A stretch of 64,000 bases of DNA. It comes from Halohasta litchfieldiae (GTDB lineage Archaea; Halobacteriota; Halobacteria; Halobacteriales; Haloferacaceae). The notes beneath the pieces are model-generated. The model saw nothing but the letters and a program-made list of their open reading frames with translations. It did no database searches and was not told the DNA's origin. The stretch is taken from positions 2,728,001 through 2,792,000 of the forward strand of contig NZ_CP024845.1 of assembly GCF_002788215.1 (NCBI RefSeq). Direction: 5' to 3'. The position numbers were made by a program, and so were the translations under genes. Positions within the stretch are counted from its first letter, which is position 1. The number at the start of each line of letters is the position of its first letter. This document shows, piece after piece, positions 1 through 64,000 of this stretch.

Positions 1-102
1 CCAAGAGATGCAGCGAATGCTCAACGACTGGTACGCACAGATGGACAGCTCATCGGCGAGTTCAGCGACAAGTACGCGACCGAACCCAGTATGGAAACCT
101 AA
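1..102 (+). pseudogene. 3' end of a TrmB-like regulator gene, frameshifted
   Basis: Only the end of this gene lies in the window. The first 14 codons read QEMQRMLNDWYAQM, nearly the same as the C-terminal part of the intact regulator at 52030-52434 (DMQRMLNDWYAKM). Around position 44 one base is missing compared with that gene. Shifting frame there restores QLIGEF, then DKY, and a stop at 100-102. It is therefore a paralogue of the sulfur-cluster regulator that has lost its reading frame near the 3' end, unless the missing base is a sequencing error. The 5' part is outside the window. Confidence 0.6.
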
Positions 103-388
103 TTTGTTTCGTGATTTGTCTCAGATAGCAGTACTCAATTCTTTTCGGCCGCTTAGTTCGTCCGGAACGAGCCGGTAGAATTCGAACTGAACGTCTCGTG
201 GCGGGCGTCCGAATATGTCGACAAGCGGAATGTGAACTCGTTCGAGCCCCTGAAGCGTTTCAGTGGCAATTGACTCAGTAGTCGTTTCTTCGAGCCGCCC
301 GCCAGCGATAACGCTCTGCCACATGTCGTTTTGCTGTCCATAGGTCACGAACGTCACAGCACGGTCGGCGAGGTTTCCCTTCTCACTA

Positions 389-1443
389 TAGTAACCGTTA
401 GAATTATCAGCCCGTTGTATGTAGTAGGCAGTAATGGCACACCTCGAAGAGACCGGGCTCGACGAACTCCATAAAGCACTCGAAGAAGTCGAGGGGAAAC
501 GACCGGCACAACGGCTATTAACGGCAATTGCGTACAAAAACGGGATTAGCCAAACCGAGCTTGCAGAATGGAACGACACGGGCCGGCGAACGATCTACAG
601 TTGGCTCAAACGACTCAATACAGATGAACCGCTTTCGGAAGCAGTTACAGATGATCATCGTTCTGGTAGAAATCGAAAATTATCGGATAAACATCTCGAA
701 AAATTTCGTGAAACCGTCCGAGATCCTCCGGCTGAAGCTGGATACGATGAACCAGCTTGGACAACATCACTTGCCCGGCACCATCTCAAGGAAACCTACG
801 ACGTCGAGTACTCGATTCCGAGCTGTCGGCGCCTCCTCAAGGAAGCGGGTCTTAGCTATCAGAAACCGCGGCCGTCGAACGCCAAAGCCGAGCCGGAAGA
901 CCGCGAGGAGTTCGACGAAACCCTCAAAAAAACCGCCGGGAGCTGGACGCTACAGTCGTCTGTATCGATCAGAAGAAGACATCGGTGAATGGCGATTCAA
1001 CGCAGGCCTGGTTTCGACGAAATTCACGGCCTAGCGTCGAACTATCAGGCCTTCGAGACTGGACGTGTTTACTTGGTGCTGTCACTGACGATGGCCGGTC
1101 GTTTTTCTCACGATTTCCTGAATATGTGACCGCCGAACACGCCAAACATTTCATTTTAGCAGTATATGATGAATTCGAAGAGGATTTGATCGTTGTACTG
1201 GATGGAGCGTCGTACTTTCGGGCGTCGGCCGTCACCGAACTTGCGGAGCGTGATGGACTCGAATTCGTTCGATTGCCGGCGTATCGTCCTGACCTTAATC
1301 CGGTCGAAGAGTGCTGGAGACAGCTCGAATCGGCGTTGGGCAATCGCTACTTCGAGTCAATGAATGAACTCACGACCACCATCGATGCCGCCCTCCATCA
1401 ACTAAGCCTACCTGAAGTGAGTAATTATATCTAACGGTTACTA
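389..1443 (+). mobile_element. IS630-family insertion sequence
   Basis: The element is about 1055 bp with 14-bp perfect terminal inverted repeats (TAGTAACCGTTAGA at 389-402 and its complement at 1430-1443). It is flanked by a duplicated TA (387-388 and 1444-1445), the usual IS630/Tc1 target. It carries one transposase in two overlapping frames. The host gene can be rebuilt exactly by excising it, so the insertion is recent on the scale of sequence decay. Confidence 0.88.
434..1434 (+). CDS. IS630-family transposase, two frames joined at an A7 run
   Basis: The first frame (434-988) holds the N-terminal helix-turn-helix region (ISQTELAEWNDTGRRTIYSWLKRL). The second frame (ending at 1434) holds the DDE catalytic core: VVCIDQKK (first Asp), LIVVLDGASYF (second Asp) and YRPDLNPVEECW (Glu). 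The frames meet at CTC AAA AAA ACC (926-934). A -1 slip on the seven A's gives ...ETLKK-NRRELDATVVCIDQ..., a normal family sequence of about 330 residues. Programmed -1 slippage on A-runs is known in IS630 relatives, so this may be how the enzyme is made. The alternative is a simple inactivating indel. All three catalytic residues are present. Confidence 0.82.
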
Positions 1444-1696
1444 TAGCTGCATCGACAGCAAGTCGAAAGTAGAACGTCGACTCCGTTGGATCGTAGCCGT
1501 AGGAGACCGGCATCGAATGGGGGCGTTCGTCGCCCGTCGTACTGAGCGACATGACACCGGTTCCGCCATCTTCGAGAAACGAATCTCGCTCCGCGTCGTC
1601 CATCGCTGTTGCATCGGGGTCACTCATATACGGTGCTACGGCTGGCAGGGTCAAAAGTACGCTCCCGAACGAATCGAAACAGAGCCTGCTTGAGTG

Positions 1697-2023
1697 CTAC
1701 GAGAACGTGTCGACCGCGAGAATCCGACCGGTACCGTCGAAGCGGAAGACGTCGATGAACGAGAATAGTTCAGTGTCGTCGGCATCGAACAGGCGACCGT
1801 AGGCCGCGAGGCTCGCAGTCGATTCGAGGAGATTTTGGACGCTGTGTGTCGTTTCGGTTTGCGGTCGACCTGACTGCATGAACTCGACGAACGCCTCGCG
1901 ACCGTCGAAACTCCGGTCGGGGCGGTGCTGGACGAACTCGGGATGGAGAATCGACCGCAGGGTTTCGTACTCATCTTCATCGAGACACCGATAGTATTCA
2001 GAAACAAGCGTCGACTGGTCCAT
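1697..2023 (-). CDS. SnoaL/NTF2-like protein
   Basis: This is a 108-residue protein starting [25 protein letters not shown]. It has the layout of the NTF2-like/SnoaL fold: an N-terminal helix pair, [23 protein letters not shown], then a C-terminal sheet ([25 protein letters not shown]). Such proteins are small cone-shaped barrels acting as isomerases, cyclases or binding proteins; no catalytic residue fixes the activity here. The start at 2023 was chosen because upstream codons in the same frame look non-coding and overlap the promoter region of the divergent gene. It stands alone beside the disrupted flavoprotein gene. Confidence 0.75.
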
Positions 2024-2126
2024 ACGTGTCGGTCGGGTGGGTCGACAAAGAGCGTTATCCCCACCCTCTACCTGTCCGACCTGTAAACGCGCTGTTTTTA
2101 GCGATCCCGACCGGAGATGGGGTACT

Positions 2127-2627
2127 GTGGACCTGCATATCCGGTACGAGGGCGACGACGACCCACAGAAATGTACGGCCCGAAAGCTGTCGAAGTTCGA
2201 CCTCGCCGAACTCCACCGTAACCACCGGGCCACACCCTATGGGATCGTCCTCAACCCGCATGCCGACCAGGCGCTCTCGCCGGTCGACCGCTCGGTTGCC
2301 AGCGACGGCGCACTCGTCGCCTTAGACTGTTCGTGGGAATCGGCGGGCGAGGCCCAATTTTCCTTGGCTGGCGACCACCGCGCGCTGCCGTATCTGGTCG
2401 CCGCGAACCCCGTGAACTTCGGTCGACCGATGCAACTCACAACTGTCGAAGCACTGGCCGCGGCCCTCTGTATTTTCGGCGAGCGCGAGCAGGCCGAAGC
2501 AATTCTGTCGAAGTTCACGTGGGGCGAGACGTTCCTCGAACTTAACGACGAACCGCTCCGCCGGTATGCCGACTGCGAGGACTCGACCGAGATCGTCGCC
2601 GTTCAGCAGGAGTATCTCGACCGGTAA
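2127..2627 (+). CDS. tsr3: 16S/18S rRNA aminocarboxypropyltransferase Tsr3 (DUF367)
   Basis: Starting at a GTG, the 166-residue protein begins [33 protein letters not shown], the typical archaeal Tsr3/DUF367 N-terminus. It continues with the conserved blocks [56 protein letters not shown] and WGETFLELN. Tsr3 transfers the aminocarboxypropyl group of S-adenosylmethionine to a hypermodified pseudouridine-type nucleotide in small-subunit rRNA. An upstream ATG at 2037 in frame would add 30 residues without family similarity, and a GGAG lies just ahead of the GTG, so the shorter form is preferred. Confidence 0.9.
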
Positions 2628-2701
2628 CTGTGATCACTAAGTTTCGCTGACTGTCGCCGAGAACGAACAAAGCTATCAGCCGCCGCTTTGAGGAGCAGGT
2701 A

Positions 2702-3871
2702 ATGAGTAAGGACGTGTCGACCCGCTCGCTGGTCGACCACCAGCGCGTGTTCGACCGGATCTGGACACAGTTGCCCGCCCAGCAGAACCGGACCTCCTCG
2801 TCGTGGTGGTGGTTCATTCTGTTTCCGGAGGGCGAGGAGGGGTACGGCCCCGAGCAACTGATGTTTTCGATTGCCGCGCGTGCGGGTGATCAGATTCGCG
2901 TTAACGATATCTCGATGCCGGGGCTGGATCTCGACCGCAGTATCAAAAACGGCGTCGACGAGTTCAGTGCGATCTCTGTGGGCTGGTACGGCGACGACGA
3001 GGCGGTCCACGAGGGAGTTGTCAATCAGCCAGCCACCGCGAGGCTCTCGGATGGCTCGATTTCGGCGTGGGCAGATAGCAAGAACAGCGAGGACGGCGAG
3101 CATGCCAAGCGTGGCGGCGAAATCCGGGCGTCGACTGACCGAGAGTTGGGACTTGAAGCCCATTTCGCCGGAGCAGGGGGCGAGGCAAAATTCGAGGCGT
3201 GGGGAGCGTTGGACAACCGCGTCGACTCGCCAGTGCAGGCGATGGACACCGACACGGTTGCTGGCGGGATGGATCTCGTCGCGTGGCGGCGAATGCAGTT
3301 CGAAGGCGAGTTCGATCTCCCCGACGGTCCCGAACACCTCGAAGGAATCTGTTACTTCCAGCGCGTCTGTCTCAATCTCCCGCTGTTCCCGTGGAAGTGG
3401 ATCTGGGCATTTTTCCCGGACGGGACCGCGTTTTCGGCGTTTATCCCCTTCCTCGGCCCGCAGCTCCTCCGACAGGGGTACAACTTCTTTGATTCGAAGC
3501 GATTGGAGCGGTCGACGATTCCCATACGGCAGTCGGCACTCTGGGATTCGGCCACCGGTGACCAGCTCGTCGAGTTCGATTCGGCCACTATCGAACCGGT
3601 GTTCGACGATGACCCCCATCCGCATTTCGAGGTCGAAGTGAGCGACGGCGAGGGGAACTACGTTGAGTTCACGGCGACCAGCTACGGCCACGCCCGCAAC
3701 TACATCGACCGCTCGATTCTGGGTGGCCTCACGGAGAGCCACTGGAGCTACAACGAGTATCTGTTTCGTATGGACGATTTAAAAGGCGAAGTAGAGGGAC
3801 GATCCATCGACAAAGAGACGGTGGGCCAAGGGTTTGGAACGCTGGAGTACGCCTGTGGGCTGGGTCTCTGA
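2702..3871 (+). CDS. Conserved haloarchaeal protein of unknown function
   Basis: This 389-residue acidic protein has no clear signal peptide. It is rich in Trp and aromatic residues in a beta-type pattern (SSSWWWFILFPEGEEGYGPEQLMFSI, FPWKWIWAFFPDGTAFSAF) and ends with GTLEYACGLGL. The alternation of strands and the closing Gly/aromatic motif recall lipocalin-like AttH/CrtC-type proteins, but I cannot confirm this by eye. It abuts the convergent gene at 3872 with no spacer. The function is unassigned. Confidence 0.75.
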   Translation: MSKDVSTRSLVDHQRVFDRIWTQLPAQQNRTSSSWWWFILFPEGEEGYGPEQLMFSIAARAGDQIRVNDISMPGLDLDRSIKNGVDEFSAISVGWYGDDEAVHEGVVNQPATARLSDGSISAWADSKNSEDGEHAKRGGEIRASTDRELGLEAHFAGAGGEAKFEAWGALDNRVDSPVQAMDTDTVAGGMDLVAWRRMQFEGEFDLPDGPEHLEGICYFQRVCLNLPLFPWKWIWAFFPDGTAFSAFIPFLGPQLLRQGYNFFDSKRLERSTIPIRQSALWDSATGDQLVEFDSATIEPVFDDDPHPHFEVEVSDGEGNYVEFTATSYGHARNYIDRSILGGLTESHWSYNEYLFRMDDLKGEVEGRSIDKETVGQGFGTLEYACGLGL

Positions 3872-4231
3872 TTACGCGAAGACGGCTCCAAGTGCGCCAG
3901 CCAGCGCGCTGTCGACGGCGAAGATGAACGTCACGACGAGGCCACCGACCAACACGCCACCGAAGCCGAGCGCGCCGCCGAGTGGGCCAGCAAAAAGGCC
4001 GAATACACCGACGACGATTGCAAAGATAATCGTGAGGACGACGCCGGCGATTGATCCAGCCAACAGGCCGTGCCACGCACCGCTTGTCAGGCTCCCACCG
4101 GCGACGTAGCCAGCCGCCAACCCGCCGATGATTCCAGCCCCGATATGGCCGACAATCGGCGCGCCGGTCGCCAACACGCCCGCAATGACCATTACCACAA
4201 ATCCGATGCCGACCGCTCGCCAGTTTGTCAT
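3872..4231 (-). CDS. DUF5518-like small membrane protein
   Basis: A 119-residue, Gly/Ala-rich hydrophobic protein starting MTNWRAVGIGFVVMVIAGVLA. It contains about four membrane segments with Gly-rich turns (GHIGAGIIGGLAAGYVAGG, FAGPLGGALGFGGVLVGGLVV). This matches the haloarchaeal DUF5518 family, which has no known role. The start at 4231 was chosen over an in-frame codon at 4315 because the extra stretch would precede the family's WRAVGIG start. The stop codon touches the stop of the convergent upstream gene. Confidence 0.75.
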   Translation of the reverse strand: MTNWRAVGIGFVVMVIAGVLATGAPIVGHIGAGIIGGLAAGYVAGGSLTSGAWHGLLAGSIAGVVLTIIFAIVVGVFGLFAGPLGGALGFGGVLVGGLVVTFIFAVDSALAGALGAVFA

Positions 4232-4286
4232 ACCGTATATAAGCAGTCGACGGGCAAAAGCACACGGACAGCCCACCGTGCCAATA

Positions 4287-4360
4287 GTTATTAACAGTAC
4301 ACCGGTTGTAGCCAACTATTCTATTAAATAAGGCCGCCTTTTAGCAGCTGAGTTAATAAC
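4287..4360. promoter_or_regulatory. Inverted repeat in front of the metal ATPase gene
   Basis: GTTATTAAC (4287-4295) and its exact complement GTTAATAAC (4352-4360) flank an AT-rich stretch containing CTATTAAATAAGG, a plausible TATA region. The right arm lies 24 bp ahead of the ATG at 4384. Metal-efflux ATPase genes are commonly controlled by a metal-sensing repressor binding a palindrome near the promoter; that these arms are such a site is inference. Confidence 0.35.
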
Positions 4361-4383
4361 CTTCGAGCAGCTAGTCTCCACTA

Positions 4384-6783
4384 ATGACTGCAGATGACAC
4401 TGACGACGCCACCCACGCCTGCTGTGACGACGACTGTGGCTCGTCGACAGAAACATCTGGGATGGAGAGCCACAGCGCCAGCGAGGGGACGCCAGCGAAT
4501 GACGCGGGCGAAACCGTCTCGCTGTCGGTGCCGTCGATGGACTGTGCCTCCTGTGCTAACAAAGTCGACTCCAGCGTCTCGAAACTCGACGGGCTCAGCG
4601 AGATCGACCCGCGGCCGACCTCGGGGACGTTGCTCGTCAACTACGATCCAAAAGTGACGACAGTTGAGGCGATCCGCGACCGAGTCGAGGCCGCGGGCTA
4701 CGAGGTTGAAGATGGAGACGAGCCACACGACCCGACCGCGGTCTGGAAAAGCAGCCGGGCGATCAGAACCGGCCTTGGCGCGCTCTTCATGCTGATCGGC
4801 GTCGCCTTCGAATGGCTTGTGCCGGGCGCAAATACAACCCTCGCAACCGTCTTTGGCGTCGACCTCGGCCTCGACTGGCTGGCCTACGTCGCCGCGGCCG
4901 CGGTCGCTGGCTCCGAAATCGTCCGCAACGGTTACTACTCGATTCGAAACCTGAGCCTCGATATCGACCTGCTGATGACCGGCGGGATTCTCGGTGCGCT
5001 CGCGGTCAACCTCCCGTTTGAGGCTGCCACGCTGGCGGTACTGTTCAGCGTCGCTGAACTGCTTGAACGCTACTCGATGGACCGAGCGAGGGGTTCGCTC
5101 CGGGAACTGATAGAACTCTCGCCGGAGACCGCAACCGTCCTCGAAAACGGCGAGGAACGCGTTGTCCCGGCCGACGAAGTCGCTGTCGGCGACCGTGTGG
5201 TCGTGAGACCGGGCGAGAAAATCCCCGTCGACGGGATCATCCAAGAGGGCCAAAGCGCCATCGATGAGTCACCGATCACCGGCGAGAGCGTTCCCGCCGA
5301 CAAGAGCGCCGGCGACGAAGTGTATGCTGGAAGCCTCACGGAGGGTGGCTATCTCGAAATCGAGACGACCGCACCCGCCGACGAGTCGACCATCGCCCGC
5401 GTGATCGAACTCGTGGAGGCCGCCGAGGGCAAGCAGACCGACACCGAACAGTTCGTCGACCGCTTTGCGGCGGTCTACACCCCGATTGTCGTCGTCGCCG
5501 CGTTGGCGACAATGGCGATCCCACCCCTCGTGTTCGGCGGGCCGTTCACCCAATGGTTCGTTCGCGGACTCACGCTGCTGGTGATCGCCTGTCCCTGCGC
5601 GTTCGTTATCTCGACGCCAGTCTCGGTCGTTTCGGGGCTGACGAGCGCAGCCCGCAACGGGGTCCTAATAAAAGGCGGAACGCATCTCGAAGCCATGGGT
5701 GAGGTCGAAGCGGTCGCGGTCGACAAAACCGGGACGCTCACCACGGGCGACCTCGGCGTGACCGACGTGATTGCGCTCAACGGCAACAGCGACACAGACG
5801 TGTTGGCCTGCGCCGGAGCCATCGAGGCCCGAAGCGAGCATCCGATCTCCGATGCCATCGTCGACCACGCCAACCGCCTCGTTGGAGACCAAACCGGCCG
5901 GAAAGTGACGAATTTCGAGGCGATCACAGGCGAGGGTGTCCGTGCAGATCTCGATGGAACCACTCACTACGCTGGGAAACCTGCACTGTTTGCTGATCTC
6001 GGGTTTGATCTCGAACACGCCCACCTCGAAACCGATGGCGGCCTCACAGAACACGAAGAGGAAGCTACGCTGCAGGACGAACTCTCATCCTGCGACCACG
6101 GAAGCTACGTCGACCTCGTCTCGGAGACGATTCCCCGACTCCAAGCCGAGGGCAAAACGGTCGTCCTCGTCGGTACCGAAGACGAGTTGGAGGGCGTCAT
6201 TGCGATTGCGGATACGGTGCGCCCGGAGGCCGCGTGGGCCGTCGACCGGCTTAAAAAGGCGGGTATCGAGCGGGTCGTCATGCTGACCGGTGACAACGAT
6301 CGCACGGCGCAGGCGATTGGCCGCGAGGTCGGCGTCGACGAGGTGCGGGCAGATCTCCTGCCCGAGCAGAAAGTAGAGGCGGTCCGTGAACTGCGGGAAG
6401 CCCACGAGGGCGGCGTGGCGATGGTCGGCGACGGGATCAACGACGCCCCGGCGTTGGCGACTGCGTCGGTCGGGATTGCGATGGGTGCGGCCGGGACCGA
6501 TGCCGCCTTAGAGACCGCCGACATCGCGCTGATGGCCGACGACCTGACGCGGCTGCCGTACCTCTATGAGCTGTCGACGACTGCCAGCGGCGTCATCAGA
6601 CAGAACATCTGGTCGAGCCTCGGCGTGAAACTCCTGCTCGCGGTCGGCGCACCGCTGGGGTATGTCTCGGTACTGATGGCGATTGTCATCGGTGACATGG
6701 GAATGAGCCTCGGCGTCACCGGCAACGCGATGCGACTGGCCGGCGTCGAACCCGAAGAGCCGGAGTCGACGGCCACCGGATAG
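4384..6783 (+). CDS. Heavy-metal P1B-type ATPase, probably Zn/Cd/Pb exporter
   Basis: The 799-residue protein opens with a Cys/His-rich tail (THACCDDDCG), followed by one heavy-metal-associated domain with MDCASC near residue 52. About eight membrane segments follow. The TGES loop is present (SPITGESVPA), the metal site is CPC (Cys403-Pro-Cys405 in VIACPCAF), the phosphorylated Asp is at 447 (DKTGTLT), and the hinge GDGINDAPAL is near 683. The final membrane helix contains GDMGMSLGVTGNAMRL, the Asp-containing motif typical of ZntA-like P1B-2 pumps rather than copper pumps. It should export Zn2+, Cd2+ or Pb2+ with ATP. A second Cys/His stretch (SSCDHGSY) sits in the nucleotide-binding region, as in several haloarchaeal homologues. 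Confidence 0.92.
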   Translation: MTADDTDDATHACCDDDCGSSTETSGMESHSASEGTPANDAGETVSLSVPSMDCASCANKVDSSVSKLDGLSEIDPRPTSGTLLVNYDPKVTTVEAIRDRVEAAGYEVEDGDEPHDPTAVWKSSRAIRTGLGALFMLIGVAFEWLVPGANTTLATVFGVDLGLDWLAYVAAAAVAGSEIVRNGYYSIRNLSLDIDLLMTGGILGALAVNLPFEAATLAVLFSVAELLERYSMDRARGSLRELIELSPETATVLENGEERVVPADEVAVGDRVVVRPGEKIPVDGIIQEGQSAIDESPITGESVPADKSAGDEVYAGSLTEGGYLEIETTAPADESTIARVIELVEAAEGKQTDTEQFVDRFAAVYTPIVVVAALATMAIPPLVFGGPFTQWFVRGLTLLVIACPCAFVISTPVSVVSGLTSAARNGVLIKGGTHLEAMGEVEAVAVDKTGTLTTGDLGVTDVIALNGNSDTDVLACAGAIEARSEHPISDAIVDHANRLVGDQTGRKVTNFEAITGEGVRADLDGTTHYAGKPALFADLGFDLEHAHLETDGGLTEHEEEATLQDELSSCDHGSYVDLVSETIPRLQAEGKTVVLVGTEDELEGVIAIADTVRPEAAWAVDRLKKAGIERVVMLTGDNDRTAQAIGREVGVDEVRADLLPEQKVEAVRELREAHEGGVAMVGDGINDAPALATASVGIAMGAAGTDAALETADIALMADDLTRLPYLYELSTTASGVIRQNIWSSLGVKLLLAVGAPLGYVSVLMAIVIGDMGMSLGVTGNAMRLAGVEPEEPESTATG

Positions 6784-6876
6784 TATCGCGATACTGTCTC
6801 GTCTGTTTCTGATTGTAATGTGTACCCATAGCACGAATCCGCGAGAGTCTTACTGCTTGAGCACCCACCTCTAGAC

Positions 6877-7170
6877 GTGGATACGACTCGCCTCAAACAC
6901 ACACTCACCGAGGAGTTCGACGGCAGCGAGGCCGAACTCCGCGTCGTGACCCGACAAGTCCGAGACCTCGTCGACTCCGGGCAGATCGCTTCCGACCGCG
7001 GCCAAGCGCTGACCGTCGACGAACTCGTCACCCATCTCGAAGACGCCCCTGATGAGTCGGATCTCATCGAGCGATGGAACTGGTGGATGGGTGCGCTGGA
7101 TGTCGCCTACGGCGGCTACGAGCGGTTTTCGGTGCGCTTCGTCAGAGACGAACCGGGTGTGAACACGTAG
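6877..7170 (+). CDS. Small conserved haloarchaeal protein, unknown function
   Basis: This 97-residue, highly acidic protein starts at a GTG (DTTRLKHTLTEEFDGSEAELRVVTRQ). It is mostly helical, with a predicted helix containing RQVRDLVDSGQIASDRGQALTVDELVTHL and a Trp-rich C-terminal part (IERWNWWMGALDVAYGGYERF). There is no membrane segment or recognisable motif. It follows the metal ATPase after about 90 bp and may be transcribed separately. Confidence 0.7.
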   Translation: MDTTRLKHTLTEEFDGSEAELRVVTRQVRDLVDSGQIASDRGQALTVDELVTHLEDAPDESDLIERWNWWMGALDVAYGGYERFSVRFVRDEPGVNT

Positions 7171-7297
7171 CGATTGTCCGCCCTCCTCGCGGCCCCTGTA
7201 GCGCTAGCTGGCGCGGTCGACAGCGATTCTCGACGGTCAGCGATCACGCATAATCGAACCGATGGATGAAAGCGTCTTCGGCGGCTGGAAACCAGTA

Positions 7298-8530
7298 ATG
7301 GATCTGCAGTTTCTCGGGGGTGCTGGCGAGGTCGGCCGGAGTGCGATCCTCGTCAACGACTCTCTCTTGTTGGATTACGGCTCGCTGACTGCGAACCCGC
7401 CCCAGTACCCCGTCGGCAACGTCGACCCCGAAGCCGTCGTCGTCTCTCACGGCCATCTCGATCACGTCGGTGCGATTCCCTCACTGCTCTCAGGCTCCAG
7501 TCGACCCGAAATTCACTGGACACCACCGACTGCCGAACTCGCCCGCATCCTCGCGCGTGATACGCTCAAACTCCATGGCGGGACGATGCAGTGCCCCTTC
7601 ACCGAGACGGATGTCGCCCGAATGGGCGAGGTCGACACCCGCCATGGCTACGGTGAAACCTTCGACGCGGCGGGCCACGAAATTACCCTTTATAATGCGG
7701 GCCATATCCCCGGCTCGGCACACGTGCTGGTCGACGATGGCGAGACCCGACTCTTGTATACGGCTGATTTCCATACTGACGATACGCGGCTCTTGAGCGG
7801 GTCGACAGCCCGGCCCGAGGCGGACGTAGTGCTCTGTGAGTCGACCTATGCGAACGTGAGCCACGACGAGCGGTCGGACGTCGAATCGCGGTTTGCCGAG
7901 ACGGCCAAAACCACGATGTGGGAGGGCGGGACGGTTGTCGTGCCGGCGTTTGCGATTGGCCGGACCCAAGAGTTGCTCATGGTGTGTGAGGCACATGATT
8001 TGGAGTGTTACGTCGACGGGATGGGCACCGAAGTGCTGTCGATGCTGCGGCAGTATCCCGACTACGTGCGGGATGCCGACGCCCTCGGTCGGGCTGCACG
8101 CCACGCCCGCGAGGTCACCGGCCGCGATGGCCAGCGCAAGCGGATCGCCGATCAGAACACGGTAATCGTCACGACAAGCGGGATGCTCAGCGGTGGGCCA
8201 GCGATGACCTACATTCCCGAGATTCGGACCAATCCGGTGAATCGGATCTCGCTGACGGGGTATCAGGTCGAGGGGACGCCGGGGCGAGAGCTGCTGGAGA
8301 CGGGCCGCTGTGAACTCAATGGTGGGATCTATCCGGTGTCAGCCCAGACGGACTTGTTCGACTTCTCGGCGCATGCGGATCACGAGGGGTTGCGTGGGTT
8401 TCTTGAGCAATATGAGGGGTCGACGGTGCTCGTAAATCACGGCGATTCGTGTGCGGCGTTTGCCGAGGAGTTGCGTGAAGATGGGTTCGAGGCGGAGGCT
8501 CCGGAACTCGGCGAGACGGTGGAGTATTGA
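7298..8530 (+). CDS. Beta-CASP metallo-beta-lactamase nuclease (CPSF/RNase J-like)
   Basis: The protein of about 410 residues starts MDLQFLGGAGEVGRSAILV. It has the zinc-binding HGHLDH motif (VVSHGHLDHVGAIP), a later zinc ligand region GHIPGSAHVL and ADFHTDD, the beta-CASP insert (VVVPAFAIGRTQELLM, VTTSGMLSGGPAM) and the closing RMMBL-type segment with DFSAHADHEGL. This is the archaeal family of RNA-processing exo/endonucleases related to eukaryotic CPSF73, without N-terminal KH domains. It probably acts in RNA 3'-end processing or decay. An alternative start at 7262 would add 12 residues. Confidence 0.88.
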   Translation: MDLQFLGGAGEVGRSAILVNDSLLLDYGSLTANPPQYPVGNVDPEAVVVSHGHLDHVGAIPSLLSGSSRPEIHWTPPTAELARILARDTLKLHGGTMQCPFTETDVARMGEVDTRHGYGETFDAAGHEITLYNAGHIPGSAHVLVDDGETRLLYTADFHTDDTRLLSGSTARPEADVVLCESTYANVSHDERSDVESRFAETAKTTMWEGGTVVVPAFAIGRTQELLMVCEAHDLECYVDGMGTEVLSMLRQYPDYVRDADALGRAARHAREVTGRDGQRKRIADQNTVIVTTSGMLSGGPAMTYIPEIRTNPVNRISLTGYQVEGTPGRELLETGRCELNGGIYPVSAQTDLFDFSAHADHEGLRGFLEQYEGSTVLVNHGDSCAAFAEELREDGFEAEAPELGETVEY

Positions 8531-8671
8531 CCGATGTTACTGGCCGATTTATTTATAATAGAGTTCTACTTTATTATTTACTTCAGTCGAATCAGGAATA
8601 CGCTAGATGTCTTAATAGCCAGATACACATACTATGGCTAAATTTAACCTGTTAGGAAATATGGAATACAT
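8531..8671. promoter_or_regulatory. AT-rich leader of the reverse transcriptase gene
   Basis: Base composition switches abruptly from GC-rich to AT-rich right after the stop of the nuclease gene. TTTATTTATAATAG (about 8546-8560) is a good archaeal TATA candidate. Several defence-associated reverse transcriptases use a non-coding RNA encoded beside the gene. These 141 bp, and the 159 bp after the gene, are the only places for one, but I see no strong hairpin. Confidence 0.4.
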
Positions 8672-10291
8672 ATGTCTCTATCAAGTGATCTTAATCTAGA
8701 ATTAGCTTGGGAGAAAACTAAAAGGAATCTGTCCCGGAATGACAAAATATTCATTAATAATCCTTATATTACTGAAATTATTGACCATGATCGAAGCGAA
8801 TACATAGAACAACTCTCGCAAAAACTTGACAGTGGTTATTCCCCATCAGATTCACGTACTGTTAGTTTTCCTAAAAAAGATTGGAATGTTCGTCCTGCTA
8901 GTGTTCTAAAAATTACTGATCTAACCATCTACTCAGCGATTATCATCGAGCTTTATGATGATATTCGGAGCGAAATACAGTGGTCAGCACAAGACCGACG
9001 TTTTTCTAGAATTTTGCTTGATGATATTAGTGAGAATAGCTATTGGATGGAAAATCCATTTAAATCTTGGAAGCAGTGGAATGAGAAGAGTCAAACACTT
9101 TATAATGAATATGAATATGTACTTTCAACAGATATATCGTCTTATTTTGAGAATGTCGAACATCGAATATTAGACTCAAATCTGAGAGAGATAACTGATA
9201 ACGAGAAATTAAGAGATCTACTTTGGAAATTTCTTGCACGATGGAATCGTCCAAAGGGTCGTGGACTACCACAAGGTTACTACCCCTCTAATATTCTTTC
9301 AGAGCTATATTTAAACAGAATAGATAAGAGAATTAAATCAGAAGGTTACGATCACACTCGATATGGAGATGATTTAAAAATATATTGTCGAAATAGAAAT
9401 GATGCAATAAATATGCTAAATAAGTTGTCAGAATTGTATAGAAATAAGGGTCTGTATATAAATAAAAGTAAAACAGAAATCTTGACTTCTAAAGAGGCTA
9501 AGAGAAAGTTCAAAGATCCGAGAGAGATTATTAAACAGTTACAGCCAAAAATAGTTGACAGAATAAGACAGGAACGTGAAGACCGGAGGAAGAAAATTAA
9601 AGCCAAAAGAGATAAAGATTCATCAGATAGTAGAAATTATATACCGTACACAGATGGCGGTGAAATAGATGAATCAGACATTAGAGAAGATGAAGAAATA
9701 ATTCTTTTAGGGAATGCTTTTAAGAAGCATATTGAAGATTCTGACCTAGATAATAAAAGTTTGTTTAATTATTTAGTAAGGAACTTGGGAGATGTTAACA
9801 GCCATTATGCTGTGCCATATTGTCTTGATAGAATAAAAGACGGTAGAACACAGATAAGAAGAATTGTTGATAAGTATTTCTCCAAGTTAAATAATCGGGA
9901 TGAAATTGCTAATAAATTGATTAGCATGATTCTAAATGAAGAGATTATCTATGAATTTCAGAAATTTGTTATTGTTCGATGGATATTTCAGAGTAATATT
10001 AAAACAAAGAAGACAATATCTGGGATGCGAAGACTATTCAGAGAACCTCAACAAATCCCCGAAACTAGAAACTATATAATAGCATATTTAGGCAAATACG
10101 GTGATAAAACAGATGTTGAGACAATATCAGAAGAGTATCCTAAATCAAATAATCCTGTTCAAAAATCAATTATTTTAATCGCTATTCGGGATATGGACCC
10201 TGAAATAAGAGGTGCCTTTTATAATCAAGCTAGTAAAGACCACCAATATTGCAAGTCATCTGTAGCTCTTGCAAAGAATATTTCCGGCTGA
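8672..10291 (+). CDS. Reverse transcriptase, solo defence-type (Abi/UG-like)
   Basis: The 539-residue protein carries the RT core: motif A VLSTDISSYFENVEHR (Asp154), motif B GRGLPQGYYPSNILSELYL (PQG at 200-202), motif C RYGDDLKIY (Asp233-Asp234), and a motif D-like GLYINKSKTEIL. All three catalytic aspartates are present. There is no maturase, endonuclease or integrase domain, so it is neither a group II intron nor a retrotransposon enzyme. The C-terminal half (about 330-539) is helical and repeat-like (NRDEIANKLISMILNEEIIYEF, PVQKSIILIAIRDM), as in AbiA/AbiK and 'unknown group' RTs of defence systems. The gene is far more AT-rich than both neighbours and sits alone between core genes, which indicates transfer. 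It should synthesise DNA, but template and trigger are unknown. Confidence 0.88.
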   Translation: MSLSSDLNLELAWEKTKRNLSRNDKIFINNPYITEIIDHDRSEYIEQLSQKLDSGYSPSDSRTVSFPKKDWNVRPASVLKITDLTIYSAIIIELYDDIRSEIQWSAQDRRFSRILLDDISENSYWMENPFKSWKQWNEKSQTLYNEYEYVLSTDISSYFENVEHRILDSNLREITDNEKLRDLLWKFLARWNRPKGRGLPQGYYPSNILSELYLNRIDKRIKSEGYDHTRYGDDLKIYCRNRNDAINMLNKLSELYRNKGLYINKSKTEILTSKEAKRKFKDPREIIKQLQPKIVDRIRQEREDRRKKIKAKRDKDSSDSRNYIPYTDGGEIDESDIREDEEIILLGNAFKKHIEDSDLDNKSLFNYLVRNLGDVNSHYAVPYCLDRIKDGRTQIRRIVDKYFSKLNNRDEIANKLISMILNEEIIYEFQKFVIVRWIFQSNIKTKKTISGMRRLFREPQQIPETRNYIIAYLGKYGDKTDVETISEEYPKSNNPVQKSIILIAIRDMDPEIRGAFYNQASKDHQYCKSSVALAKNISG

Positions 10292-10450
10292 ACAGAATTT
10301 AGATCGTTACTTTTTAATTTGAAATATTAAATTAGTGTCTGATTCTACGTATTCTATTATTTGATAGCAGTGCTGACTCCCAGTCGACCACCCCAAACCA
10401 GTCCCCATTCCTGAATCAGTGCTTTACCCCACCGGGCCCAATGCCAGCCT

Positions 10451-10849
10451 ATGGCTGACCACAACGAACCCGACCTCTCGGCGGCCGAAAAGGAGGCCTT
10501 GCATGACATCCAGCATGCGACCGAACATCTGTATCAGGGGTTCGGCAACCTCATCGCGTTTCACCACAAAACCGGGCGTGCGATGGATAAGCTGGCTCAA
10601 GCCGAGGAAACCCTCCGCAAGGCGGGCCACGAGGAGTACGCCGACGAACTCCGCGAGAAGCATCTCCCCTCGGGTGCGGTCGACGACATGTGGACCTACG
10701 AGGTCGTCGACACCTTTCGGCACGGCTTCCTGCCGGAGATCACCGAGTTCGACGACCGGATTCGGAGGGATATCGCCGACGGCCACCACCACATCACTGA
10801 AAGCGAGCAGCAGGAGGAATGGCGCGACCGCGTCGACTGGGAACCCTAA
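10451..10849 (+). CDS. Conserved haloarchaeal protein, helical, unknown function
   Basis: A 132-residue acidic, largely helical protein (SAAEKEALHDIQHATEHLYQ, MDKLAQAEETLRKAGHEEYADEL) with many His residues (HHKTGRAMDK, DGHHHITESE). No membrane segment and no recognised domain. GC content returns to the core level from about 10380, marking the right edge of the AT-rich insert. The gene ends 12 bp before the convergent gene at 10862. Confidence 0.7.
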   Translation: MADHNEPDLSAAEKEALHDIQHATEHLYQGFGNLIAFHHKTGRAMDKLAQAEETLRKAGHEEYADELREKHLPSGAVDDMWTYEVVDTFRHGFLPEITEFDDRIRRDIADGHHHITESEQQEEWRDRVDWEP

Positions 10850-10861
10850 GGCTCCAATCGA

Positions 10862-11158
10862 CTACTCGTCGTCGCTCTCTGCGAGATAGGCGTCGACTTT
10901 CTCGGCGTATCGCTCCAACTCCGAGGCCAACTCGCGGGCCTGATCCGGCGTCAGTCGCACGCGGTCGGCGTGCGCTGGGAGGTGTTCAAGCTCCGCGTTG
11001 TCGAGTTCCAGCTCCAGTTTGACGTGGTCGGGCTTCTTGCGCGGCGCGGTGGCGTTGACGACTGCGTAGGCCGATTCGGTGAAGTCGTGGGCTTCGGCCT
11101 CACCATCGATCAGGTCCAGAGTCGTATAGGCGTTGACTGAGAGGAGTCTATCGGACAT
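10862..11158 (-). CDS. Conserved haloarchaeal protein, unknown function
   Basis: A 98-residue protein with a beta-rich N-terminal part (MSDRLLSVNAYTTLDLIDGEAEAHDFTESAYAVVNATA) followed by KLELELDNAELEHLPAHADRVRLTPDQARELASELERYAEKVDAYL. The second half reads like a small strand-helix module in which LTPDQARELASEL forms a helix. The protein is widespread in Halobacteria as a hypothetical; no function can be given from the sequence. Confidence 0.7.
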   Translation of the reverse strand: MSDRLLSVNAYTTLDLIDGEAEAHDFTESAYAVVNATAPRKKPDHVKLELELDNAELEHLPAHADRVRLTPDQARELASELERYAEKVDAYLAESDDE

Positions 11159-11222
11159 CGTGGCTGTGTAGAGGTGGGGCTGGCTCTTGAGGCTTTATCA
11201 GTTGGTAGGGCGAGCATACGGT

Positions 11223-11528
11223 ATGGCCGTCGACCACCCAGTCATCGAACAGCGACTTGCGACCGTGGCCAGCGACGCGCTTGATGCGGACGTCGACTGG
11301 ACAATTAAAGAAGCGGGCGATGGCTGTCGACTCGTGCTGCCGGATCGCGTGCTCGACATTAGCCAGCGCGATGGACCGGCAGAGACCGCCCGCTGGGTGC
11401 TTACACTGCAGGCTGATGGAGCGATTGTGAGCAAGTTCGGTCCCTACGAGTCGACCGAGGACCTCGTCGACCAACTCAAAACAGTCCTCACGAGCGACGT
11501 CTTCTATACGGTTTGTTGCGACGGATAA
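11223..11528 (+). CDS. Small conserved haloarchaeal protein, unknown function
   Basis: A 101-residue protein starting MAVDHPVIEQRLATVASDALDADVDW, with a predicted helix-then-sheet layout (TIKEAGDGCRLVLPDRVLDIS, WVLTLQADGAIVSKFGPYESTEDLVDQL). The start at 11223 is preferred to 11187 because the extra residues are not conserved-looking. It is divergent from the gene at 10862 and convergent with dabA. No function recognised. Confidence 0.65.
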   Translation: MAVDHPVIEQRLATVASDALDADVDWTIKEAGDGCRLVLPDRVLDISQRDGPAETARWVLTLQADGAIVSKFGPYESTEDLVDQLKTVLTSDVFYTVCCDG

Positions 11529-11553
11529 TAGGAGAGCCTGAGGCTGGCAGTGG

Positions 11554-14007
11554 TTAGTCGTCAGCGGTGGGGGCTACTCTCGTCGTCGTCCCAATCGGCT
11601 CGGCGGTCCGTTCGTCGGCATCCAGCGCGGTCCACTCTAGTTCGCCTGCGTAGTGGAACGTGCCGTGGTTCTGTGTGGGATCGACAACCGTTAGCGAGAG
11701 CCATCCGTTGTCCAGCAGTTGCGTGACTTCCTCGTTTGCCGAGAGAATATCGGTCACACGGTCGACGGGCGCGTGAATCACCGTCGAGAGACGGAGCGGC
11801 TGGTGGTACGGCGTCTCGTCGTCGGCCATCACCGACTGGAGCGGCAGGCCAGTCAGCAGGTCGCCACCGTTGCCCTGATAGACGCCGACGTTGCCGACCG
11901 GGTTGTGGGTGACTTTTGACCCGCTGCCGAAGGTTGCGGTGTCGACGGTCGCGAAGTAGTACTGGTTGTTGATCCACTGGGTGACGACCATCGGGCCGGC
12001 CATGATCGCTTCGAGGGCCTCGCCGTCGGGATCGGTCGACCAATCGTAGGAATGGAGGAATGCGCGGCCGTCGAGATCACAGCCAGCGGTGAGGTCGCGC
12101 GGTCCGATGACGAACGACGCGTTGCCAGCCAGCCCCCATTCGGGGCGGGTCTCGGCCCAGTCGGCCGCACGGCGCTCGGTCTCTGTGAGGCCATCGGTGT
12201 CTGTGCCCATGGACTCGGCGCGTTCGGCGGCCGCTCCGGCGCGGGCTGTGTCGAGATCGGCCTGTAGCTGGTCGACATCATCAGCGTGGCTTTCTGGAAT
12301 GTCGCTGGTGTAGAGCGTAATCTCGTCGGTCGTCGTGTTGTGCTCGCCAGCGAGGAACAGGGTATCCTCAGGAATATCATGTCCGCGGGCACGGAGTTCG
12401 TCTTTGACTGCCTCGTCGTTACAGATGGCCGCCAGCACGCGAGCGCTCGGTCCGCCGGGGTTGCCAGCGCAGGCCCCGCAGTCGAGGCTCGATCCGAACG
12501 GATTGTTCGACGTCTCGCTGGCGTGGCCGGTAAAGACAACGAGGCGGGCAAACTGCTCCCAGCCCATGAGGTCGAAGGCGGTTTCGGCGTACTCGACTTT
12601 CTCGTCGAGGGTTAGCCCTTCGCGGAGTTCGGTCATCGCGTCTGGGTTGTAGTCGACCGAGGGCTCGCAGAACTCGTGAGAGTGATGGGAGTGGTCGACG
12701 CTGTCAGTGAACGCCGAAAAGCGATCTGGCACCAGTGTCCGGGCGGCCAGCGCGGCCCCGTAGCCTGCGCCGGCGCTCTCGACGAAGCTAAAGGCGGTTG
12801 CGGCGTTGGATTTGAGTGCTTTGAGGACGTTGTGGCCCATCTCCGTGGTCTGCTGCCAGCGGTCGTAGGCGTCTCGTGTGGCGTCTGTCCCCGACGTCGG
12901 GCGGTCGGTGATGCGGTGTTGGGCATCCACGATTGGGGGACAGGCGTCGACTGTCACGTCCGAATCGTACCCTTCGTGGCGCATCGGGATGCCGAAAAAA
13001 CCGGCGTAGCCGTGGGTCTCGTAGGCCCCCGTCGACTCGATGTGGCGGCGGATGATCTCCGAGCGCGTGTCGATACAGAACACCATTTGTGCATCCGGAC
13101 GGCCACTGTCTTCTGCCTCGGAGAGCGAGCCACTGGCCTCGGCGACGACGTCGACCAACTCCTCGCGGTAGGTGCGTTCCCATGCGGTCAGCCAGACTTC
13201 GGCCAGCGGAACCTCGTCCCCTGCGGTGTCGGCAGCGTCAGTCCACTCGGTCGGTGGCTCGATGGGCGAACCAAGGAGGTTCGCGATTGTCAGGCGCACT
13301 GCAAGGTAGTCAACGAGGCTAATCGGATACGTCGACTGCCAGGCATCGTCGCTGTCGGCCTGCTGTTTGATCAGTCCAGTCCACCCCGGCAATGCGGTCA
13401 GGTGGTACTCGAAGATCGTCTCCCACTGGTCGACTGGGGAGTCTACGAGAACCTCTTCGATGGCCGCAACTGGCTCGTCGGGCCGGTCAGCAATCGAGCC
13501 ACTGTTGGGTAGGTTGCGGTCGTGGCGAGCCACCGTACGGAACGCGGTATAAAATCCTTCCTCGCGGTTCGGCATCGGCCACTCGGTTTGGCCCTGATCG
13601 AGGAACGCCGCCAGCCATTTCGTCAGCAGGAGGTCGACTGCCTCGTCAGCGGTCGAGGCGGTGTCGTCGGTCGAATCGCCGTCGTCGGCTCTCGCCATCT
13701 CCATGCGATTCAACAGCGCTTCGGGATCGTCATCATAGCCGTAGTCGACCAACTCCTGCTGTAGCAGTTCGGAGTCGATCTGGCCATCGTTCCACGCCGC
13801 TCGAAAGACGTCGACGCTCGGGTAGCCATCGCTGCCGAACAGTCGCTCGGCCTCGGCGGCGGCCTCGTGGAACGGCTGGTCTTCGAACCCCGAAAGCGGG
13901 TTGGCCGTCACAAAGGAGTGGAGCGGCCACGCCGACCCGACCGTGGTTGCTGCGGCTTCGATGCTATCTTCGACCGTCGTTTCGTGGATCTGGCTTTCAG
14001 TACTCAT
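11554..14007 (-). CDS. dabA: DabA, carbonic-anhydrase-like subunit of the DAB inorganic-carbon pump (DUF2309)
   Basis: This 817-residue soluble protein belongs to DUF2309/UPF0753. The predicted zinc site is complete: Cys311 and Asp313 (MVFCIDTRSE), His495 (TGHASETSNNPF) and Cys510 (SSLDCGACAGNPGG). The 15-residue gap between the last His and Cys equals that of the characterised bacterial DabA. The C-terminal part contains GNVGVYQGNGGDLLTGLPLQS and LRLSTVIHAP, family hallmarks. DabA works with a membrane ion channel subunit to hydrate CO2 vectorially and trap bicarbonate in the cell. The start codon overlaps the end of dabB by 11 bp, so the two are co-transcribed. Haloarchaea are heterotrophs, so the bicarbonate would feed carboxylation reactions rather than autotrophy. 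Confidence 0.93.
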   Translation of the reverse strand: MSTESQIHETTVEDSIEAAATTVGSAWPLHSFVTANPLSGFEDQPFHEAAAEAERLFGSDGYPSVDVFRAAWNDGQIDSELLQQELVDYGYDDDPEALLNRMEMARADDGDSTDDTASTADEAVDLLLTKWLAAFLDQGQTEWPMPNREEGFYTAFRTVARHDRNLPNSGSIADRPDEPVAAIEEVLVDSPVDQWETIFEYHLTALPGWTGLIKQQADSDDAWQSTYPISLVDYLAVRLTIANLLGSPIEPPTEWTDAADTAGDEVPLAEVWLTAWERTYREELVDVVAEASGSLSEAEDSGRPDAQMVFCIDTRSEIIRRHIESTGAYETHGYAGFFGIPMRHEGYDSDVTVDACPPIVDAQHRITDRPTSGTDATRDAYDRWQQTTEMGHNVLKALKSNAATAFSFVESAGAGYGAALAARTLVPDRFSAFTDSVDHSHHSHEFCEPSVDYNPDAMTELREGLTLDEKVEYAETAFDLMGWEQFARLVVFTGHASETSNNPFGSSLDCGACAGNPGGPSARVLAAICNDEAVKDELRARGHDIPEDTLFLAGEHNTTTDEITLYTSDIPESHADDVDQLQADLDTARAGAAAERAESMGTDTDGLTETERRAADWAETRPEWGLAGNASFVIGPRDLTAGCDLDGRAFLHSYDWSTDPDGEALEAIMAGPMVVTQWINNQYYFATVDTATFGSGSKVTHNPVGNVGVYQGNGGDLLTGLPLQSVMADDETPYHQPLRLSTVIHAPVDRVTDILSANEEVTQLLDNGWLSLTVVDPTQNHGTFHYAGELEWTALDADERTAEPIGTTTRVAPTADD

Positions 14008-15487
14008 TGTACTCCTCCGTGGAGGTCAGGATGGTTTCGGATGGTGGCTGGGTTGCGTTCAGCAACGCGACGTACAGTCGCTGGCTGCGTTGGTAGAGCC
14101 CGGTCTCAATCACAACGTAGGCAATCGCGAACGCAACCGCGACGACGCCGTGAACAGCCGTTAGCTCCGCCGGTGCTGCGACAATCGGGATGCCCTTCAT
14201 TATGCCCGCGATGGCCGTGTAGGCTCCCGCGTACACCGCGATTGCTGGCAGGAAAACTAGCGGGATGAGGCCGTACCGCGTGGCCGCCGAGACAGACGTC
14301 TGTGCGAGGGCGTTCCGCGTTGCGTGGAGCGTCGTCAGCACGACCAGGAGGGCCAAGAGGAGTCCGCTGTCGACACTCAACCCCTTCCCGGTGAGAACCC
14401 CAAACAGGATGCCACCGACGACGGCTGTCAGTACGGTGACGAGGAAGCCGATAGCGCTCAGTGATCTGGGTTTGTGTTTGGTTTTCGTTGGACTGGTCTG
14501 TGTGACTCCATCGCCCGCCGAGAGGAACTGGTAGGCCTTATAAAATCCATGCAAAATGAGGTGGGTGATCGCCGCCCCGAAGAAGCCGAGGCCGGCCTGC
14601 ATGATCATGAATCCCATCTGGCCCACCGTCGAACAGCCGAGTTGACTCTTGATATCGGGTTGTACTGATTTCAGGAACTTCCCCGAGAGGGCGCTTATCG
14701 CACCAACGACCACGACCAGCAGCATGAAGCGGGCGTCGACCGAGATCACGGGCGCAAAACGAACCAGCAGGACGCCGCCCGCGTTGACGAACCCGGCGTG
14801 CATCAGTGCTGAGGCCGGAGTCGGCGCAGTCATCGAGGCGAGCAACCACGTTTGGAACGGCACCAGTGCGGACTGGATCATCGCCGCACCCAAGAGTGCG
14901 CCCGCCGCGACGAGCCACGGTGTGAACGGAACGGTATCGGCGGCTGCCGCGATGCCCGAGATACTGGTCGCGCCCGTCGACACCCACAGCGTTGCGAGCG
15001 CGACGGTCAGGAGCCCACCGCTTGCGAGGAAATACCGGCGGGCCAGTCCGGCGGCGGCCTGTGCCTGTGGCCATTCCTGAACGTGGCCGATCAACTCGGC
15101 CATGGTGAGGCCCATTGCGAGCCACGCGACCGCAAACAGTGCGATATGATCGGCCGCAACCAACACCATCACGACCAGCGTGAAGCCGAACACGCCGGCA
15201 AAGAACCGCTCGATCTGCTGTTGGCCGGCCATATACCGGCGCGAGTAGCTGTGGACGATCCCACTGAAGAAGGTGACAACGGTCCACATCACAACGGTGA
15301 GTCCGTCGACAGCGACGACGCCTGAGATGCCCCACGTCCCGTCGGTCCAGAGCCGCACCCCGAGCACACCGAGCGTGGCGACCCACAGCAACCACACCAG
15401 CCGCGTGAGAACGGCCGGGAGAAGCGATTCTGGGTTGGTTCTGTTCGGGAGCTGTCCCACCGTCGTCAACTGATCCTGTTCTGTCAT
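13997..15487 (-). CDS. dabB: DabB, proton-antiporter-like membrane subunit of the DAB pump
   Basis: A protein of about 496 residues starting MTEQDQLTTVGQLPNRT, with some 13 hydrophobic segments of the NuoL/MrpA proton-conducting family. It contains the usual marks: GIVHSYSRRYMAGQQQIERFF, ALLGAAMIQSALVPFQTWLLASMTAPTPASALMHAGFVNAGGVLLVRF, and SQLGCSTVGQMGFM. In DAB systems this subunit passes cations to drive DabA. It lies directly upstream of dabA with an 11-bp overlap. An in-frame start at 15571 would add 28 residues without family similarity, so 15487 is preferred. TTTAATACG about 95 bp upstream is the best TATA candidate. Confidence 0.9.
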   Translation of the reverse strand: MTEQDQLTTVGQLPNRTNPESLLPAVLTRLVWLLWVATLGVLGVRLWTDGTWGISGVVAVDGLTVVMWTVVTFFSGIVHSYSRRYMAGQQQIERFFAGVFGFTLVVMVLVAADHIALFAVAWLAMGLTMAELIGHVQEWPQAQAAAGLARRYFLASGGLLTVALATLWVSTGATSISGIAAAADTVPFTPWLVAAGALLGAAMIQSALVPFQTWLLASMTAPTPASALMHAGFVNAGGVLLVRFAPVISVDARFMLLVVVVGAISALSGKFLKSVQPDIKSQLGCSTVGQMGFMIMQAGLGFFGAAITHLILHGFYKAYQFLSAGDGVTQTSPTKTKHKPRSLSAIGFLVTVLTAVVGGILFGVLTGKGLSVDSGLLLALLVVLTTLHATRNALAQTSVSAATRYGLIPLVFLPAIAVYAGAYTAIAGIMKGIPIVAAPAELTAVHGVVAVAFAIAYVVIETGLYQRSQRLYVALLNATQPPSETILTSTEEYNEY

Positions 15488-15887
15488 CGTTTGCTCCAGT
15501 GTCGACGGCCTGCTGCAACCGGTGGCTTCCAGAACCACCAGCGCTGCAGCAGCCCGGTCGTCTTCACTCATTGCTACGAACAGACTACGTATTAAATCCT
15601 TTTATCCTCCCAAACTGTTCGCTAAGAAGGCCATTAAAGAACATTATAGTCTTCGCTCTGGCAGGAACTAGTATCGGACTCAACGATAGGTTGCGTACTC
15701 AATAATACAGATTCCTGACGGAGACCGACTCGTCAGGGGGAAGTTGTGCATCGGGTTCGGTGTGAGCCACTGTTCGTGGGCATACGCCTTCTGTAACCGT
15801 ATTGCTCCAAACAGTAGCTTATCTCTACCGTTTCGTTCGATATGGTGAGATAGGAACTCATATTGGGATGAAACTGGGTATCAGGGT
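15488..15887. other. Intergenic region between divergent dabB and amidohydrolase genes
   Basis: These 400 bp hold no convincing gene. They contain AT-rich promoter-like stretches for dabBA (around 15580-15600) and a short inverted repeat GACTCGTCAG near 15727. No RNA gene was recognised. Confidence 0.5.
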
Positions 15888-16904
15888 ATGGAACAGTTCG
15901 AGGGGACGATTCTCACGGGGGAATCGTTTGAGCCACTAGATGGCCGGATTATCGTCGCGGACGGGCGAATCGAGGCGGTCGAACAGATTGAGACGGCGTC
16001 GACCGACATCATCGTTCCCGCGTTCGTCAACGCCCACACTCACGTCGGGGATTCGGTCGCCAAGGAGGCGGGCGTTGGGCTCTCGCTCGAGGAGGCGGTC
16101 GCCCCACCGGATAGTCGCAAACACCGGCGGCTGGCAGCCGCCAGTCGGGACGAACTCGTCGCGGCGATGGGTCGGACGCTCCGGTTCATGGAGCAGACCG
16201 GGACCGCGGCGTTCCTCGACTTTCGAGAGTCGGGTCTCGACGGTGCCCGCGCCCTTCGTGCGGCCGAGGAGGGACGAGAGATCGACGCATTCATTTTTGG
16301 AAGCGACGACCCTGCCGTTCTTGATGTGGCCGACGGGTTCGGCGCAAGTGGTGCGAACGACGCCAACTTCACTGCCGAGCGCGCCGCGGCCCGCGAGGCC
16401 GGGGCTCCGTTTGCGATCCACGCTGGCGAACCGGACGCCACCGACATCCACCCCGCCTTAGATCTCGAACCGGAGCTGCTCGTTCATATGGTTCACGCGG
16501 AGCAATCACATCTTGACCGCGTCGACGCCCAATCGATTCCCATTGCTGTCTGTCCACGTGCAAACTGCGTCCTCGATGTGGGTCGACCGCCGATTCGTGA
16601 GCTGCTCGACCACACAACGGTCGCACTGGGGACCGACAACGTCATGCTCAATCCGCCGTCGATGTTTCGGGAGATGGCCTACACGGCCAAAACGTTCGAC
16701 GTGACTGCTCGGGAGGTCTTGGGGATGGCGACGACCGCAGGCGCAGAGATCGCCGGTCTCGACTGCGGCGTCATCGAGCCGGGGCGACGAGCTGCCCTGC
16801 TGATTCTGGACGGCGATTCGGACAACCTCGCGGGAACTGTCGACCCACTACAGGCGGTCGTCAGACGGGCGACCGCACGCGATGTAAAACGCGTCGTGTT
16901 GTAA
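15888..16904 (+). CDS. Amidohydrolase-family metal-dependent hydrolase/deaminase
   Basis: The 338-residue protein starts with the small beta domain (GTILTGESFEPLDGRIIVADGRI). The barrel follows, with metal-binding NAHTHVGDS, a later His in FAIHAGEPDA, His in HMVHAEQ, and Asp in ALGTDNVMLNPPSMF. It ends in the returning beta domain (GVIEPGRRAALLIL). This is the cytosine deaminase/chlorohydrolase-type branch of the amidohydrolase superfamily; HTH, HAGE and GTDN suggest deamination or hydrolysis of a heterocycle. Substrate not determinable. It converges with the Lrp-type gene 6 bp downstream. Confidence 0.85.
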   Translation: MEQFEGTILTGESFEPLDGRIIVADGRIEAVEQIETASTDIIVPAFVNAHTHVGDSVAKEAGVGLSLEEAVAPPDSRKHRRLAAASRDELVAAMGRTLRFMEQTGTAAFLDFRESGLDGARALRAAEEGREIDAFIFGSDDPAVLDVADGFGASGANDANFTAERAAAREAGAPFAIHAGEPDATDIHPALDLEPELLVHMVHAEQSHLDRVDAQSIPIAVCPRANCVLDVGRPPIRELLDHTTVALGTDNVMLNPPSMFREMAYTAKTFDVTAREVLGMATTAGAEIAGLDCGVIEPGRRAALLILDGDSDNLAGTVDPLQAVVRRATARDVKRVVL

Positions 16905-16909
16905 TCGGC

Positions 16910-17374
16910 TTACTCGGTGTCGAACTTGCCGAACGGCTTCGTCTCGTGACTCCGGACGAGGACCTCGTCGGCGACAGTCAGCCCCATATCGAGCAGTTCC
17001 TGTGCAACTGGCGTGATGTCGCTGTCAGTCTCCCCGACAGCCGTCACGAGGAGGTTCTGCTCGCCTGTGACGAGTTCTTGGACGGAGACAACGCCATCGA
17101 TATCGAGGATCTCGGAACTACGTTCGCCACGCTCGGGAATCGTGGCGGTACAGTACAACAACATTCGGAGGGGATACCCCGATTTCTGGTAGTCGACCTC
17201 GGCTTTGTACCCCTTGATTATCTCACTGGATTCGAGACGCTGGATACGTTTGCGAACCGTACTGTCCGAGGTCCCCGTTCGCTCTGCGATGTCGCCGGAC
17301 GACATGTTGCGTGCGTCCTCTTGGAGCGCGTGGAGGATCGCTCGGTCGACGTCGTCGATCTCCTCGCCGTTCAT
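16910..17374 (-). CDS. Lrp/AsnC-family transcriptional regulator
   Basis: The 154-residue protein starts MNGEEIDDVDRAILHALQEDARNMSSGDIAERTGTSDSTVRKRI. This is the Lrp winged helix-turn-helix with recognition helix DSTVRKRIQRLESSEIIKGY. The RAM/AsnC effector domain follows (MLLYCTATIPERGE, VSVQELVTGEQNLLVTAVG). The start at 17374 matches the family; the upstream open frame runs through the tRNA-like sequence and is not coding. Lrp proteins sense amino acids or related metabolites; the target is unknown. Confidence 0.88.
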   Translation of the reverse strand: MNGEEIDDVDRAILHALQEDARNMSSGDIAERTGTSDSTVRKRIQRLESSEIIKGYKAEVDYQKSGYPLRMLLYCTATIPERGERSSEILDIDGVVSVQELVTGEQNLLVTAVGETDSDITPVAQELLDMGLTVADEVLVRSHETKPFGKFDTE

Positions 17375-17455
17375 ACCCCTCCGTCTCACGGCATCAATAA
17401 AGACACTTTGGCTCAACGGAGTCGCAACTGTCGGGATTGTCTGCTCTGAAAAGGA

Positions 17456-17500
17456 TGCTCGATCAGGGATTCGAACCCTGGTCCTCGGCTCGAAAGGCCT
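17456..17500 (-). pseudogene. 3' half of a tRNA-Glu(UUC)-like sequence
   Basis: On the minus strand one can read an anticodon arm GGC-CTTTCGA-GCC (loop with anticodon TTC), a variable region, a perfect T arm CAGGG-TTCGAAT-CCCTG, and an acceptor 3' strand ATCGAGC plus A. The 5' side does not give a proper tRNA: a GCTCGAA that could pair in the acceptor exists at 17527-17533, but no D arm with GG in the loop can be formed. The sequence therefore looks like the downstream half of a tRNA-Glu gene joined to foreign DNA, as left by integration or excision of an element. It could also be an odd intact gene, but I consider that unlikely. Confidence 0.5.
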
Positions 17501-17527
17501 GTATTCATCAGCGAATGATGAGGTGTT
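17494..17527. repeat. 34-bp direct repeat, left copy
   Basis: Matches 19903-19936 at 32 of 34 positions, beginning AAGGCCTGTATTCATCAGC and ending TGATGAGGTGTT. Both copies contain the palindrome CATCA-(5 nt)-TGATG on the complementary strand, with the two differences confined to its loop. The first bases overlap the tRNA-like anticodon arm. The two copies bracket an AT-rich 2.4-kb segment with two genes, so they may be attachment-site halves of a small integrated element. Confidence 0.6.
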
Positions 17528-17827
17528 TCGAGCGCATTCAATCTCGCCTAAGTGCGGTGTTTGGCCGCTTACAATAGCTAACACGTAACCTTACCACTTA
17601 AAATACCCAGATGATTGTCCACCTGCCAAGTCAGGTTCAAAGGATTATATTCCGAAAATGGATGATTTGTGATAGAATTGATAACCGCCCCTCAGAATAC
17701 GTAGACTTCCACTTAGAAATTAGTGTTTCAGGAGTCGGTGCCCAGCCCTCAGAAAGGTTCTACTCTGTGACATCGATATTCTGGGTATACACAAATTTAA
17801 TAACATATCTTTGTGTTCTTGTATTAG

Positions 17828-18208
17828 ATGGAATATACTAGTTCTGATCCAACGACAAACGGTGTAGAGAGTGCTATCAAGAAAATGAATTGGGAGGAAC
17901 CAGGAATGTATCGTGTTGAGTGGAGCAGTAGTGAGAAATGGGATTTTGACTCCGCTTATGCAGTTCAAGAATTTCGATTTGGAGAGGGAGCTAGAGCACA
18001 AATGTTGTTAATCGGGCCCCGTGGTGGAGAATATTTAATTGACTCAAATCCTACGGGACGGCCAAAAGTGATCCAACTCCGTTCAGATGGATATGAAAGT
18101 GAGGACCGACTTGCCGAAATTAAAATCTTCTCAGAGGATTTCAATTGGCGGCATCGAGTGCTGAGAGCTATTGAGGGTGCTACTGACAAAATCCCCGAAC
18201 GATCTTAG
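17828..18208 (+). CDS. Hypothetical protein in AT-rich island
   Basis: A 126-residue protein of unknown function (MEYTSSDPTTNGVESAIKKMNWEEPGMYRVEWSSSEKW...). The middle part looks like a small beta domain (AVQEFRFGEGARAQMLLIGPRGGEYLIDSN) and the C-terminus is helical (RLAEIKIFSEDFNWRHRVLRAIEGA). Codon use is AT-rich compared with the core, in line with transferred DNA. It converges with the larger gene at 18259. Confidence 0.6.
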   Translation: MEYTSSDPTTNGVESAIKKMNWEEPGMYRVEWSSSEKWDFDSAYAVQEFRFGEGARAQMLLIGPRGGEYLIDSNPTGRPKVIQLRSDGYESEDRLAEIKIFSEDFNWRHRVLRAIEGATDKIPERS

Positions 18209-18258
18209 AAGTTTAGAAGTCTAATAGAATATCGACATTTAAGCATTTTTAAAGAATA

Positions 18259-19644
18259 CTATTCTAACATTTCGCCAAGTGATTTGACACCTTCATTAGA
18301 AAATATCTGTTCCGGATCAACCTCACGCAGTGGTGAATCTTGGGGTACATAGCTGTACAGTAATCCTGCGGATGCTCCGGCTATAGCCCCTTGTTTTGAG
18401 GTTAATGGAGATTCTGGTCGTTTTCCGAGCTCAATCCCAGCCTCAGCACCCTTCATAATTGTTTCTGGACTAGTTCTCTCAACTAAATGCTTGTATGACA
18501 CCGGCATAATCTGCTCAGCCATATATCGTGAGGCACCAATACTAGCACCTACACGCTCAGAACTGAAATCAGCCATGTTGAATCGGCTACCGAGATCTGC
18601 ATTGGCAAGTCCTCGATCCAGGAGTTCATCGGGATCAATTGATATTGAGTCTCCAGAAATAGTGTGATGTGCTTTGAGCGTTGTTCCCATCAATGTGGTT
18701 AGACCAACTGTTATTGGAGTTGAATAAGGGACAAATTTTGCGTATTGGAGTGCTTGCCCCCCTACTCTCAGTCCTGTTCGAATTGATTCGTACCAATCTA
18801 CACTTTCTCGGTTGGTCCGGATATTATCCAAAACAGATCGGTCAATTACATCATTAGTAGTCTGATTTACTCTGTTCGTGTTTCCTGAATCCTGTGAAGG
18901 ATCATCATGGTTTTTGCCACTCCGACCGCGAAGAGTTTTCACCTGATCAGATGTAACTGCCAAATCTTCTATAAACCTAACTGTACTATTGACATCCGAA
19001 CGTTCTGTCTCCGGGTGAAGATAAATCTCGAATTTGGCATCTACAGTGGTTAATTTGAGTTTGAATACAACTTCGACATCACTTGTAACGGGCTCCGTAT
19101 CCTCAGTAAACCATTCTTGGTGAGCTGGTGGTGATACGATCGCCTCAATATCAACTATTTTGGAAATTGGAGCGGAAGCTAAGTAATCCCCATCTGAATC
19201 TCCAAGGATGAACAAAACACGTTTGTCAGTTACGATGACGAATGGGCGGTACCCACTGTCAGCAATCATACCGTGAGTGCTTCGTTCATCTCGAAGATAG
19301 CGACTTTCTTCACGGTCTCGAATCACAACATAATTATTTGCTAAGAAGACGTAATGTGGTGATTCATCCGGTAGGAGATAACCAATTAGAGGTCGGTCGT
19401 AGCTTCGACGTTTTTCTAGTCGATCTTGAGAAAGGAGGCGAGAAAAGAATCCTGTCTTTTGGGCAGTCAACCGTTCAGTCGAAACAGTTTCTGACTCTGC
19501 TTGAGAGACGATTCTCTGGACATATTCATGATCCCACCAATTTGGATCCTCTGGATACGAAACTTGCCCAGTTTCGTGGTTGCATTCCGGGCATTCGCTG
19601 ACAACCGACGGTATTGACTTCCCACATGAAGTACAAATATGCAT
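18259..19644 (-). CDS. Zinc-ribbon plus PH-like domain protein, unknown function
   Basis: The 461-residue protein begins with a zinc ribbon of four cysteines (HICTSCGKS... ECPECNHE). A linker and then a region typical of bacterial/archaeal PH-like domains follow (GYLLPDESPHYVFLANNYVVIRD, RPFVIVTDKRVLFILGD, ISKIVDIEAI). The C-terminal 180 residues are rich in Gly and small residues, with an amphipathic pattern (KQGAIAGASAGLLYSYVP) that may insert into or lie on membranes. Proteins of this plan occur on haloarchaeal islands. It may be membrane- or stress-associated, but no activity can be assigned. AT-rich codon use. Confidence 0.65.
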   Translation of the reverse strand: MHICTSCGKSIPSVVSECPECNHETGQVSYPEDPNWWDHEYVQRIVSQAESETVSTERLTAQKTGFFSRLLSQDRLEKRRSYDRPLIGYLLPDESPHYVFLANNYVVIRDREESRYLRDERSTHGMIADSGYRPFVIVTDKRVLFILGDSDGDYLASAPISKIVDIEAIVSPPAHQEWFTEDTEPVTSDVEVVFKLKLTTVDAKFEIYLHPETERSDVNSTVRFIEDLAVTSDQVKTLRGRSGKNHDDPSQDSGNTNRVNQTTNDVIDRSVLDNIRTNRESVDWYESIRTGLRVGGQALQYAKFVPYSTPITVGLTTLMGTTLKAHHTISGDSISIDPDELLDRGLANADLGSRFNMADFSSERVGASIGASRYMAEQIMPVSYKHLVERTSPETIMKGAEAGIELGKRPESPLTSKQGAIAGASAGLLYSYVPQDSPLREVDPEQIFSNEGVKSLGEMLE

Positions 19645-19802
19645 TATTCACATATACTTATTGAGATATTTGTATGTGACGAATTACCTTTATTAATGAT
19701 ATCAATCGCCCTATTGTGTTGGCTGGGCTTGCCTACAAGAATGCACTCGGTCGTCCAGTCAAGTCCAGCAACCCGGTGAGGATCAGTTCAACATACGGGT
19801 GA

Positions 19803-19985
19803 AACACAGACATACTCGCCAACGCATCACACTACCAACTAGCGGGCACCCTCAGCGATGATACAGAAATCGCGTTGTGTATCGCCCGAAGTCTCGTCGA
19901 CGAAGGCCTGTATTCATCAGCTAGTGATGAGGTGTTCAAGCGTATCCGAATGATTCACTGCAAAACACGTCGACACGATCTTTAA
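19803..19985 (+). pseudogene. C-terminal relic of an unknown gene, carrying the right repeat copy
   Basis: An open stretch of 60 codons without a start reads NTDILANASHYQLAGTLSD then DTEIALCIARSLVDEGLYSS and ASDEVFKRIRM to a stop at 19983-19985. The same C-terminal segment (GLYSSANDEVFRA) is readable across the left repeat at 17494-17527. It looks like the tail of a gene cut by recombination. The rest of 19645-20186 holds nothing I recognise. Confidence 0.4.
19903..19936. repeat. 34-bp direct repeat, right copy
   Basis: Partner of 17494-17527 with 32 of 34 identical positions. Here the sequence continues an open reading frame on both sides rather than a tRNA-like arm. Confidence 0.6.
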
Positions 19986-20186
19986 ATTCCGTTTGTTGAG
20001 AAGATGTGAATTCGAATCCAGTTCCGCTAGATTCATTTTGAAACATATCTTTCCACGACGGAGTAATGGATCAAGTTCTAGGACGAAGCGTTAGACTTGG
20101 CACAACCTATGATTGTCATTCTGCATGATAATTGCACCACTCATACGCTTCCCTGAAAGTCCAAAACGTATCTGTGGACGAAATTG

Positions 20187-20636
20187 TTACTCTGTCCAGA
20201 AGCCTCGCTGGCGGTCTTCGATCTCGGTGAGAGCCATCGAAAGGACATCACGCCAATCGCGTGGATGTGTTGTATCAGTTCCTGGTGTCGGTGCATCCGG
20301 ACCCGGATGGATGTGATCTAGCGTGTTATGAGTTGAGGGATGTCGGTCCCACCGATGATCGAAGGCATCGTCACCGTGGTCTTCGTGGTAATGCAGCGAG
20401 AAATCACCGTTCTCGTACCACGCAATCTCTAATCGGGACGTCTGAACGCTCTCAGGATAAAATGTAGAATCATACACGCACACCAACCGATCCGGTGCGA
20501 ACTCGGGTTGTTCATCGATTCGACGAAACCGCCTGTCGGAACCGAATCGCTCTTTGATCACGGCCAGGCGTTCAAAATCAACCGGCGCACCACTCTCCTC
20601 GTCAGTCGGTCCGACACGGTCGTCCGTGTCAGTCAT
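20187..20636 (-). CDS. TumE-like protein, putative toxin of a toxin/antitoxin-type pair
   Basis: The 149-residue protein has a central block DRLVCVYDSTFYPESVQTSRLEIAWYENGDFSLHYHEDHGD, then WDRHPSTHNTLDHIHPGPDA. This is the His-rich pattern of TumE/DUF6516-type proteins common in Halobacteria, and it ends in a helix (WRDVLSMALTEIEDRQRGFW). The conserved Asp/His set suggests an RNA-acting or metal-binding fold. The gene overlaps the upstream helix-turn-helix gene by 4 bp (ATGA), so the two are translated together, as in toxin/antitoxin modules. Confidence 0.65.
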   Translation of the reverse strand: MTDTDDRVGPTDEESGAPVDFERLAVIKERFGSDRRFRRIDEQPEFAPDRLVCVYDSTFYPESVQTSRLEIAWYENGDFSLHYHEDHGDDAFDHRWDRHPSTHNTLDHIHPGPDAPTPGTDTTHPRDWRDVLSMALTEIEDRQRGFWTE

Positions 20637-21208
20637 ACGGCAGTCGATTGATCAACGTGATCACCAGCGCCACTCGCCAGTGCTCGTTCAAGCAACGTAA
20701 TCCGTCGACGAGTTGTTTTCCACGCTGAAACTGCCTCCCACACATCCTCCACCGAACGATCAGTGTCTGCTGCAGCGTTCGTGAGTGATACGGCCTCGGG
20801 AACTGCAACATCGAACTGTTCGGTATACGCTTCGTCACGCTCGGTTTCGGTCTTCAAGAACTCAAGTAACCTCCCGGATGTGTACTGGTCTCGAAGTTTC
20901 TGCACGCGACGCCAGTTCAAATACGCTTGATTCCGCTGGTAGGTTGCTGGCGAGTCGGTGACCTGCTTGACGATTCCCATCCGTTCGAACCACTCTAAGT
21001 ACTCTCGGGCAGCATCAACCCCGTGACCTGCGAGCTCAGCAACTTCGCTCGCCGTCGACGGGCTATCCAATCCAAGGATAGCATCGAAGAAATCATCGCG
21101 TGTTCGGTCTCCTCGAACAAGTTCTTCGGGTGGCGTCAGCGCATCGAAATCCGGCGACTTAACGCGCTCGTCAGCGTCTGTGGTCTGTTCGGGGCGCGGT
21201 TCGTCCAT
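20633..21208 (-). CDS. Winged-helix protein (DUF7342-like), partner of the TumE-like gene
   Basis: The 191-residue protein starts MDEPRPEQTTDADERVKSPD and has a helix-turn-helix near residues 45-85 (GLDSPSTASEVAELAGHGVDAAREYLEWFERMGIVKQV), followed by a helical C-terminal part. Such proteins sit next to TumE-like genes in many haloarchaea and probably act as DNA-binding antitoxin or autoregulator. ATG at 21208 is preferred to a GTG at 21229. The end overlaps the downstream gene by ATGA. Confidence 0.65.
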   Translation of the reverse strand: MDEPRPEQTTDADERVKSPDFDALTPPEELVRGDRTRDDFFDAILGLDSPSTASEVAELAGHGVDAAREYLEWFERMGIVKQVTDSPATYQRNQAYLNWRRVQKLRDQYTSGRLLEFLKTETERDEAYTEQFDVAVPEAVSLTNAAADTDRSVEDVWEAVSAWKTTRRRITLLERALASGAGDHVDQSTAV

Positions 21209-22309
21209 ACCGATCCTAAACTCTAACACGGAATAAATCTTTGTTTGCTGGGAATAATCCGGTTACAACAGTCTTTGAATATCAATACACAACCTGTCGA
21301 CTATTCTTATACAATTACTAACCGTAGTATTCAGTATGGGTTCTACACCGAAATGGTTCACCACAAAAATTATCAGGTAGAACTCAAATTTTATTTACAT
21401 TTCATAGGTATGAATCCAATCAGGCAATCACACGCTCTTTTGAGACGTTTCCAGTGTTTTTGAGACGTTTTGTGGAACTACACAATAAACACGGTTTGAA
21501 TCACTTGTACGAGACAAGTTGTGAGGTGCTTTTGAGACGAATAAACTGTTTTTGGAACATTATTCGTGGATGATGAGTAATCTCCTTCTCTGAGAGTCCA
21601 ATCTTTGGGTGTTCAAACAGATTTTCTGCCAGCTAAATGTTCCAAATAGCTCTTAAATTCTGTTTTGGTACATTAGATTTGAGGATATTTATCCGTATAC
21701 ATGTGTCACTGAGAGCTTGGTGTTGTCCGGTTGTTGATCTTCGTATGTAGAGGGTGTTTTTATTGGTCGTTTGATGTGTATTATTGTGGACTGGTTTGCT
21801 TAGCAGGGCCTGAGTGAGACTAGTCTGAATTCGTGTGAGAATACTTGGTATGGAAGCAATCGGAGTCAACTACCCTACCCTGAGCGCCTGCAGCGCTCTG
21901 AGAGTGGGGCTTGCGTGCGGCTTCTCGGGATAGGATTCATCTCGACGAAAGACGTTTGTGGCGCACGGCCAAACGCCAGCAGCAATTTGATTAGACGTGA
22001 CCTCCACTTTATCCCGCGACCGAGATCACGGTGACGGAGAGGCACGTGGCGTCACGTTCACTTCCTCGGTCCGTCTTTCGGGGGTGGTTGATTGCGAGAC
22101 CCGTCTACGCCGAGAAACGTACCGTGGCCTCGTTGGCACGTGGCCCTCGCGGACTGTCTGTGGCCCATCATGGATACTCAAAAGGTCGTCGCACTTGGAT
22201 ATTAACATTCACACGCTCTTTTTTCCTCCTTTCTGCTTGCTCCGCTCGCCCTTGGAAGGAGATTTCACGCTATCACTTCTGTTGAAGTAACTTCCTAGTC
22301 GTGTGTTCG
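21209..22309. other. 1.1-kb region without a convincing gene
   Basis: The left 650 bp are AT-rich and contain three copies of TTTTGAGACG (about 21438-21540) and several GTTTTGGAAC/GTTCCAAA-like words, which look like decayed repeats. The middle holds a strong cruciform (21874-21934). The right part (21990-22300) is GC-rich, but every frame lacks codon bias and known motifs. It may be a degraded mobile-element end. Confidence 0.4.
21874..21934. repeat. Long imperfect inverted repeat with inner perfect hairpin
   Basis: CCTACCCTGAG (21874-21884) pairs with CTCGGGATAGG (21924-21934) at 9 of 11 positions. Inside lies the perfect hairpin GAGCGC-CTGCA-GCGCTC (21882-21898). The arrangement resembles subterminal hairpins of IS200/IS605 elements or a structured RNA; no transposase gene is attached. 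Confidence 0.45.
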
Positions 22310-24616
22310 TTAAACGTGCCCAACGATTTTGTGTTGGTGGTCATTTGTTCCAGCATTGATGTGTTCGGTGTTGAGAGACCGGTACGTGTGGAGTGTATCG
22401 AAGTATTCTCCGAGGAATTCTTCGGCGATTAGTTCCCGCTCCCAGTTTGATCGGCCATATGAGTCTGCAGTAGAGTCAGGGAATGTTTTGAAGTCAAGAT
22501 GATTTGGATCGTTCAAATGATTCATCACTCTCCAGAGGTGTTGACTGTTCGGGGTGATAAACCATGTTTCGATTGTTTCTGAGAGTGCAGAGAGTTTTTG
22601 AACGCATCGTTGTGATTTTGATGCTGCATTTGATGCTGTTTCGACACCAACTGCGTACTTTGGAGTTGTTCCGTTGAATGCGATAACGTCGACACGCGTT
22701 GAAAACAAGTGTTGGTCGGCGAGTGCTGGTTCGCAAAGAGTTCCGCGGAGTCGCCAGAGGTCGCAGTACCGAATGACTCGTGTCACGTCTGGCTTTGCGG
22801 CGAGTGCGGCAGCGCAGTAATCAACGCCTTTGCGATGCAGAGATTTCTCACTCGGTGTTTTTTCGCCGTACCCGTCGTGTGAGATGTTTTCGATCCCTAA
22901 ATCACGGCGTTTTCGGTACGGAACGGTGTACAAGACGTCGGTGCCTTCGGTGTGTTTTTCCAGCCATTTATCATCAATTAATTTCGCTTCATTGATTTGT
23001 AACTCGTTTCCGTCTGCATCGTATCTTAACGGCCGCATGCTGCGCGTCAGGGATGCGTTATTGAGTAATCGCTCCATTGCTAAGCTGATCCGGGTGAGGA
23101 AAACGACTTCGTCGCATGTGAGACGTTGGAACGATTCTGCGTCGACGAGTGGTTCAGTGTCGTGCAGTGCGGTGACCGCGGGTTGGGTTGTGACTGCGGT
23201 TCGTTGGGCGTGCGTTAATTGCGTCTCGTACGGTTGTAGGTGCGCCTGTGAGTATTTACGTGGGAGAACCGGGCGAATTCCTTGGCTTCGGTGTCTGTTA
23301 GGTGCTTGTTGTCCGCGTTTAGCTTGACTTTGTTTAGCGAGAGTCACCTGATACTGTTCCCAAGGGTTTACTCTCATTCGGGGGTGATATGGAGAGGGTT
23401 TCGGTGCCGGGATGGTACAGTCGAGTGCGTTACTGTTTGAGTGGTTGAAGACTCTGAACTGGTCGTTCGCGGCGGCTTGAAGCGCGTTTTGCAGTGTCTC
23501 TTTCGTTCCAATATCGTTCCCTGGGCGGTGTGGCGCTGGGAAAAACGTTCGAATCCGGTCGAACAACGTGTTGATACGTATTGGTTTACCGAATTCAAGA
23601 TCGGTGTTCGCGCGGATACAATCAATGACAGTGATGAGTCGTTTATCTTCGATCTCTATTGAATGGTTCGTGAGTGTTGAGTCCGTACTGGTTGTCCAGT
23701 TGCGTTTTGGGTTCTCTGTGTTTGTGGTCCCGTAGTACGGTATGAAGACCGTGCTTTTCGATTGGAAACGTGTGAATAAGTCTTCGTCAACGTTCGGGGT
23801 TGCCGTTACGAGACGGGTTAGGTCGTGTGATGTGAGTGTGTTGTACGCGATGCTGACGAGTTTTCCCCATGCGTGCCATGCGTATTCAGCGAGATGCAGC
23901 CGGAACTGTTTTTGCGGGATCTCGAAACCACCACGTTTGAATTCCACGTACGAGAGTCGCTCAGGGTAGTCGTGACCGATTTGACTCTCTGATTTCTGGA
24001 GTAGTTGGCAACATCGAGAAATGTGGTCGCTTGGGATACGGATATCTCCGTTGTCAGTGATTTCCACTCGGTTTTTGTACCGCTGGTGAACGGCTTCAGA
24101 ATCCGTCTCTGTGTACGTTTGGTAGTCCGTGTTTTTCGTTGAGTCTGCTGAGTCTGGTGCGAGTAGTACTGCTGCGATTTCTGATTGGAGTTCTGTTGGG
24201 AGTTCCTGTTCGAAAAAATCGGTGAGTGTGGCGATGTAATATTCACGCGCGTTGAGTTCGAACCATGTGAGGCCGGGATGTTTCAGTAATGGTTGTTGAA
24301 GCATGCGTCGTTCGGCGCTCTGTTCTGGTTCTCGTGTTTCGTATTTCGTTCCAACAAGTGGGTCTGCATGTTGGATGCGAAGCGGGGTGACTGCCGGGAA
24401 CGTTACGAGTTCTTGTACTGTGTTAATTCCAGTAACAGTTTGCGGCGTGATGTTTACATGGGCAAGCCCGGTTCGCACATACTGTTCGAACCTGTCTGCG
24501 TTAGTGAGGAGGGCTTCAGGCTCGTTTCGAAATAACGCTTCAAGTGACTCTCGCGGACAATCTAACGGGAGGAATGCTGCTCTGACAGCATCTCGCGTGT
24601 TTTTTACCGGGTTCAT
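22310..24616 (-). CDS. Large protein of unknown function, possible replication-relaxation or nuclease-like C-terminus
   Basis: This 768-residue protein is not recognisable over most of its length. Near residues 590-700 there is a block HRKGVDYCAAALAA... then STRVDVIAFNGTTPKYAVGVETASNAASKSQRCVQKLSAL. The order Asp-Val-Ile-x-Phe, a strand ending in Val-Glu, then a Lys-containing helix resembles the PD-(D/E)XK-like layout of 'replication-relaxation' proteins of plasmids. Before the IS insertion at 24672 this gene overlapped the upstream gene by ATGA, so the two formed an operon. The insertion now separates it from its original promoter. Composition is lower in GC than the core, suggesting plasmid or integrated-element origin. 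Confidence 0.6.
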   Translation of the reverse strand: MNPVKNTRDAVRAAFLPLDCPRESLEALFRNEPEALLTNADRFEQYVRTGLAHVNITPQTVTGINTVQELVTFPAVTPLRIQHADPLVGTKYETREPEQSAERRMLQQPLLKHPGLTWFELNAREYYIATLTDFFEQELPTELQSEIAAVLLAPDSADSTKNTDYQTYTETDSEAVHQRYKNRVEITDNGDIRIPSDHISRCCQLLQKSESQIGHDYPERLSYVEFKRGGFEIPQKQFRLHLAEYAWHAWGKLVSIAYNTLTSHDLTRLVTATPNVDEDLFTRFQSKSTVFIPYYGTTNTENPKRNWTTSTDSTLTNHSIEIEDKRLITVIDCIRANTDLEFGKPIRINTLFDRIRTFFPAPHRPGNDIGTKETLQNALQAAANDQFRVFNHSNSNALDCTIPAPKPSPYHPRMRVNPWEQYQVTLAKQSQAKRGQQAPNRHRSQGIRPVLPRKYSQAHLQPYETQLTHAQRTAVTTQPAVTALHDTEPLVDAESFQRLTCDEVVFLTRISLAMERLLNNASLTRSMRPLRYDADGNELQINEAKLIDDKWLEKHTEGTDVLYTVPYRKRRDLGIENISHDGYGEKTPSEKSLHRKGVDYCAAALAAKPDVTRVIRYCDLWRLRGTLCEPALADQHLFSTRVDVIAFNGTTPKYAVGVETASNAASKSQRCVQKLSALSETIETWFITPNSQHLWRVMNHLNDPNHLDFKTFPDSTADSYGRSNWERELIAEEFLGEYFDTLHTYRSLNTEHINAGTNDHQHKIVGHV

Positions 24617-24671
24617 TCGCTCACAGAACTGTTTTCTCGGAACTGGTCGGAGAACACATCAACCGGTGTAA

Positions 24672-25740
24672 GAGGGTGTCATAGAAAGCGTCACACACGA
24701 AGACGCAGGATGTTGGAACTGTGTCTACGAGCGCCAGCATCCTGCAAGAGGAGACTTCTATCGACGAGTTCTTCAATGTAATGGCGACCGAGACGCTCGC
24801 GTTGTTCGAGCATCTTGAGTTCGACTTTCTCGAAGAATTCGATGTGTTCGCCCCCGCTCGCCGGGGGCGAACACGAGATCATCACCCACCAGCACTCTTC
24901 CGAGCGTTCCTGCACTGCTACTACAAGAACGTCTACGGCATCCGTCCAGTCACGCGAGAACTCCAGAACACGGTCGTCTGGCTCAGCTGTGGCTTCGATC
25001 GACCGCCGTCGAGAGACGCGGTCGATCGCTTCCTCACCGACCTCGAACACGTCGTCGACGAGGTCTTCGACCGCCTCGTCGAGCAGGCCGCCTGCCGCGG
25101 CCTGCTCGACTTGACCTACTCCATCGATTCCACCGACGTGAGGACGATGCCCGCCGACCAAGACGCGTCGAAAGGCTACGATCCAACCGCCGAAGAGTAC
25201 TACCACGGCTACGGCTGTACGATCGTCTCGACCGGGCAAAAGATCCCGATTGCCGCGGAGTTCACCGAGAGCAAGCAAGCGCCAGAGGAGACGGCGATGC
25301 GCGTCACGTGTGACGCGCTCGCCGTCGAGAAACCGATCTGGATGCTTGGAGACAGCGCCTACGACACGCTCGGCTGGCACGACCACCTGCTGGCCGCAGG
25401 GGTCGTGCCAGTCGCTCCGTACAACGCACGAAACACCGACGATCCGAAAGACATCGAGTACAGGGTCGAAGCCCGCATCGACGAACACAGCGAGGACGTT
25501 CAGCTGAAGCAATCGACGCTAGACGAGACGTACAACCGCCGGAGTGGAGTCGAACGAACCAACGACGCCGTCAAGGACTGCGGCCTCGGGCACGTTCGCG
25601 CCCGAGGCCGCGTCCACGCACGAGCACAAGTGTTCCTCGCGCTGTGCCTTCGTCTCGTTATTGCGATCACCAACGACGAACGCGGAGACAATCCAGGAAG
25701 CACCGTCATCACGCTATGAGAACTATTCTATGACACCCTC
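24672..25740 (+). mobile_element. ISH11-like insertion sequence (IS5/IS4 superfamily)
   Basis: The element is 1069 bp with 15-bp perfect terminal inverted repeats (GAGGGTGTCATAGAA at 24672-24686 and its complement at 25726-25740). A 7-bp target duplication GGTGTAA lies at 24665-24671 and 25741-25747. Size and target length fit the ISH11 group. It sits in the 3' end of the gene that now ends at 25728. Confidence 0.9.
24721..25719 (+). CDS. Transposase of the ISH11-like element
   Basis: The 332-residue DDE transposase starts at a GTG. The catalytic region shows YSIDSTDVRTMP (first Asp), PIWMLGDSAYDTLGWHDHL (second Asp) and NRRSGVERTNDAVKDCGLGHVR (Glu, with the usual Y/R...E...K spacing). The N-terminal part contains the DUF772-like helix region (LFRAFLHCYYKNVYGIRPVTRELQNTVVW). 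The frame is intact and the element ends are perfect, so it may be active. Confidence 0.9.
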   Translation: MSTSASILQEETSIDEFFNVMATETLALFEHLEFDFLEEFDVFAPARRGRTRDHHPPALFRAFLHCYYKNVYGIRPVTRELQNTVVWLSCGFDRPPSRDAVDRFLTDLEHVVDEVFDRLVEQAACRGLLDLTYSIDSTDVRTMPADQDASKGYDPTAEEYYHGYGCTIVSTGQKIPIAAEFTESKQAPEETAMRVTCDALAVEKPIWMLGDSAYDTLGWHDHLLAAGVVPVAPYNARNTDDPKDIEYRVEARIDEHSEDVQLKQSTLDETYNRRSGVERTNDAVKDCGLGHVRARGRVHARAQVFLALCLRLVIAITNDERGDNPGSTVITL

Positions 25741-26728
25741 GGTGTAACGATATCATCAATGAGCTGCTTTGCCGTCACGAACTTGATGTGATCAAGCTCC
25801 GGGACACGTGTCGTGAGTTCATTGTTGACTGCTTGAATGTTCGGTTGGCGACCGTAGTACTCTATCGTGTCCTCAACCGGTGCAGCAGGTGTTGCCAATA
25901 ACTCATCTGCATCAAACTGATAGATGAGTTTGTGTATCGCTTTTCGACTAGGAACAACAACCAACGCGACAGCCGTGGTCGCCCGAATATGTTTCAATTT
26001 AGTCAACAATTCTCTATTGTCTTCATCCTCAATGACACACCCGACGACGGCTATATTCGAGCATGACTCGCCAGTAAATCCAGCGAAATCGAACATGTAA
26101 ATAGAGTCTGCCGATGGTTCTTTTTCGAGGTTTGGTGGTGATTGTGTTTTTGTTTCTCCTTCAGCTACTTGCGGTGAACCAATCACGTGTGGGGCACAAG
26201 CCCAATCAATCACCGGATGGGTAGCAAGCCAGTTACGGGCCTCACAAACGATTGTATTGTGCGCTGTGTGTTGAGCGAACGGAACAGACATTGGGAACTC
26301 AATTTCAGCCCACCGCGGTGGGTTAGACATATCCCACTTCGACATAAGGTTGAACCCATTGTCTGTGTGTCTAAACTGATCAAAGAACGCTTGTGTCACC
26401 GAGAGGACTTTCGCTCGGTATATTTGACCCTCTTTGAGCAAATTTGATTCACGAATCTGCGCTTCAGTAACACTGCCATTAAATCGACCCTCAGCGTTAC
26501 AGAATTCTTGAATCGAGACTCTCTCACTTTCAGTTATATTCCTGAAGATCGGGTATCCAGGAAGCACTTGGTATTGTTGTAACCAAATGAGATGCGTGAA
26601 TACATCGAATGCTTGTCTTTCGTCTGACCGGGCTGGTAAGTGACGAACGATCACGTCAGCTGCAGCAGACAACACGGTTGCTTCGCTGGTTTGCCGGATC
26701 GCAGCGCGGATTTCCTCTAACAGATCCT
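25728..26728 (-). pseudogene. Unknown operon gene truncated at both ends by insertion sequences
   Basis: The reading frame runs from the edge of the ISH3 element (26728, LLEEIRAAIRQTSEATVLSA...) to a stop at 25728 supplied by the ISH11-like repeat. The nearest usable start is GTG at 26675, but coding sequence continues upstream into the IS junction, so the 5' part is missing. At the 3' end, removing the IS restores ...DDIVT-PVDVFSDQFRENSSVSE and a TGA that overlaps the ATG of the 768-residue gene. The C-terminal part (MFDFAGFTGES, then LKHIRATTAVALVVVPSRKAIHKL) resembles the end of the downstream protein, suggesting two related subunits. Function unknown. Confidence 0.65.
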
Positions 26729-28127
26729 CAGTACCTCACAAAGCATCCTCGGCTAGCTGTTTCTGCGGCCTGAGTTCTGTGTCGAAGCGGTTGTACTGAC
26801 GGTCTCGACGAGAGAATTACGGACGGATCGACGGAGAGCTGTCGCTGTCGGCGGCGGTCAGCCGCCGACGCGACAGCGTCGCCACTCACTCCGCTGGCTT
26901 GCTCGGTCGGTGGTTAGCGGTGGAATCGGTCGTCAGGTGGCCGATTCGCGGGGACGGCCCGACGCACCGCGAGGGCCGTCCACGCAGCTCGTCGAATCAT
27001 ATTGACGAACTCCTTGTACGGCCACCACCAGAGGCGACGCCCGCCTCGGCGGGGCGTCGCCACATACTCGTAGTGAAGGTACCGCCAGACGTTCTGTAAG
27101 AGGAGACTCACCACCACGTACAGCAGCCGTACCGTTGGATCTCGTGTTGTCGTTGTCGCTATCGCTTGCTCAAACAAGCGATAGCTTGACTCGATACCGA
27201 AGCGTTTCGAGTAGTGGTATCGAGCGTCCCGTGGTGAGTCGATGAACGGCGCGTCAGCGGCGTAGCCGTGACGCGCCACACCGTTCTCGTCATACTTCCC
27301 ATTTAGGTACGTACAGTCGATGTAGACGGGAAAATCGACGGTCCAGCTGTGACCGTCGAGTTTCCCCGTCAGATCATGCTGAATGACGCGACTCCATCCT
27401 TCCGAGAGCTCTTGCTGAATCGCCTCACCCCACCGGATGATCGGGATCACGTACGCGTAATTGTGCGCCTGAAGCAGCGTGAGACACTTACTGTCGTAGA
27501 ATCCGCGATCAAGGTAGACGGCCTTGACCCCGGCGTCAAGGCCGTCGAGGACACCGAAGAACTCAGCGAGGACACTACTTGCGGTATCGCCGTCTTTGAG
27601 ACGGCGTACCGCCAGCGTGTAGCGTTTGTTCTTCACACGCGCGTAGAGTGTGGCATAGGCGTGGAACGCAGTGGTTCCACGCTTCGCTACCGAGTGATAG
27701 AGGCCGTCTGTGTCGTCTTCGTCACCGTAGTAGGGCCGCAGGTGGAGGTCTGCGCAGACCTCCACCTGTTCGGGGAGCAATTCATCGAGATCCTTTCGCA
27801 GGAGCGTGTTAGCGACTCGTTCGAGCCGTTCCGGCTCGAACTTCGTCCGAAGATGGTAGAGGACCGTGTTCCCAGCGGGTGAGTTCTGGCTCGACGCACA
27901 GAGCGTAGAGACAGAGGTCCCGTCGGCGCAAGCGCCGACGAGGACCTCATAGATGTCTTCAGCAGTGATTTCAGCGTTATTGGCTAACGAGAGCGAAACT
28001 TCCTCGTCAAGGCGGTTGACGAGAAAGTTAAGAAGCTGGTCCTCGTGGATCTCACCGTCTGCTTGTTTGGTTTTAGACACACCTTCAGCAAGCAGACGTT
28101 CTAACTAAGCGGCTTTGTGAAGTACTG
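26729..28127 (-). mobile_element. ISH3-family insertion sequence
   Basis: The element is about 1399 bp. Its terminal inverted repeats match at 15 of 16 positions (CAGTACCTCACAAAGC at 26729-26744; complement of CAGTACTTCACAAAGC at 28112-28127). The adjoining 5-bp words differ (ATCCT left, AAAAT right), so there is no target duplication. This suggests recombination or an adjacent deletion after insertion. Confidence 0.85.
26914..28080 (-). CDS. ISH3-family transposase
   Basis: A 388-residue transposase with the typical haloarchaeal ISH3/ISH27 sequence: an N-terminal helical region (EDQLLNFLVNRLDEEVSLSLANNAEITAEDIYEVLVGA), catalytic Asp in VCADLHLRPYYGDEDD, second Asp in VKAVYLDRGFYDSKCL, and Glu in RFGIESSYRLFEQA. 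Length and motifs are complete, so the enzyme looks intact. Confidence 0.92.
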   Translation of the reverse strand: MSKTKQADGEIHEDQLLNFLVNRLDEEVSLSLANNAEITAEDIYEVLVGACADGTSVSTLCASSQNSPAGNTVLYHLRTKFEPERLERVANTLLRKDLDELLPEQVEVCADLHLRPYYGDEDDTDGLYHSVAKRGTTAFHAYATLYARVKNKRYTLAVRRLKDGDTASSVLAEFFGVLDGLDAGVKAVYLDRGFYDSKCLTLLQAHNYAYVIPIIRWGEAIQQELSEGWSRVIQHDLTGKLDGHSWTVDFPVYIDCTYLNGKYDENGVARHGYAADAPFIDSPRDARYHYSKRFGIESSYRLFEQAIATTTTRDPTVRLLYVVVSLLLQNVWRYLHYEYVATPRRGGRRLWWWPYKEFVNMIRRAAWTALAVRRAVPANRPPDDRFHR

Positions 28128-28182
28128 AAAATACGCTGACCGTATTCTGTCGAAAAAAGCCTCTGATAAGGGCTTTAATAAA

Positions 28183-28557
28183 ATGCTTGGACGGATGACC
28201 CTAGGAGTAGTCCTCGTTTTGGGTTCGTTGATCTTATACAATCTTGATATTGTCGGAAGTATAGTTTCGACGGTCGCCATGCTGGTTGGGTTCTATTTGT
28301 GCATCAAATACCTCCAAGAGACGTTGATCCGCGATTGGTTTAGAGTTGAGGGATCAAGTCGACCAGTAGCCTGGGACGTCGCAGCTCGTGGACCGTTACT
28401 TATCCTCCCGTTAATTCTTATGTCAGGGGATATCGGCAATTTCCGACTCATCTCTGGTATAGAAATCCTTGATATTCTGTTATTAGCACCATCAATAGTT
28501 GGTGCAAGCTATATATTCACGAAGAGAAGGGCAGTACGAAATTCGCTTCCTTTCTAA
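28183..28557 (+). CDS. Small membrane protein, unknown function
   Basis: A 124-residue hydrophobic protein with about four membrane segments (LGVVLVLGSLILYNLDIVGSIVSTVAMLVGFYLCI, GPLLILPLILMS, ILDILLLAPSIVGASYIF). Start at 28183 or at the ATG 12 bp further on. It lies just beyond the right end of the ISH3 element. No family recognised. The 240 bp that follow contain no gene. Confidence 0.55.
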   Translation: MLGRMTLGVVLVLGSLILYNLDIVGSIVSTVAMLVGFYLCIKYLQETLIRDWFRVEGSSRPVAWDVAARGPLLILPLILMSGDIGNFRLISGIEILDILLLAPSIVGASYIFTKRRAVRNSLPF

Positions 28558-29479
28558 ATCTTTGTTACTAAGATAGAGATTTCATATAATGGGGTCATCT
28601 GAGAGAGATTGTGTACAGTCGAGAGGAATTAGTAACAATAAGTCAAAAGCACCAAGAGTGGGTTATAGGGCACTTGAGGTAGGCTGCTCAGATCATTTCG
28701 TAGAGGCTATATTCTAAAATCGATCCCTCTGTTGCGACTGCCGAAGTGAGTCGTTCCACAGACCGCAATAGACGCTACGACCGCTAGAATTCCATTTATC
28801 GATCAACTATAGCCACCATAATCTCACAGACAATTCTTCGATAGGCATCATAAACTAGTCCAGAGAGATTGGCAAACCCAATCAGATGTATCGTTGCAGG
28901 TATCCAAAGCAGAAACAAATTCCCCGCTAGGGATTCGGGATTCATCTCTTGGGTCCCACCGTCTATGATGTGGTCTGATGAGACGATCAGCAGTGACTCA
29001 AAGATCCCCAATAACAGGTTAGATGACTCAGAAATCGATTCGAGATATTGACCGATACTGGTTAGATTATAGTATACTGTGTTGAATACGATAAAGATAA
29101 CAACATATGCCATCACAAAGGCGACGATCGATATCTGCAACCGTCTCTTGATATCTACCTGTTTAAATTCGGAACCAGTAGGTAACGGACTCTGTGACGT
29201 ATGGGTTCCAGAATACGGTGGCAGAAAGACTCCCTGTAATATATGGAAATTCTTCCGAACTAATTGGATTACTCGGATAGCAACGAATACACTAAATCCT
29301 AAGGAGAGTGCCCCAACATAGTACTGAAAATGAAGAAAGTAGATTGAGATTTGTCCTCCTTGATCTCCCAGCGACCACACTCTGTAGATCCAAAATAGAT
29401 TTCGAGGGATTGCCACGAACACAAGCCAGATAGAAACGAACGTAAGAACGAGTGCGATTGGCTTGGAACCCGTTGAGAT

Positions 29480-30416
29480 GGCTCTGGTGAATCGCCAGAA
29501 GGCGTTTGATTTCACGGTTTCACGGCTCGCTTGATGTTGTAGACCGCACACATCAGAACGATCTCACGAAATTCGCGGTACCACGCTCGGGCACGCACCG
29601 CGTGGCCGAGCGTTCGCTTAATCGTTGAAAAGACGGTCTCAGACAGCGCTCGTTGGCCGTACAGAGACTCATCGATGCGCGCGTTATGCGCGCAATCGAC
29701 GGGTCGGAACTCACGGTGCTTGATCAGCGGTCTCACGCCTTCTTCGCGCAATTTCTCGCGTAATTGCATCCAATCGTAGCCTTTGTCGGCGGCGAGGCTG
29801 GCAATCTCGCCCGCGTTGCGGCGGGCGAGTTGCCAGCCGATCTGCGTGTCGTGACGTTTCTCGGTCGTACAGTGAACGTCGAGTACAGCTTGTGTTTGTG
29901 TATCGACGAGAGCGGTCGTTTTCAGTGTTTGAACGCGGTAATTCGTGCGGCGGCAGTAGTGCTTGCTGGCGGTTTCACGGTCGAAGAACGTCGCGTCCAT
30001 CGCGGCGTGATCCGCGGTGTCGTGCAGCTGCGCCGAAAGGCGCAGCAGCACTCGCCAGATCTTCATCTGTAACCTGTCAAACGACTTTACTAGCGTCGAG
30101 TGATGCGGGAGATCGCCCTCTTCGAGGCCGATTTCGGCCAAAATATGTGGCATCTCGCTCAAGAGATCGAGCGCCTCGCGGTAGGATTTCTCTAGGTAAA
30201 TCCGGAGACAGTGAAGCGAAACGACGGCGTAGTCGGCGAAGCCCCCACCCCCTTCGGGGGCGGCGGCTTCGCCTCGGCCACCAACAGCATTTTTAGCTAA
30301 CGACACCGCCTTGCTCGTGAAGCGGGAGATCTTCGACATAGGCATCGACAGTCTCCCGCTTCAACTCCTTTGAACTGACGACCTATCCCGACGCAGTGTG
30401 GCGATTCACCAGAGCC
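29480..30416 (-). mobile_element. IS5-family insertion sequence
   Basis: A 937-bp element with 18-bp perfect terminal inverted repeats (GGCTCTGGTGAATCGCCA at 29480-29497; complement at 30399-30416) and an 8-bp target duplication GTTGAGAT (29472-29479 and 30417-30424). It is inserted in a membrane-protein gene that can be rebuilt exactly. Confidence 0.92.
29512..30345 (-). CDS. IS5-family transposase
   Basis: A 277-residue DDE transposase. Catalytic Asp in HAAMDATFFDRE, second Asp in IASLAADKGYDWMQLREKL, Glu in QRALSETVFSTIKRTLGHAVRARAW. The preceding IKHREF...HNARIDESLYGQR stretch is typical of the haloarchaeal IS5 group. The frame is complete with perfect element ends, so it may still move. 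Its relative at 59166-59530 is truncated. Confidence 0.9.
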   Translation of the reverse strand: MPMSKISRFTSKAVSLAKNAVGGRGEAAAPEGGGGFADYAVVSLHCLRIYLEKSYREALDLLSEMPHILAEIGLEEGDLPHHSTLVKSFDRLQMKIWRVLLRLSAQLHDTADHAAMDATFFDRETASKHYCRRTNYRVQTLKTTALVDTQTQAVLDVHCTTEKRHDTQIGWQLARRNAGEIASLAADKGYDWMQLREKLREEGVRPLIKHREFRPVDCAHNARIDESLYGQRALSETVFSTIKRTLGHAVRARAWYREFREIVLMCAVYNIKRAVKP

Positions 30417-30448
30417 GTTGAGATCAAGTTCTTGGTTTGTGCTCTCAT

Positions 30449-30755
30449 CCTAACAGTATCGTCAAAATTCAGCTATATAATTAATACGTAACAAGACGAT
30501 CAACGAGAGACGTTAAAATCCTTGGTCACACCTTTTTGATGTCGTTTTTGCATTAAACTGGTCGACTATCTACCATTAGTCAGAACGTCTAAAGTGTACC
30601 TTCTGTAGTCGCGGGGTGCTCTTAGTGCAGGTTGTCGACCACGACTCCCAGAAGTGCGTCGTCGTACTGAACACAGTCGACGCTTGAACAGTATCACAGT
30701 CACCCAGGTACATCCGGGGAGTACCATTAACAGGATACAGTGAAGAGCCGACAGT
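30449..30755. other. Intergenic region with no recognised gene
   Basis: About 300 bp between the rebuilt start of the split membrane gene and the small gene at 30756. No frame shows coding bias. An AT-rich stretch near 30470-30490 may be the old promoter of the membrane gene. Confidence 0.4.
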
Positions 30756-30995
30756 ATGCAATCAGAAACTGAAATTATAGATGAAATGGAGACAGTCGAG
30801 GAGGGAAGTGAAGTACTCTGGAACGGGCGTAAACATACCCAGACCGTTGTCGACGTCGCTGAGAATTCGTTCGAGGTGGAAGGCAACCGAGGCGGCCACT
30901 ATCGATTTGTTCCAACGGGCACTGATGGCCCATATCTCACGAACCTCAATAGCGGCAGAGACTATGATGTGGATGAATTCCACTTCATTCGGTGA
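30756..30995 (+). CDS. Small hypothetical protein
   Basis: A 79-residue acidic protein (MQSETEIIDEMETVEEGSEVLWNGRKHTQTVVDVAENSFEVEG...). The sequence EGSEVLWNGRKHTQTVVDV, then GGHYRFVPT, looks like a small SH3-like beta barrel of the sort found in short haloarchaeal proteins of mobile DNA. Function unknown. It precedes integrase remains. Confidence 0.55.
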   Translation: MQSETEIIDEMETVEEGSEVLWNGRKHTQTVVDVAENSFEVEGNRGGHYRFVPTGTDGPYLTNLNSGRDYDVDEFHFIR

Positions 30996-31029
30996 CCAGT
31001 GTCTCGGGAATCGACGCACCCTCGAATAG

Positions 31030-31602
31030 TCACTGGGCTCCGTCGACGATCTCAGGTCGGCGTGTTACTCGACTGGTGCAGACTACCTCCAGCAGCGCAA
31101 CGAGGCGATCATCGGCCTCATGTACGACACCGGGCTCCGGGTCGGCGAACTGGTGGCCGTCGACGTGGATATGCTCAGAGAGGCCAACAGCGTACTGTAT
31201 GTTCCGACTGAAATCCAGAAAGACTACCCGAACGACAACGAGCCCGCACCGGCGACGTTAGAGCTGGCCTCAGACGTTACACGGCTGCTGTCGTCGTACC
31301 TGAATAGTAGGTGGAAGGAATCGCCGGCGTTGTTCCCCTCACGGTCGAGCGACCGGATCACTACCCAGGGCGTACGGAACGCGATCTCGAAGGTTACTAA
31401 GGAGGCCGATGTCGAGCCGTATCTGGTCGACGGAACCCGTGGTGATCCGGGTGACGTGACGCCGCACGCGCTTCGTCACAGTGTCGCCTACCGGATGATG
31501 AACGCCGAAGAGGGTAACACGTTATACGACGTGCGGAACCGACTGCGGCACCGAAGCATCCAAACGACCGAGCAAGTCTACGACCATATTATTCGAGTAT
31601 GA
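31030..31602 (+). pseudogene. Tyrosine recombinase (XerC/D-type), catalytic domain only
   Basis: The frame is open from just after a stop at 31027-31029, with no start until ATG at 31120. It encodes a C-terminal catalytic domain: first Arg in YDTGLRVGELVAVD, His-x-x-Arg in TPHALRHSVAYRMM, later His in RLRHRSIQTTEQ and Tyr in VYDHI. All catalytic residues are there, but the N-terminal DNA-binding domain is missing, so this is a remnant of a larger integrase. From 31120 it could still give a 160-residue protein. It overlaps the following gene by its stop. Confidence 0.7.
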
Positions 31603-31953
31603 GTGACGACGATGATGTCGCCCCGAGAACCCACGTCCCGAGGGTCATTATCCCGGTTTCAAGACAACAAATGGCACTATGTCCCCGACGAACTTGTACA
31701 GACGATATCGCTGGGCCCTGGAGGTGATGGTGAGGACGGTCAGGACTGGGTGCTAACGTCCACGCCGAAGAAACGAGACCCAGACGACCGGGAGAAGGTA
31801 CTCGTTCGGTTGACGCCCCGTGTGCTCCACGAGTTCTACATCGAAGTGAAAGACCTTGATGTTGGGACCCGGCAGATGGGCCACCGTGCCAAGTGTGATC
31901 TCTGCGGTAAGATGTGGTTTGGGAACGTCTGTGACGCAGTCGACGTAGAGTAA
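31603..31953 (+). CDS. Small protein with a Cys-pair C-terminus, downstream of integrase
   Basis: A 116-residue protein from a GTG start, directly after the integrase stop. The N-terminal 20 residues look unlike a normal start. An ATG at 31599 in another frame (MSDDDDVAPRTHVPRV) would look more natural, so a frameshift near the start is possible. The rest (KWHYVPDELVQTISLGPGG, EKVLVRLTPRVLHEFYIEVKDL, then KCDLCGKMWFGNVCD) ends in a partial zinc-binding Cys cluster. Function unknown. Confidence 0.5.
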   Translation: MTTMMSPREPTSRGSLSRFQDNKWHYVPDELVQTISLGPGGDGEDGQDWVLTSTPKKRDPDDREKVLVRLTPRVLHEFYIEVKDLDVGTRQMGHRAKCDLCGKMWFGNVCDAVDVE

Positions 31954-32302
31954 GACTACCGTGCCTCGACAGTTCTTTGTTCTGTATTACTGAATAGGTT
32001 ATATAATTGAACAGTAGGTCTCAATATCACAGTGGTACGTTCATAGTTCAAATTATGTTGTTTACAATGAACTTATGACTGTAGTCTATGACAGAGAAAA
32101 ACGACCCTAGACGCAGAGACGCAACGCGACGAGACATCGAGCGACTGGGGGTCGTGGGGACAACAGTCCGAGACCGTCTTCATGGGCGGCACACAGTGGG
32201 AGACCCACGATGGAAACATGGATGTGATTTATTCCTAAGGAGTTCCTCGATGAGACTACAGAACTGCACGTCGACTATCCCACCTTCACCAACCCTACAT
32301 CA
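31954..32302. other. Intergenic region, at most one doubtful small ORF
   Basis: An ORF at 32088-32306 (MTEKNDPRRRDATRRDIERLG...) lacks normal haloarchaeal composition in its second half and is not counted as a gene. The region is otherwise AT-rich near 31980-32080, probably promoter DNA. Confidence 0.4.
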
Positions 32303-32701
32303 ATGACTTCCCTTCCGTTTTTGTCGACAGACCAGCAGTCGACGGCGATCGCCCTTGTCATCGGCGTCAGCTACCTTCTTATACTGTACTTTCTTGCTCG
32401 CCGTGGCGGCTACGAACTCGCCGCAGACACCCCCCAGCAACGACTGCTATATCTCGTCTGGATCGGCTTCGGTCACCTACTCTTGGCTGCTGTGCCTGCT
32501 TATTTGCTCGTTGAATATAGCTTTGTTCTGCCGAGTGGTATCTTCGTTATGATCGCTGGCTACGCAGTCTCCGTAGAACTCGCTGGCAGTGCCGACAGCT
32601 CGCTTTCGATCTATGGTATGTTCTGGCTTGCCCCAATGGTCATTGTACTCATCGCTGCTGGAATCGAATATGTGCTCCGGTCGATTGTTCTCTCATACTA
32701 G
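32303..32701 (+). CDS. Membrane protein, unknown function
   Basis: A 132-residue protein with four predicted membrane helices (STAIALVIGVSYLLILYFLA, LLYLVWIGFGHLLLAAVPAYLLV, VLPSGIFVMIAGYAVSVEL, MFWLAPMVIVLIAAGIEYVL). No family recognised. It stands alone between integrase debris and the ABC transporter operon. Confidence 0.6.
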   Translation: MTSLPFLSTDQQSTAIALVIGVSYLLILYFLARRGGYELAADTPQQRLLYLVWIGFGHLLLAAVPAYLLVEYSFVLPSGIFVMIAGYAVSVELAGSADSSLSIYGMFWLAPMVIVLIAAGIEYVLRSIVLSY

Positions 32702-32967
32702 GTGCATTCTTGTGTTTGACACACAATCGAGAAGCGACAACAGAGGGTCATCAATCGACTAAGTGTCGACAGAAACGTGGATCTATTCATATTCTAGATA
32801 TGCTCTATTTTGAGGATACAAACATTGACGATAGAACCTGTATCATTTTCACCATGTCGCATATATTCTGTAGCACTACTGAGTAGTACGCCAAGATATG
32901 TTCTCTATTTATTAGTCTATTGTCAACATACCAATTATTTTGTGCAAATATTTACCCCGTTAACACG

Positions 32968-34128
32968 ATGGTTAACAACGATTTGCAAACGACAAGACGA
33001 CGGCTTCTTGCTGGAAGTAGTATCGGATTGGGTGCCACACTAGCAGGCTGTCTCGGCGGCAATGAGGATCGTAATAGTAGTTCCAATGGTGGTGGGGGTC
33101 AGGAGTACGAAGTAGGATACGACGACTCTCAGACGACCGTCAGTGCGTCGCAGTTCCCAACGGACGAACAGTTGTATATCTATTGTGTGCAGTCCGGCTG
33201 GATGAACTGGCCGTCGGTGATGGAAGCATTCAATCAACAGTACAATGTCGAAATCAACGACAACGATCGATCTTCGGGAGAAGCTCTCCAGGATGCCCGA
33301 TCGAACGCACAGAATCCGACCCATTCAGCGTTCAACGGTGGCTACAGTTATGCCCTCCAAGCGATGAACGACGGGCTTACCCAATCGTACAAACCGGCGA
33401 ACTGGGACAAAGTCCCTGACGATGCTAAAACAGAGAATGGCCACTGTACCGGGACGCGGAAAGTCACGACTGCCCTCACATACCGTCAAGACCTGTTCGA
33501 TGAACGGGGGATCGACAAACCCGAAACGTGGGAGGATCTGCTCCACCCTGACATTATGCAGGACCTGGCGCTTCAGACCCCACAGGCTGCAGTCGGTCTC
33601 GCCGCGGCGCTGTCGATCAATAACGCTCGCGGTGGCTCCTTAGACAACGTCCAGCCAGTGGTCGACTATTACACCGAAATTCAGGAAGGTGGTGCAGAGT
33701 TCACTGACAACTTCCTCGCACAGTTCACCCGTGGCGAGTACGGATCGTTTATCCGCTACGACTACTCGGGGCTTGATTTGAAATACAATAACGATGATTT
33801 CGCTGAGGAGGATGTCGGTGTCGCTCTCTTGGGGGGCGAAAACGGCAATCAGGGCGCGTTCAATGCGCTGTACGGCTACGCCCTACTCGCAAACGCCCGA
33901 AACCCCGAGGCGGCGAAGCTGTTCATGGACTACGTCCTCTCCATAGAGGGCCAGCAGCATTTCACCGACGCCTACGTGCGACCGATCCGGGCTTCCGAGA
34001 TGGAACTGCCCGACGAATTCCCCGACCAGAGCCGCTACGACGAGACGGAGTTCACTATCGACCAACAGACACTCGTCGAACAGCAAGAAGACGTTATCCA
34101 AGAGATCACGCGTGGCGCTGGCCTGTGA
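32968..34128 (+). CDS. ABC transporter substrate-binding lipoprotein, AfuA/PotD-type
   Basis: The 386-residue protein starts MVNNDLQTTRRRLLAGSSIGLGATLAGCLGG: a twin-arginine signal followed by a lipobox (LAGC). It would be exported folded and anchored to the cell surface by lipid at the Cys. The mature part has the type II periplasmic-binding fold seen in Fe3+, 2-aminoethylphosphonate and polyamine uptake (LTYRQDLFDERGIDKPETWEDLLHPDI, NAFNALYGYALLANARNPEAAKLFMDYVLS). ATG at 32968 was chosen because it places the signal at the N-terminus. It is the first gene of a five-gene operon ending in a phosphoesterase, so a phosphorus-containing ligand is plausible. Confidence 0.88.
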   Translation: MVNNDLQTTRRRLLAGSSIGLGATLAGCLGGNEDRNSSSNGGGGQEYEVGYDDSQTTVSASQFPTDEQLYIYCVQSGWMNWPSVMEAFNQQYNVEINDNDRSSGEALQDARSNAQNPTHSAFNGGYSYALQAMNDGLTQSYKPANWDKVPDDAKTENGHCTGTRKVTTALTYRQDLFDERGIDKPETWEDLLHPDIMQDLALQTPQAAVGLAAALSINNARGGSLDNVQPVVDYYTEIQEGGAEFTDNFLAQFTRGEYGSFIRYDYSGLDLKYNNDDFAEEDVGVALLGGENGNQGAFNALYGYALLANARNPEAAKLFMDYVLSIEGQQHFTDAYVRPIRASEMELPDEFPDQSRYDETEFTIDQQTLVEQQEDVIQEITRGAGL

Positions 34129-34131
34129 GCA

Positions 34132-35052
34132 ATGAGCGTTGATGTAGACTCCGTTATGGGGCCCTTGGGTCGGCTGCCGAGTACAGCCAAGAACATCGTG
34201 TGGCCGCAATCGGAGCGGCAACGGGAGCGCCGTCGTATCGTTGGGCTCTGTCTGCCCTTTTTGATCCTGCTAGTATTTTCAGGAATTGTCCCGCTGACCG
34301 AGATGTTTCGGATCAGTTTTTCCGAGGCCCGGCTCGTCACCGAGGGGTTTACTGTCCAGTATTACGAGCAGCTCATCTTAGACCCTTACTACCGAACAAT
34401 CGCGTTCAACACGCTCTGGTTCGGATTGGCAACAACAATCACGTCGATTGCGATTGCTGTCCCAGTGGCACATGCCCTCGCAAAGTACGACCTTCCAGGA
34501 GAGTCGGTTATACTCACGATTCTCTCGTTTCCAAACAGTCTACCCGGTATTGTTGCGGCGTTCATGATCATCGTCCTGTTCGGAAATACAGGATTGATTA
34601 CCAACATTATCGCCGGGTTCTCGGGACAGTCACCGATCAACTTGGCCATCGCAACGAGCGTCGGCGGGCTGTTTTTGGCTTACCTCTACTCAATGATTCC
34701 GCGGGCGCTGCTCTTGCTCCGGGGGACGTACGCGGAGGTCAATACCGACGCAGAGGAGGCAGCCCGAAGCCTCGGTGCAACACCGTTCGAAACGTTTCGG
34801 TACGTCACGCTCCCACAGATCAAACCAGGTCTGATCGGAGCGTTCGTCCTCGTGTTTCGGACTGCACTGGCGATCTTCGGGACAATCCTCATCTTAAAAA
34901 GTCTCCTTGTCTGGACGCTCCAGATCGACCGGGAGATCGCGCAGGGATTTAATATCGCCCAGGCCTCGGCAATGGCAACAGTCTGGTTCGTCTTCGTCTT
35001 TGTGTTCACGCTGATCGCGTTGCGCTATACGAGTGCGGAGGTGAGTCTCTGA
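34132..35052 (+). CDS. ABC transporter permease 1
   Basis: A 306-residue permease with about six membrane helices (LCLPFLILLVFSGIVPLTEMF, TLWFGLATTITSIAIAVPVAHALA, VILTILSFPNSLPGIVAAFMIIVLF). The EAA loop contacting the ATPase is clear (EEAARSLGATPFETFRYVTLPQIKPGLIGAFVLVF). It begins 4 bp after the lipoprotein gene and its last base is the first base of the next gene. Together with permease 2 it forms the membrane channel. Confidence 0.88.
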   Translation: MSVDVDSVMGPLGRLPSTAKNIVWPQSERQRERRRIVGLCLPFLILLVFSGIVPLTEMFRISFSEARLVTEGFTVQYYEQLILDPYYRTIAFNTLWFGLATTITSIAIAVPVAHALAKYDLPGESVILTILSFPNSLPGIVAAFMIIVLFGNTGLITNIIAGFSGQSPINLAIATSVGGLFLAYLYSMIPRALLLLRGTYAEVNTDAEEAARSLGATPFETFRYVTLPQIKPGLIGAFVLVFRTALAIFGTILILKSLLVWTLQIDREIAQGFNIAQASAMATVWFVFVFVFTLIALRYTSAEVSL

Positions 35053-35885
35053 TGGCTTCATCGATCCCGCGAAGTAGCCTCTCGGCGCGATTCGGACGGA
35101 CATTCATCAAAATCGTCTTAGTTACCACGCTCGTCTTTCTCTCGCTGCCAGTTGTCCTGACGTTCATTAGTTCCTTCGCCGCCGAATGGATCGGCCCACT
35201 GCCGAGTGGGTTCCTGACATTCGGTAATTGGAACGATGTTATCACCGGCACCGATGTCGGTGCAGATGTCTCAGTTGGCTCCTCGCTGTTGTACAGTGCG
35301 GGGCTCGCCTTAGGCGGCGTCATCATCAATATCTGTGTCGGCGTGCCAATCGCATATGCGATTGCACGCTACGATTTCTGGGGGCGAGACTGGGTCAACG
35401 TGTTCGCCATTCTCCCGCTGGCACCGGGAATTATTCTGGGAATCGCGTTCCTGCGGACGTATCCCGATCTGTCGACCTCCGGTATCGCGCTCGTGATCGG
35501 CTACTCGCTTTTAAAATCGCCGTATATGGTGATGGCCGTCCAGTCAAGCTTTCAGTCGATGGATCTCCAACAGATCGAGGAGAGTTCTCGCTCGCTGGGG
35601 GCCTCCTGGATTCGGACGTTCCTGACAGTGATCGTTCCGAACGCGAAGGAGGGCATTATCGCCGGATCGATTATCAGTTGGACGCTCGCGGCGGCGGAGT
35701 TCAACTTCTCGTATATCGTCTACTCTCGCGGGACGCCGCCGCTGTCGATCTTCCTCTACAACAACATCACGAACGCCTCGTTTCTGAACGCCGCCGCAGC
35801 CGTCTCGGTGTTCTTCCTGCTGATCGCGCTCGTGACTATCGCTCTGCAGATCGTCGGCAATCAAGCCGCAATACGGAGGCTGTAA
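35052..35885 (+). CDS. ABC transporter permease 2
   Basis: A 277-residue permease with six membrane helices and an EAA loop (EESSRSLGASWIRTFLTVIVPNAKEGIIAGSIISW). Its start codon shares a base with the stop of permease 1, so translation is coupled. It belongs to the same PotB/PotC-like family and completes the heterodimeric channel. Confidence 0.88.
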   Translation: MASSIPRSSLSARFGRTFIKIVLVTTLVFLSLPVVLTFISSFAAEWIGPLPSGFLTFGNWNDVITGTDVGADVSVGSSLLYSAGLALGGVIINICVGVPIAYAIARYDFWGRDWVNVFAILPLAPGIILGIAFLRTYPDLSTSGIALVIGYSLLKSPYMVMAVQSSFQSMDLQQIEESSRSLGASWIRTFLTVIVPNAKEGIIAGSIISWTLAAAEFNFSYIVYSRGTPPLSIFLYNNITNASFLNAAAAVSVFFLLIALVTIALQIVGNQAAIRRL

Positions 35886-35888
35886 CTC

Positions 35889-36992
35889 ATGGCAACAATC
35901 ACGCTCGATACAATCACGAAACGGTTCGACTCGACGACCGCCGTCGACGACGTATCGCTAACCATTGAAGACGGTGAAGTACTGGGAATCGTCGGCCCCT
36001 CGGGTTGTGGAAAGACGACCACACTCCGCCTCATTGCTGGTTTCGAGACCGCAACCGAGGGGGCGATCCGGTACGACGACGAGGATGTCACTCACGTGCC
36101 ACCCGAAAACCGAAACGTCGGACTGGTCTTCCAGGGGTACGCGCTGTTCAACAACATGACCGTTCGGCAGAACGTGACCTTCGGGCCGAAAATGCACGGT
36201 GTCGGCAAACAGGAACGCCGCGAGCGAGCCAATGAATTGCTCGAACTGCTCGATATTAGGGAGTTGGCTGATCGAGCACCTAGAACGCTTTCCGGTGGTC
36301 AACAGCAGCGTGTTGGGCTCGCACGGGCACTCGCTATCGAACCGCGGATTCTCCTGTTGGACGAGCCGATGACGGGTCTCGATGCGAAGTTGAAACAGAC
36401 CTTACGCCAAGAACTCGGCGAACTGTTGGATGAACTCGGTGTGACAACATTGTATGTCACACACGACCAGGAGCAGGCGATGGCGATGTGTGACCGAATC
36501 GCCGTAATGAACGAGGGCCGCATTGAGCAGGTCAGCTCGCCAGCCGAAATCTACGAATCGCCCGCCAATGAGTTCGTCGCTAACTTCATCGGCACATCGA
36601 ACATCGTTCCTGCAACCGTGTTTGATGGCGTCGTCGACTTCGAGTTCGGCAAGACGGGCGCGGCTGGATTGCCGAACAACGGTGAGACACGGCTTGCGAT
36701 CCGACCCAATGACTTTCAGGTCGGCTCCGGGCCCATCAACGCGGAGATCACGAACCTGTTTTATCTCGGTGAGCGAGTCCAAGCCATTGTTGACACCGAG
36801 GCGGGAACCGAACTCACCGTCCAGTGTGATCGACACGCGGTGACTGATCTCGCGGTAGGCGACCAAATCGCCATGGATGTCGACACGAGTCGAATCCACG
36901 CCGTTAGTTCGAATCATGACACCGAGACTCCCAATGAAAACCCGAGCCACGACGGGACTTCGAGTAGTGATTGGAGGGAGCAACAACATTGA
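35889..36992 (+). CDS. ABC transporter ATP-binding protein, PotA/FbpC-type
   Basis: A 367-residue ATPase with Walker A GPSGCGKTT, Q-loop FQGYALF, signature LSGGQQQRVGLARALA, Walker B ILLLDEPMTGLD, and H-loop VTHDQEQAM. The C-terminal part from about residue 240 is a TOBE-type regulatory domain (NNGETRLAIRPNDFQVG). It energises the importer formed with the two permeases. The stop overlaps the start of the phosphoesterase gene (TGATG). Confidence 0.92.
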   Translation: MATITLDTITKRFDSTTAVDDVSLTIEDGEVLGIVGPSGCGKTTTLRLIAGFETATEGAIRYDDEDVTHVPPENRNVGLVFQGYALFNNMTVRQNVTFGPKMHGVGKQERRERANELLELLDIRELADRAPRTLSGGQQQRVGLARALAIEPRILLLDEPMTGLDAKLKQTLRQELGELLDELGVTTLYVTHDQEQAMAMCDRIAVMNEGRIEQVSSPAEIYESPANEFVANFIGTSNIVPATVFDGVVDFEFGKTGAAGLPNNGETRLAIRPNDFQVGSGPINAEITNLFYLGERVQAIVDTEAGTELTVQCDRHAVTDLAVGDQIAMDVDTSRIHAVSSNHDTETPNENPSHDGTSSSDWREQQH

Positions 36993-37915
36993 TGCAACAG
37001 CAGCCACCGAGTGACTGTCGGTCGGAATCATCGCCAACAGTACTCGATATACAGTCACCGACGCCGACACGCCTCGCGGTGATCGCCGACCCGCATCTCG
37101 CTACCGACGCCTCCGGAACGTGGAAATGTTACCACCGAACCGAGGCGTTCTTAGAACGGGCTGTCGACGAGGTTCGATCACGAGAGCCAGACGGCATCGT
37201 CGTCGCCGGTGATCTGACGAAAGACGGGGAACCCCACAACTTCCGACGATACGACGAACTTGTCGACCCACTCGGATCTGTCGTGACGATTCCTGGCAAC
37301 CACGACGTGCCGAAGTCGTACATTGATCACGAGGTGCCATCCATCGAGTCGTTTGCGGCACGGTACACGGAAACCGGATACCCGTTCCATAGACGATTCG
37401 GCGATGTCGACCTGCTTTGTTTGAATAGCGCGACGATGCCGGACGGCTCGCTTCGGGACACTTGGGGTGGATGCCTCTCAGAATCGCAACTCGACTGGCT
37501 TGCCTCGACTCTCCCAGAGACAACAACGCCTATCGTCGTCCTCCATCACAATCTGTTTGCACAGCCAGAACACGACGATGAGTTCGGCGAGAACTTCCAC
37601 CTGTCGAACAGCGAGCAACTGCTGGATATCCTCTCGGAGAATGCTCCTGTACTCGTTATTAGTGGCCATCACCACATTCCATCATGTCACCACGAACGGG
37701 GAGTTACGGAGCTAATAGCCCCGGCGCTGTGTTCGTATCCCTCATCGTTTTTGGAGATCGAAATCGGTCCCAACGGAACTACAGTCAGCCGATTCCCAAT
37801 TGCGACACCGGCGGAGAAAACCGAACTCTACACGCTGGGGACGACAGGATCACAACTCGGTAGGAAGGTCGTAGAGGTCGCCGCCGAGCGACTCCGTGTC
37901 GACCCGTTTCAGTGA
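36992..37915 (+). CDS. Calcineurin-like metallophosphoesterase (CpdA/GpdQ-type)
   Basis: A 307-residue protein with the metal-binding set of this superfamily: IADPHLA (Asp-x-His), VVAGDLTKDGEP (Gly-Asp), IPGNHDVP (Gly-Asn-His-Asp), VLHHNLF and SGHHHIPS. There is no signal peptide, so it acts in the cytoplasm. CpdA/GpdQ-type enzymes cleave phosphodiesters. Because it is translationally coupled to the importer, it may hydrolyse the imported compound, for example a glycerophosphodiester. That link is inference. Confidence 0.85.
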   Translation: MQQQPPSDCRSESSPTVLDIQSPTPTRLAVIADPHLATDASGTWKCYHRTEAFLERAVDEVRSREPDGIVVAGDLTKDGEPHNFRRYDELVDPLGSVVTIPGNHDVPKSYIDHEVPSIESFAARYTETGYPFHRRFGDVDLLCLNSATMPDGSLRDTWGGCLSESQLDWLASTLPETTTPIVVLHHNLFAQPEHDDEFGENFHLSNSEQLLDILSENAPVLVISGHHHIPSCHHERGVTELIAPALCSYPSSFLEIEIGPNGTTVSRFPIATPAEKTELYTLGTTGSQLGRKVVEVAAERLRVDPFQ

Positions 37916-38315
37916 ACCGACGCCATTTTCTCACTGGTATCGTATAACTCGATTACGAGTATCCTTGATCAGTCGAAAACAATTGACGAACCTTGACGCT
38001 ATCCGTCATATCAATAGAGAATATTTTTGGGCGATAGATTCTGTAAGGTTGATATTACGTGGGAACGACGGGTGCAGTGTCTGAAGAGGTAGTTGAGCGG
38101 TCTATCGAGGAGACGGAACACTAGGCCGAGTGTCGGACTTCAGCCCTGACCCCGATGGGTCGGGGAACGCGCCCTTGCTGGTTTTATAACCATGGCTCTT
38201 AGCAAATTGCGATGGATCACATGACTGGTATTTTGATTAGCTCCACGTAGAAAGAGCATTCACAGTAGATTCTTACAAAAATGTGATCCAGTGAACAACG
38301 ATCATCAAGACCGAC
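37916..38315. other. Intergenic region with possible TnpB-element remnant
   Basis: Around 38058-38124 an open stretch reads VGTTGAVSEEVVERS then IEETEH and a stop, in the style of a TnpB C-terminus. It is followed by GGACTTCAGCCC and a perfect hairpin CCCCGA-TGGG-TCGGGG (about 38151-38166). This resembles the right end of an IS200/IS605 element, but nothing else of the element remains. No other gene is seen. Confidence 0.35.
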
Positions 38316-38900
38316 TCAAACGAGGAGCTGAATGTCGGCCTCAACCATCTCTTGAAACGCCGAGGCTGCGCCGACGCCGGTGGTGACGCCATCGTAGAAG
38401 TCCTCCTCGTCGTAGCCCAGCAGATCGATCGTCATCTGGCAGGCTTGGAGGTCGACGCCACTCTCTAGAGAGACGTCGATCAGCTCCTCGACCGAGGCGA
38501 CCTCGTTGTCGGCGATCTTGTTCCGCATCATCCGCGTGGTCACCCGGTCCATTCCCGGCAGGGCGGCGATGGCGTTCGGCACCGGCATGTTCGGGTTGCC
38601 GACCGAACTGAGCTGGAGGTTCTTCGAATTCTTTTCGTGGAGGATTTCGAGCCCCCAGAACGTGTGGAACACCGTCACGTCGTAGCCGAAGGCCGCGGCC
38701 GTCGACGCGAGGATTAGTGGCGGGTAGGCCATATCCAGCGTTCCCTTGGTGGCGATGATCACCATCTTCTTTGGGCCGGTTTCGACATCGCTGCGCAGGT
38801 CGGCGAGCTCGGTTTCGAGCGCCTCGACCTGGGCCTGCAGTTCGGCGAGGTCGTCCGTCGAGGGATCGGCGTCCGATCCGGCAGTGGCGTCGGTGCTCAT
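38316..38900 (-). CDS. DsrE/DsrF-like protein
   Basis: The 194-residue protein begins with a coiled-coil-like helix (DDLAELQAQVEALETELADL). The DsrE fold follows (KKMVIIATKGTLDMAYPPLILASTAAAFGYDVTVFHTFWGLEILHEK), then GNPNMPVPNAIAALPGMDRVTTRMMRNKIADNEVASVEELIDVSLESGVDLQACQMTIDLLGY. Cys in LQACQM is where family members carry a persulfide. It is probably a sulfur carrier exchanging sulfane sulfur with TusA, whose gene lies immediately upstream (1-bp spacer). Confidence 0.88.
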   Translation of the reverse strand: MSTDATAGSDADPSTDDLAELQAQVEALETELADLRSDVETGPKKMVIIATKGTLDMAYPPLILASTAAAFGYDVTVFHTFWGLEILHEKNSKNLQLSSVGNPNMPVPNAIAALPGMDRVTTRMMRNKIADNEVASVEELIDVSLESGVDLQACQMTIDLLGYDEEDFYDGVTTGVGAASAFQEMVEADIQLLV

Positions 38901-38901
38901 T

Positions 38902-39156
38902 TCACTCGACCTTTTTGATGTAGTGTTTGTAGACGTCCTCGCCGCCCTCGGTCGTCTCCTGCTGGTCGAGGAGTTCGGCGTCGGCCGTCGACTCCGCCCA
39001 CCCCTTGATGTCGCTGAGGCTGCCGGAGTCGGTGGCGACGACTTCGAGCGTCTCTCCTGCAGACACGTCGTCGAAGGCTCCTTTCGTCTTGATAACCGGC
39101 ATCGGGCAGTTCTGTCCTTTCACGTCGACCGTCTTGGCTGCTGTTTCGGTACTCAT
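38902..39156 (-). CDS. TusA-family sulfur carrier protein
   Basis: An 84-residue protein with the invariant Cys-Pro-x-Pro motif (KGQNCPMPVIKTKGAFDDVSAGETLEV). TusA carries sulfur as a Cys persulfide. It is the first gene of a two-gene operon with the DsrE-like gene and is divergent from the rhodanese/MBL fusion gene. One of two TusA proteins in this cluster (the other is at 44969). Confidence 0.92.
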   Translation of the reverse strand: MSTETAAKTVDVKGQNCPMPVIKTKGAFDDVSAGETLEVVATDSGSLSDIKGWAESTADAELLDQQETTEGGEDVYKHYIKKVE

Positions 39157-39382
39157 TGGTGGATGTCCCTGTATTGGGGCTGATATACAATATTGGCTCG
39201 ACTAATATAAGTGTGTTCATTATTGTGTCTGGGATGCATAACTGAAACTCGGCCAACCGCGTGAACACGCTCTACTAACGTATACAATCAACGTGTACCG
39301 ACCAGCGAACAAGTTATATTGTGCGATTTTAGAATTACTATGCAAACCCTTAAGTCGAGCAAGCCGGTATGGGAGAGTGAAC
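39157..39382. promoter_or_regulatory. Divergent promoter region with three copies of the cluster motif
   Basis: Between tusA (minus) and the rhodanese/MBL gene (plus) lie ATACAATAT (39185-39193), ATACAATCA (39282-39290) and ATATTGTGC (39316-39324). The first is 29 bp upstream of the tusA start. The third is about 60 bp ahead of the plus-strand start. The same word occurs ahead of several other operons of this cluster. Confidence 0.5.
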
Positions 39383-40585
39383 ATGGACGCAGATGCAATG
39401 GACTTCCCGACGCCGGAGTCGGACGTCGACTCGATCGCTCCCGAATCGCTCAAAGCCCAAATCGACGGCGGCGAGTCGGTGACGATCCTCGATGCCCGCA
39501 TGGCCAGCGACTACGAGGAGTGGCGCGTCGACGGCGAGACCGTCGAGAGCATCAACATCCCCTACTTCGAGTTCCTCGACGAGGAGATCGACGACGATGT
39601 CCTCGCCCGAATCCCCGACGACGAGCACGTCACCGTGCTCTGTGCGAAGGGTGGCGCAAGCGAGTACGTCGCCGGCGCACTCGCCGACCGCGGCTACGAC
39701 GTCGACCACCTCGAAGACGGGATGAACGGCTGGGCATCGATCTACGAAGCCCACGAAGTCACCGAGTACGACGGTGCGGGCACGCTCATCCAGTACCAGC
39801 GGCCCTCCTCGGGCTGTCTGGGCTACCTGGTCTACGACGACGACGAGGCCGCCATCATCGACCCGCTCCGGGCCTTCACCGACCGCTATCTCGACGACGC
39901 CGCCGAGCTGGGCGTCGACCTGACATACGCCTTCGATACCCACATCCACGCCGACCACATCAGCGGGCTCCGCGAGCTGGCCGACGAAGGCGTCGAGGGC
40001 GTGATCCCCGAGGCCGCAGTCGACCGCGGAGTCACCTACGGCGACGAGATGACGCTGACCAACGACGGCGATTCCTTCGCCGTCGGCGAGGCGACCGTCG
40101 AGACCGTCTTCACGCCGGGCCACACGACGGGTATGACCTCCTATCTGGTCGGCGACTCGCTGCTTGCGACGGGCGACGGCCTGTTCATCGAGAGCGTCGC
40201 CCGCCCCGATCTCGAAGAGGGCGACGAGGGCGCGCCCGAGGCTGCTGCGATGCTCTACGAATCGCTCCAGGAGAAGGTCCTGCCGCTGGCCGACGAGACG
40301 CTGATCGGCGGCGCACACTTCAGCGATGCTGCCGAGCCCGCCGCCGACGGTACCTACACCGCGCCGATCGGCGATCTCGTCGAACGGATGGACGCCCTGA
40401 CGATGGACGAGGCGGACTTCATCGAGACCGTGTTGGCGGATATGCCGCCGCGTCCGGCCAACTACATCGATATCATCGAGACCAACCTCGGCCAGCAGGT
40501 GGCTGACGACGAGGAGGCCTTTACCCTCGAACTCGGGCCGAACAACTGCGCGGCCAGCCAGGACGCACTCACGAGTGACGACTAA
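39383..40585 (+). CDS. Rhodanese-metallo-beta-lactamase fusion (persulfide dioxygenase-like)
   Basis: The 400-residue protein has an N-terminal rhodanese domain (SLKAQIDGGESVTILDARMASDYEEWRVDG; active Cys in VTVLCAKGGASEYVAGAL). An ETHE1-like metallo-beta-lactamase domain follows (GCLGYLVYDDDEAAIIDPL, THIHADHISGLRELAD, TPGHTTGMTSYLVGD, LIGGAHFSDAA). Fusions of this kind oxidise glutathione-type persulfides or process polysulfides; with bacillithiol-free haloarchaea the thiol is probably gamma-glutamylcysteine. Start at 39383 preferred (GGGAG just upstream) over 39293. It heads a plus-strand operon with the YeeE/YedE pair. Confidence 0.88.
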   Translation: MDADAMDFPTPESDVDSIAPESLKAQIDGGESVTILDARMASDYEEWRVDGETVESINIPYFEFLDEEIDDDVLARIPDDEHVTVLCAKGGASEYVAGALADRGYDVDHLEDGMNGWASIYEAHEVTEYDGAGTLIQYQRPSSGCLGYLVYDDDEAAIIDPLRAFTDRYLDDAAELGVDLTYAFDTHIHADHISGLRELADEGVEGVIPEAAVDRGVTYGDEMTLTNDGDSFAVGEATVETVFTPGHTTGMTSYLVGDSLLATGDGLFIESVARPDLEEGDEGAPEAAAMLYESLQEKVLPLADETLIGGAHFSDAAEPAADGTYTAPIGDLVERMDALTMDEADFIETVLADMPPRPANYIDIIETNLGQQVADDEEAFTLELGPNNCAASQDALTSDD

Positions 40586-40618
40586 CGTTGCTGACTACAC
40601 CGACAGGATTCACAACCA

Positions 40619-41131
40619 ATGATCACTGATCTCCTCGGTTCGGGGGCCATCGAGACGCTGTTCCCCAACGGAATCTCCCGGTATGCGATCGGGGGACTCC
40701 TTGTTGGCTTGGGAACAGTCGTCATCTACCTCGGGACCGGGATCACGGCGGGGGCAAGCACGTTCCTGGAGTCGACGCTGTCGTACGTCTCGGATCGCTC
40801 GCGGTTCGCGCAGTACCGCGCCTCCCGGGACTGGCGTGTCGTCTTCACACTCAGTATCATCGCTGGCGCAGGCGTCTACGCCATCATCTATCAGGGCGAT
40901 CCGTGGGCACTCGCGGGTAGCGCCTGGATCACCGAGGTCGCGCCGTGGCGGCTGTTCCTCGGTGGGATTCTCGTCGGGATCGGCACCCGGATCGGGAAGG
41001 GCTGTACCTCCGGGCATGGAATCTGTGGGGTCGGCTCAGTATCGCGGACCTCGCTCGTGGGCGTGGCGACGTTCCTCGTCGTTGCGATCATCACCGCGAA
41101 CATCGTCGCCGCCTTCGGGGTGACACCATGA
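40619..41131 (+). CDS. YeeE/YedE-family sulfur transporter, first half
   Basis: A 170-residue membrane protein with the conserved Cys motif of the family (RIGKGCTSGHGICGVG) and several helices (YAIGGLLVGLGTVVIYLGTGITAGAST, WRLFLGGILVGIGTRI, LVGVATFLVVAIITANIVAAF). YeeE/YedE proteins import thiosulfate or related sulfur species via Cys relays. It overlaps the second-half gene by 4 bp, so the two halves probably assemble into one transporter. Confidence 0.88.
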   Translation: MITDLLGSGAIETLFPNGISRYAIGGLLVGLGTVVIYLGTGITAGASTFLESTLSYVSDRSRFAQYRASRDWRVVFTLSIIAGAGVYAIIYQGDPWALAGSAWITEVAPWRLFLGGILVGIGTRIGKGCTSGHGICGVGSVSRTSLVGVATFLVVAIITANIVAAFGVTP

Positions 41132-41583
41132 GCCGCCACCCGTTGTTCCTGCCGCTGGTAGTGGTCGGCGGGCTGATATTCGGCTTCGGGCTCGGCTTCA
41201 GCCACATGGCCCGACCGGAGGTCGTCATCGACTTCCTCACCTTCGAGGATTTCGGCCTGCTGTTCGTCATGTTCGGCGGCTCGATCGTCGCCGGGCTGGC
41301 CTTTTGGACGCTGTCGTCGACCGGCGGGTCGGCCCCACTTACGGGACGGCCCTACGCGCGCCGGCTCAAATCCTTCGACAAGAACGTCCTGATCGGCGGC
41401 TCGGTCTTCGGCGTCGGCTGGGGGCTGTCGGGCATCTGTCCGGGCGCAGCCTACGCCAGCCTCGGGGTCGGTAACTGGCCGATCATCTATGCGCTGGCGG
41501 GGATGTTCGTCGGCGCATACCTCCAGGGAGTCTGGCGAAGCGAACCCGCCGCCGACGCGGCAGCGGTCCCGAGCGACGACTAA
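41128..41583 (+). CDS. YeeE/YedE-family sulfur transporter, second half (DUF6691-like)
   Basis: A 151-residue membrane protein starting MSRHPLFLPLVVVGGLIFGFGLGFSHMARPEVVIDFLTF. It has the family Cys region WGLSGICPGAAYASLG. The ATGA overlap with the gene before indicates coupled translation. It supplies the other half of the two-part YeeE channel. Confidence 0.88.
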   Translation: MSRHPLFLPLVVVGGLIFGFGLGFSHMARPEVVIDFLTFEDFGLLFVMFGGSIVAGLAFWTLSSTGGSAPLTGRPYARRLKSFDKNVLIGGSVFGVGWGLSGICPGAAYASLGVGNWPIIYALAGMFVGAYLQGVWRSEPAADAAAVPSDD

Positions 41584-41607
41584 CCACCCCACTGCGGCAC
41601 CCCACTC

Positions 41608-42849
41608 ATGACTCATTCAGAGGCATCCCACACGACCGACCGGCTCGTCGACATCGCAAGCGATCTCCTGGCGGTCGACACACAGAACCCACCCGGCGAC
41701 ACACGGGCGCTCGCCGCGTGGATCGAGACGTTTTTTGAAGAGCTTGGCATCCGGACCGAGCGCGTCGCCACAGATCCGGCCAAGCCGAACCTCATGGCGA
41801 CGATCCCGGGACAGAGCGACCGAACCCTGCTGTTCAATGGCCATATGGATACGGTCCCGTTCGACCCCGACGGATGGACATACGATCCACTCGGCGAGCG
41901 CGTCGACAACCGGCTCTACGGCCGCGGAGCAACCGATATGAAGGGACCGCTGGCGGCGATCCTCTATACTGCCGAACGGTTCGCCGAGCGAAACCAGAAA
42001 CCGCCGGTAACCCTCGCCTTTGCGGTGGTCAGCGACGAGGAGACCGGCGGAGCGGCGGGCGTCTCGACGCTCGTCGACAGCGCGCTCGACAACCTTGATC
42101 CCGACGCCTGCGTGATCGGCGAGACGACCTGCTCGGCGGGCAACCACTCGGTTACGGTCGCCGACCGGGGAAGCATCTGGCTGACGCTCGAAGCCGAGGG
42201 GACCGCAGCCCATGGCTCCCGGCCGATAGAAGGGAAGAACGCGATCGACCGTCTGTGGGCGGCCATCGAGTTCCTCCGGCGGCGGCTCTCGCTTCGGGAG
42301 TTGCCGGTCGACGATGAGATGATGCCGATCATCGAGGAGTCGGCGGCCTACTACGAGCCGACACTGGGCCAGTCAGCCGCCGAGAGCCTCTTTGTCTATC
42401 CAACGATCAACCTCGGCACTATCGAGGGCGGCGAGGCCGTCAACACGGTTCCGGGGTCGGCACGGGCCGAACTCGACATCCGGCTCACCGCGGGCGTCGA
42501 CACCGCGACCGTGCTGGCCGACATTCGGGACTGTCTCGACGACCATCCGGCGGTTTCGATCGCCGACGTGCGCTGGTCGGTCGGCAGCTACGAGCCGGTC
42601 GACAGCCCGCTGGTGCAGGCGGTCACCGAAACGGCGAGCGAGGTGGCCGACGACAGGATCTACCGGCGGTCAGCGACCGGCGGCGGCGACGCCAAGAAGT
42701 TCCGTCACGCTGGGATTCCGACCGTCGAGTTCGCCTTCGGGACCGATACGGTCCACGCTGTCGACGAGTACACGACCCTGCAGGCCCTCAACTGGAATGC
42801 CGCCGTCTACGAACGTCTCCCCGCAATTTTCGCGGAGCATAGCCAGTGA
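41608..42849 (+). CDS. M20-family metallopeptidase/deacylase (ArgE/DapE-type)
   Basis: A 413-residue protein with the two-zinc site of M20 enzymes: LLFNGHMDTVPFD, YGRGATDMKGPLAAI, VVSDEETGGAAG, GETTC, and a dimerisation domain in the middle (AAHGSRPIEGKNAID...). It hydrolyses an amide in an N-acyl amino acid, dipeptide or similar. The location in a sulfur operon could point to a Cys-containing thiol or dipeptide, but that is a guess. It overlaps the next gene by 4 bp. Confidence 0.85.
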   Translation: MTHSEASHTTDRLVDIASDLLAVDTQNPPGDTRALAAWIETFFEELGIRTERVATDPAKPNLMATIPGQSDRTLLFNGHMDTVPFDPDGWTYDPLGERVDNRLYGRGATDMKGPLAAILYTAERFAERNQKPPVTLAFAVVSDEETGGAAGVSTLVDSALDNLDPDACVIGETTCSAGNHSVTVADRGSIWLTLEAEGTAAHGSRPIEGKNAIDRLWAAIEFLRRRLSLRELPVDDEMMPIIEESAAYYEPTLGQSAAESLFVYPTINLGTIEGGEAVNTVPGSARAELDIRLTAGVDTATVLADIRDCLDDHPAVSIADVRWSVGSYEPVDSPLVQAVTETASEVADDRIYRRSATGGGDAKKFRHAGIPTVEFAFGTDTVHAVDEYTTLQALNWNAAVYERLPAIFAEHSQ

Positions 42850-44012
42850 TCGAGTTCTGGCTGCCGTTCGGGGCTGCCCTGCTGGCCAGCGCGTTCATGG
42901 CGTGGGCGATCGGTGCGGGATCGAGCGGGGCGACACCATTCGCCCCCGCGGTCGGTGCGAACGCCATCTCGGTGATGCGGGCGGCGTTCATCGTCGGAAT
43001 TCTCGGCTTTTTGGGAGCCGCCCTCCAGGGAGCGAGCGTCTCCGAGGCTGTCGGCAGCGACCTCGTCGTCGGGCTTACCCTGCCGACCGCCGCGGTGATC
43101 GTGGTGCTGGTGACCGCCGCCGGGCTGATGGCGATCGGCATCGTTACTGGATATCCGATTGCGACCGCCTTCACCGTCACCGGGACGGTTATCGGTGCGG
43201 GGCTCGCGCTCGGCGGCGATCCCGCGTGGGCGAAGTACACCGAGATCGGAACGATGTGGCTCTTGACGCCCTTTGTCGGTAGTGGCGTCGCCTACGGGAT
43301 CGCCAGCATCTTGCCCCGAGAATCAGTCGACGAACGCGATAGCGTCCCGATCCTTGCCGCGGCTGTCGGCGCGATCGTCGTCAACATCGAATTCGCGCTG
43401 CTCGCCTCGGGCGACCGGTTGGCCTCACTGTCGACCGTCGTCGCCGAGCGATTCGTTCCCGGTCTCGCGGGCGAACTCGGCGTCTCGCTTGTCGCCGCGG
43501 TTGTCGTCGGACTGGCTGTCCGGGTCGACATCGCTCGGAACGGATTGGGCGGCCTCCGGCGCTTTTTGCTCGTTCTCGGCGGGCTGGTCGCCTTCTCGGC
43601 GGGCGCGAGTCAGGTCGGGCTGGCGGTCGGGCCGCTAGTACCGCTGGTCGAGGAGACGATGATCACCGTCTCGGCGCTGGCGGCCGGCGGCGGCGTGGGC
43701 CTGCTGGTCGGCTCCTGGACCGGGGCCTCTCAGATGATCAAGGCCGTCTCACAGGACTACGCTTCGCTGGGCCCGCGGCGGTCGATCGCCGCGCTGTTCC
43801 CCTCGTTCGTGCTCGCCCAGATCGCTGTCCTCTACGGGATTCCGGTCTCGTTCAACCAGATCATGGTCAGCGCGATCGTCGGCGCAGGTGCGGCCGTCGG
43901 GGGAAGCGACGCGATCAGTCGACGGAAAATAGGCCTGACTTTCGGCGCGTGGATCGGCTCGTTCGCCCTCGCGTTCGCCTTGGGTTACGGCGTGATGAGC
44001 CTCGTACCGTAA
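42846..44012 (+). CDS. PiT-family anion permease
   Basis: A 388-residue membrane protein starting at a GTG that overlaps the stop of the M20 gene. PiT signature repeats: FAPAVGANAISVMRAAFIVGILGFLGAALQGASVSE near the N-terminus and GSWTGASQMIKAVSQDYASLGPRRSIAAL in the second half, with about ten helices. PiT permeases carry phosphate; relatives of the CysP type carry sulfate or thiosulfate. Given the neighbours, a sulfur oxyanion is at least as likely as phosphate. Confidence 0.85.
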   Translation: MIEFWLPFGAALLASAFMAWAIGAGSSGATPFAPAVGANAISVMRAAFIVGILGFLGAALQGASVSEAVGSDLVVGLTLPTAAVIVVLVTAAGLMAIGIVTGYPIATAFTVTGTVIGAGLALGGDPAWAKYTEIGTMWLLTPFVGSGVAYGIASILPRESVDERDSVPILAAAVGAIVVNIEFALLASGDRLASLSTVVAERFVPGLAGELGVSLVAAVVVGLAVRVDIARNGLGGLRRFLLVLGGLVAFSAGASQVGLAVGPLVPLVEETMITVSALAAGGGVGLLVGSWTGASQMIKAVSQDYASLGPRRSIAALFPSFVLAQIAVLYGIPVSFNQIMVSAIVGAGAAVGGSDAISRRKIGLTFGAWIGSFALAFALGYGVMSLVP

Positions 44013-44095
44013 TCGACCGCGACTACACTACATGGTCGACCCTAGTCGTATTAACGTTAGATATTTTATAATATGGGACTCAGTTGTGGGTATCG

Positions 44096-44464
44096 ATGGA
44101 CTCGTCGACCCTACGGTACGGTAGTTTGGTAGCGATTCCCGGTGGGTACGCGGCGATTCTCGGCTACGGTTCAGTGACCGGAACTGCCACAGCTGCTCTC
44201 ACGGACCTCTACTTGGGAACTGTCTTGCTGGGTGTAGTGACTGCCGGATATATTCGAAACGGGACGCTGGAAGCGGGGGTGCCCGAAATGGGAGCGTTCG
44301 TCGTCGCTGGCATCGCTATGGCGTATGAAGGTGTTTCGAGATTTTCGGACATCCCGCCGATCGAATACATATATACTATCGGCGAGATCGCATTACTTGT
44401 CGCTGGCTCTCTCCTGTTGTATCGGGTGGTTGCCGCCTCCCGCCGGTCTGCTGTCGTCGACTGA
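44096..44464 (+). CDS. Small membrane protein, unknown function
   Basis: A 122-residue protein with four predicted helices (YGSLVAIPGGYAAILGYGSV, LYLGTVLLGVVTAGYI, MGAFVVAGIAMAYEGV, IGEIALLVAGSLLLYRVVAA). TATTTTATAATATG about 25-40 bp upstream is a strong TATA candidate. ATG at 44096 is preferred to 44084. Family not recognised. Confidence 0.6.
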   Translation: MDSSTLRYGSLVAIPGGYAAILGYGSVTGTATAALTDLYLGTVLLGVVTAGYIRNGTLEAGVPEMGAFVVAGIAMAYEGVSRFSDIPPIEYIYTIGEIALLVAGSLLLYRVVAASRRSAVVD

Positions 44465-44526
44465 GACGTGGCTCCCGATCAAAATCGTGCGCGTGCTTCA
44501 GAACAGGTGCTGATAGAGAAACGGTT

Positions 44527-44745
44527 CTATGTGCGTTTGCAGGTGTCGACGCCGAACAGCCGGTAGGCCAGACACTGCTGGGTGAGGCCGGTTCCGAACA
44601 CGATCGCGCCGACAAGCGCGAGTCCAGCACCGACTGTCGACCCCAGCGGAAGAAGGCCAGCCAACGAGACGATCCCAACGAGAGCCACGAGTAGTCCGCC
44701 GACGAGGCGTGCGGTTCGGTCGAGACCACCGACATTCGGTTCCAT
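44527..44745 (-). CDS. DUF2892/YgaP-type inner membrane protein
   Basis: A 72-residue protein (MEPNVGGLDRTARLVGGLLVALVGIVSLAGLLPLGS...GLALVGAIVFGTGLTQQCLAYRLFGVDTCKRT) with two helices and the conserved C-terminal Cys pair. DUF2892 domains are often fused to rhodanese domains (YgaP) or encoded beside sulfur-transfer genes, which fits this place. Confidence 0.85.
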   Translation of the reverse strand: MEPNVGGLDRTARLVGGLLVALVGIVSLAGLLPLGSTVGAGLALVGAIVFGTGLTQQCLAYRLFGVDTCKRT

Positions 44746-44925
44746 ACCTATGTATTAACGGCTGAACGCAAAAGGGTTTGTATAGATATGTGTCTTAAAT
44801 ACATTACTGGTGTACGACTTTTCTTCCAATAGCGATGTAATAAACCCTCAGACACATCCAGTATCTGTTTTACGGCTGTAGTTCGATAGATGAATCACAT
44901 CTGCTCTCAGAATATTGGAAATAGC

Positions 44926-44934
44926 ATACAATAT
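44926..44934. promoter_or_regulatory. Cluster motif ATACAATAT ahead of tusA2
   Basis: Exact ATACAATAT ending 34 bp before the ATG of the second tusA gene, inside or next to the likely TATA region. A protein bound here would block transcription. Confidence 0.5.
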
Positions 44935-44968
44935 TAAACCGTTGGGGTACGAACGGCTAACTGTACTC

Positions 44969-45211
44969 ATGACACAACAGAATATTGAGCCAACGAAGAC
45001 AGTCGACGCACGCGGGGCAGCCTGTCCAGGACCGCTGATGGATCTCATCGGCGCGATTCGAGATGTCGACCCCGGCGACGTGGTCCTGCTGTTGAGCGAT
45101 AGCGACCGCTCGCTCACGGATGTGCCTGAATGGGTCGAGGAGGCAGGCAACGACCTTGTCGCGGTCGAAGAGGGTGATGATCATCACGAACTCTACGTGG
45201 AGAAAGTATGA
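44969..45211 (+). CDS. TusA-family sulfur carrier protein, second copy
   Basis: An 80-residue protein starting MTQQNIEPTKTVDARGAACPGPLMDLIGAIRDVDPGDVV, with the Cys-Pro-x-Pro motif. The stop overlaps the start of the SQR-like gene (ATGA), so it is translationally coupled. It probably delivers or receives sulfane sulfur from the flavoprotein. Confidence 0.92.
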   Translation: MTQQNIEPTKTVDARGAACPGPLMDLIGAIRDVDPGDVVLLLSDSDRSLTDVPEWVEEAGNDLVAVEEGDDHHELYVEKV

Positions 45212-46353
45212 CTGAAGAGATCGTTATCATTGGCGGCGGCACCGGCGGCTCAGTACTGGCGAACGACCTCGCCGAGCGGCTCGACGAGGAGATCGACAGC
45301 GGCGATGTAGCGGTGACGCTCATCAACGACGGGCCCGACCACGTCTACAAGCCGGTGTGGCTCTACGTCCCCTTCGGCAAGCGGGAGCCCGAGGACGGCC
45401 GCCGACCCCTGCGGGAGCTGGTCGACAACCGGATCGAGATCCGCCAGGACCGGGTCACCGAGATCGACACCGACGCCCAGCAGCTCTCGACAGCCGAGCG
45501 TGTCTCGCCGACCCACTACGACCACCTCGTGGTGGCGACCGGGTCGACGCTCGCCCCCGACGAGGTCCCCGGCCTTGCCGAGGGCGGTCACGACTACTAC
45601 AGCGAAGCGGGCTCGTTGGCACTCCGCGATGAGCTCCTAGAGTTCACCGAGGGCCACTTGGTCCTCAGTGTGATCGGAAGCCCGCATATGTGCCCGGCCG
45701 CGCCGCTGGAGTTCGTCTTCATGGCCGACGACTGGTTCCGCAAGCGTGGCCTCCGCGAGGATATCGAGATCACCTACACCTACCCAATCGGCCGCGTCCA
45801 CGGCAACCCACACATCGCCGACTGGGCCAAGCCGCTGATGGACGAACGGGAGATCAACGTCGAGACGTTCTTCAACGGCGAAGCGGTCGACCCCGAAGCC
45901 GGGACCCTCACGTCGATGGAGGGCTCCGAGGTCGACTACGACCTACTGGTGTCGATTCCACCCCACCGCGGGGTCGAGATGATCGAGGAAGCGGGCCTCG
46001 GCGACCGCGGCTGGGTCGAAGTCGACAAACACACTCTCGAAGCCGAGTACGCCGAGAACGTCTACGCGCTGGGTGATGCCGCCGCGACCGGCGTCCCGAA
46101 GGCCGGCAGCGTCGCCCACTATCAGGCTGCAACCGTGGGCCAGCGGCTCGCCAGCGAGGTCCGCGGGCAGGTGCCGACCGCCGCCTACGATGGCAAGACC
46201 ATCTGCTTCATCGAGACGGGGATGGATTCGGCGTCGTTCGTCGAGTTCGACTACCAGAATCCACCGTCGCCGGTCACCCCCTCCGAAAAGATCCACTGGT
46301 CGAAACTGGCCTACAACGAATCGTACTGGCTCACCGCGCGGGGGTTGATCTGA
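45208..46353 (+). CDS. Sulfide:quinone oxidoreductase-like FAD protein
   Basis: A 381-residue flavoprotein with the N-terminal dinucleotide-binding motif VIIGGGTGGSVLANDLAE, the second motif HLVVATGSTLAPDEVPGL, and the FAD-closing ENVYALGDAAATGVPKAGSVAHYQA. Cys162 (GSPHMCPAAPLEF) and Cys333 (GKTICFIETG) are at the places of the two redox cysteines of SQR. SQR oxidises sulfide to sulfane sulfur and passes electrons to quinone at the membrane surface. It is flanked by tusA and a DUF1641 gene, a standard arrangement. Confidence 0.88.
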   Translation: MTEEIVIIGGGTGGSVLANDLAERLDEEIDSGDVAVTLINDGPDHVYKPVWLYVPFGKREPEDGRRPLRELVDNRIEIRQDRVTEIDTDAQQLSTAERVSPTHYDHLVVATGSTLAPDEVPGLAEGGHDYYSEAGSLALRDELLEFTEGHLVLSVIGSPHMCPAAPLEFVFMADDWFRKRGLREDIEITYTYPIGRVHGNPHIADWAKPLMDEREINVETFFNGEAVDPEAGTLTSMEGSEVDYDLLVSIPPHRGVEMIEEAGLGDRGWVEVDKHTLEAEYAENVYALGDAAATGVPKAGSVAHYQAATVGQRLASEVRGQVPTAAYDGKTICFIETGMDSASFVEFDYQNPPSPVTPSEKIHWSKLAYNESYWLTARGLI

Positions 46354-46354
46354 G

Positions 46355-46993
46355 ATGGCCGACTCACAGCAGGAAGTCGACGGTGAGGCTGTCGAGGCCA
46401 CGGACCTCGAAGCCGCCATCGCGGAGAACCCCGAGGCAGTCGCCGACTTCATCGAACGGCTGGACGCAGTCAACGAACTGCTCGACGTGGTCGATCTCGG
46501 CACGTCGGCGATGACCGACGAGATGGTCGTCGAACTCTCCGGAACTGCCGAGACGTTGGCGGCCTCGGCCGACGGCATTGCGACCGACGAGACGGTCGGC
46601 CTCGCCGAATCGGTCGGCGAGAACGGTGGGGAGCTCCAGGAGGCTCTCGACACGCTGGTCGACCTCCAGCGGAGCGGGACGCTCGACGAACTCGCCGAGT
46701 TGGGCGACGTGGTCTCGCTGGGCACGTCGGCGATGACCGACGAGATGGTCCGGTCGCTCGCGGGTACTGGCTCCTCGCTCGGGGAGTTGGCTGATACGGC
46801 GGCCCAAGACGACACCCGAGACGGGCTGACAGCTATGCTCAACAGTGTCTCTGCGGCCGAACAGGCCGAGACGGTTGCGATCGGGCCGGTCGGCCTGATG
46901 AAGGCGGTTCGGGACCCCGAGATCCAACACGGACTCGGCTACCTGCTTGCGATCGCCAAGGCGCTCGGCCAACAGCAGTCGACCGACGACTGA
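46355..46993 (+). CDS. DUF1641 protein with internal duplication
   Basis: A 212-residue acidic helical protein beginning 1 bp after the SQR-like gene. The segment LGTSAMTDEMV occurs twice (near residues 49 and 123), and the underlying 30 bp are identical at 46499-46528 and 46721-46750. The second unit is followed by GPVGLMKAVRDPEIQHGLGYLLAIAKALG, the typical DUF1641 end. DUF1641 proteins accompany SQR-like and formate dehydrogenase flavoproteins; a membrane-anchoring or electron-transfer role has been proposed but is unproven. Confidence 0.85.
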   Translation: MADSQQEVDGEAVEATDLEAAIAENPEAVADFIERLDAVNELLDVVDLGTSAMTDEMVVELSGTAETLAASADGIATDETVGLAESVGENGGELQEALDTLVDLQRSGTLDELAELGDVVSLGTSAMTDEMVRSLAGTGSSLGELADTAAQDDTRDGLTAMLNSVSAAEQAETVAIGPVGLMKAVRDPEIQHGLGYLLAIAKALGQQQSTDD

Positions 46994-47067
46994 TTCTTTT
47001 TTAAGTAGACGCTGACTACTCGGTGCAGGCAGCCATACCGGCTACGGAGTTTTTAAATAGCAGCTGA
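46994..47067. repeat. Duplicated gene tail with T-run terminators
   Basis: Two similar copies (about 47000-47023 and 47051-47074), each a T-run, AA(G/A)TAG, then CTGACTACTCGGT. The second copy contains the real 3' end of the methyltransferase gene; the first repeats its last codons. The T-runs probably act as terminators for the two convergent operons. Confidence 0.5.
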
Positions 47068-47631
47068 CTACTCGGTCCGAACCGCGACGACAACGAACGT
47101 TTCGACTCTGGACTGTTCGGTTTCGATCTCGAAGCCAGCCTTCTCAAGAGCTGCGGCTGCTTCGCTCGCGCTGTAGCGTTCGTCGACCGGCGGCCCGCTT
47201 TCGCCCTCGCCCTCGGCCGACCAGTCGGCGACGACGAGTCGACCACCCAGTCGGAGCACGCGAGCGAGCTCCGCCAGCGAATCGTCGCTGGCGAACTCGT
47301 GGTAGGTCATCGTGGAGACGGCTCCGTTGAGTTCGTCGTCGTCGAACGGTAGTTCTTCGATACTGCTCGTGACGAGTTCGACGTTCTCGGGAACTCCCTT
47401 CTCCCGGTAGAACTCGTGCATCTCGGGTTGGATGTCGATCGCATACACCCGCTCAGCGTAGGGGGCGACATCGTCGGTATAAAAGCCCGTCCCGCTGCCG
47501 AGATCGGCGACCGTCTCGCTGCCGGTGGGTTCGAGCGCGCCGAGCAGCTCCTCCCGTGAGACCGATCGGTAGCGTTTGGCTGCGTCTTCGAGTCGACCTG
47601 CTTTCTCCGCGTCAAATGTGTGAAATCCCAT
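47068..47631 (-). CDS. Class I SAM-dependent methyltransferase
   Basis: A 187-residue enzyme with the Rossmann motifs: SETVADLGSGTGFYTDDVA (motif I), VYAIDIQPEM (acidic end of strand 2), FDDDELNGAVSTMTYHEF (motif II) and LRLGGRLVVADW (motif III). Related proteins methylate small molecules such as arsenite or thiols; the substrate is not readable here. Upstream, GTATCGTAC (47641-47649) is one mismatch away from the cluster motif. Confidence 0.85.
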   Translation of the reverse strand: MGFHTFDAEKAGRLEDAAKRYRSVSREELLGALEPTGSETVADLGSGTGFYTDDVAPYAERVYAIDIQPEMHEFYREKGVPENVELVTSSIEELPFDDDELNGAVSTMTYHEFASDDSLAELARVLRLGGRLVVADWSAEGEGESGPPVDERYSASEAAAALEKAGFEIETEQSRVETFVVVAVRTE

Positions 47632-47669
47632 TTATATGCTGTATCGTACTGTATCGGTTAGTCGGTAGT

Positions 47670-47942
47670 TTATAAGCTGTCGTCGGGGTCATGTTGGTCG
47701 GCCATCGCCGTTGCTTCGCGGGCGTACTGCTCGCGGAGCTCGGGGTCCTCGACAGTGCCGAGGTTGTCGGGATCGGCAGCGAGGCTGACCTGCGTCTCGC
47801 GGTGGTCGCCGAAGCTCGTCAGCGCCCGCTCCTTACGGAGATCTCGCTGGCCGTCGGGCGTGGCGTAGGTCAGGATGATTAGGTTCTGTTCGTCGTCCGA
47901 GTAGGTGCGTTCGACGAGCCAGACGCGGACCGAGTCGGCCAT
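47670..47942 (-). CDS. Small conserved haloarchaeal protein, unknown function
   Basis: A 90-residue acidic protein (MADSVRVWLVERTYSDDEQNLIILTYATPDGQRDLRKERALTSF...). A short beta-rich start is followed by charged helices. Its start codon shares a base with the stop of the aminotransferase gene, so the two are coupled. No function known. Confidence 0.75.
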   Translation of the reverse strand: MADSVRVWLVERTYSDDEQNLIILTYATPDGQRDLRKERALTSFGDHRETQVSLAADPDNLGTVEDPELREQYAREATAMADQHDPDDSL

Positions 47943-49060
47943 TATTTGCTCCCTACGAGTTCGATCACGGAATCGATTTCGGCTTCGGTCGACACCGCAT
48001 GCACCGAGATCCGAACCGCCTCGGGGTGTGGGAGGGACCGAATAACGATACCCTCCTCCGCGAACCGCTCGACAGTCGACTCGGGATCGTCGACCGCGAT
48101 CGTCACCAGTCCCGACTCGTAGCCCTGCGGGCTCAGCAGTTGCTCGTCGTCGACCCCGGCTTTCAGTCGGTCGGTGAGCGATTCGATTCGGGAGACAACT
48201 GCGTCGACGCCGACCTCTTCGATGGCGTCGATCGCCTCGATCAGTCCAACATGCGGCGCGGGCGACGCCGAGCCGACCTCGAAGCGCCGGGCTCCCGATT
48301 TATAAACGTACTCCGTGGCGGTCGGCGTTTCGACGCTCCGGTAGCCGACTGCCCGTGGTTCGAGTTCCTCGGCGACGTCGTGGTCGACGTAGAGGAACCC
48401 CGCGCCCCACGGCCCAAGCAGCCATTTGTGGCCCGCCGCGGCAACCGCGTCCGCGCCCCATTCGTGGACGTCCATCGGCAGCTGACCCGGTACCTGCACC
48501 GCATCGACCAGCGTGAACGCCCCTGCGTCGCTGGCGATGTCGACCAACTCGCTCACCGGGAGCCGCGTTCCGTGGGTCCACGTCACGGCGCTGAAACAGA
48601 CGAGGCGGGCGTCCGCGACCGCCTCGGCGAAGGCCTCACGGTCGACTCGCCCGGCTTGGGTCTCGACGACTCGGACCTCGATGCCCTCGCGTTCGAGTCG
48701 CTGCCATGGTAGGACGCCTGCGGGATGTTCGAGATCGGTCCGGACGACCACGTCACCGGGGTTCCAGTCGATCGCGCTCGCGATTCGGTTGATCCCGTCG
48801 GTTGTGCTCTCGGTGAGTGCGACCTCGTCGGCGTCGGCCCCGATGAGACCGGCGATCCGCTCGCGGCCCCGGTCGTAGGCATCGAAGGCGGTCGCGTAGG
48901 GGTCAGCCATTCCGGCTCCGTACTCGTGGTCGGCGAGGAACGACGAGGCAGCCTCGATGACGTACCGCGGACTCGGGCCGTGGGCCCCGAAGTTGAGATA
49001 GGTAGACTCCTCGAAGGCGGGCACGTCCGCACGGAGTTCCCGCGGCGTCACTGCGACCAC
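47942..49060 (-). CDS. Class V aminotransferase (cysteine desulfurase-like)
   Basis: A 372-residue PLP enzyme, GTG start. The cofactor-binding Lys is in AAAGHKWLLGPWGAGFLYV, with TLVDAVQVPGQLPMDVHEWGADA preceding it and VALTESTTDGINRIA forming the phosphate-binding region. Relatives include cysteine desulfurases, isopenicillin N epimerase-like proteins and others. No active-site Cys loop typical of IscS is evident, so the reaction is uncertain. Its place beside thioredoxin and sulfur carriers makes release of sulfur from cysteine or a related compound plausible. Confidence 0.85.
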   Translation of the reverse strand: MVAVTPRELRADVPAFEESTYLNFGAHGPSPRYVIEAASSFLADHEYGAGMADPYATAFDAYDRGRERIAGLIGADADEVALTESTTDGINRIASAIDWNPGDVVVRTDLEHPAGVLPWQRLEREGIEVRVVETQAGRVDREAFAEAVADARLVCFSAVTWTHGTRLPVSELVDIASDAGAFTLVDAVQVPGQLPMDVHEWGADAVAAAGHKWLLGPWGAGFLYVDHDVAEELEPRAVGYRSVETPTATEYVYKSGARRFEVGSASPAPHVGLIEAIDAIEEVGVDAVVSRIESLTDRLKAGVDDEQLLSPQGYESGLVTIAVDDPESTVERFAEEGIVIRSLPHPEAVRISVHAVSTEAEIDSVIELVGSK

Positions 49061-49116
49061 GCTTCACTGTGGCATCGGCAGTCGGGAATCGGGACGGTGT
49101 ACTGGGTCACGGCGGT

Positions 49117-49461
49117 TCACTCGGTGTAGCCCGCGATGGTCTGCGAAAGCGCGTCGCCGGTCTGTGCGCCGACCATTCGCTCGGCAAGCTCGCCGTCGGC
49201 GAAGACGAGCAGGGTCGGAATCCCTTGGACCTCGTACTGGCCCGCGAGCGCCTGGAACTGATCTACGTCGACTTTCAGGACCGCAGCGTCAGTATCTGCG
49301 GCGAGTGCCCCGATCGTCGGCTCCATCATCTTACATGGCCCACACCAGTCGGCATAGAAGTCGACGAGCACGACGTCGTAGTTGTCGACGACATCGTCGA
49401 ACTCGTCGGGGTTACCAAGCTGGATCGGTTCGGCTGGAGCTGCGTTCGTGTTTGAACTCAT
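49117..49461 (-). CDS. Thioredoxin
   Basis: A 114-residue protein with the redox motif Trp-Cys-Gly-Pro-Cys (LVDFYADWCGPCKMMEPTIGALA), the cis-Pro loop (YEVQGIPTLLVFADGE) and the full thioredoxin length. It would reduce disulfides or persulfides formed by the sulfur carriers. Promoter DNA upstream carries the cluster motif at 49508-49516. Confidence 0.93.
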   Translation of the reverse strand: MSSNTNAAPAEPIQLGNPDEFDDVVDNYDVVLVDFYADWCGPCKMMEPTIGALAADTDAAVLKVDVDQFQALAGQYEVQGIPTLLVFADGELAERMVGAQTGDALSQTIAGYTE

Positions 49462-49507
49462 CGCTACCTCCTACGGCCCCCGCTGGGATAACAGTTATGG
49501 GTGAAAA

Positions 49508-49516
49508 ATACAATAT
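49508..49516. promoter_or_regulatory. Cluster motif ATACAATAT ahead of the thioredoxin gene
   Basis: Exact ATACAATAT, 47 bp upstream of the thioredoxin start on the minus strand, in an AT-rich stretch between two genes. Confidence 0.5.
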
Positions 49517-49545
49517 TACACAAACACTCTCTGAAAGAGCTACCG

Positions 49546-50388
49546 CTACCGGACGGGCGGAACCAGCAGGACGTTCCCGGCGGCTTCGGCGACGACCTGT
49601 TCGGAGACGCTGCCGAGCAAGAGCCGACGGAGGCGGCTCTTTCCGCGAGAGCCCAACAGGATCGTCGTCGGCTCGTGTTCGGCCCCGGCCTCGAGGATCT
49701 GGGTAGCTGGATCGCCGTCCCGGACGTCGATCTCCGTCTCTATCCCCCAGTCTTCGAGGGTGCCAGCGAGCTCGTCGAGCTTCGATTGGACCTCGGGCGA
49801 CGGCTCGTCGAGCTCTTGGCCTTTGGGTTTCCGGACGTGGACCAGCGTCGCCTCTTGGGTCGCGTGCCGGAGGTGGGAAAACTCTTTAAAAGCGCGCTCG
49901 GCGTTCTCCGAGAAGTCGGTAGCGTACAGCATTCGCTGGAAGAGGTGGCTCTGGAGCGGATCGGGGTCGTCGGTTGCCCGCTCGATCCGATTGACCAACA
50001 GTGGAACGCTCGCGGTTCGGGCGAGGTTCCGTACCGTCGACCCGATCAGCCGATTCTCTAAGGGGCTTTTCCCGCGGGAGCCGACCAGAATCATGTCGGC
50101 GTGAATCGTCTCGGCGATCCCGGTAACCCGCCGGTGTGGTGTGCCGCGAACCACGTGGGATTCAACGTCGAACCCGGCTTCGAGGAGGACGTCCTCGTAG
50201 TTCGAGAGCGCCTCACGGCGGCGCTTTTCGAAGTCAACGCCCGGCATTCCCGCGTGGACGTTCGACGGGACGACCGTCAGGAGATGCATCTCGTCGACGC
50301 CGATCCGGCCCAGACACTCCAGACAGGTCTGGTCTTTGATCGCGGCCTCGCTGGCTGCCGAGAGGTCTGTGGCAAATAGAACTCGCAT
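49546..50388 (-). CDS. Tandem universal stress protein
   Basis: A 280-residue protein made of two Usp domains (about 1-140 and 145-280). Each ends with the ATP-binding motif Gly-x2-Gly-x9-Gly-Ser/Thr: GSRGKSPLENRLIGSTVRNL and GSRGKSRLRRLLLGSVSEQV. Both are therefore probably nucleotide-binding. It is likely to act in stress protection or energy sensing; partner unknown. GTATTGTAT lies 6 bp upstream of the start. Confidence 0.9.
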   Translation of the reverse strand: MRVLFATDLSAASEAAIKDQTCLECLGRIGVDEMHLLTVVPSNVHAGMPGVDFEKRRREALSNYEDVLLEAGFDVESHVVRGTPHRRVTGIAETIHADMILVGSRGKSPLENRLIGSTVRNLARTASVPLLVNRIERATDDPDPLQSHLFQRMLYATDFSENAERAFKEFSHLRHATQEATLVHVRKPKGQELDEPSPEVQSKLDELAGTLEDWGIETEIDVRDGDPATQILEAGAEHEPTTILLGSRGKSRLRRLLLGSVSEQVVAEAAGNVLLVPPVR

Positions 50389-50393
50389 ACGCA

Positions 50394-50402
50394 GTATTGT
50401 AT
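50394..50402. promoter_or_regulatory. Cluster motif (GTATTGTAT) at the start of the stress-protein gene
   Basis: Complement reads ATACAATAC. It lies immediately upstream of the ATG at 50388, so it would cover the transcription start of a leaderless mRNA. Confidence 0.45.
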
Positions 50403-50719
50403 GGTTGTAGATATCTTCTTTGCGACCCAGCTCGACCGACGAACCGGTGAACCGGTCGATCGGTTTCGGATTACGCCGCTACCAACTGCAGTTGATCGAC
50501 AGTTCAGCGCGGGAGTGACCTACAATTCCAATGTTCGACCGCAATCCTGCAGCCGACCGCAAAACCCATACATAACGTATGGATGGTTGGTGAGGAGTTA
50601 CGTGAATATAGTATTGTGCAGTACTTCCACAACCGTTATATCATCGGCACTGGTAGGAGGTAGTGAGCAGAAATGTACAACAGGCGAAATACTGTGGCGG
50701 ATGAACGGAGCATCGAACG
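50403..50719. other. Upstream region of the TauE operon
   Basis: These 317 bp hold no gene I can support. They include a palindromic word CCATACATAACGTATGG (about 50566-50582) and the motif GTATTGTGC (50611-50619). Confidence 0.45.
50611..50619. promoter_or_regulatory. Cluster motif variant (GTATTGTGC) ahead of the TauE operon
   Basis: About 100 bp upstream of the small gene at 50720, next to AT-rich GAATATAGTATTG. It differs from the core word in the last two positions. Confidence 0.35.
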
Positions 50720-50887
50720 ATGGCTGGATTAGAAGTACCCACCTGGGACCCACAGACGGCGATGCTGATCGGCGCGATCCTCTTCGAGGCGATCATCCTC
50801 TACGTGGGGTATGGAGGACTCGAAAAACTGGTTGGACCGCGGCTGATGGAGCTGCTGGTCGGGGGTGAGTCCGGTGTTAGTCAGTAG
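50720..50887 (+). CDS. 55-residue membrane peptide paired with TauE (DUF7512-like)
   Basis: The frame reads MAGLEVPTWDPQTAMLIGAILF then EAIILYVGYGGLEKLVGPR and LMELLVGGESGVSQ. It has one membrane helix with a Glu in the middle and an amphipathic tail. It overlaps the start of the TauE/SafE gene by 23 bp, so the two are translated together. Very small proteins of this kind precede TauE-type genes in other Halobacteria; a subunit or assembly role is inference. Confidence 0.75.
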   Translation: MAGLEVPTWDPQTAMLIGAILFEAIILYVGYGGLEKLVGPRLMELLVGGESGVSQ

Positions 50888-51923
50888 CCTCGACATCTTC
50901 GGTAGCTCGCCGGAGATGATGGCCTTGTTCGTCGGCTTCGGGCTCGTCGTCGGTATCCTCTTCGGCTTCTTCGGGATGGGCGGCTCATTCCTCGTCACGC
51001 CCGCGCTGTTGATGCTGGGGTACGACGCCTCGGTCGCGGTCGGCTCGGGGATGGCGTTCGTCTTCGGGACCGCCGTGATTGCCAGCCTGAAACACCACGA
51101 TCTGGGGCAGGTCGACTACAAACTCGGTGGGATCATGATCGCCGGCACCACCGTCGGGATCGAGGTCGGGCGGGCGAGCGTCTACTACCTCGAATCCCTC
51201 GGACTGGCCGGTGGCGTCATCAGCGTCGCCTACGTCCTGCTGCTCGGCGGCATCGGGGCCATGGTGACCCGCGAGGCAATGAAGGGCGATGGCGGCGGTG
51301 GTGTCGACCACGAGGCTGCCGACAAGGATCTCAGCGAGTACGAAATCCCTGAGGTGGCAAAGAGGATTCAGCGGACCGTTCGGATCCCGCCGATGGTGAC
51401 CCTCCGCGGTGACGTGCGGGTCTCGGCATGGGTGATCACCGCGGTCGCCTTCTCGACCGGCGTGCTCTCGGGTTTCCTCGGGGTCGGTGGCGGCTTCATT
51501 AGGATGCCCGCGATGATCTACGCCATCGGCGTCCCCGTCCCGGTCGCTGTCGGGACTGATCTGTTCGAGATCGTCTTCTCCGGCGGCATCGGCAGCTACC
51601 TCTACGGTCAGGGCGGCGGCGTCGACCTCGCTATCGTCGCGCCACTCCTCTTCGGGAGCGCGCTGGGTGCACGGATCGGTTCGGCCGCGACGGCGATCGT
51701 CGACAGCGACGGCATCAAGATCTACTTTGGCGGCATGCTGCTTGCGGGGGCGGTGGCGGTCGGTATCGGCGAGGTCGGCTCCTACCTCGGTAACGAACTA
51801 CTCGAAACCGTCGGCCTCGTGTTGGTCATCGGCGCGGCCGTCGTCGTCGCCGGTGCGATCGTCTACACCACCGTCTCCTCGCTGCGAGCTACCCGGCGTC
51901 AACAGACACCCGCGGTCGACTAG
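50865..51923 (+). CDS. TauE/SafE-family sulfite/sulfoacetate exporter
   Basis: A 352-residue membrane protein, GTG start. It has two homologous halves: GFGLVVGILFGFFGMGGSFLVTPALLMLGYDASVAVGSGMAF and VAFSTGVLSGFLGVGGGFIRMPAMIYAIGVPVPVAVGTDLFEI. Between them is a cytoplasmic loop of about 60 residues. The GxGGG-type motifs are those of TauE/SafE anion exporters, which remove sulfite or similar products of sulfur oxidation. Confidence 0.9.
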   Translation: MSPVLVSSLDIFGSSPEMMALFVGFGLVVGILFGFFGMGGSFLVTPALLMLGYDASVAVGSGMAFVFGTAVIASLKHHDLGQVDYKLGGIMIAGTTVGIEVGRASVYYLESLGLAGGVISVAYVLLLGGIGAMVTREAMKGDGGGGVDHEAADKDLSEYEIPEVAKRIQRTVRIPPMVTLRGDVRVSAWVITAVAFSTGVLSGFLGVGGGFIRMPAMIYAIGVPVPVAVGTDLFEIVFSGGIGSYLYGQGGGVDLAIVAPLLFGSALGARIGSAATAIVDSDGIKIYFGGMLLAGAVAVGIGEVGSYLGNELLETVGLVLVIGAAVVVAGAIVYTTVSSLRATRRQQTPAVD

Positions 51924-51973
51924 CCCCGTTTCGGGCTGGTCTCGGCTATCCGATCTCCGGTTCGGTGGGAGCA

Positions 51974-51982
51974 GTATTGTAC
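51974..51982. promoter_or_regulatory. Cluster motif (GTATTGTAC) ahead of the regulator gene
   Basis: Lies 48 bp before the regulator's ATG; complement GTACAATAC. Nearby are CATACAAACAC and ATGTACAATGG, imperfect repeats of the same word. This fits autoregulation. Confidence 0.5.
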
Positions 51983-52029
51983 ACATCATACAAACACTTT
52001 TACCGCGCGCTCCCGTACGGATATGTACA

Positions 52030-52434
52030 ATGGCAGACTCGATGAGCGAGTATCTCAAACAGGACATGGAGTGTGAGGGGCTGTTGGAGTGTATCCACGG
52101 GCTGAAAAACCTCGACAAGGAGATCTTCGCGGTCCTCACCGAACAGGCCGAACCGCTGACGGTCGACGAGATCGCCGCGGAGGTAGACCGTGAGCGGTCG
52201 ACGGCCTACCGGTCGGTCCAGCGACTGATCAACAGCGGCTTCGTCCAAAAAGAGCAAGTGAACTACGAGCAAGGCGGCTACTATCACGTCTTCCGGCCGA
52301 CCGACCCCGACGAGATCGCCGACGATATGCAGCGTATGCTCAACGACTGGTATGCCAAGATGGGCCAGCTCATCGGCGAGTTCCGCACGAAGTACGACAG
52401 TCCACAGGACCAGACCGTCGCCGCCGAGAACTGA
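52030..52434 (+). CDS. TrmB-like winged-helix regulator, probable sulfur-cluster regulator
   Basis: A 134-residue protein. The winged helix (about 25-95) contains LTVDEIAAEVDRERSTAYRSVQRLINSGFVQKEQVNYEQGGYYHVF; a C-terminal helix follows (DDMQRMLNDWYAKMGQLIGEF), suited to dimerisation. Near the N-terminus, Cys15 and Cys21 (MECEGLLECIHG) form a Cys-x5-Cys pair that could sense persulfide or redox state; this is inference. The gene lies between the exporter and the bd oxidase. A damaged paralogue lies at 1-102. Confidence 0.85.
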   Translation: MADSMSEYLKQDMECEGLLECIHGLKNLDKEIFAVLTEQAEPLTVDEIAAEVDRERSTAYRSVQRLINSGFVQKEQVNYEQGGYYHVFRPTDPDEIADDMQRMLNDWYAKMGQLIGEFRTKYDSPQDQTVAAEN

Positions 52435-52630
52435 CAACCTCCGGTCGCTGCCCCTCTCTCCGATTTTCGTCCCCCTCGTCTTCCGGTTCCGGTAGTCGAC
52501 CGTCGTGAAGTATCTTCAGAGAGTCTGGTGGTAATTTTCAACAACCCTACACAACCATTCTCATAAAATAATAATCGCGATAAACTATATACGGCATTGT
52601 CCGGTATCTGAAAGGAGAGAACGGCAGAAT

Positions 52631-54088
52631 ATGATTCCAATACCTGACCCCGTTTTTGGCAGTGTGGTACAGTTCACACAAACTAGTATACTGTTATCAC
52701 CCGAACTGGCCAGTCGCGCCCAGTTCGGCTGGACGATCTCGGTTCACATCCTGTTTGCGGCGCTGTCGATCGGACTCGCGCCGTTTATTGTCTACTTTAC
52801 CTGGAAAGACGTCACGAGCGACGAGGAGTCCTACACCCGGCTCCGTGAGTTCTGGATCAAGGTGTTCGCCGTCGGCTTCGTGATGGGGACAGTGACGGGA
52901 ATCCCGATGAGTTTCCAGTTCGGGACGAACTTCCCGCAGTTTGCCGAGGCTGCCGGGGAGATGATCGGCGGACCGCTGGCCTTTGAGGCGAAAATGGCGT
53001 TCTTCTTGGAGGCGGTCTTCCTCGGTGTGCTGCTGTTCGGCCGCGAACGCGTCTCGGATCGGACCTACATCCTCTCGTCGGTGTTGACCGGCGCGGGCGC
53101 GTGGCTCTCGGGCTTTTGGATTCTGGTCGTCAACGCCTGGATGCAGACGCCACGGGGATTCGAGCTGGTTCAGCGCAACGGGATGGAGATAGCCAAGCTC
53201 ACCGATCCAATGGCCGCATTCTTCACCCCTCGGATGCCGTGGATGTACGTTCACATGATGAACGCCTCAGTGATCGCGGTGACGCTAGCGGTCGCCGGGA
53301 TCGCCGCCTACATGATCTGGCGGAACCGCGAGTCGAAAGCCTGGAACACCGCCCTCCGAATGGCGGTCGTCCTTCTCCTGATTTCCGCGCCACTGCAAGC
53401 GATCCACGGCGACGCCTACGGTCGACACGTCGCCGAGACCCAAGAACAGAAGTTCGCCGCCATGGAGGCCCACTACGACAGTGGGCAAGCCGATCTGCAT
53501 CTAATTGCGATCCCCAAGAGTTTCGATGCGCTGACCGACCCCCGAACGGATAATCTCTTTACGATCAGTATCCCTGCACTGGGGTCGTTCCTTGCCAGCG
53601 GGGGTGATTTCTCCGCCGAAGTCACGGGCTTACACGAGTACGACGACAACCCACCCGTGGCGCTCGTCTTCTGGTCGTTCCGCGCGATGGTCGGGCTGGG
53701 CTTCCTGTTCATCGGGCTCGCGCTGTGGGGCGGCAACCTCCTGCGACAGGGGAAACTCCGTGAGAGCACGCGCTACTTACAGACGATGATGCTCGCGAGT
53801 CCGCTGGGGTTCGTTGCGCTGCTCACTGGCTGGTATGTCACCGAGATCGGTCGCCAACCGTGGGTGATCCAGGACGTGCTCAAAACGAACGACGCGGTGT
53901 CGACGACCCTCACCGGGGCCGAAGCCACCGGCACGCTCGTGGCGTTTGTCGTCCTCTACATCGCGCTGTTGACCGCCTTCGGTTTCGTCCTCAAATGGAT
54001 GATCGAGGGCGAACTCGAACGAATGGGAGTCAGGGAGAAAGATCGGTCGGGTCGACCGCGGATGCCATGGGTGAAAGGCGATGACTAA
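52631..54088 (+). CDS. cydA: Cytochrome bd ubiquinol oxidase subunit I
   Basis: A 485-residue membrane protein with the family motifs: FGWTISVHILFAALSIGLAP (heme-binding His), IPMSFQFGTNFPQFAE, GGPLAFEAKMAFFLEAVFLGVLLFG, MYVHMMNASVIAV (His ligand), and WYVTEIGRQPWVI (Gly-Arg-Gln-Pro-Trp). The quinol loop is short, as in cyanide-insensitive oxidases. bd oxidases resist sulfide, which blocks heme-copper oxidases, so this enzyme suits the cluster. AAGGAGAG 13 bp upstream may act as ribosome binding site. Confidence 0.92.
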   Translation: MIPIPDPVFGSVVQFTQTSILLSPELASRAQFGWTISVHILFAALSIGLAPFIVYFTWKDVTSDEESYTRLREFWIKVFAVGFVMGTVTGIPMSFQFGTNFPQFAEAAGEMIGGPLAFEAKMAFFLEAVFLGVLLFGRERVSDRTYILSSVLTGAGAWLSGFWILVVNAWMQTPRGFELVQRNGMEIAKLTDPMAAFFTPRMPWMYVHMMNASVIAVTLAVAGIAAYMIWRNRESKAWNTALRMAVVLLLISAPLQAIHGDAYGRHVAETQEQKFAAMEAHYDSGQADLHLIAIPKSFDALTDPRTDNLFTISIPALGSFLASGGDFSAEVTGLHEYDDNPPVALVFWSFRAMVGLGFLFIGLALWGGNLLRQGKLRESTRYLQTMMLASPLGFVALLTGWYVTEIGRQPWVIQDVLKTNDAVSTTLTGAEATGTLVAFVVLYIALLTAFGFVLKWMIEGELERMGVREKDRSGRPRMPWVKGDD

Positions 54089-55082
54089 TCCCCTGCTGAT
54101 TCCGGTCGACGCCTACCTCGTCGAGTCGCTGCCGACCGTCTGGTTCGGAGTCGTCATGTTCACGCTGGCGATGTACGTCGCCCTCGACGGGATGGACTTC
54201 GGGATCGGGATGCTGTATGCCACTCGCGACGACCACGACCGGGAGACGCTCCTGTCTGCGTTCGGCCCGATCTGGGACGCCAACGAGGTCTGGATCGTCG
54301 CCTTCGGGACCACCTTGCTGGCGGCGTTTCCCGCGGTCTACTCCCGGCTGTTGAGTGAACACTACCTGCTGGCGATCGCCATCGTGATGGCGCTGCTCAT
54401 GCGGGGTGTTGCACCCGAGCTCCGCGAACAGCGCGACGATCCCGAGTGGCACCGTCGCTGCGACCAGCTGTTCGTCTTCGGCAGCACGGTGACGCCGCTG
54501 CTGTTGGGGATGCTCGTCGGCAGCTGGATCTTCGGCACAGCCGTGTTTAGCCTCCCGAGCCTGCTGACCGGCATCGGGCTGGTAGCGCTGTGTGTGACCA
54601 GCGGCGCGGCGTTCCTCGCCGCCAAGACCAGCGGCCCGCTGGCCGACGACATGGTTCGATACGGGATGGCATCGACGGCGACCTATCTTGGCGGTGTGGT
54701 CGTTCTCTTAGCTGTCGTCTACTGGCTCAACCCCGTGAACGTGCGAGCACTCTTGATGACACTGCCCGCAGCCGTAGTCGTTCTCGCCAGTGTCATCTTT
54801 GGTGGCGGTGGCATTGTTGCCGCCCGACAGGGCCGACACAAGCTTTGGTTCGGGGCCACCTTCGGACTCTCGTTCATGCTCGTCGGGCTCATCGCCACGC
54901 TGCTATATCCGACGATCTACCCCGCCAGTGGGCTGACGATCGACGCAGTCGTCGTCTCGCCGCTCGCTCTTAACCTCACTACTATCCTCGGGCTGCCGGT
55001 GTTGCTGCTTGTACTCTGGTATTTCAAGTTCCTGTATAGTACGTTCGCTGGCCCAGTCGACGGTGGGGGATACAGCACCTAA
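54081..55082 (+). CDS. cydB: Cytochrome bd ubiquinol oxidase subunit II
   Basis: A 333-residue membrane protein overlapping cydA by 8 bp. It has subunit II marks: WFGVVMFTLAMYVALDGMDFGIGMLYA, GPIWDANEVWIVAFGTTLLAAFPAVYS and MRGVAPELREQRDD. It forms the oxidase with subunit I. Only 23 bp separate its stop from a TnpB-element end. Confidence 0.92.
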   Translation: MTNPLLIPVDAYLVESLPTVWFGVVMFTLAMYVALDGMDFGIGMLYATRDDHDRETLLSAFGPIWDANEVWIVAFGTTLLAAFPAVYSRLLSEHYLLAIAIVMALLMRGVAPELREQRDDPEWHRRCDQLFVFGSTVTPLLLGMLVGSWIFGTAVFSLPSLLTGIGLVALCVTSGAAFLAAKTSGPLADDMVRYGMASTATYLGGVVVLLAVVYWLNPVNVRALLMTLPAAVVVLASVIFGGGGIVAARQGRHKLWFGATFGLSFMLVGLIATLLYPTIYPASGLTIDAVVVSPLALNLTTILGLPVLLLVLWYFKFLYSTFAGPVDGGGYST

Positions 55083-55105
55083 GGCGACTTATCACCGTTC
55101 AGCCG

Positions 55106-55142
55106 GGTGACATCCTCCCCGTCGTAAACGACGGGGCTTCCC
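55106..55142. repeat. TnpB-element right end, copy 1
   Basis: These 37 bp are identical to 59532-59568 and hold the 9-bp-stem palindrome. In TnpB systems the guide RNA scaffold runs from the end of tnpB to this end, and the first bases outside the element (here to the left of 55106) serve as guide. Confidence 0.8.
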
Positions 55143-55160
55143 ACACGGTGGGAATGCCAG

Positions 55161-56435
55161 TTAGTCGTCGCTGGCAGTGGATTTCGACTCTTGGAATGTT
55201 GTGAGTGTCATCTGCGAGGATGTCTCGCTCTGCTCACAGTGAGTCGTGGCCGTGTCACAACGGCTCCCGTCCTGTGGCGAGTCATCGTCCACCTGTTTCA
55301 CTGGTAGACTCTCTCCCCACGGGTCTACGCGACGTGCGATGTTCGCACTCGCGTTGATGTCGGCTTGAAACGTCGATACGTGGCACTCCGGGTTTCTGCA
55401 CTTGAACTCGGCTTGCCGAGGCCGATACCCGATGTGCTTGCACAAGTGGCACGTCTTGCTGGTGTACTGCGGGTGGACGTACCGCACCGGAATACCCGCG
55501 TCTCGGGCTTTGTCCTCAATACGCCCCTGCAACCGAGCAAAAGCCCACGAATGCAACCGTCGATTCATGTACTTCCCGTAGTCCAGCGACTCACGGATGT
55601 ATGCCAAGTCCTCCATCACGATGACGGGATTCTCGAACTGGCGAGCATACTCCACAGACTCACGAGACGCCTTCTCGATGATGTCTGTGAGTCGATTCTG
55701 GTAGTACGAGAATCGTTCCTCGGTACGCCAGTCCGAAGCGTCTCGCTCTTGGAGTCGTTTGAGCGTTGTGTGCATCTCTTTTCGGATTCGCTTGGCTTCT
55801 TTCCCGTTGATTAACAGTGGTTTCGTGGGAGTGTCGTGTTGGAGGGCACAGCCCGTGACCAACATTGACTCGCCAATATCGAATCCAACCCGAGTCGGAT
55901 TCTCGGGGTGTTCGGAAGTATCCTCGATCTCGTATTCGACGGTGACGTGGAGCGTCCACGTCTTTCGGTGTTTCTGCAAGCGAAGCTCGCCCACGTTCGT
56001 ACTCGATTCCTCATCGAGTAGATCGTCCCACAACTCTTGCTGGTTTGGATTTAATCGAAGAGGAATCCAGAAGTTAGTTCCGCGACCGGGTTGCGGAACG
56101 TTCCAGCAGATTTCGTACTCACGCGAGGAGTCGCGGTCGAACTTCCCGGCTCGGTTCACGAATCGGAGCGGGTGTTCGTCATCCACTTCCTGAGCGTTGT
56201 ACGTCTTGTGGAGTTTCGGGACGTATGATTTGAGGGCGTCTTTTGCTTGGTACGGCAGGTTGTACGGTGTCACCACGTCGTTCGTGGCACTCATCGTCGT
56301 ACAGTTTTGCTCGAAGGCGTCATGTAGTGCCTCACGGTATTCGGACAGCGTTTGCTGGAGGCGTTGCTCTTTGCACCGTGTGGGCGGTACGAGCGTGGCT
56401 TCCAGTGTTTTATTCGCTGTCTGAGTCGTTGACAT
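55161..56435 (-). CDS. tnpB: TnpB RNA-guided nuclease, IS1341 type
   Basis: A 424-residue protein starting MSTTQTANKTLEATLVPPT. The RuvC residues are present: Asp in VGFDIGESMLV, Glu in PVIVMEDLAYI, Asp in FQADINASANIARR. The zinc finger is CHLCKHIGYRPRQAEFKCRNPEC. The LHSWAFARLQGRIEDKARDAGIPV stretch before it is typical of haloarchaeal IS1341. It should cut DNA matching the element's flanking guide, helping the element persist. The start at 56435 is chosen over 56513; the small gene upstream overlaps by 26 bp. Confidence 0.9.
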   Translation of the reverse strand: MSTTQTANKTLEATLVPPTRCKEQRLQQTLSEYREALHDAFEQNCTTMSATNDVVTPYNLPYQAKDALKSYVPKLHKTYNAQEVDDEHPLRFVNRAGKFDRDSSREYEICWNVPQPGRGTNFWIPLRLNPNQQELWDDLLDEESSTNVGELRLQKHRKTWTLHVTVEYEIEDTSEHPENPTRVGFDIGESMLVTGCALQHDTPTKPLLINGKEAKRIRKEMHTTLKRLQERDASDWRTEERFSYYQNRLTDIIEKASRESVEYARQFENPVIVMEDLAYIRESLDYGKYMNRRLHSWAFARLQGRIEDKARDAGIPVRYVHPQYTSKTCHLCKHIGYRPRQAEFKCRNPECHVSTFQADINASANIARRVDPWGESLPVKQVDDDSPQDGSRCDTATTHCEQSETSSQMTLTTFQESKSTASDD

Positions 56436-56571
56436 CGTAGCCTTCGGATTCGAGTCCTTTGCGGAGGAGTTCGGGGTACGCTCGTGAGTGTCGTATCCCG
56501 TGATCGCGGGCATAGTCCTTCACAGCCTCGTGAAGTGGCCCGCCACGCTCCATATCGAAATCGGCTCTCAT
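56410..56571 (-). CDS. Small protein encoded ahead of tnpB
   Basis: A 53-residue protein (MRADFDMERGGPLHEAVKDYA, then RDHGIRHSRAYPELLRKGLES and EGYDVNDSDSE) that overlaps the tnpB start by 26 bp. It is helical with a charged surface and looks like a small CopG/ribbon-helix-helix-related or wing-less DNA-binding protein. Such short genes accompany IS1341-type tnpB in haloarchaea; the role is unknown. Confidence 0.65.
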   Translation of the reverse strand: MRADFDMERGGPLHEAVKDYARDHGIRHSRAYPELLRKGLESEGYDVNDSDSE

Positions 56572-56751
56572 CCGACAAAACGTAAGGACCAACGTAAGTT
56601 AAAGATGACGGTCGGCATTCAGACCGAGCATCTGAGCGTGGTTAGTTCAGCAGTTGTCGGATTCCCTCCCGGTCGCCAGACTGCGTCTGGCGGGCAACCA
56701 GAACGCCGCGCGTTCTGGTGACGGCCTGAAGGCCGGGATTCCCTCCTTGTA
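56572..56751. promoter_or_regulatory. Left-end region of the TnpB element
   Basis: 180 bp between the small gene and the integrase remnant. It contains three hairpins in a row (from about 56670), normal for subterminal structures recognised by TnpA, plus the promoter of the two genes. Confidence 0.5.
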
Positions 56752-57173
56752 GGAAGATGGTCGAAAAACAGCGAAATCTGGCTCTTCGAGGTTCGGGGAA
56801 AGAATACCAAAGGTGGTGGTCGGAAGCTCCGTGATGCATGGATGCCCGAAAGCGTAGCTGACGACATCCACAAGTATACTCGTGAACGCAGTCTCTCTGA
56901 GTCAGATACGTGGATCGAGGCCTCGACCCCGTCAATCCGACGCTGGGTGAAAGAAGCAACACAGGCAATTGCTGACGAAACGGGTAACGATCGGTGGGTG
57001 TCTGTCTCCTCGCATGATCTCCGGCGTAGTTGGGCCACCTACCACCTCGTCGAACGCCAAGTCGACGTCCGGACAATGTGTCTATCGGAGGTTGGAGTGA
57101 TTATTCTGCTATTGAGCCATATCTTACTGAACCGACTGAAAGGCGGATTGGCGAAGCGATGCGGTCTAACTGA
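56752..57173 (+). pseudogene. Frameshifted tyrosine integrase, C-terminal part
   Basis: From the left end of the TnpB element the frame reads WSKNSEIWLFEVRGKNTKGG, then RKLRDAWMPESVADD, then VSSHDLRRSWATYHLVERQVDVRTM, the His-x-x-Arg-containing domain of haloarchaeal integrases. After RTM a single base is missing. In the corrected frame it continues SIGGWSDYSAIEPYLTEPTERR and IGEAMRSN to a stop at 57171-57173. The N-terminal part is absent. Dead integrase, probably of an old provirus or island. Confidence 0.7.
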
Positions 57174-57283
57174 GGTAGAGGCCTTGTTTTCCTTCTCGTC
57201 AAGGATAGGCTAACTTGGAATTGGCTATCTACCGTTATTGTCGAACAACACAAGCAGCACCTTGTTGCGTAACTACGAAGTTA

Positions 57284-57293
57284 TTTATATTTA
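57284..57293 (+). promoter_or_regulatory. TATA box of the leaderless HTH gene
   Basis: TTTATATTTA centred about 26 bp before the GTG at 57314, the spacing expected when transcription starts at the start codon in haloarchaea. Confidence 0.6.
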
Positions 57294-57313
57294 GTTCGTA
57301 CAAATGCAACACT

Positions 57314-58234
57314 GTGTACACTGAGGCAGAACTCCGAGTGCTTGCAACTCTCAAGAGCGACTCATCCATCTCGGAACTCGCTGACGATCTCGATCGGAGT
57401 GTGAACTACACCTCCGAGCTGGTGGAGCGAGTGGAATCAAAAGGCCTCGTCAATACCCACCGGTCTGGGAAGACGAAGCGAATACAACGGTCAGAAGCGA
57501 AAGCTGTCGAACTGTTCGATACGTTCGTCCAGCAGTATTCACACATTCCGTTTCCCGAACTACTCGATGGTACGACGCTTCGTGTCCTCTACTATCTCGA
57601 CTCTCCCAGAGCCGCGACTGACCTCGCTGATTTAGTTGATGTGCATCGGAGTACGGTTCATAGAGTGCTGTCGCCGCTACAGGATCGCGGGATCGTCTAC
57701 AAATCCGACGGACGGTACGTGATCAACGACGAATTCGAAGGGCTAGTCGGGCTGGCACAGGAGTTTGCCCACCTTCGGAACCGCACTCGTGTGGCAGATC
57801 ACGTCGACTCATACACGATCCTGTGGGAGTCACCTGACGAGTTCCTTATCCAGACCGACGAGGTGATCGAGTCGGACGCATTCGTTACCACGGGGCCAGA
57901 ACGGTTCCAGACGTTCGGCCTCCCCCTGCTGGCACGGCAACGGCGGTACTACCTGTATTCGCTGTCGAAAGATGACATTTCAGCAGCCGAACTGTGTTGT
58001 CATATGCTCATTATCGACGACGGAACCCGAACCCGGTCGTACTGCCTGTTATTGCTGAAAAGCGAGGGCGTGGATCGAGATGATGTACTAGAGCTCGCCG
58101 AAACCTACAGCGTCAGCACAGTTGTCTCCGATCTACTCTCGTACCTCGACACCGAGGGGGAGGAACGAGCCGGCCGGTTACCCACTTGGAGTGAGTTCTG
58201 TGAACTTGCAGATGAATACGAGGTGACGGTATGA
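57314..58234 (+). CDS. HTH regulator, putative antitoxin of an AbiE-like pair
   Basis: A 306-residue protein starting at GTG with VYTEAELRVLATLKSDSSISELADDLDRSVNYTSELVERVESKGLV, a winged helix. A second winged helix follows near 110-165 (LRVLYYLDSPRAATDLADLVDVHRSTVHRVLSPLQDRGIV). The rest is a mixed domain (YTILWESPDEFLIQTDEVIESDAFVTTG, FGLPLLARQRRYYLYSL) like the antitoxin domain of AbiEi-type proteins. It overlaps the nucleotidyltransferase-like gene by 4 bp. Start at 57314 fits the TATA box. Confidence 0.75.
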   Translation: MYTEAELRVLATLKSDSSISELADDLDRSVNYTSELVERVESKGLVNTHRSGKTKRIQRSEAKAVELFDTFVQQYSHIPFPELLDGTTLRVLYYLDSPRAATDLADLVDVHRSTVHRVLSPLQDRGIVYKSDGRYVINDEFEGLVGLAQEFAHLRNRTRVADHVDSYTILWESPDEFLIQTDEVIESDAFVTTGPERFQTFGLPLLARQRRYYLYSLSKDDISAAELCCHMLIIDDGTRTRSYCLLLLKSEGVDRDDVLELAETYSVSTVVSDLLSYLDTEGEERAGRLPTWSEFCELADEYEVTV

Positions 58235-58503
58235 GAGCACGATTCGACAGCGAGTACATCGAAGCGGAGCTAGAACGGATCGGGACACAGATCGAGACGC
58301 CGCTGACAGTCTATCTGATTGGTGGCGGTGCGATGACGTTTCGAGATCTCAAGAACACCACGAAGGACATCGATCTCATTGTCACAGGTGGGGGCGATCT
58401 CCAACAGCTCCAGATAGCCCTCTTGGAGAACGGCTACAAAATCGTGGCTCTGTTGAAATCCTATTGGTTCGACACTTCTCCCACTGAAACAGCCGATGAT
58501 TAG
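58231..58503 (+). pseudogene. Truncated nucleotidyltransferase (DUF6036/AbiEii-like)
   Basis: The 90 residues carry the start of the nucleotidyltransferase fold: TPLTVYLIGGGAMTFRDLKNTTKDIDLIVTG (Gly-Gly and Asp-x-Asp motifs). The normal protein is about 200 residues; here it changes after NGYKIV to an unrelated tail. The catalytic motif is present, but the substrate-binding half is missing, so the toxin is probably inactive. Partner of the HTH gene upstream. Confidence 0.6.
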
Positions 58504-58662
58504 AACTGGTGATCCTCGCCGGTTCCGAGTTGGGATTACGCAGAAGAACTAGTCCGTAGTTGTACATTATTAGAGCATGTAAAGAGGTGGTATAAACGGT
58601 TTCTCTACCTGCAGGATCGCATTGTAGCTCTGTGTCTGCTTCTCTATGACCCGAGGCTTACG

Positions 58663-59136
58663 TTGCAAGCGTTCTTACACCTACTAAGCGTGACCGAACG
58701 ATACTATATTCATACGAACGAATTAGGGTCAAGGGACAGGTCGAAAGTAGTACAAGAATTTGTCAGAGGTGTCTTGAGATCAACAGACCGAAGTCCAGAA
58801 TCTATTCAGCTTACGGGCATTAAAGATCTACTTGAAGAATACGTCAATCAAGAGGCTGTCAATCAACTCTGTAAAAACGATACCCTGCAAACAACTGATG
58901 GCGTGCTCGAAGGACAGGTTAAAGCAACTACCGAGAACGTCGACAACGCAATCGACCTGATTTCTGATCCTCTCATCGAACTGCTCATCTATGATCAGAA
59001 TCAGAACCTGATCTTTGCGAGGTATGACACCGATCAGAATGAAATCCATCTCTCTGAGAGCGAATTCGAAAAACTACGTTCACGTCTTAGTAGTCGGAAC
59101 ATGAAACTAGTCGAACAAATTCCTTCTGAGCCCTAA
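58663..59136 (+). CDS. Hypothetical protein, start uncertain
   Basis: 157 residues from a TTG start. The same frame is open from a stop near 58510, giving AEELVRSCTLLEHVKRWYKRF and LYLQDRIVALCLLLYDPRLT before it, so the real gene may begin earlier or be fused by deletion to the truncated gene upstream. GTG at 58690 is another possible start. The C-terminal part (DPLIELLIYDQNQNLIFARYDTDQNEIHLSESEFEKLRSRL) is a small sheet-helix module. Function unknown. Confidence 0.45.
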   Translation: MQAFLHLLSVTERYYIHTNELGSRDRSKVVQEFVRGVLRSTDRSPESIQLTGIKDLLEEYVNQEAVNQLCKNDTLQTTDGVLEGQVKATTENVDNAIDLISDPLIELLIYDQNQNLIFARYDTDQNEIHLSESEFEKLRSRLSSRNMKLVEQIPSEP

Positions 59137-59165
59137 TTGTTGAGCAAACCTGCAACATCTAACGT

Positions 59166-59530
59166 TCAGAGTGTCTTGTCGATGTTGTGAGTGAGACAGC
59201 CGACAACGAGTTCACGGAGCTGCTTCCACCAGTGTCGTGAGCGGACGAACGGGCCGTATTTCCGTTTCAGGCGAGAGTTCACCGTTTCGTTCTGACTACG
59301 TTGACCGTAGAGATCGGCGTCCAGCCGGGCATTCCACGCCCGATGAAGTGATGAGAACTCCCGGTGCTTGACCAGCGGACGGATATTCTCCTCACGAGCT
59401 AACGCCCGAAACTTCTGGTCGTCATATCCCTTGTCACCGAGGAGAATCGCCACTTCGGTAGTGTTCCGCTTGATGAGCGACGGCGCGATTTGCGAGTCGT
59501 GTTTTCGTGTCGTCGTCACGTGTACGTCGA
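59166..59530 (-). pseudogene. IS5-type transposase, C-terminal fragment
   Basis: Encodes VTIDVHVTTTRKHDSQIAPS, LLGDKGYDDQKFRALAREENIRPLVKHREF and GQRSQNETVNSRLKRKYGPFVRSRHW, the second Asp and the Glu of the DDE triad. It is a relative of the transposase at 29512-30345. The frame breaks at 59531, where a TnpB-element right end begins. The N-terminal half is missing from the window. Confidence 0.8.
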
Positions 59531-59531
59531 T

Positions 59532-59568
59532 GGTGACATCCTCCCCGTCGTAAACGACGGGGCTTCCC
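59532..59568. repeat. TnpB-element right end, copy 2
   Basis: Identical over 37 bp to 55106-55142, including the palindrome. It marks insertion of a TnpB element into the IS5-type transposase gene; the outside bases (to the left) belong to that transposase. Confidence 0.8.
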
Positions 59569-59594
59569 GTACCGCAGGTGGGATATTTGCCGGT

Positions 59595-59942
59595 CTACGA
59601 CACGACCTGTTCTCGCGGGGCGAACGCTCCACTTTCTGAATCGAACAAGTGTGTCGATGGCTGTGCCACACAGCCGTTACTCCTATCCTCACCGTGAGGA
59701 CTCGGAGTTATCTTCTGTCGCATGTTCTCCGCCCCGTTACAATCCGCGTTGGCTACCAATTCGCACGACGAGCAGACATACAGGCCACGATACTTACGGT
59801 TCGATTTCGTGTCATCACCACACTGTGAACACGTCTTCGAGGTGTTCCACTCGTTCTCTTTCAACACCTCGACGCCACTGATCTCTCCTTTGTATTCGAG
59901 GTACTGGTAGATGCGGTCGAACGCCCACGAGTGCAATTTCTT
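59595..59942 (-). pseudogene. TnpB, C-terminal fragment, cut by ISH6
   Basis: Reads TKKLHSWAFDRIYQYLEYKGEISGVEV, then the zinc finger CSQCGDDTKSNRKYRGLYVCSSC and the last RuvC Asp in ANADCNGAENMRQ, to a stop at 59595. It differs clearly from the TnpB at 55161 although the right ends are identical. The ISH6 element starts at 59943. The N-terminal 300 residues are not found on the other side of ISH6, so a deletion also occurred. Confidence 0.75.
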
Positions 59943-61386
59943 GGTCGTGTCGCAAAGTCCTCTAGAGTTCAGTAGTAACTGACTCCCGTGAAGGCGGGGT
60001 TGCCTCTGGTGTCCAAACCGAGGTACCCCATGCACGCCACAATCGACGTGCGGTTCGAACTGAGTATCGACGACGACAAAACGCTACCGCTCGCCACGCT
60101 TGCCGAGGCCGTCACTGACCAGAACCTCGAAGCAGTCCTTCTCGAATCGCTGGTCGAGAGCCTCGACGCCGCCAGCGTCGAGGCGCTCTGTGGTGAGAAA
60201 CACGCACATGGCAACGGTGACCAGCGCTTCCAACGCGCCGGCACCGACACCCGCACAGCTGTCACAACTGCCGGAGAACACGAGTTCTCTCTCCACTACG
60301 TCGAAGATACAGCCGCTTCCCCAGACGAATCCAGCTACTTCCGGCCCGTCGAAGACGTTCTCGACTTCGACGGGCAGAACCGCTATCAGCAGGACATCGC
60401 CGCCAAAAGCGTCGATCTCGCTACCTCGCTCAGCTATCGAGACGCTGCCAATCACGGCGACAGCTTCGTCTCGATGCCGTCGCCGACCACCATCAACCGC
60501 CGTGCCAAGAAATACGGCCACAAGCTCAAACAGTTCCTTCCAGACTGTGTCGCTGGCACAGACGCTGACGCCGTCATTCCTGACGGGACAAAGTGCCACA
60601 GCCAAGACGACGACCGCTCGTCCCACTCCGTCCAAGCAACGCTCGGCGAAGACACCGCCGAAGAGTCACGCTCCCTGCTGGATCTGTCGGTCAACGCTGA
60701 CTGGGACGAAACTGCCGCCGAACTCGATGATATCGGCGCAGTCACTGACGACGCGACGGTCGTCAGTGACGCTGATAGCGGCATCGTCACAGCCTTTACC
60801 GACGAAAACCGTGACCACCAGCTCGATCTCGTCCACGTCGGCCGAACGCTGGGTAACACCCTCTGGGACGATGGCGTCTTCTCCTTGGACCGTCGGAAGG
60901 AGATCGTTTCGGAGGTGATCGACGAGGTGTTCCATCTGAAGAACTCTGTGGCGAAGCATCGTCCAGCGGAGGAGTTCGCGGCGATCCGCTCGCGGATCGC
61001 GCGAACGAGAGAGCGATTAGAGAAGACAGCGTGGCAACTGGAGCAGTTCGGGTCAGCAAAGGCTGCAGGGTATCTTCGGCGGTGGCTGCCGTCGATTGTG
61101 ACGTTCGCCGAGCACGCTGTCGAGGGGTTCGAGGTTCCGTGGACCTCGAACCCCGTCGAACGACTGATGGGCGAGGTCAGCAAGCGGTGCAAGAACCAGT
61201 GGATGCGCTGGACAGCAGAGGGATTGGAAGCGATACTCCAACTTCGGTTGGTGAAGTACGCCGACCCCGAGTACTACCAAGCGTTCCTCGACGAACTGCT
61301 CCAACGTTCGACCAAAACAGCAATCAACTGTGACCTCTCAATTGAGAGTACCAGCGGCAAAGTCTAGACCGCTTTGCAACACGACC
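59943..61386 (+). mobile_element. ISH6-family insertion sequence
   Basis: About 1444 bp, with 14 of 15 matching terminal repeats (GGTCGTGTCGCAAAG at 59943-59957; complement of GGTCGTGTTGCAAAG at 61372-61386). The flanking 8-bp words AATTTCTT and AAAATCTT match at 6 of 8 positions, so the target duplication is either decayed or absent. Confidence 0.8.
60030..61367 (+). CDS. ISH6-family transposase
   Basis: A 445-residue protein starting MHATIDVRFELSIDDDKTLPLATLAEAV. Candidate catalytic acids lie in VIPDGTKCHSQDDD, VVSDADSGIVTAF and the late block TSNPVERLMGEVSKRCKNQWMRW. The length and the latter block are characteristic of the archaeal ISH6 family. The frame is intact. An in-frame start at 59988 lies inside the terminal region and is not preferred. 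Confidence 0.88.
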   Translation: MHATIDVRFELSIDDDKTLPLATLAEAVTDQNLEAVLLESLVESLDAASVEALCGEKHAHGNGDQRFQRAGTDTRTAVTTAGEHEFSLHYVEDTAASPDESSYFRPVEDVLDFDGQNRYQQDIAAKSVDLATSLSYRDAANHGDSFVSMPSPTTINRRAKKYGHKLKQFLPDCVAGTDADAVIPDGTKCHSQDDDRSSHSVQATLGEDTAEESRSLLDLSVNADWDETAAELDDIGAVTDDATVVSDADSGIVTAFTDENRDHQLDLVHVGRTLGNTLWDDGVFSLDRRKEIVSEVIDEVFHLKNSVAKHRPAEEFAAIRSRIARTRERLEKTAWQLEQFGSAKAAGYLRRWLPSIVTFAEHAVEGFEVPWTSNPVERLMGEVSKRCKNQWMRWTAEGLEAILQLRLVKYADPEYYQAFLDELLQRSTKTAINCDLSIESTSGKV

Positions 61387-61727
61387 AAAATCTTATCGAC
61401 TGAAATCGGGCCAACGCGGCAGTCAGTCGACTGACCACGCCACTGACACGTGGCATAGAAACCACCTGTTTCGGCGTGGAGTAAGCGATACGGCGATATA
61501 TTTTGCGGACGGATCACTCTGCCGGCGAGCGACTGTTTCTACGAACCTACACGGTTAGTTATAACACCAGCTGTGAAGCCCGACGGCTTCAGTTCCCGTC
61601 GCGTTCCGGTGTGTAACCGAGAGCGATGATCCTGTGACTCTCGTAGACGCTCTCGAACTACTGATGGTATCGAAGGAGGGCACACACGAAGACGTGGGTG
61701 TAGTTACCACACAATCTATTGGGACCG
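61387..61727. other. Region right of ISH6, probable TnpB-element left end remnant
   Basis: No gene is seen. GAAGCC-CGAC-GGCTTC (about 61576-61591) is a perfect hairpin like those at TnpB-element left ends, followed by AGTTCCCGTCGCG. It could be the other end of the element whose right end is at 59532. Confidence 0.4.
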
Positions 61728-61838
61728 TCACTCCTCGTCGGAGTCCGGAAGAAGCATCTCGGGACGTCGCGCGTAGGCGGGTGTCTCTACGAACTGCGAG
61801 ATGCGATCAAGCTCTTCGTCCGTCAGCCAATCAGACAT
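61728..61838 (-). CDS. 36-residue conserved-type small protein
   Basis: Reads MSDWLTDEELDRISQFVETPA then YARRPEMLLPDSDEE. The pattern T-D-E-E-L-x-x-I-x-x-F and TPxYxRxPEML is typical of very short acidic haloarchaeal proteins of unknown role. Good start codon and composition. Confidence 0.55.
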   Translation of the reverse strand: MSDWLTDEELDRISQFVETPAYARRPEMLLPDSDEE

Positions 61839-61969
61839 ACAACCACCTCTTCAACATACTAGTATAAAAATGTAGAGGAAATGATCAGAATACGAACACA
61901 ACAACTGGCAGTAATCGACTGCGTCTATTGGTTGGAAGAACATCGCAAACAGTGGGGAACCGCAAGCAG

Positions 61970-62272
61970 TTACTGAACTGCTGTGGTGTCGTCTCGAACG
62001 AAAATATGCCCATCTCCTGTCACAGAGACCTCGTAGACACCGAACAGAAAGGTAATTCGCATCTCACTGCTAGCAGAGTTGAGCAGTCTTTTGAGGGCAT
62101 CCGGGTCGACGACATCGTACAGACGTGGTTCGAGAGAGAGTGGATCAACCCCGGAGACGGATGCTACCGCACGGATAATTGAGACATCAATCGACTGGTC
62201 GGCTGAAGGTGTGAAACTGTGTGTCTGTGTGCCTGTGCTATCTGCCGGGGTCGGAGAGAGGTCTTCGATCAT
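61970..62272 (-). CDS. HalOD1 output-domain protein
   Basis: A 100-residue protein whose core (SIDVSIIRAVASVSGVDPLSLEPRLYDVVDPDALKRLL, then MRITFLFGVYEVSVTGDGHIFV) is the haloarchaeal output domain HalOD1. It stands alone, without a receiver or PAS domain, as many do in this class. Probably a signalling module; the partner is unknown. Confidence 0.85.
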   Translation of the reverse strand: MIEDLSPTPADSTGTQTHSFTPSADQSIDVSIIRAVASVSGVDPLSLEPRLYDVVDPDALKRLLNSASSEMRITFLFGVYEVSVTGDGHIFVRDDTTAVQ

Positions 62273-62722
62273 AGTGCTGAAAGTGTACAGTGGCGAGTAG
62301 AGACATGCTTAAAAAAAGCTTTCTGTTATATCGAGGTTTGATACAGAATCAACAATTTACAGACAAAGAACTGTCGTCAGATCAGGGCTATAGAGACTCG
62401 TTACTAGCTTTCCCAGAAATTGAAATCGAACTAGGAACCTCTTACTGGAGCTCTTTCCAATTTTCGTTACAGACATACTCATGTAATAGTAGCAGTTGGA
62501 ACGACAAAACCGATCCGCTCTACTGAACCATTCTGTCCATCGTGAATTACGGTGCAACGTGAAGTAGGAGCTGTATAATCTGGCTGTGGAACCTCAATTC
62601 AGCGACAGCCATCGGTTACTGGGAGATGAGTTGATCCAATAGAATACGGAACTCCCACGTGTTCGGACCAGCGATGTCGACGGCTGGATACCGGCCTATA
62701 ACAAAATAGCCGTTAGGTCCAT
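62273..62722. other. Intergenic region with no supported gene
   Basis: A plus-strand open frame at 62290-62526 lacks acidic composition and is not counted. CTATAACAAAATAG at 62695-62708 is the probable TATA region of the oxidoreductase gene at 62723. Confidence 0.5.
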
Positions 62723-63862
62723 ATGGTATCGATGTCGCTTCGAACGGCTGTTATCGGTGGCGGAACTGTTTCGGAAAATCATCTCTCCGGACTCTCTCAG
62801 AACCCGAAGACGGAGTTGGTAGCAATCTGTGACCTCGATGAAGAGATCGCCAGAGAGAAAGCCAGGTCGTACGGTATCAAGGCGTACTTCGACGTAGGCG
62901 AACTGCTCGCGGCTGAGAACCTCGATTGGGTCCACGTCTGCACGCCCCCACAAACACATCTAGCGGTGGCGACACAAGTTCTCGAAGCCGGGATTCCGGC
63001 CCTCGTCGAAAAGCCAGTCACTGAGACTATCGAACAGTTCGAGGAGCTCGCGTCGGTCGCTGACCGAGAGGGTGTTCCGTTCTCGGTCGTCCATAACCAC
63101 AAGTTCGGCTTAGTGATGCGAACGGTCCTCGAAGAGATCGAGTCGGGTAAACTCGGAGATATTCGCGGCGTCGACCTGCTGTACACCGGCTCGACCGAAC
63201 CCGACGTCGCAAACCGTGGGGCTTGGAACTTCGAACTACTGGGTGGGGAGTTCGAGGAGGGACTCCCACACCCATTGTATCTCGGACTCAATGCGGGCGG
63301 TCTCCCGCGGAGCGAGGCGGACGTCTCAGCCCAGACGAGCCTCGTCGGGAGCTACGAGATGGAGTTCGGCTATGACTGCGCCCAGATCCAGTACGTCAGT
63401 GAGTCTGACGCGCTCTGTACGATCAAGATGCTCTCGGGCACCAAGCCTGTACGTATTCTGTACGTTCACGGCTCGGAGTCGACGCTGGCAGCTGATCTCG
63501 TCTCCCAAACGCTCGTCCGGCTCGACCGGGATTACAAGGCCTCACCGCTGGCGCGCGCACAGAACAACATCGATCAGATCGTCGACCGCGTCCGTGGGAC
63601 GGCCGAAAACGTCGGTGTCGTCCTCAAAGACAAACGTGCCGGTGAGTGGGAGACTGCGATGGAACGGAACGGGAGCTACTACCAGTTCGAGGAGGAGGCC
63701 GAGGCCCTGCTGACCGGCACCGAACCACCAGTCTCAGTCGACGAGGCCCGCTGGACAGTCAAACTCCAGGAAGCGATCCGCGACAGCGTTCGCCGCGACG
63801 ACTCGACGGCCGCCGAACAGCCCGAGAGCTCCGCGGAATCCGAAGTTCCGTCCGACGACTAA
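62723..63862 (+). CDS. Gfo/Idh/MocA-family oxidoreductase
   Basis: A 379-residue protein with the N-terminal NAD(P)-binding motif (LRTAVIGGGTVSENHL), VAICDLDEEIAREKA, VHVCTPPQTHLAVATQVLEAGIPALVEKPV (the family Glu-Lys-Pro) and the C-terminal sheet domain. It oxidises or reduces a sugar or other polyol; the substrate is unknown. The TATA box about 25 bp upstream supports the start at 62723; ATG at 62732 is the alternative. Related enzymes act in cell-surface sugar synthesis. Confidence 0.88.
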   Translation: MVSMSLRTAVIGGGTVSENHLSGLSQNPKTELVAICDLDEEIAREKARSYGIKAYFDVGELLAAENLDWVHVCTPPQTHLAVATQVLEAGIPALVEKPVTETIEQFEELASVADREGVPFSVVHNHKFGLVMRTVLEEIESGKLGDIRGVDLLYTGSTEPDVANRGAWNFELLGGEFEEGLPHPLYLGLNAGGLPRSEADVSAQTSLVGSYEMEFGYDCAQIQYVSESDALCTIKMLSGTKPVRILYVHGSESTLAADLVSQTLVRLDRDYKASPLARAQNNIDQIVDRVRGTAENVGVVLKDKRAGEWETAMERNGSYYQFEEEAEALLTGTEPPVSVDEARWTVKLQEAIRDSVRRDDSTAAEQPESSAESEVPSDD

Positions 63863-63904
63863 AGAAGATCTCACTCGCAGTCTGTTTTACACACCGCGGT
63901 GTCG

Positions 63905-64000
63905 CTACGATTCGGCAGTCGACGGTGTGACGTACGACCAAAGCTGTTCGATATCGATGACACCCCACGCCGCAGACAGTAGCAACCAGATTCCACCGCC
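63905..64000 (-). CDS. 3' end of a membrane-protein gene, cut by the window edge
   Basis: The last 31 codons read GGGIWLLLSAAWGVIDIEQL then WSYVTPSTAES and a stop at 63905. The hydrophobic stretch suggests a terminal membrane helix. The rest lies beyond the window. Confidence 0.45.
   Translation of the reverse strand, partial: GGGIWLLLSAAWGVIDIEQLWSYVTPSTAES

Follow-up and report, generated by a model that had tools for sequence, protein, structure and literature searches.

The window analysed here, a 64,000-nucleotide stretch of the Halohasta litchfieldiae genome, contains a new archaeal member of UG21, a known and functionally uncharacterised group of reverse transcriptases (RTs). The gene stands by itself in a small insert whose content differs between related species. 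We consider the chances slightly better than even that the gene by itself forms an abortive antiviral defence system, whose product is an oligomeric DNA polymerase that needs no template and is probably protein-primed. The DRT mechanisms described in the surveyed literature are bacterial. The six haloarchaeal UG21 copies, kept as a bare gene, provide a compact archaeal test of template-free immunity outside bacteria, and the template-free reading predicts that a helper RNA is unnecessary.

The Reverse Transcriptase Gene and Its Family

The RT gene is located at positions 8672 to 10291 of the window (forward strand) and is an intact ORF encoding 539 amino acids. It is present as a single copy in the 3.33 Mb genome. 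The RT domain core covers residues ~80 to 274 (8909 to 9493, forward strand), as delimited by the Pfam RVT_1 match (residues 104 to 274) and by invariant alignment columns. The core contains the motifs TD (residue 154), LPQG (residues 199 to 202), and YGDD (residues 231 to 234), with the catalytic residues D154 and D233/D234, the latter within RYGDD. An alignment of eight UG21 proteins shows D154, Q201, D233, and D234 to be invariant. The RT motifs listed in an earlier, sequence-only reading of this DNA were all located.

RVT_1 is the sole Pfam domain above cut-off (E value of 4.5e-23), which sets the protein apart from the class 3 UG/Abi enzymes, in which the RT is fused to a nitrilase or phosphohydrolase. 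No maturase or integrase domain was found in the RT with Pfam and NCBIfam, no Rfam RNA was found between positions 7000 and 12000, and no tRNA was found in the window. The description of the gene as free of intron, maturase, and integrase parts agrees with these results.

The PADLOC RT_UG21 profile (PDLC03759) matches residues 4 to 537 with a score of 591 bits. The next profiles are Drt8 (197 bits), UG20 (195 bits), and UG19 (185 bits), with UG22 and UG23 also among the next relatives, and the DRT4 and DRT6 profiles score just 63 to 68 bits. For those haloarchaeal relatives that were scanned singly, and for proteins from Corallococcus (569 bits) and a Nitrospirae MAG (404 bits), the best profile is likewise UG21. 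The RT is a strong member of this described group within the UG/Abi lineage. The myRT paper (PMC8934634) lists UG21 as a rare class of RT. Because the protein belongs so clearly to this group, the earlier suggestion of an undescribed type is not supported; the assignment to a defence-type RT of the UG/Abi lineage on a single-gene insert stands, given the profile match and the one-gene gap described below. A literature search for an experimentally tested UG21 member found none.

Placement among group II intron or retron RTs was rejected. The NCBIfam group II model TIGR04416 scores 98.9 bits against a cut-off of 300, the retron_St85 model scores 53 bits against a cut-off of 235, and no NCBIfam DRT model is above cut-off. 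The protein has the RT core in common with group II intron RTs/maturases and retron RTs but differs from them in lacking a maturase domain and an adjacent intron or retron (msr-msd) RNA match. With other UG21 RTs it shares the whole-length profile match and the combination of an RT with a helical C-terminus. It differs from them in being haloarchaeal, low in GC, basic (pI 8.9), and at most 57% identical to the relatives found.

Predicted Fold

A full-length AlphaFold model of the RT, built with nine sequences, has a pLDDT of 79 and a modest pTM of 0.56. The C-terminal 257 residues modelled alone gave better values (pLDDT of 84 and pTM of 0.74). The models and Foldseek searches place a C-terminal alpha-Rep/HEAT-like helical domain at residues ~339 to 539 (9686 to 10288, forward strand), which contains the invariant residues R513 and Y517. 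The helical C-terminus noted earlier is thus borne out, as far as the predicted model goes. The RT palm and fingers are predicted to be joined to this domain in the manner of the Abi polymerases, DRT4, and DRT6.

Among solved structures, the top full-length Foldseek matches are DRT4/UG15 and DRT6. AbiK, Abi-P2, and AbiA follow, interspersed with group II RTs, and DRT9 appears from rank 19. The full-length TM-scores are 0.44 to 0.47. The C-terminal domain alone matches designed alphaRep/HEAT proteins with a TMq of ~0.5 to 0.55, which is not significant (E > 0.05).

By the published definition, UG/Abi enzymes of class 1 synthesise DNA independently of a template and have an alpha-Rep domain C-terminal to the RT, those of class 2 rely on ncRNAs encoded in cis, and those of class 3 bear nitrilase or phosphohydrolase domains (PMC13174585, PMC13275509). 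The architecture of the RT, as modelled, is class-1-like. DRT4 (UG15) and DRT6 resemble it as single-gene systems with an RT and a helical domain; however, they belong to other UG groups, and the identity in the structural alignment is 14 to 16%. AbiK and Abi-P2 also carry an RT-like domain and a helical domain and are known for protein-primed, template-independent DNA synthesis. They differ in their lower Foldseek rank and in their N-terminal priming tyrosine (Y44/Y61), which has no conserved UG21 counterpart.

The Variable Site and Its Base Composition

The RT gene lies within a strain-variable insert at positions 8531 to 10393. These limits follow from alignment to two congeneric genomes, G283 and G148. 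Their similarity to the window breaks off at 8530/8525 and resumes at 10394/10406, and each carries other genes in the interval. The insert postulated earlier is therefore defined by comparison of orthologous loci. The left limit is the end of a beta-CASP metallo-hydrolase gene (7262 to 8530, forward strand; Pfam Beta-Casp and RMMBL). The right resumption precedes the gene for a conserved 132-amino-acid protein (10451 to 10849, forward strand), which is present in 26 of 60 genomes of the host's family and has no Pfam match.

In G148, the gap holds a two-gene ribbon-helix-helix/PIN cassette of ~0.8 kb that is toxin-antitoxin-like, with a weak PIN match. In G283, it holds a gene for a 481-amino-acid response-regulator/PAS/histidine kinase protein. 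Since the congeners carry other genes here (loci L086 and L087), the site is variable and the RT is one of its alternative cargoes. Three species of the genus thus have either an RT, a ribbon-helix-helix/PIN pair, or a response-regulator kinase between the beta-CASP gene and the 132-amino-acid gene, and this gap is a small single-cassette hotspot. The ORF list shows no integrase or other large ORF in the gap around the RT, and no mobility genes are present there. No defence gene adjoins the RT among the ten proteins scanned in the window.

The RT gene has a GC content of 0.328 and a GC3 of 0.252, the flanks are about 61 to 62% GC, and the shift is sharp at ~8540 and ~10390. UG21 genes in every haloarchaeal host are 33 to 43% GC, with a GC3 of 25 to 36%, and the UG21 gene of the myxobacterium Corallococcus is 50% GC in a 67% GC context. 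A high AT content seems to characterise the UG21 gene family as a whole. The sharp compositional step reported in the sequence-only reading is confirmed, but because all UG21 relatives are low in GC, low GC alone does not indicate a recent AT-rich donor, and its value as proof of recent transfer is weakened.

Relatives, Distribution, and Selection

A first scan of genome contigs for relatives of the RT returned no match, a scan of viral contigs returned distant RTs only, and phage records gave only partial matches with less than 32% identity. Full-length relatives were found in Halomontanus (57% identity), Natrialba (50%), G118 (35%), G125 (34%), and YIM A00013 (34%). Approximately 1% of haloarchaeal genomes carry a UG21 RT, with three to four other copies in ~390 genomes per draw. 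The six haloarchaeal copies come from several families. They group with Corallococcus in the tree (95/97), and the Nitrospirae UG21 protein forms a long branch placed elsewhere. The H. litchfieldiae RT groups with the Natrialbaceae copies (99/99) and not with the copy of G125, a member of its own family, which implies transfer between families.

Four UG21 RT pairs have dN values of 0.16 to 0.40 with saturated dS. Low dN against saturated dS indicates that the protein has been maintained, and purifying selection acts on it. The Halomontanus copy is on a plasmid and adjoins BREX genes, the G118 and G125 copies are in integrase-containing regions, and the Natrialba and YIM copies have ordinary neighbours. 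No recurring partner gene was seen across the haloarchaeal UG21 loci.

The integrase-containing loci and the sporadic distribution would suit a domesticated or selfish RT on mobile elements that serves the element or is useless to the host. Such a non-defence role is very improbable, however, in view of the purifying selection, the intact chromosomal one-gene insert in a gap lacking mobility genes, and the UG/Abi family membership. Mobile elements also often bear defence genes.

Direct repeats flank two of the related genes. In Corallococcus (L044), the UG21 RT lies between two direct repeat copies of 148 bp (7337 to 7484 and 9595 to 9742) that are 90% identical. The right copy falls within an adjacent ORF, in its 3' part, which is where integration into a gene end would place it. 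In G118 (L003), the RT lies between direct repeat copies of 56 bp, at ~1000 upstream and ~3390 downstream, that are 86% identical and contain GCCCCTAAGGGGGC.

Flanking Sequences and Helper RNA

The insert contains an AT-rich upstream flank of 141 bp (8531 to 8671), which is likely the promoter region, and an AT-rich downstream flank of 102 bp (10292 to 10393). Neither shows similarity to the flanks of the relatives. The upstream flank has a fold z of −1.1 on the forward strand and +0.7 on the reverse strand, and the downstream flank has values of −1.7 and −1.1, respectively. The G125 and YIM genes, which share 75% amino acid identity, were compared over 700 bp on each side. DNA similarity begins 7 bp ahead of the ATG, continues through the gene, and is lost just short of the stop codon. 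DNA matches between Halomontanus and Natrialba, and between the window and each of these, are likewise confined to the ORF (50 to 57% identity pairs). A cis ncRNA template would be expected to be conserved at such protein identities. A flanking helper RNA is not supported by these sequence comparisons, and the RNA proposed earlier for the 140 to 160 bp beside the gene was rejected, with unconserved flanks, unremarkable folding, and no Rfam match. Conservation limited to the gene favours the other option raised there, a single-gene unit. An RNA overlapping the RT gene could still be present.

These results bear on the possibility that the RT is class-2-like and copies a small, fast-evolving ncRNA, located in a flank or overlapping with the gene, into repeat DNA in the manner of DRT2, DRT9, and DRT10. 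Those systems are also defence RTs of the UG/Abi lineage and consist of single RTs with cis ncRNAs (PMC12632851). AT-rich flanks are present here, and DRT9 is among the Foldseek matches. This mode of action is nevertheless unlikely: the cis ncRNA required in those systems is not detectable beside the H. litchfieldiae gene, flanks are dissimilar even at 75% protein identity, the best fold z is a weak −1.7, and the full-length fold is best matched by DRT4 and DRT6, both alpha-Rep enzymes. In addition, known DRT ncRNAs are longer than either flank.

An upstream element of 100 bp and a palindrome of 35 bp, both shared by the Halomontanus and G118 loci, were considered as parts of the RT system. 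Both were rejected because they also flank other Halomontanus plasmid genes and because the 15-base core is found in 21 of 116 haloarchaeal genomes, often in the absence of the RT. The upstream and palindromic downstream elements are located at 11780 to 11880 and 13700 to 13765 of L036, around the RT in L038, and at 80500 to 81544 of NZ_CP135526.1. On another Halomontanus plasmid, the two elements flank an unrelated gene for a 243-amino-acid protein, and on a third, the downstream element adjoins a gene with a PAS domain. Many Natrialbaceae plasmids also carry the upstream element. The pair is possibly an uncharacterised cargo-swapping site.

Proposed Mechanism

Under the favoured template-independent reading, the RT would oligomerise through its helical domain, as the Abi polymerases do (PMC9508834). 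It would then synthesise single-stranded DNA without a template, as its architecture and gene-only conservation suggest, and priming would probably be by a side chain of the RT itself. By analogy with DRT4 (PMC13213688), a virus-dependent trigger would cause the DNA to accumulate, and virus growth would be stopped by abortive infection. The class 1 (alpha-Rep) enzymes studied to date are template-independent (PMC13174585, PMC9508834, PMC13213688). The UG21 match, the fold rank of DRT4 and DRT6 with AbiK and Abi-P2 close behind, the resemblance of the C-terminal domain to designed alphaRep/HEAT proteins, the gene-only conservation, the selection on the protein, the variable site, and the BREX-adjacent homologue all point to this reading. 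Against it are the ranking of Drt8, UG20, UG19, UG22, and UG23 ahead of DRT4 and DRT6 in the profile search, the modest pTM and the full-length TM-scores, the group II RTs among the same Foldseek matches with DRT9 not far below, the unconserved AbiK priming tyrosine, and the lack of adjoining defence genes among the ten proteins scanned.

The same profile ranking would fit a defence mechanism that the UG19-23/Drt8 cluster has to itself, in which synthesis is neither untemplated nor templated by an ncRNA in a known way, or the need for a partner encoded elsewhere. The literature search found no mechanism for these closest groups, and PMC13213688 lists Drt8 but gives none for it. We regard this alternative as unlikely, given the lack of a recurring neighbour across the haloarchaeal loci and the predicted alpha-Rep architecture.

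Regarding the priming residue of a template-independent enzyme, an AbiK-type N-terminal tyrosine is not conserved among the eight UG21 proteins; of the Ser, Thr, and Tyr residues that lie outside the RT motifs, Y517 alone is invariant. A more speculative proposal, with a low probability, is that this archaeal immune polymerase writes untemplated DNA on itself from the C-terminal Y517 rather than from an N-terminal tyrosine as in the Abi polymerases. If true, this would provide the first demonstration of a template-free defence RT acting against archaeal viruses, in a high-salt cytoplasm.

Other Features of the Window

Positions 17500 to 34000 of the window form a broad stretch of lower GC (42 to 58%) with long ORFs, for example 22310 to 24616 and 18259 to 19644, both on the reverse strand. 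The long ORFs of this stretch, these two included, have no Pfam or PADLOC matches, and it is probably an accessory region. Two overlapping frames at positions 434 to 1434 look, by eye, like a two-frame IS630-type transposase.
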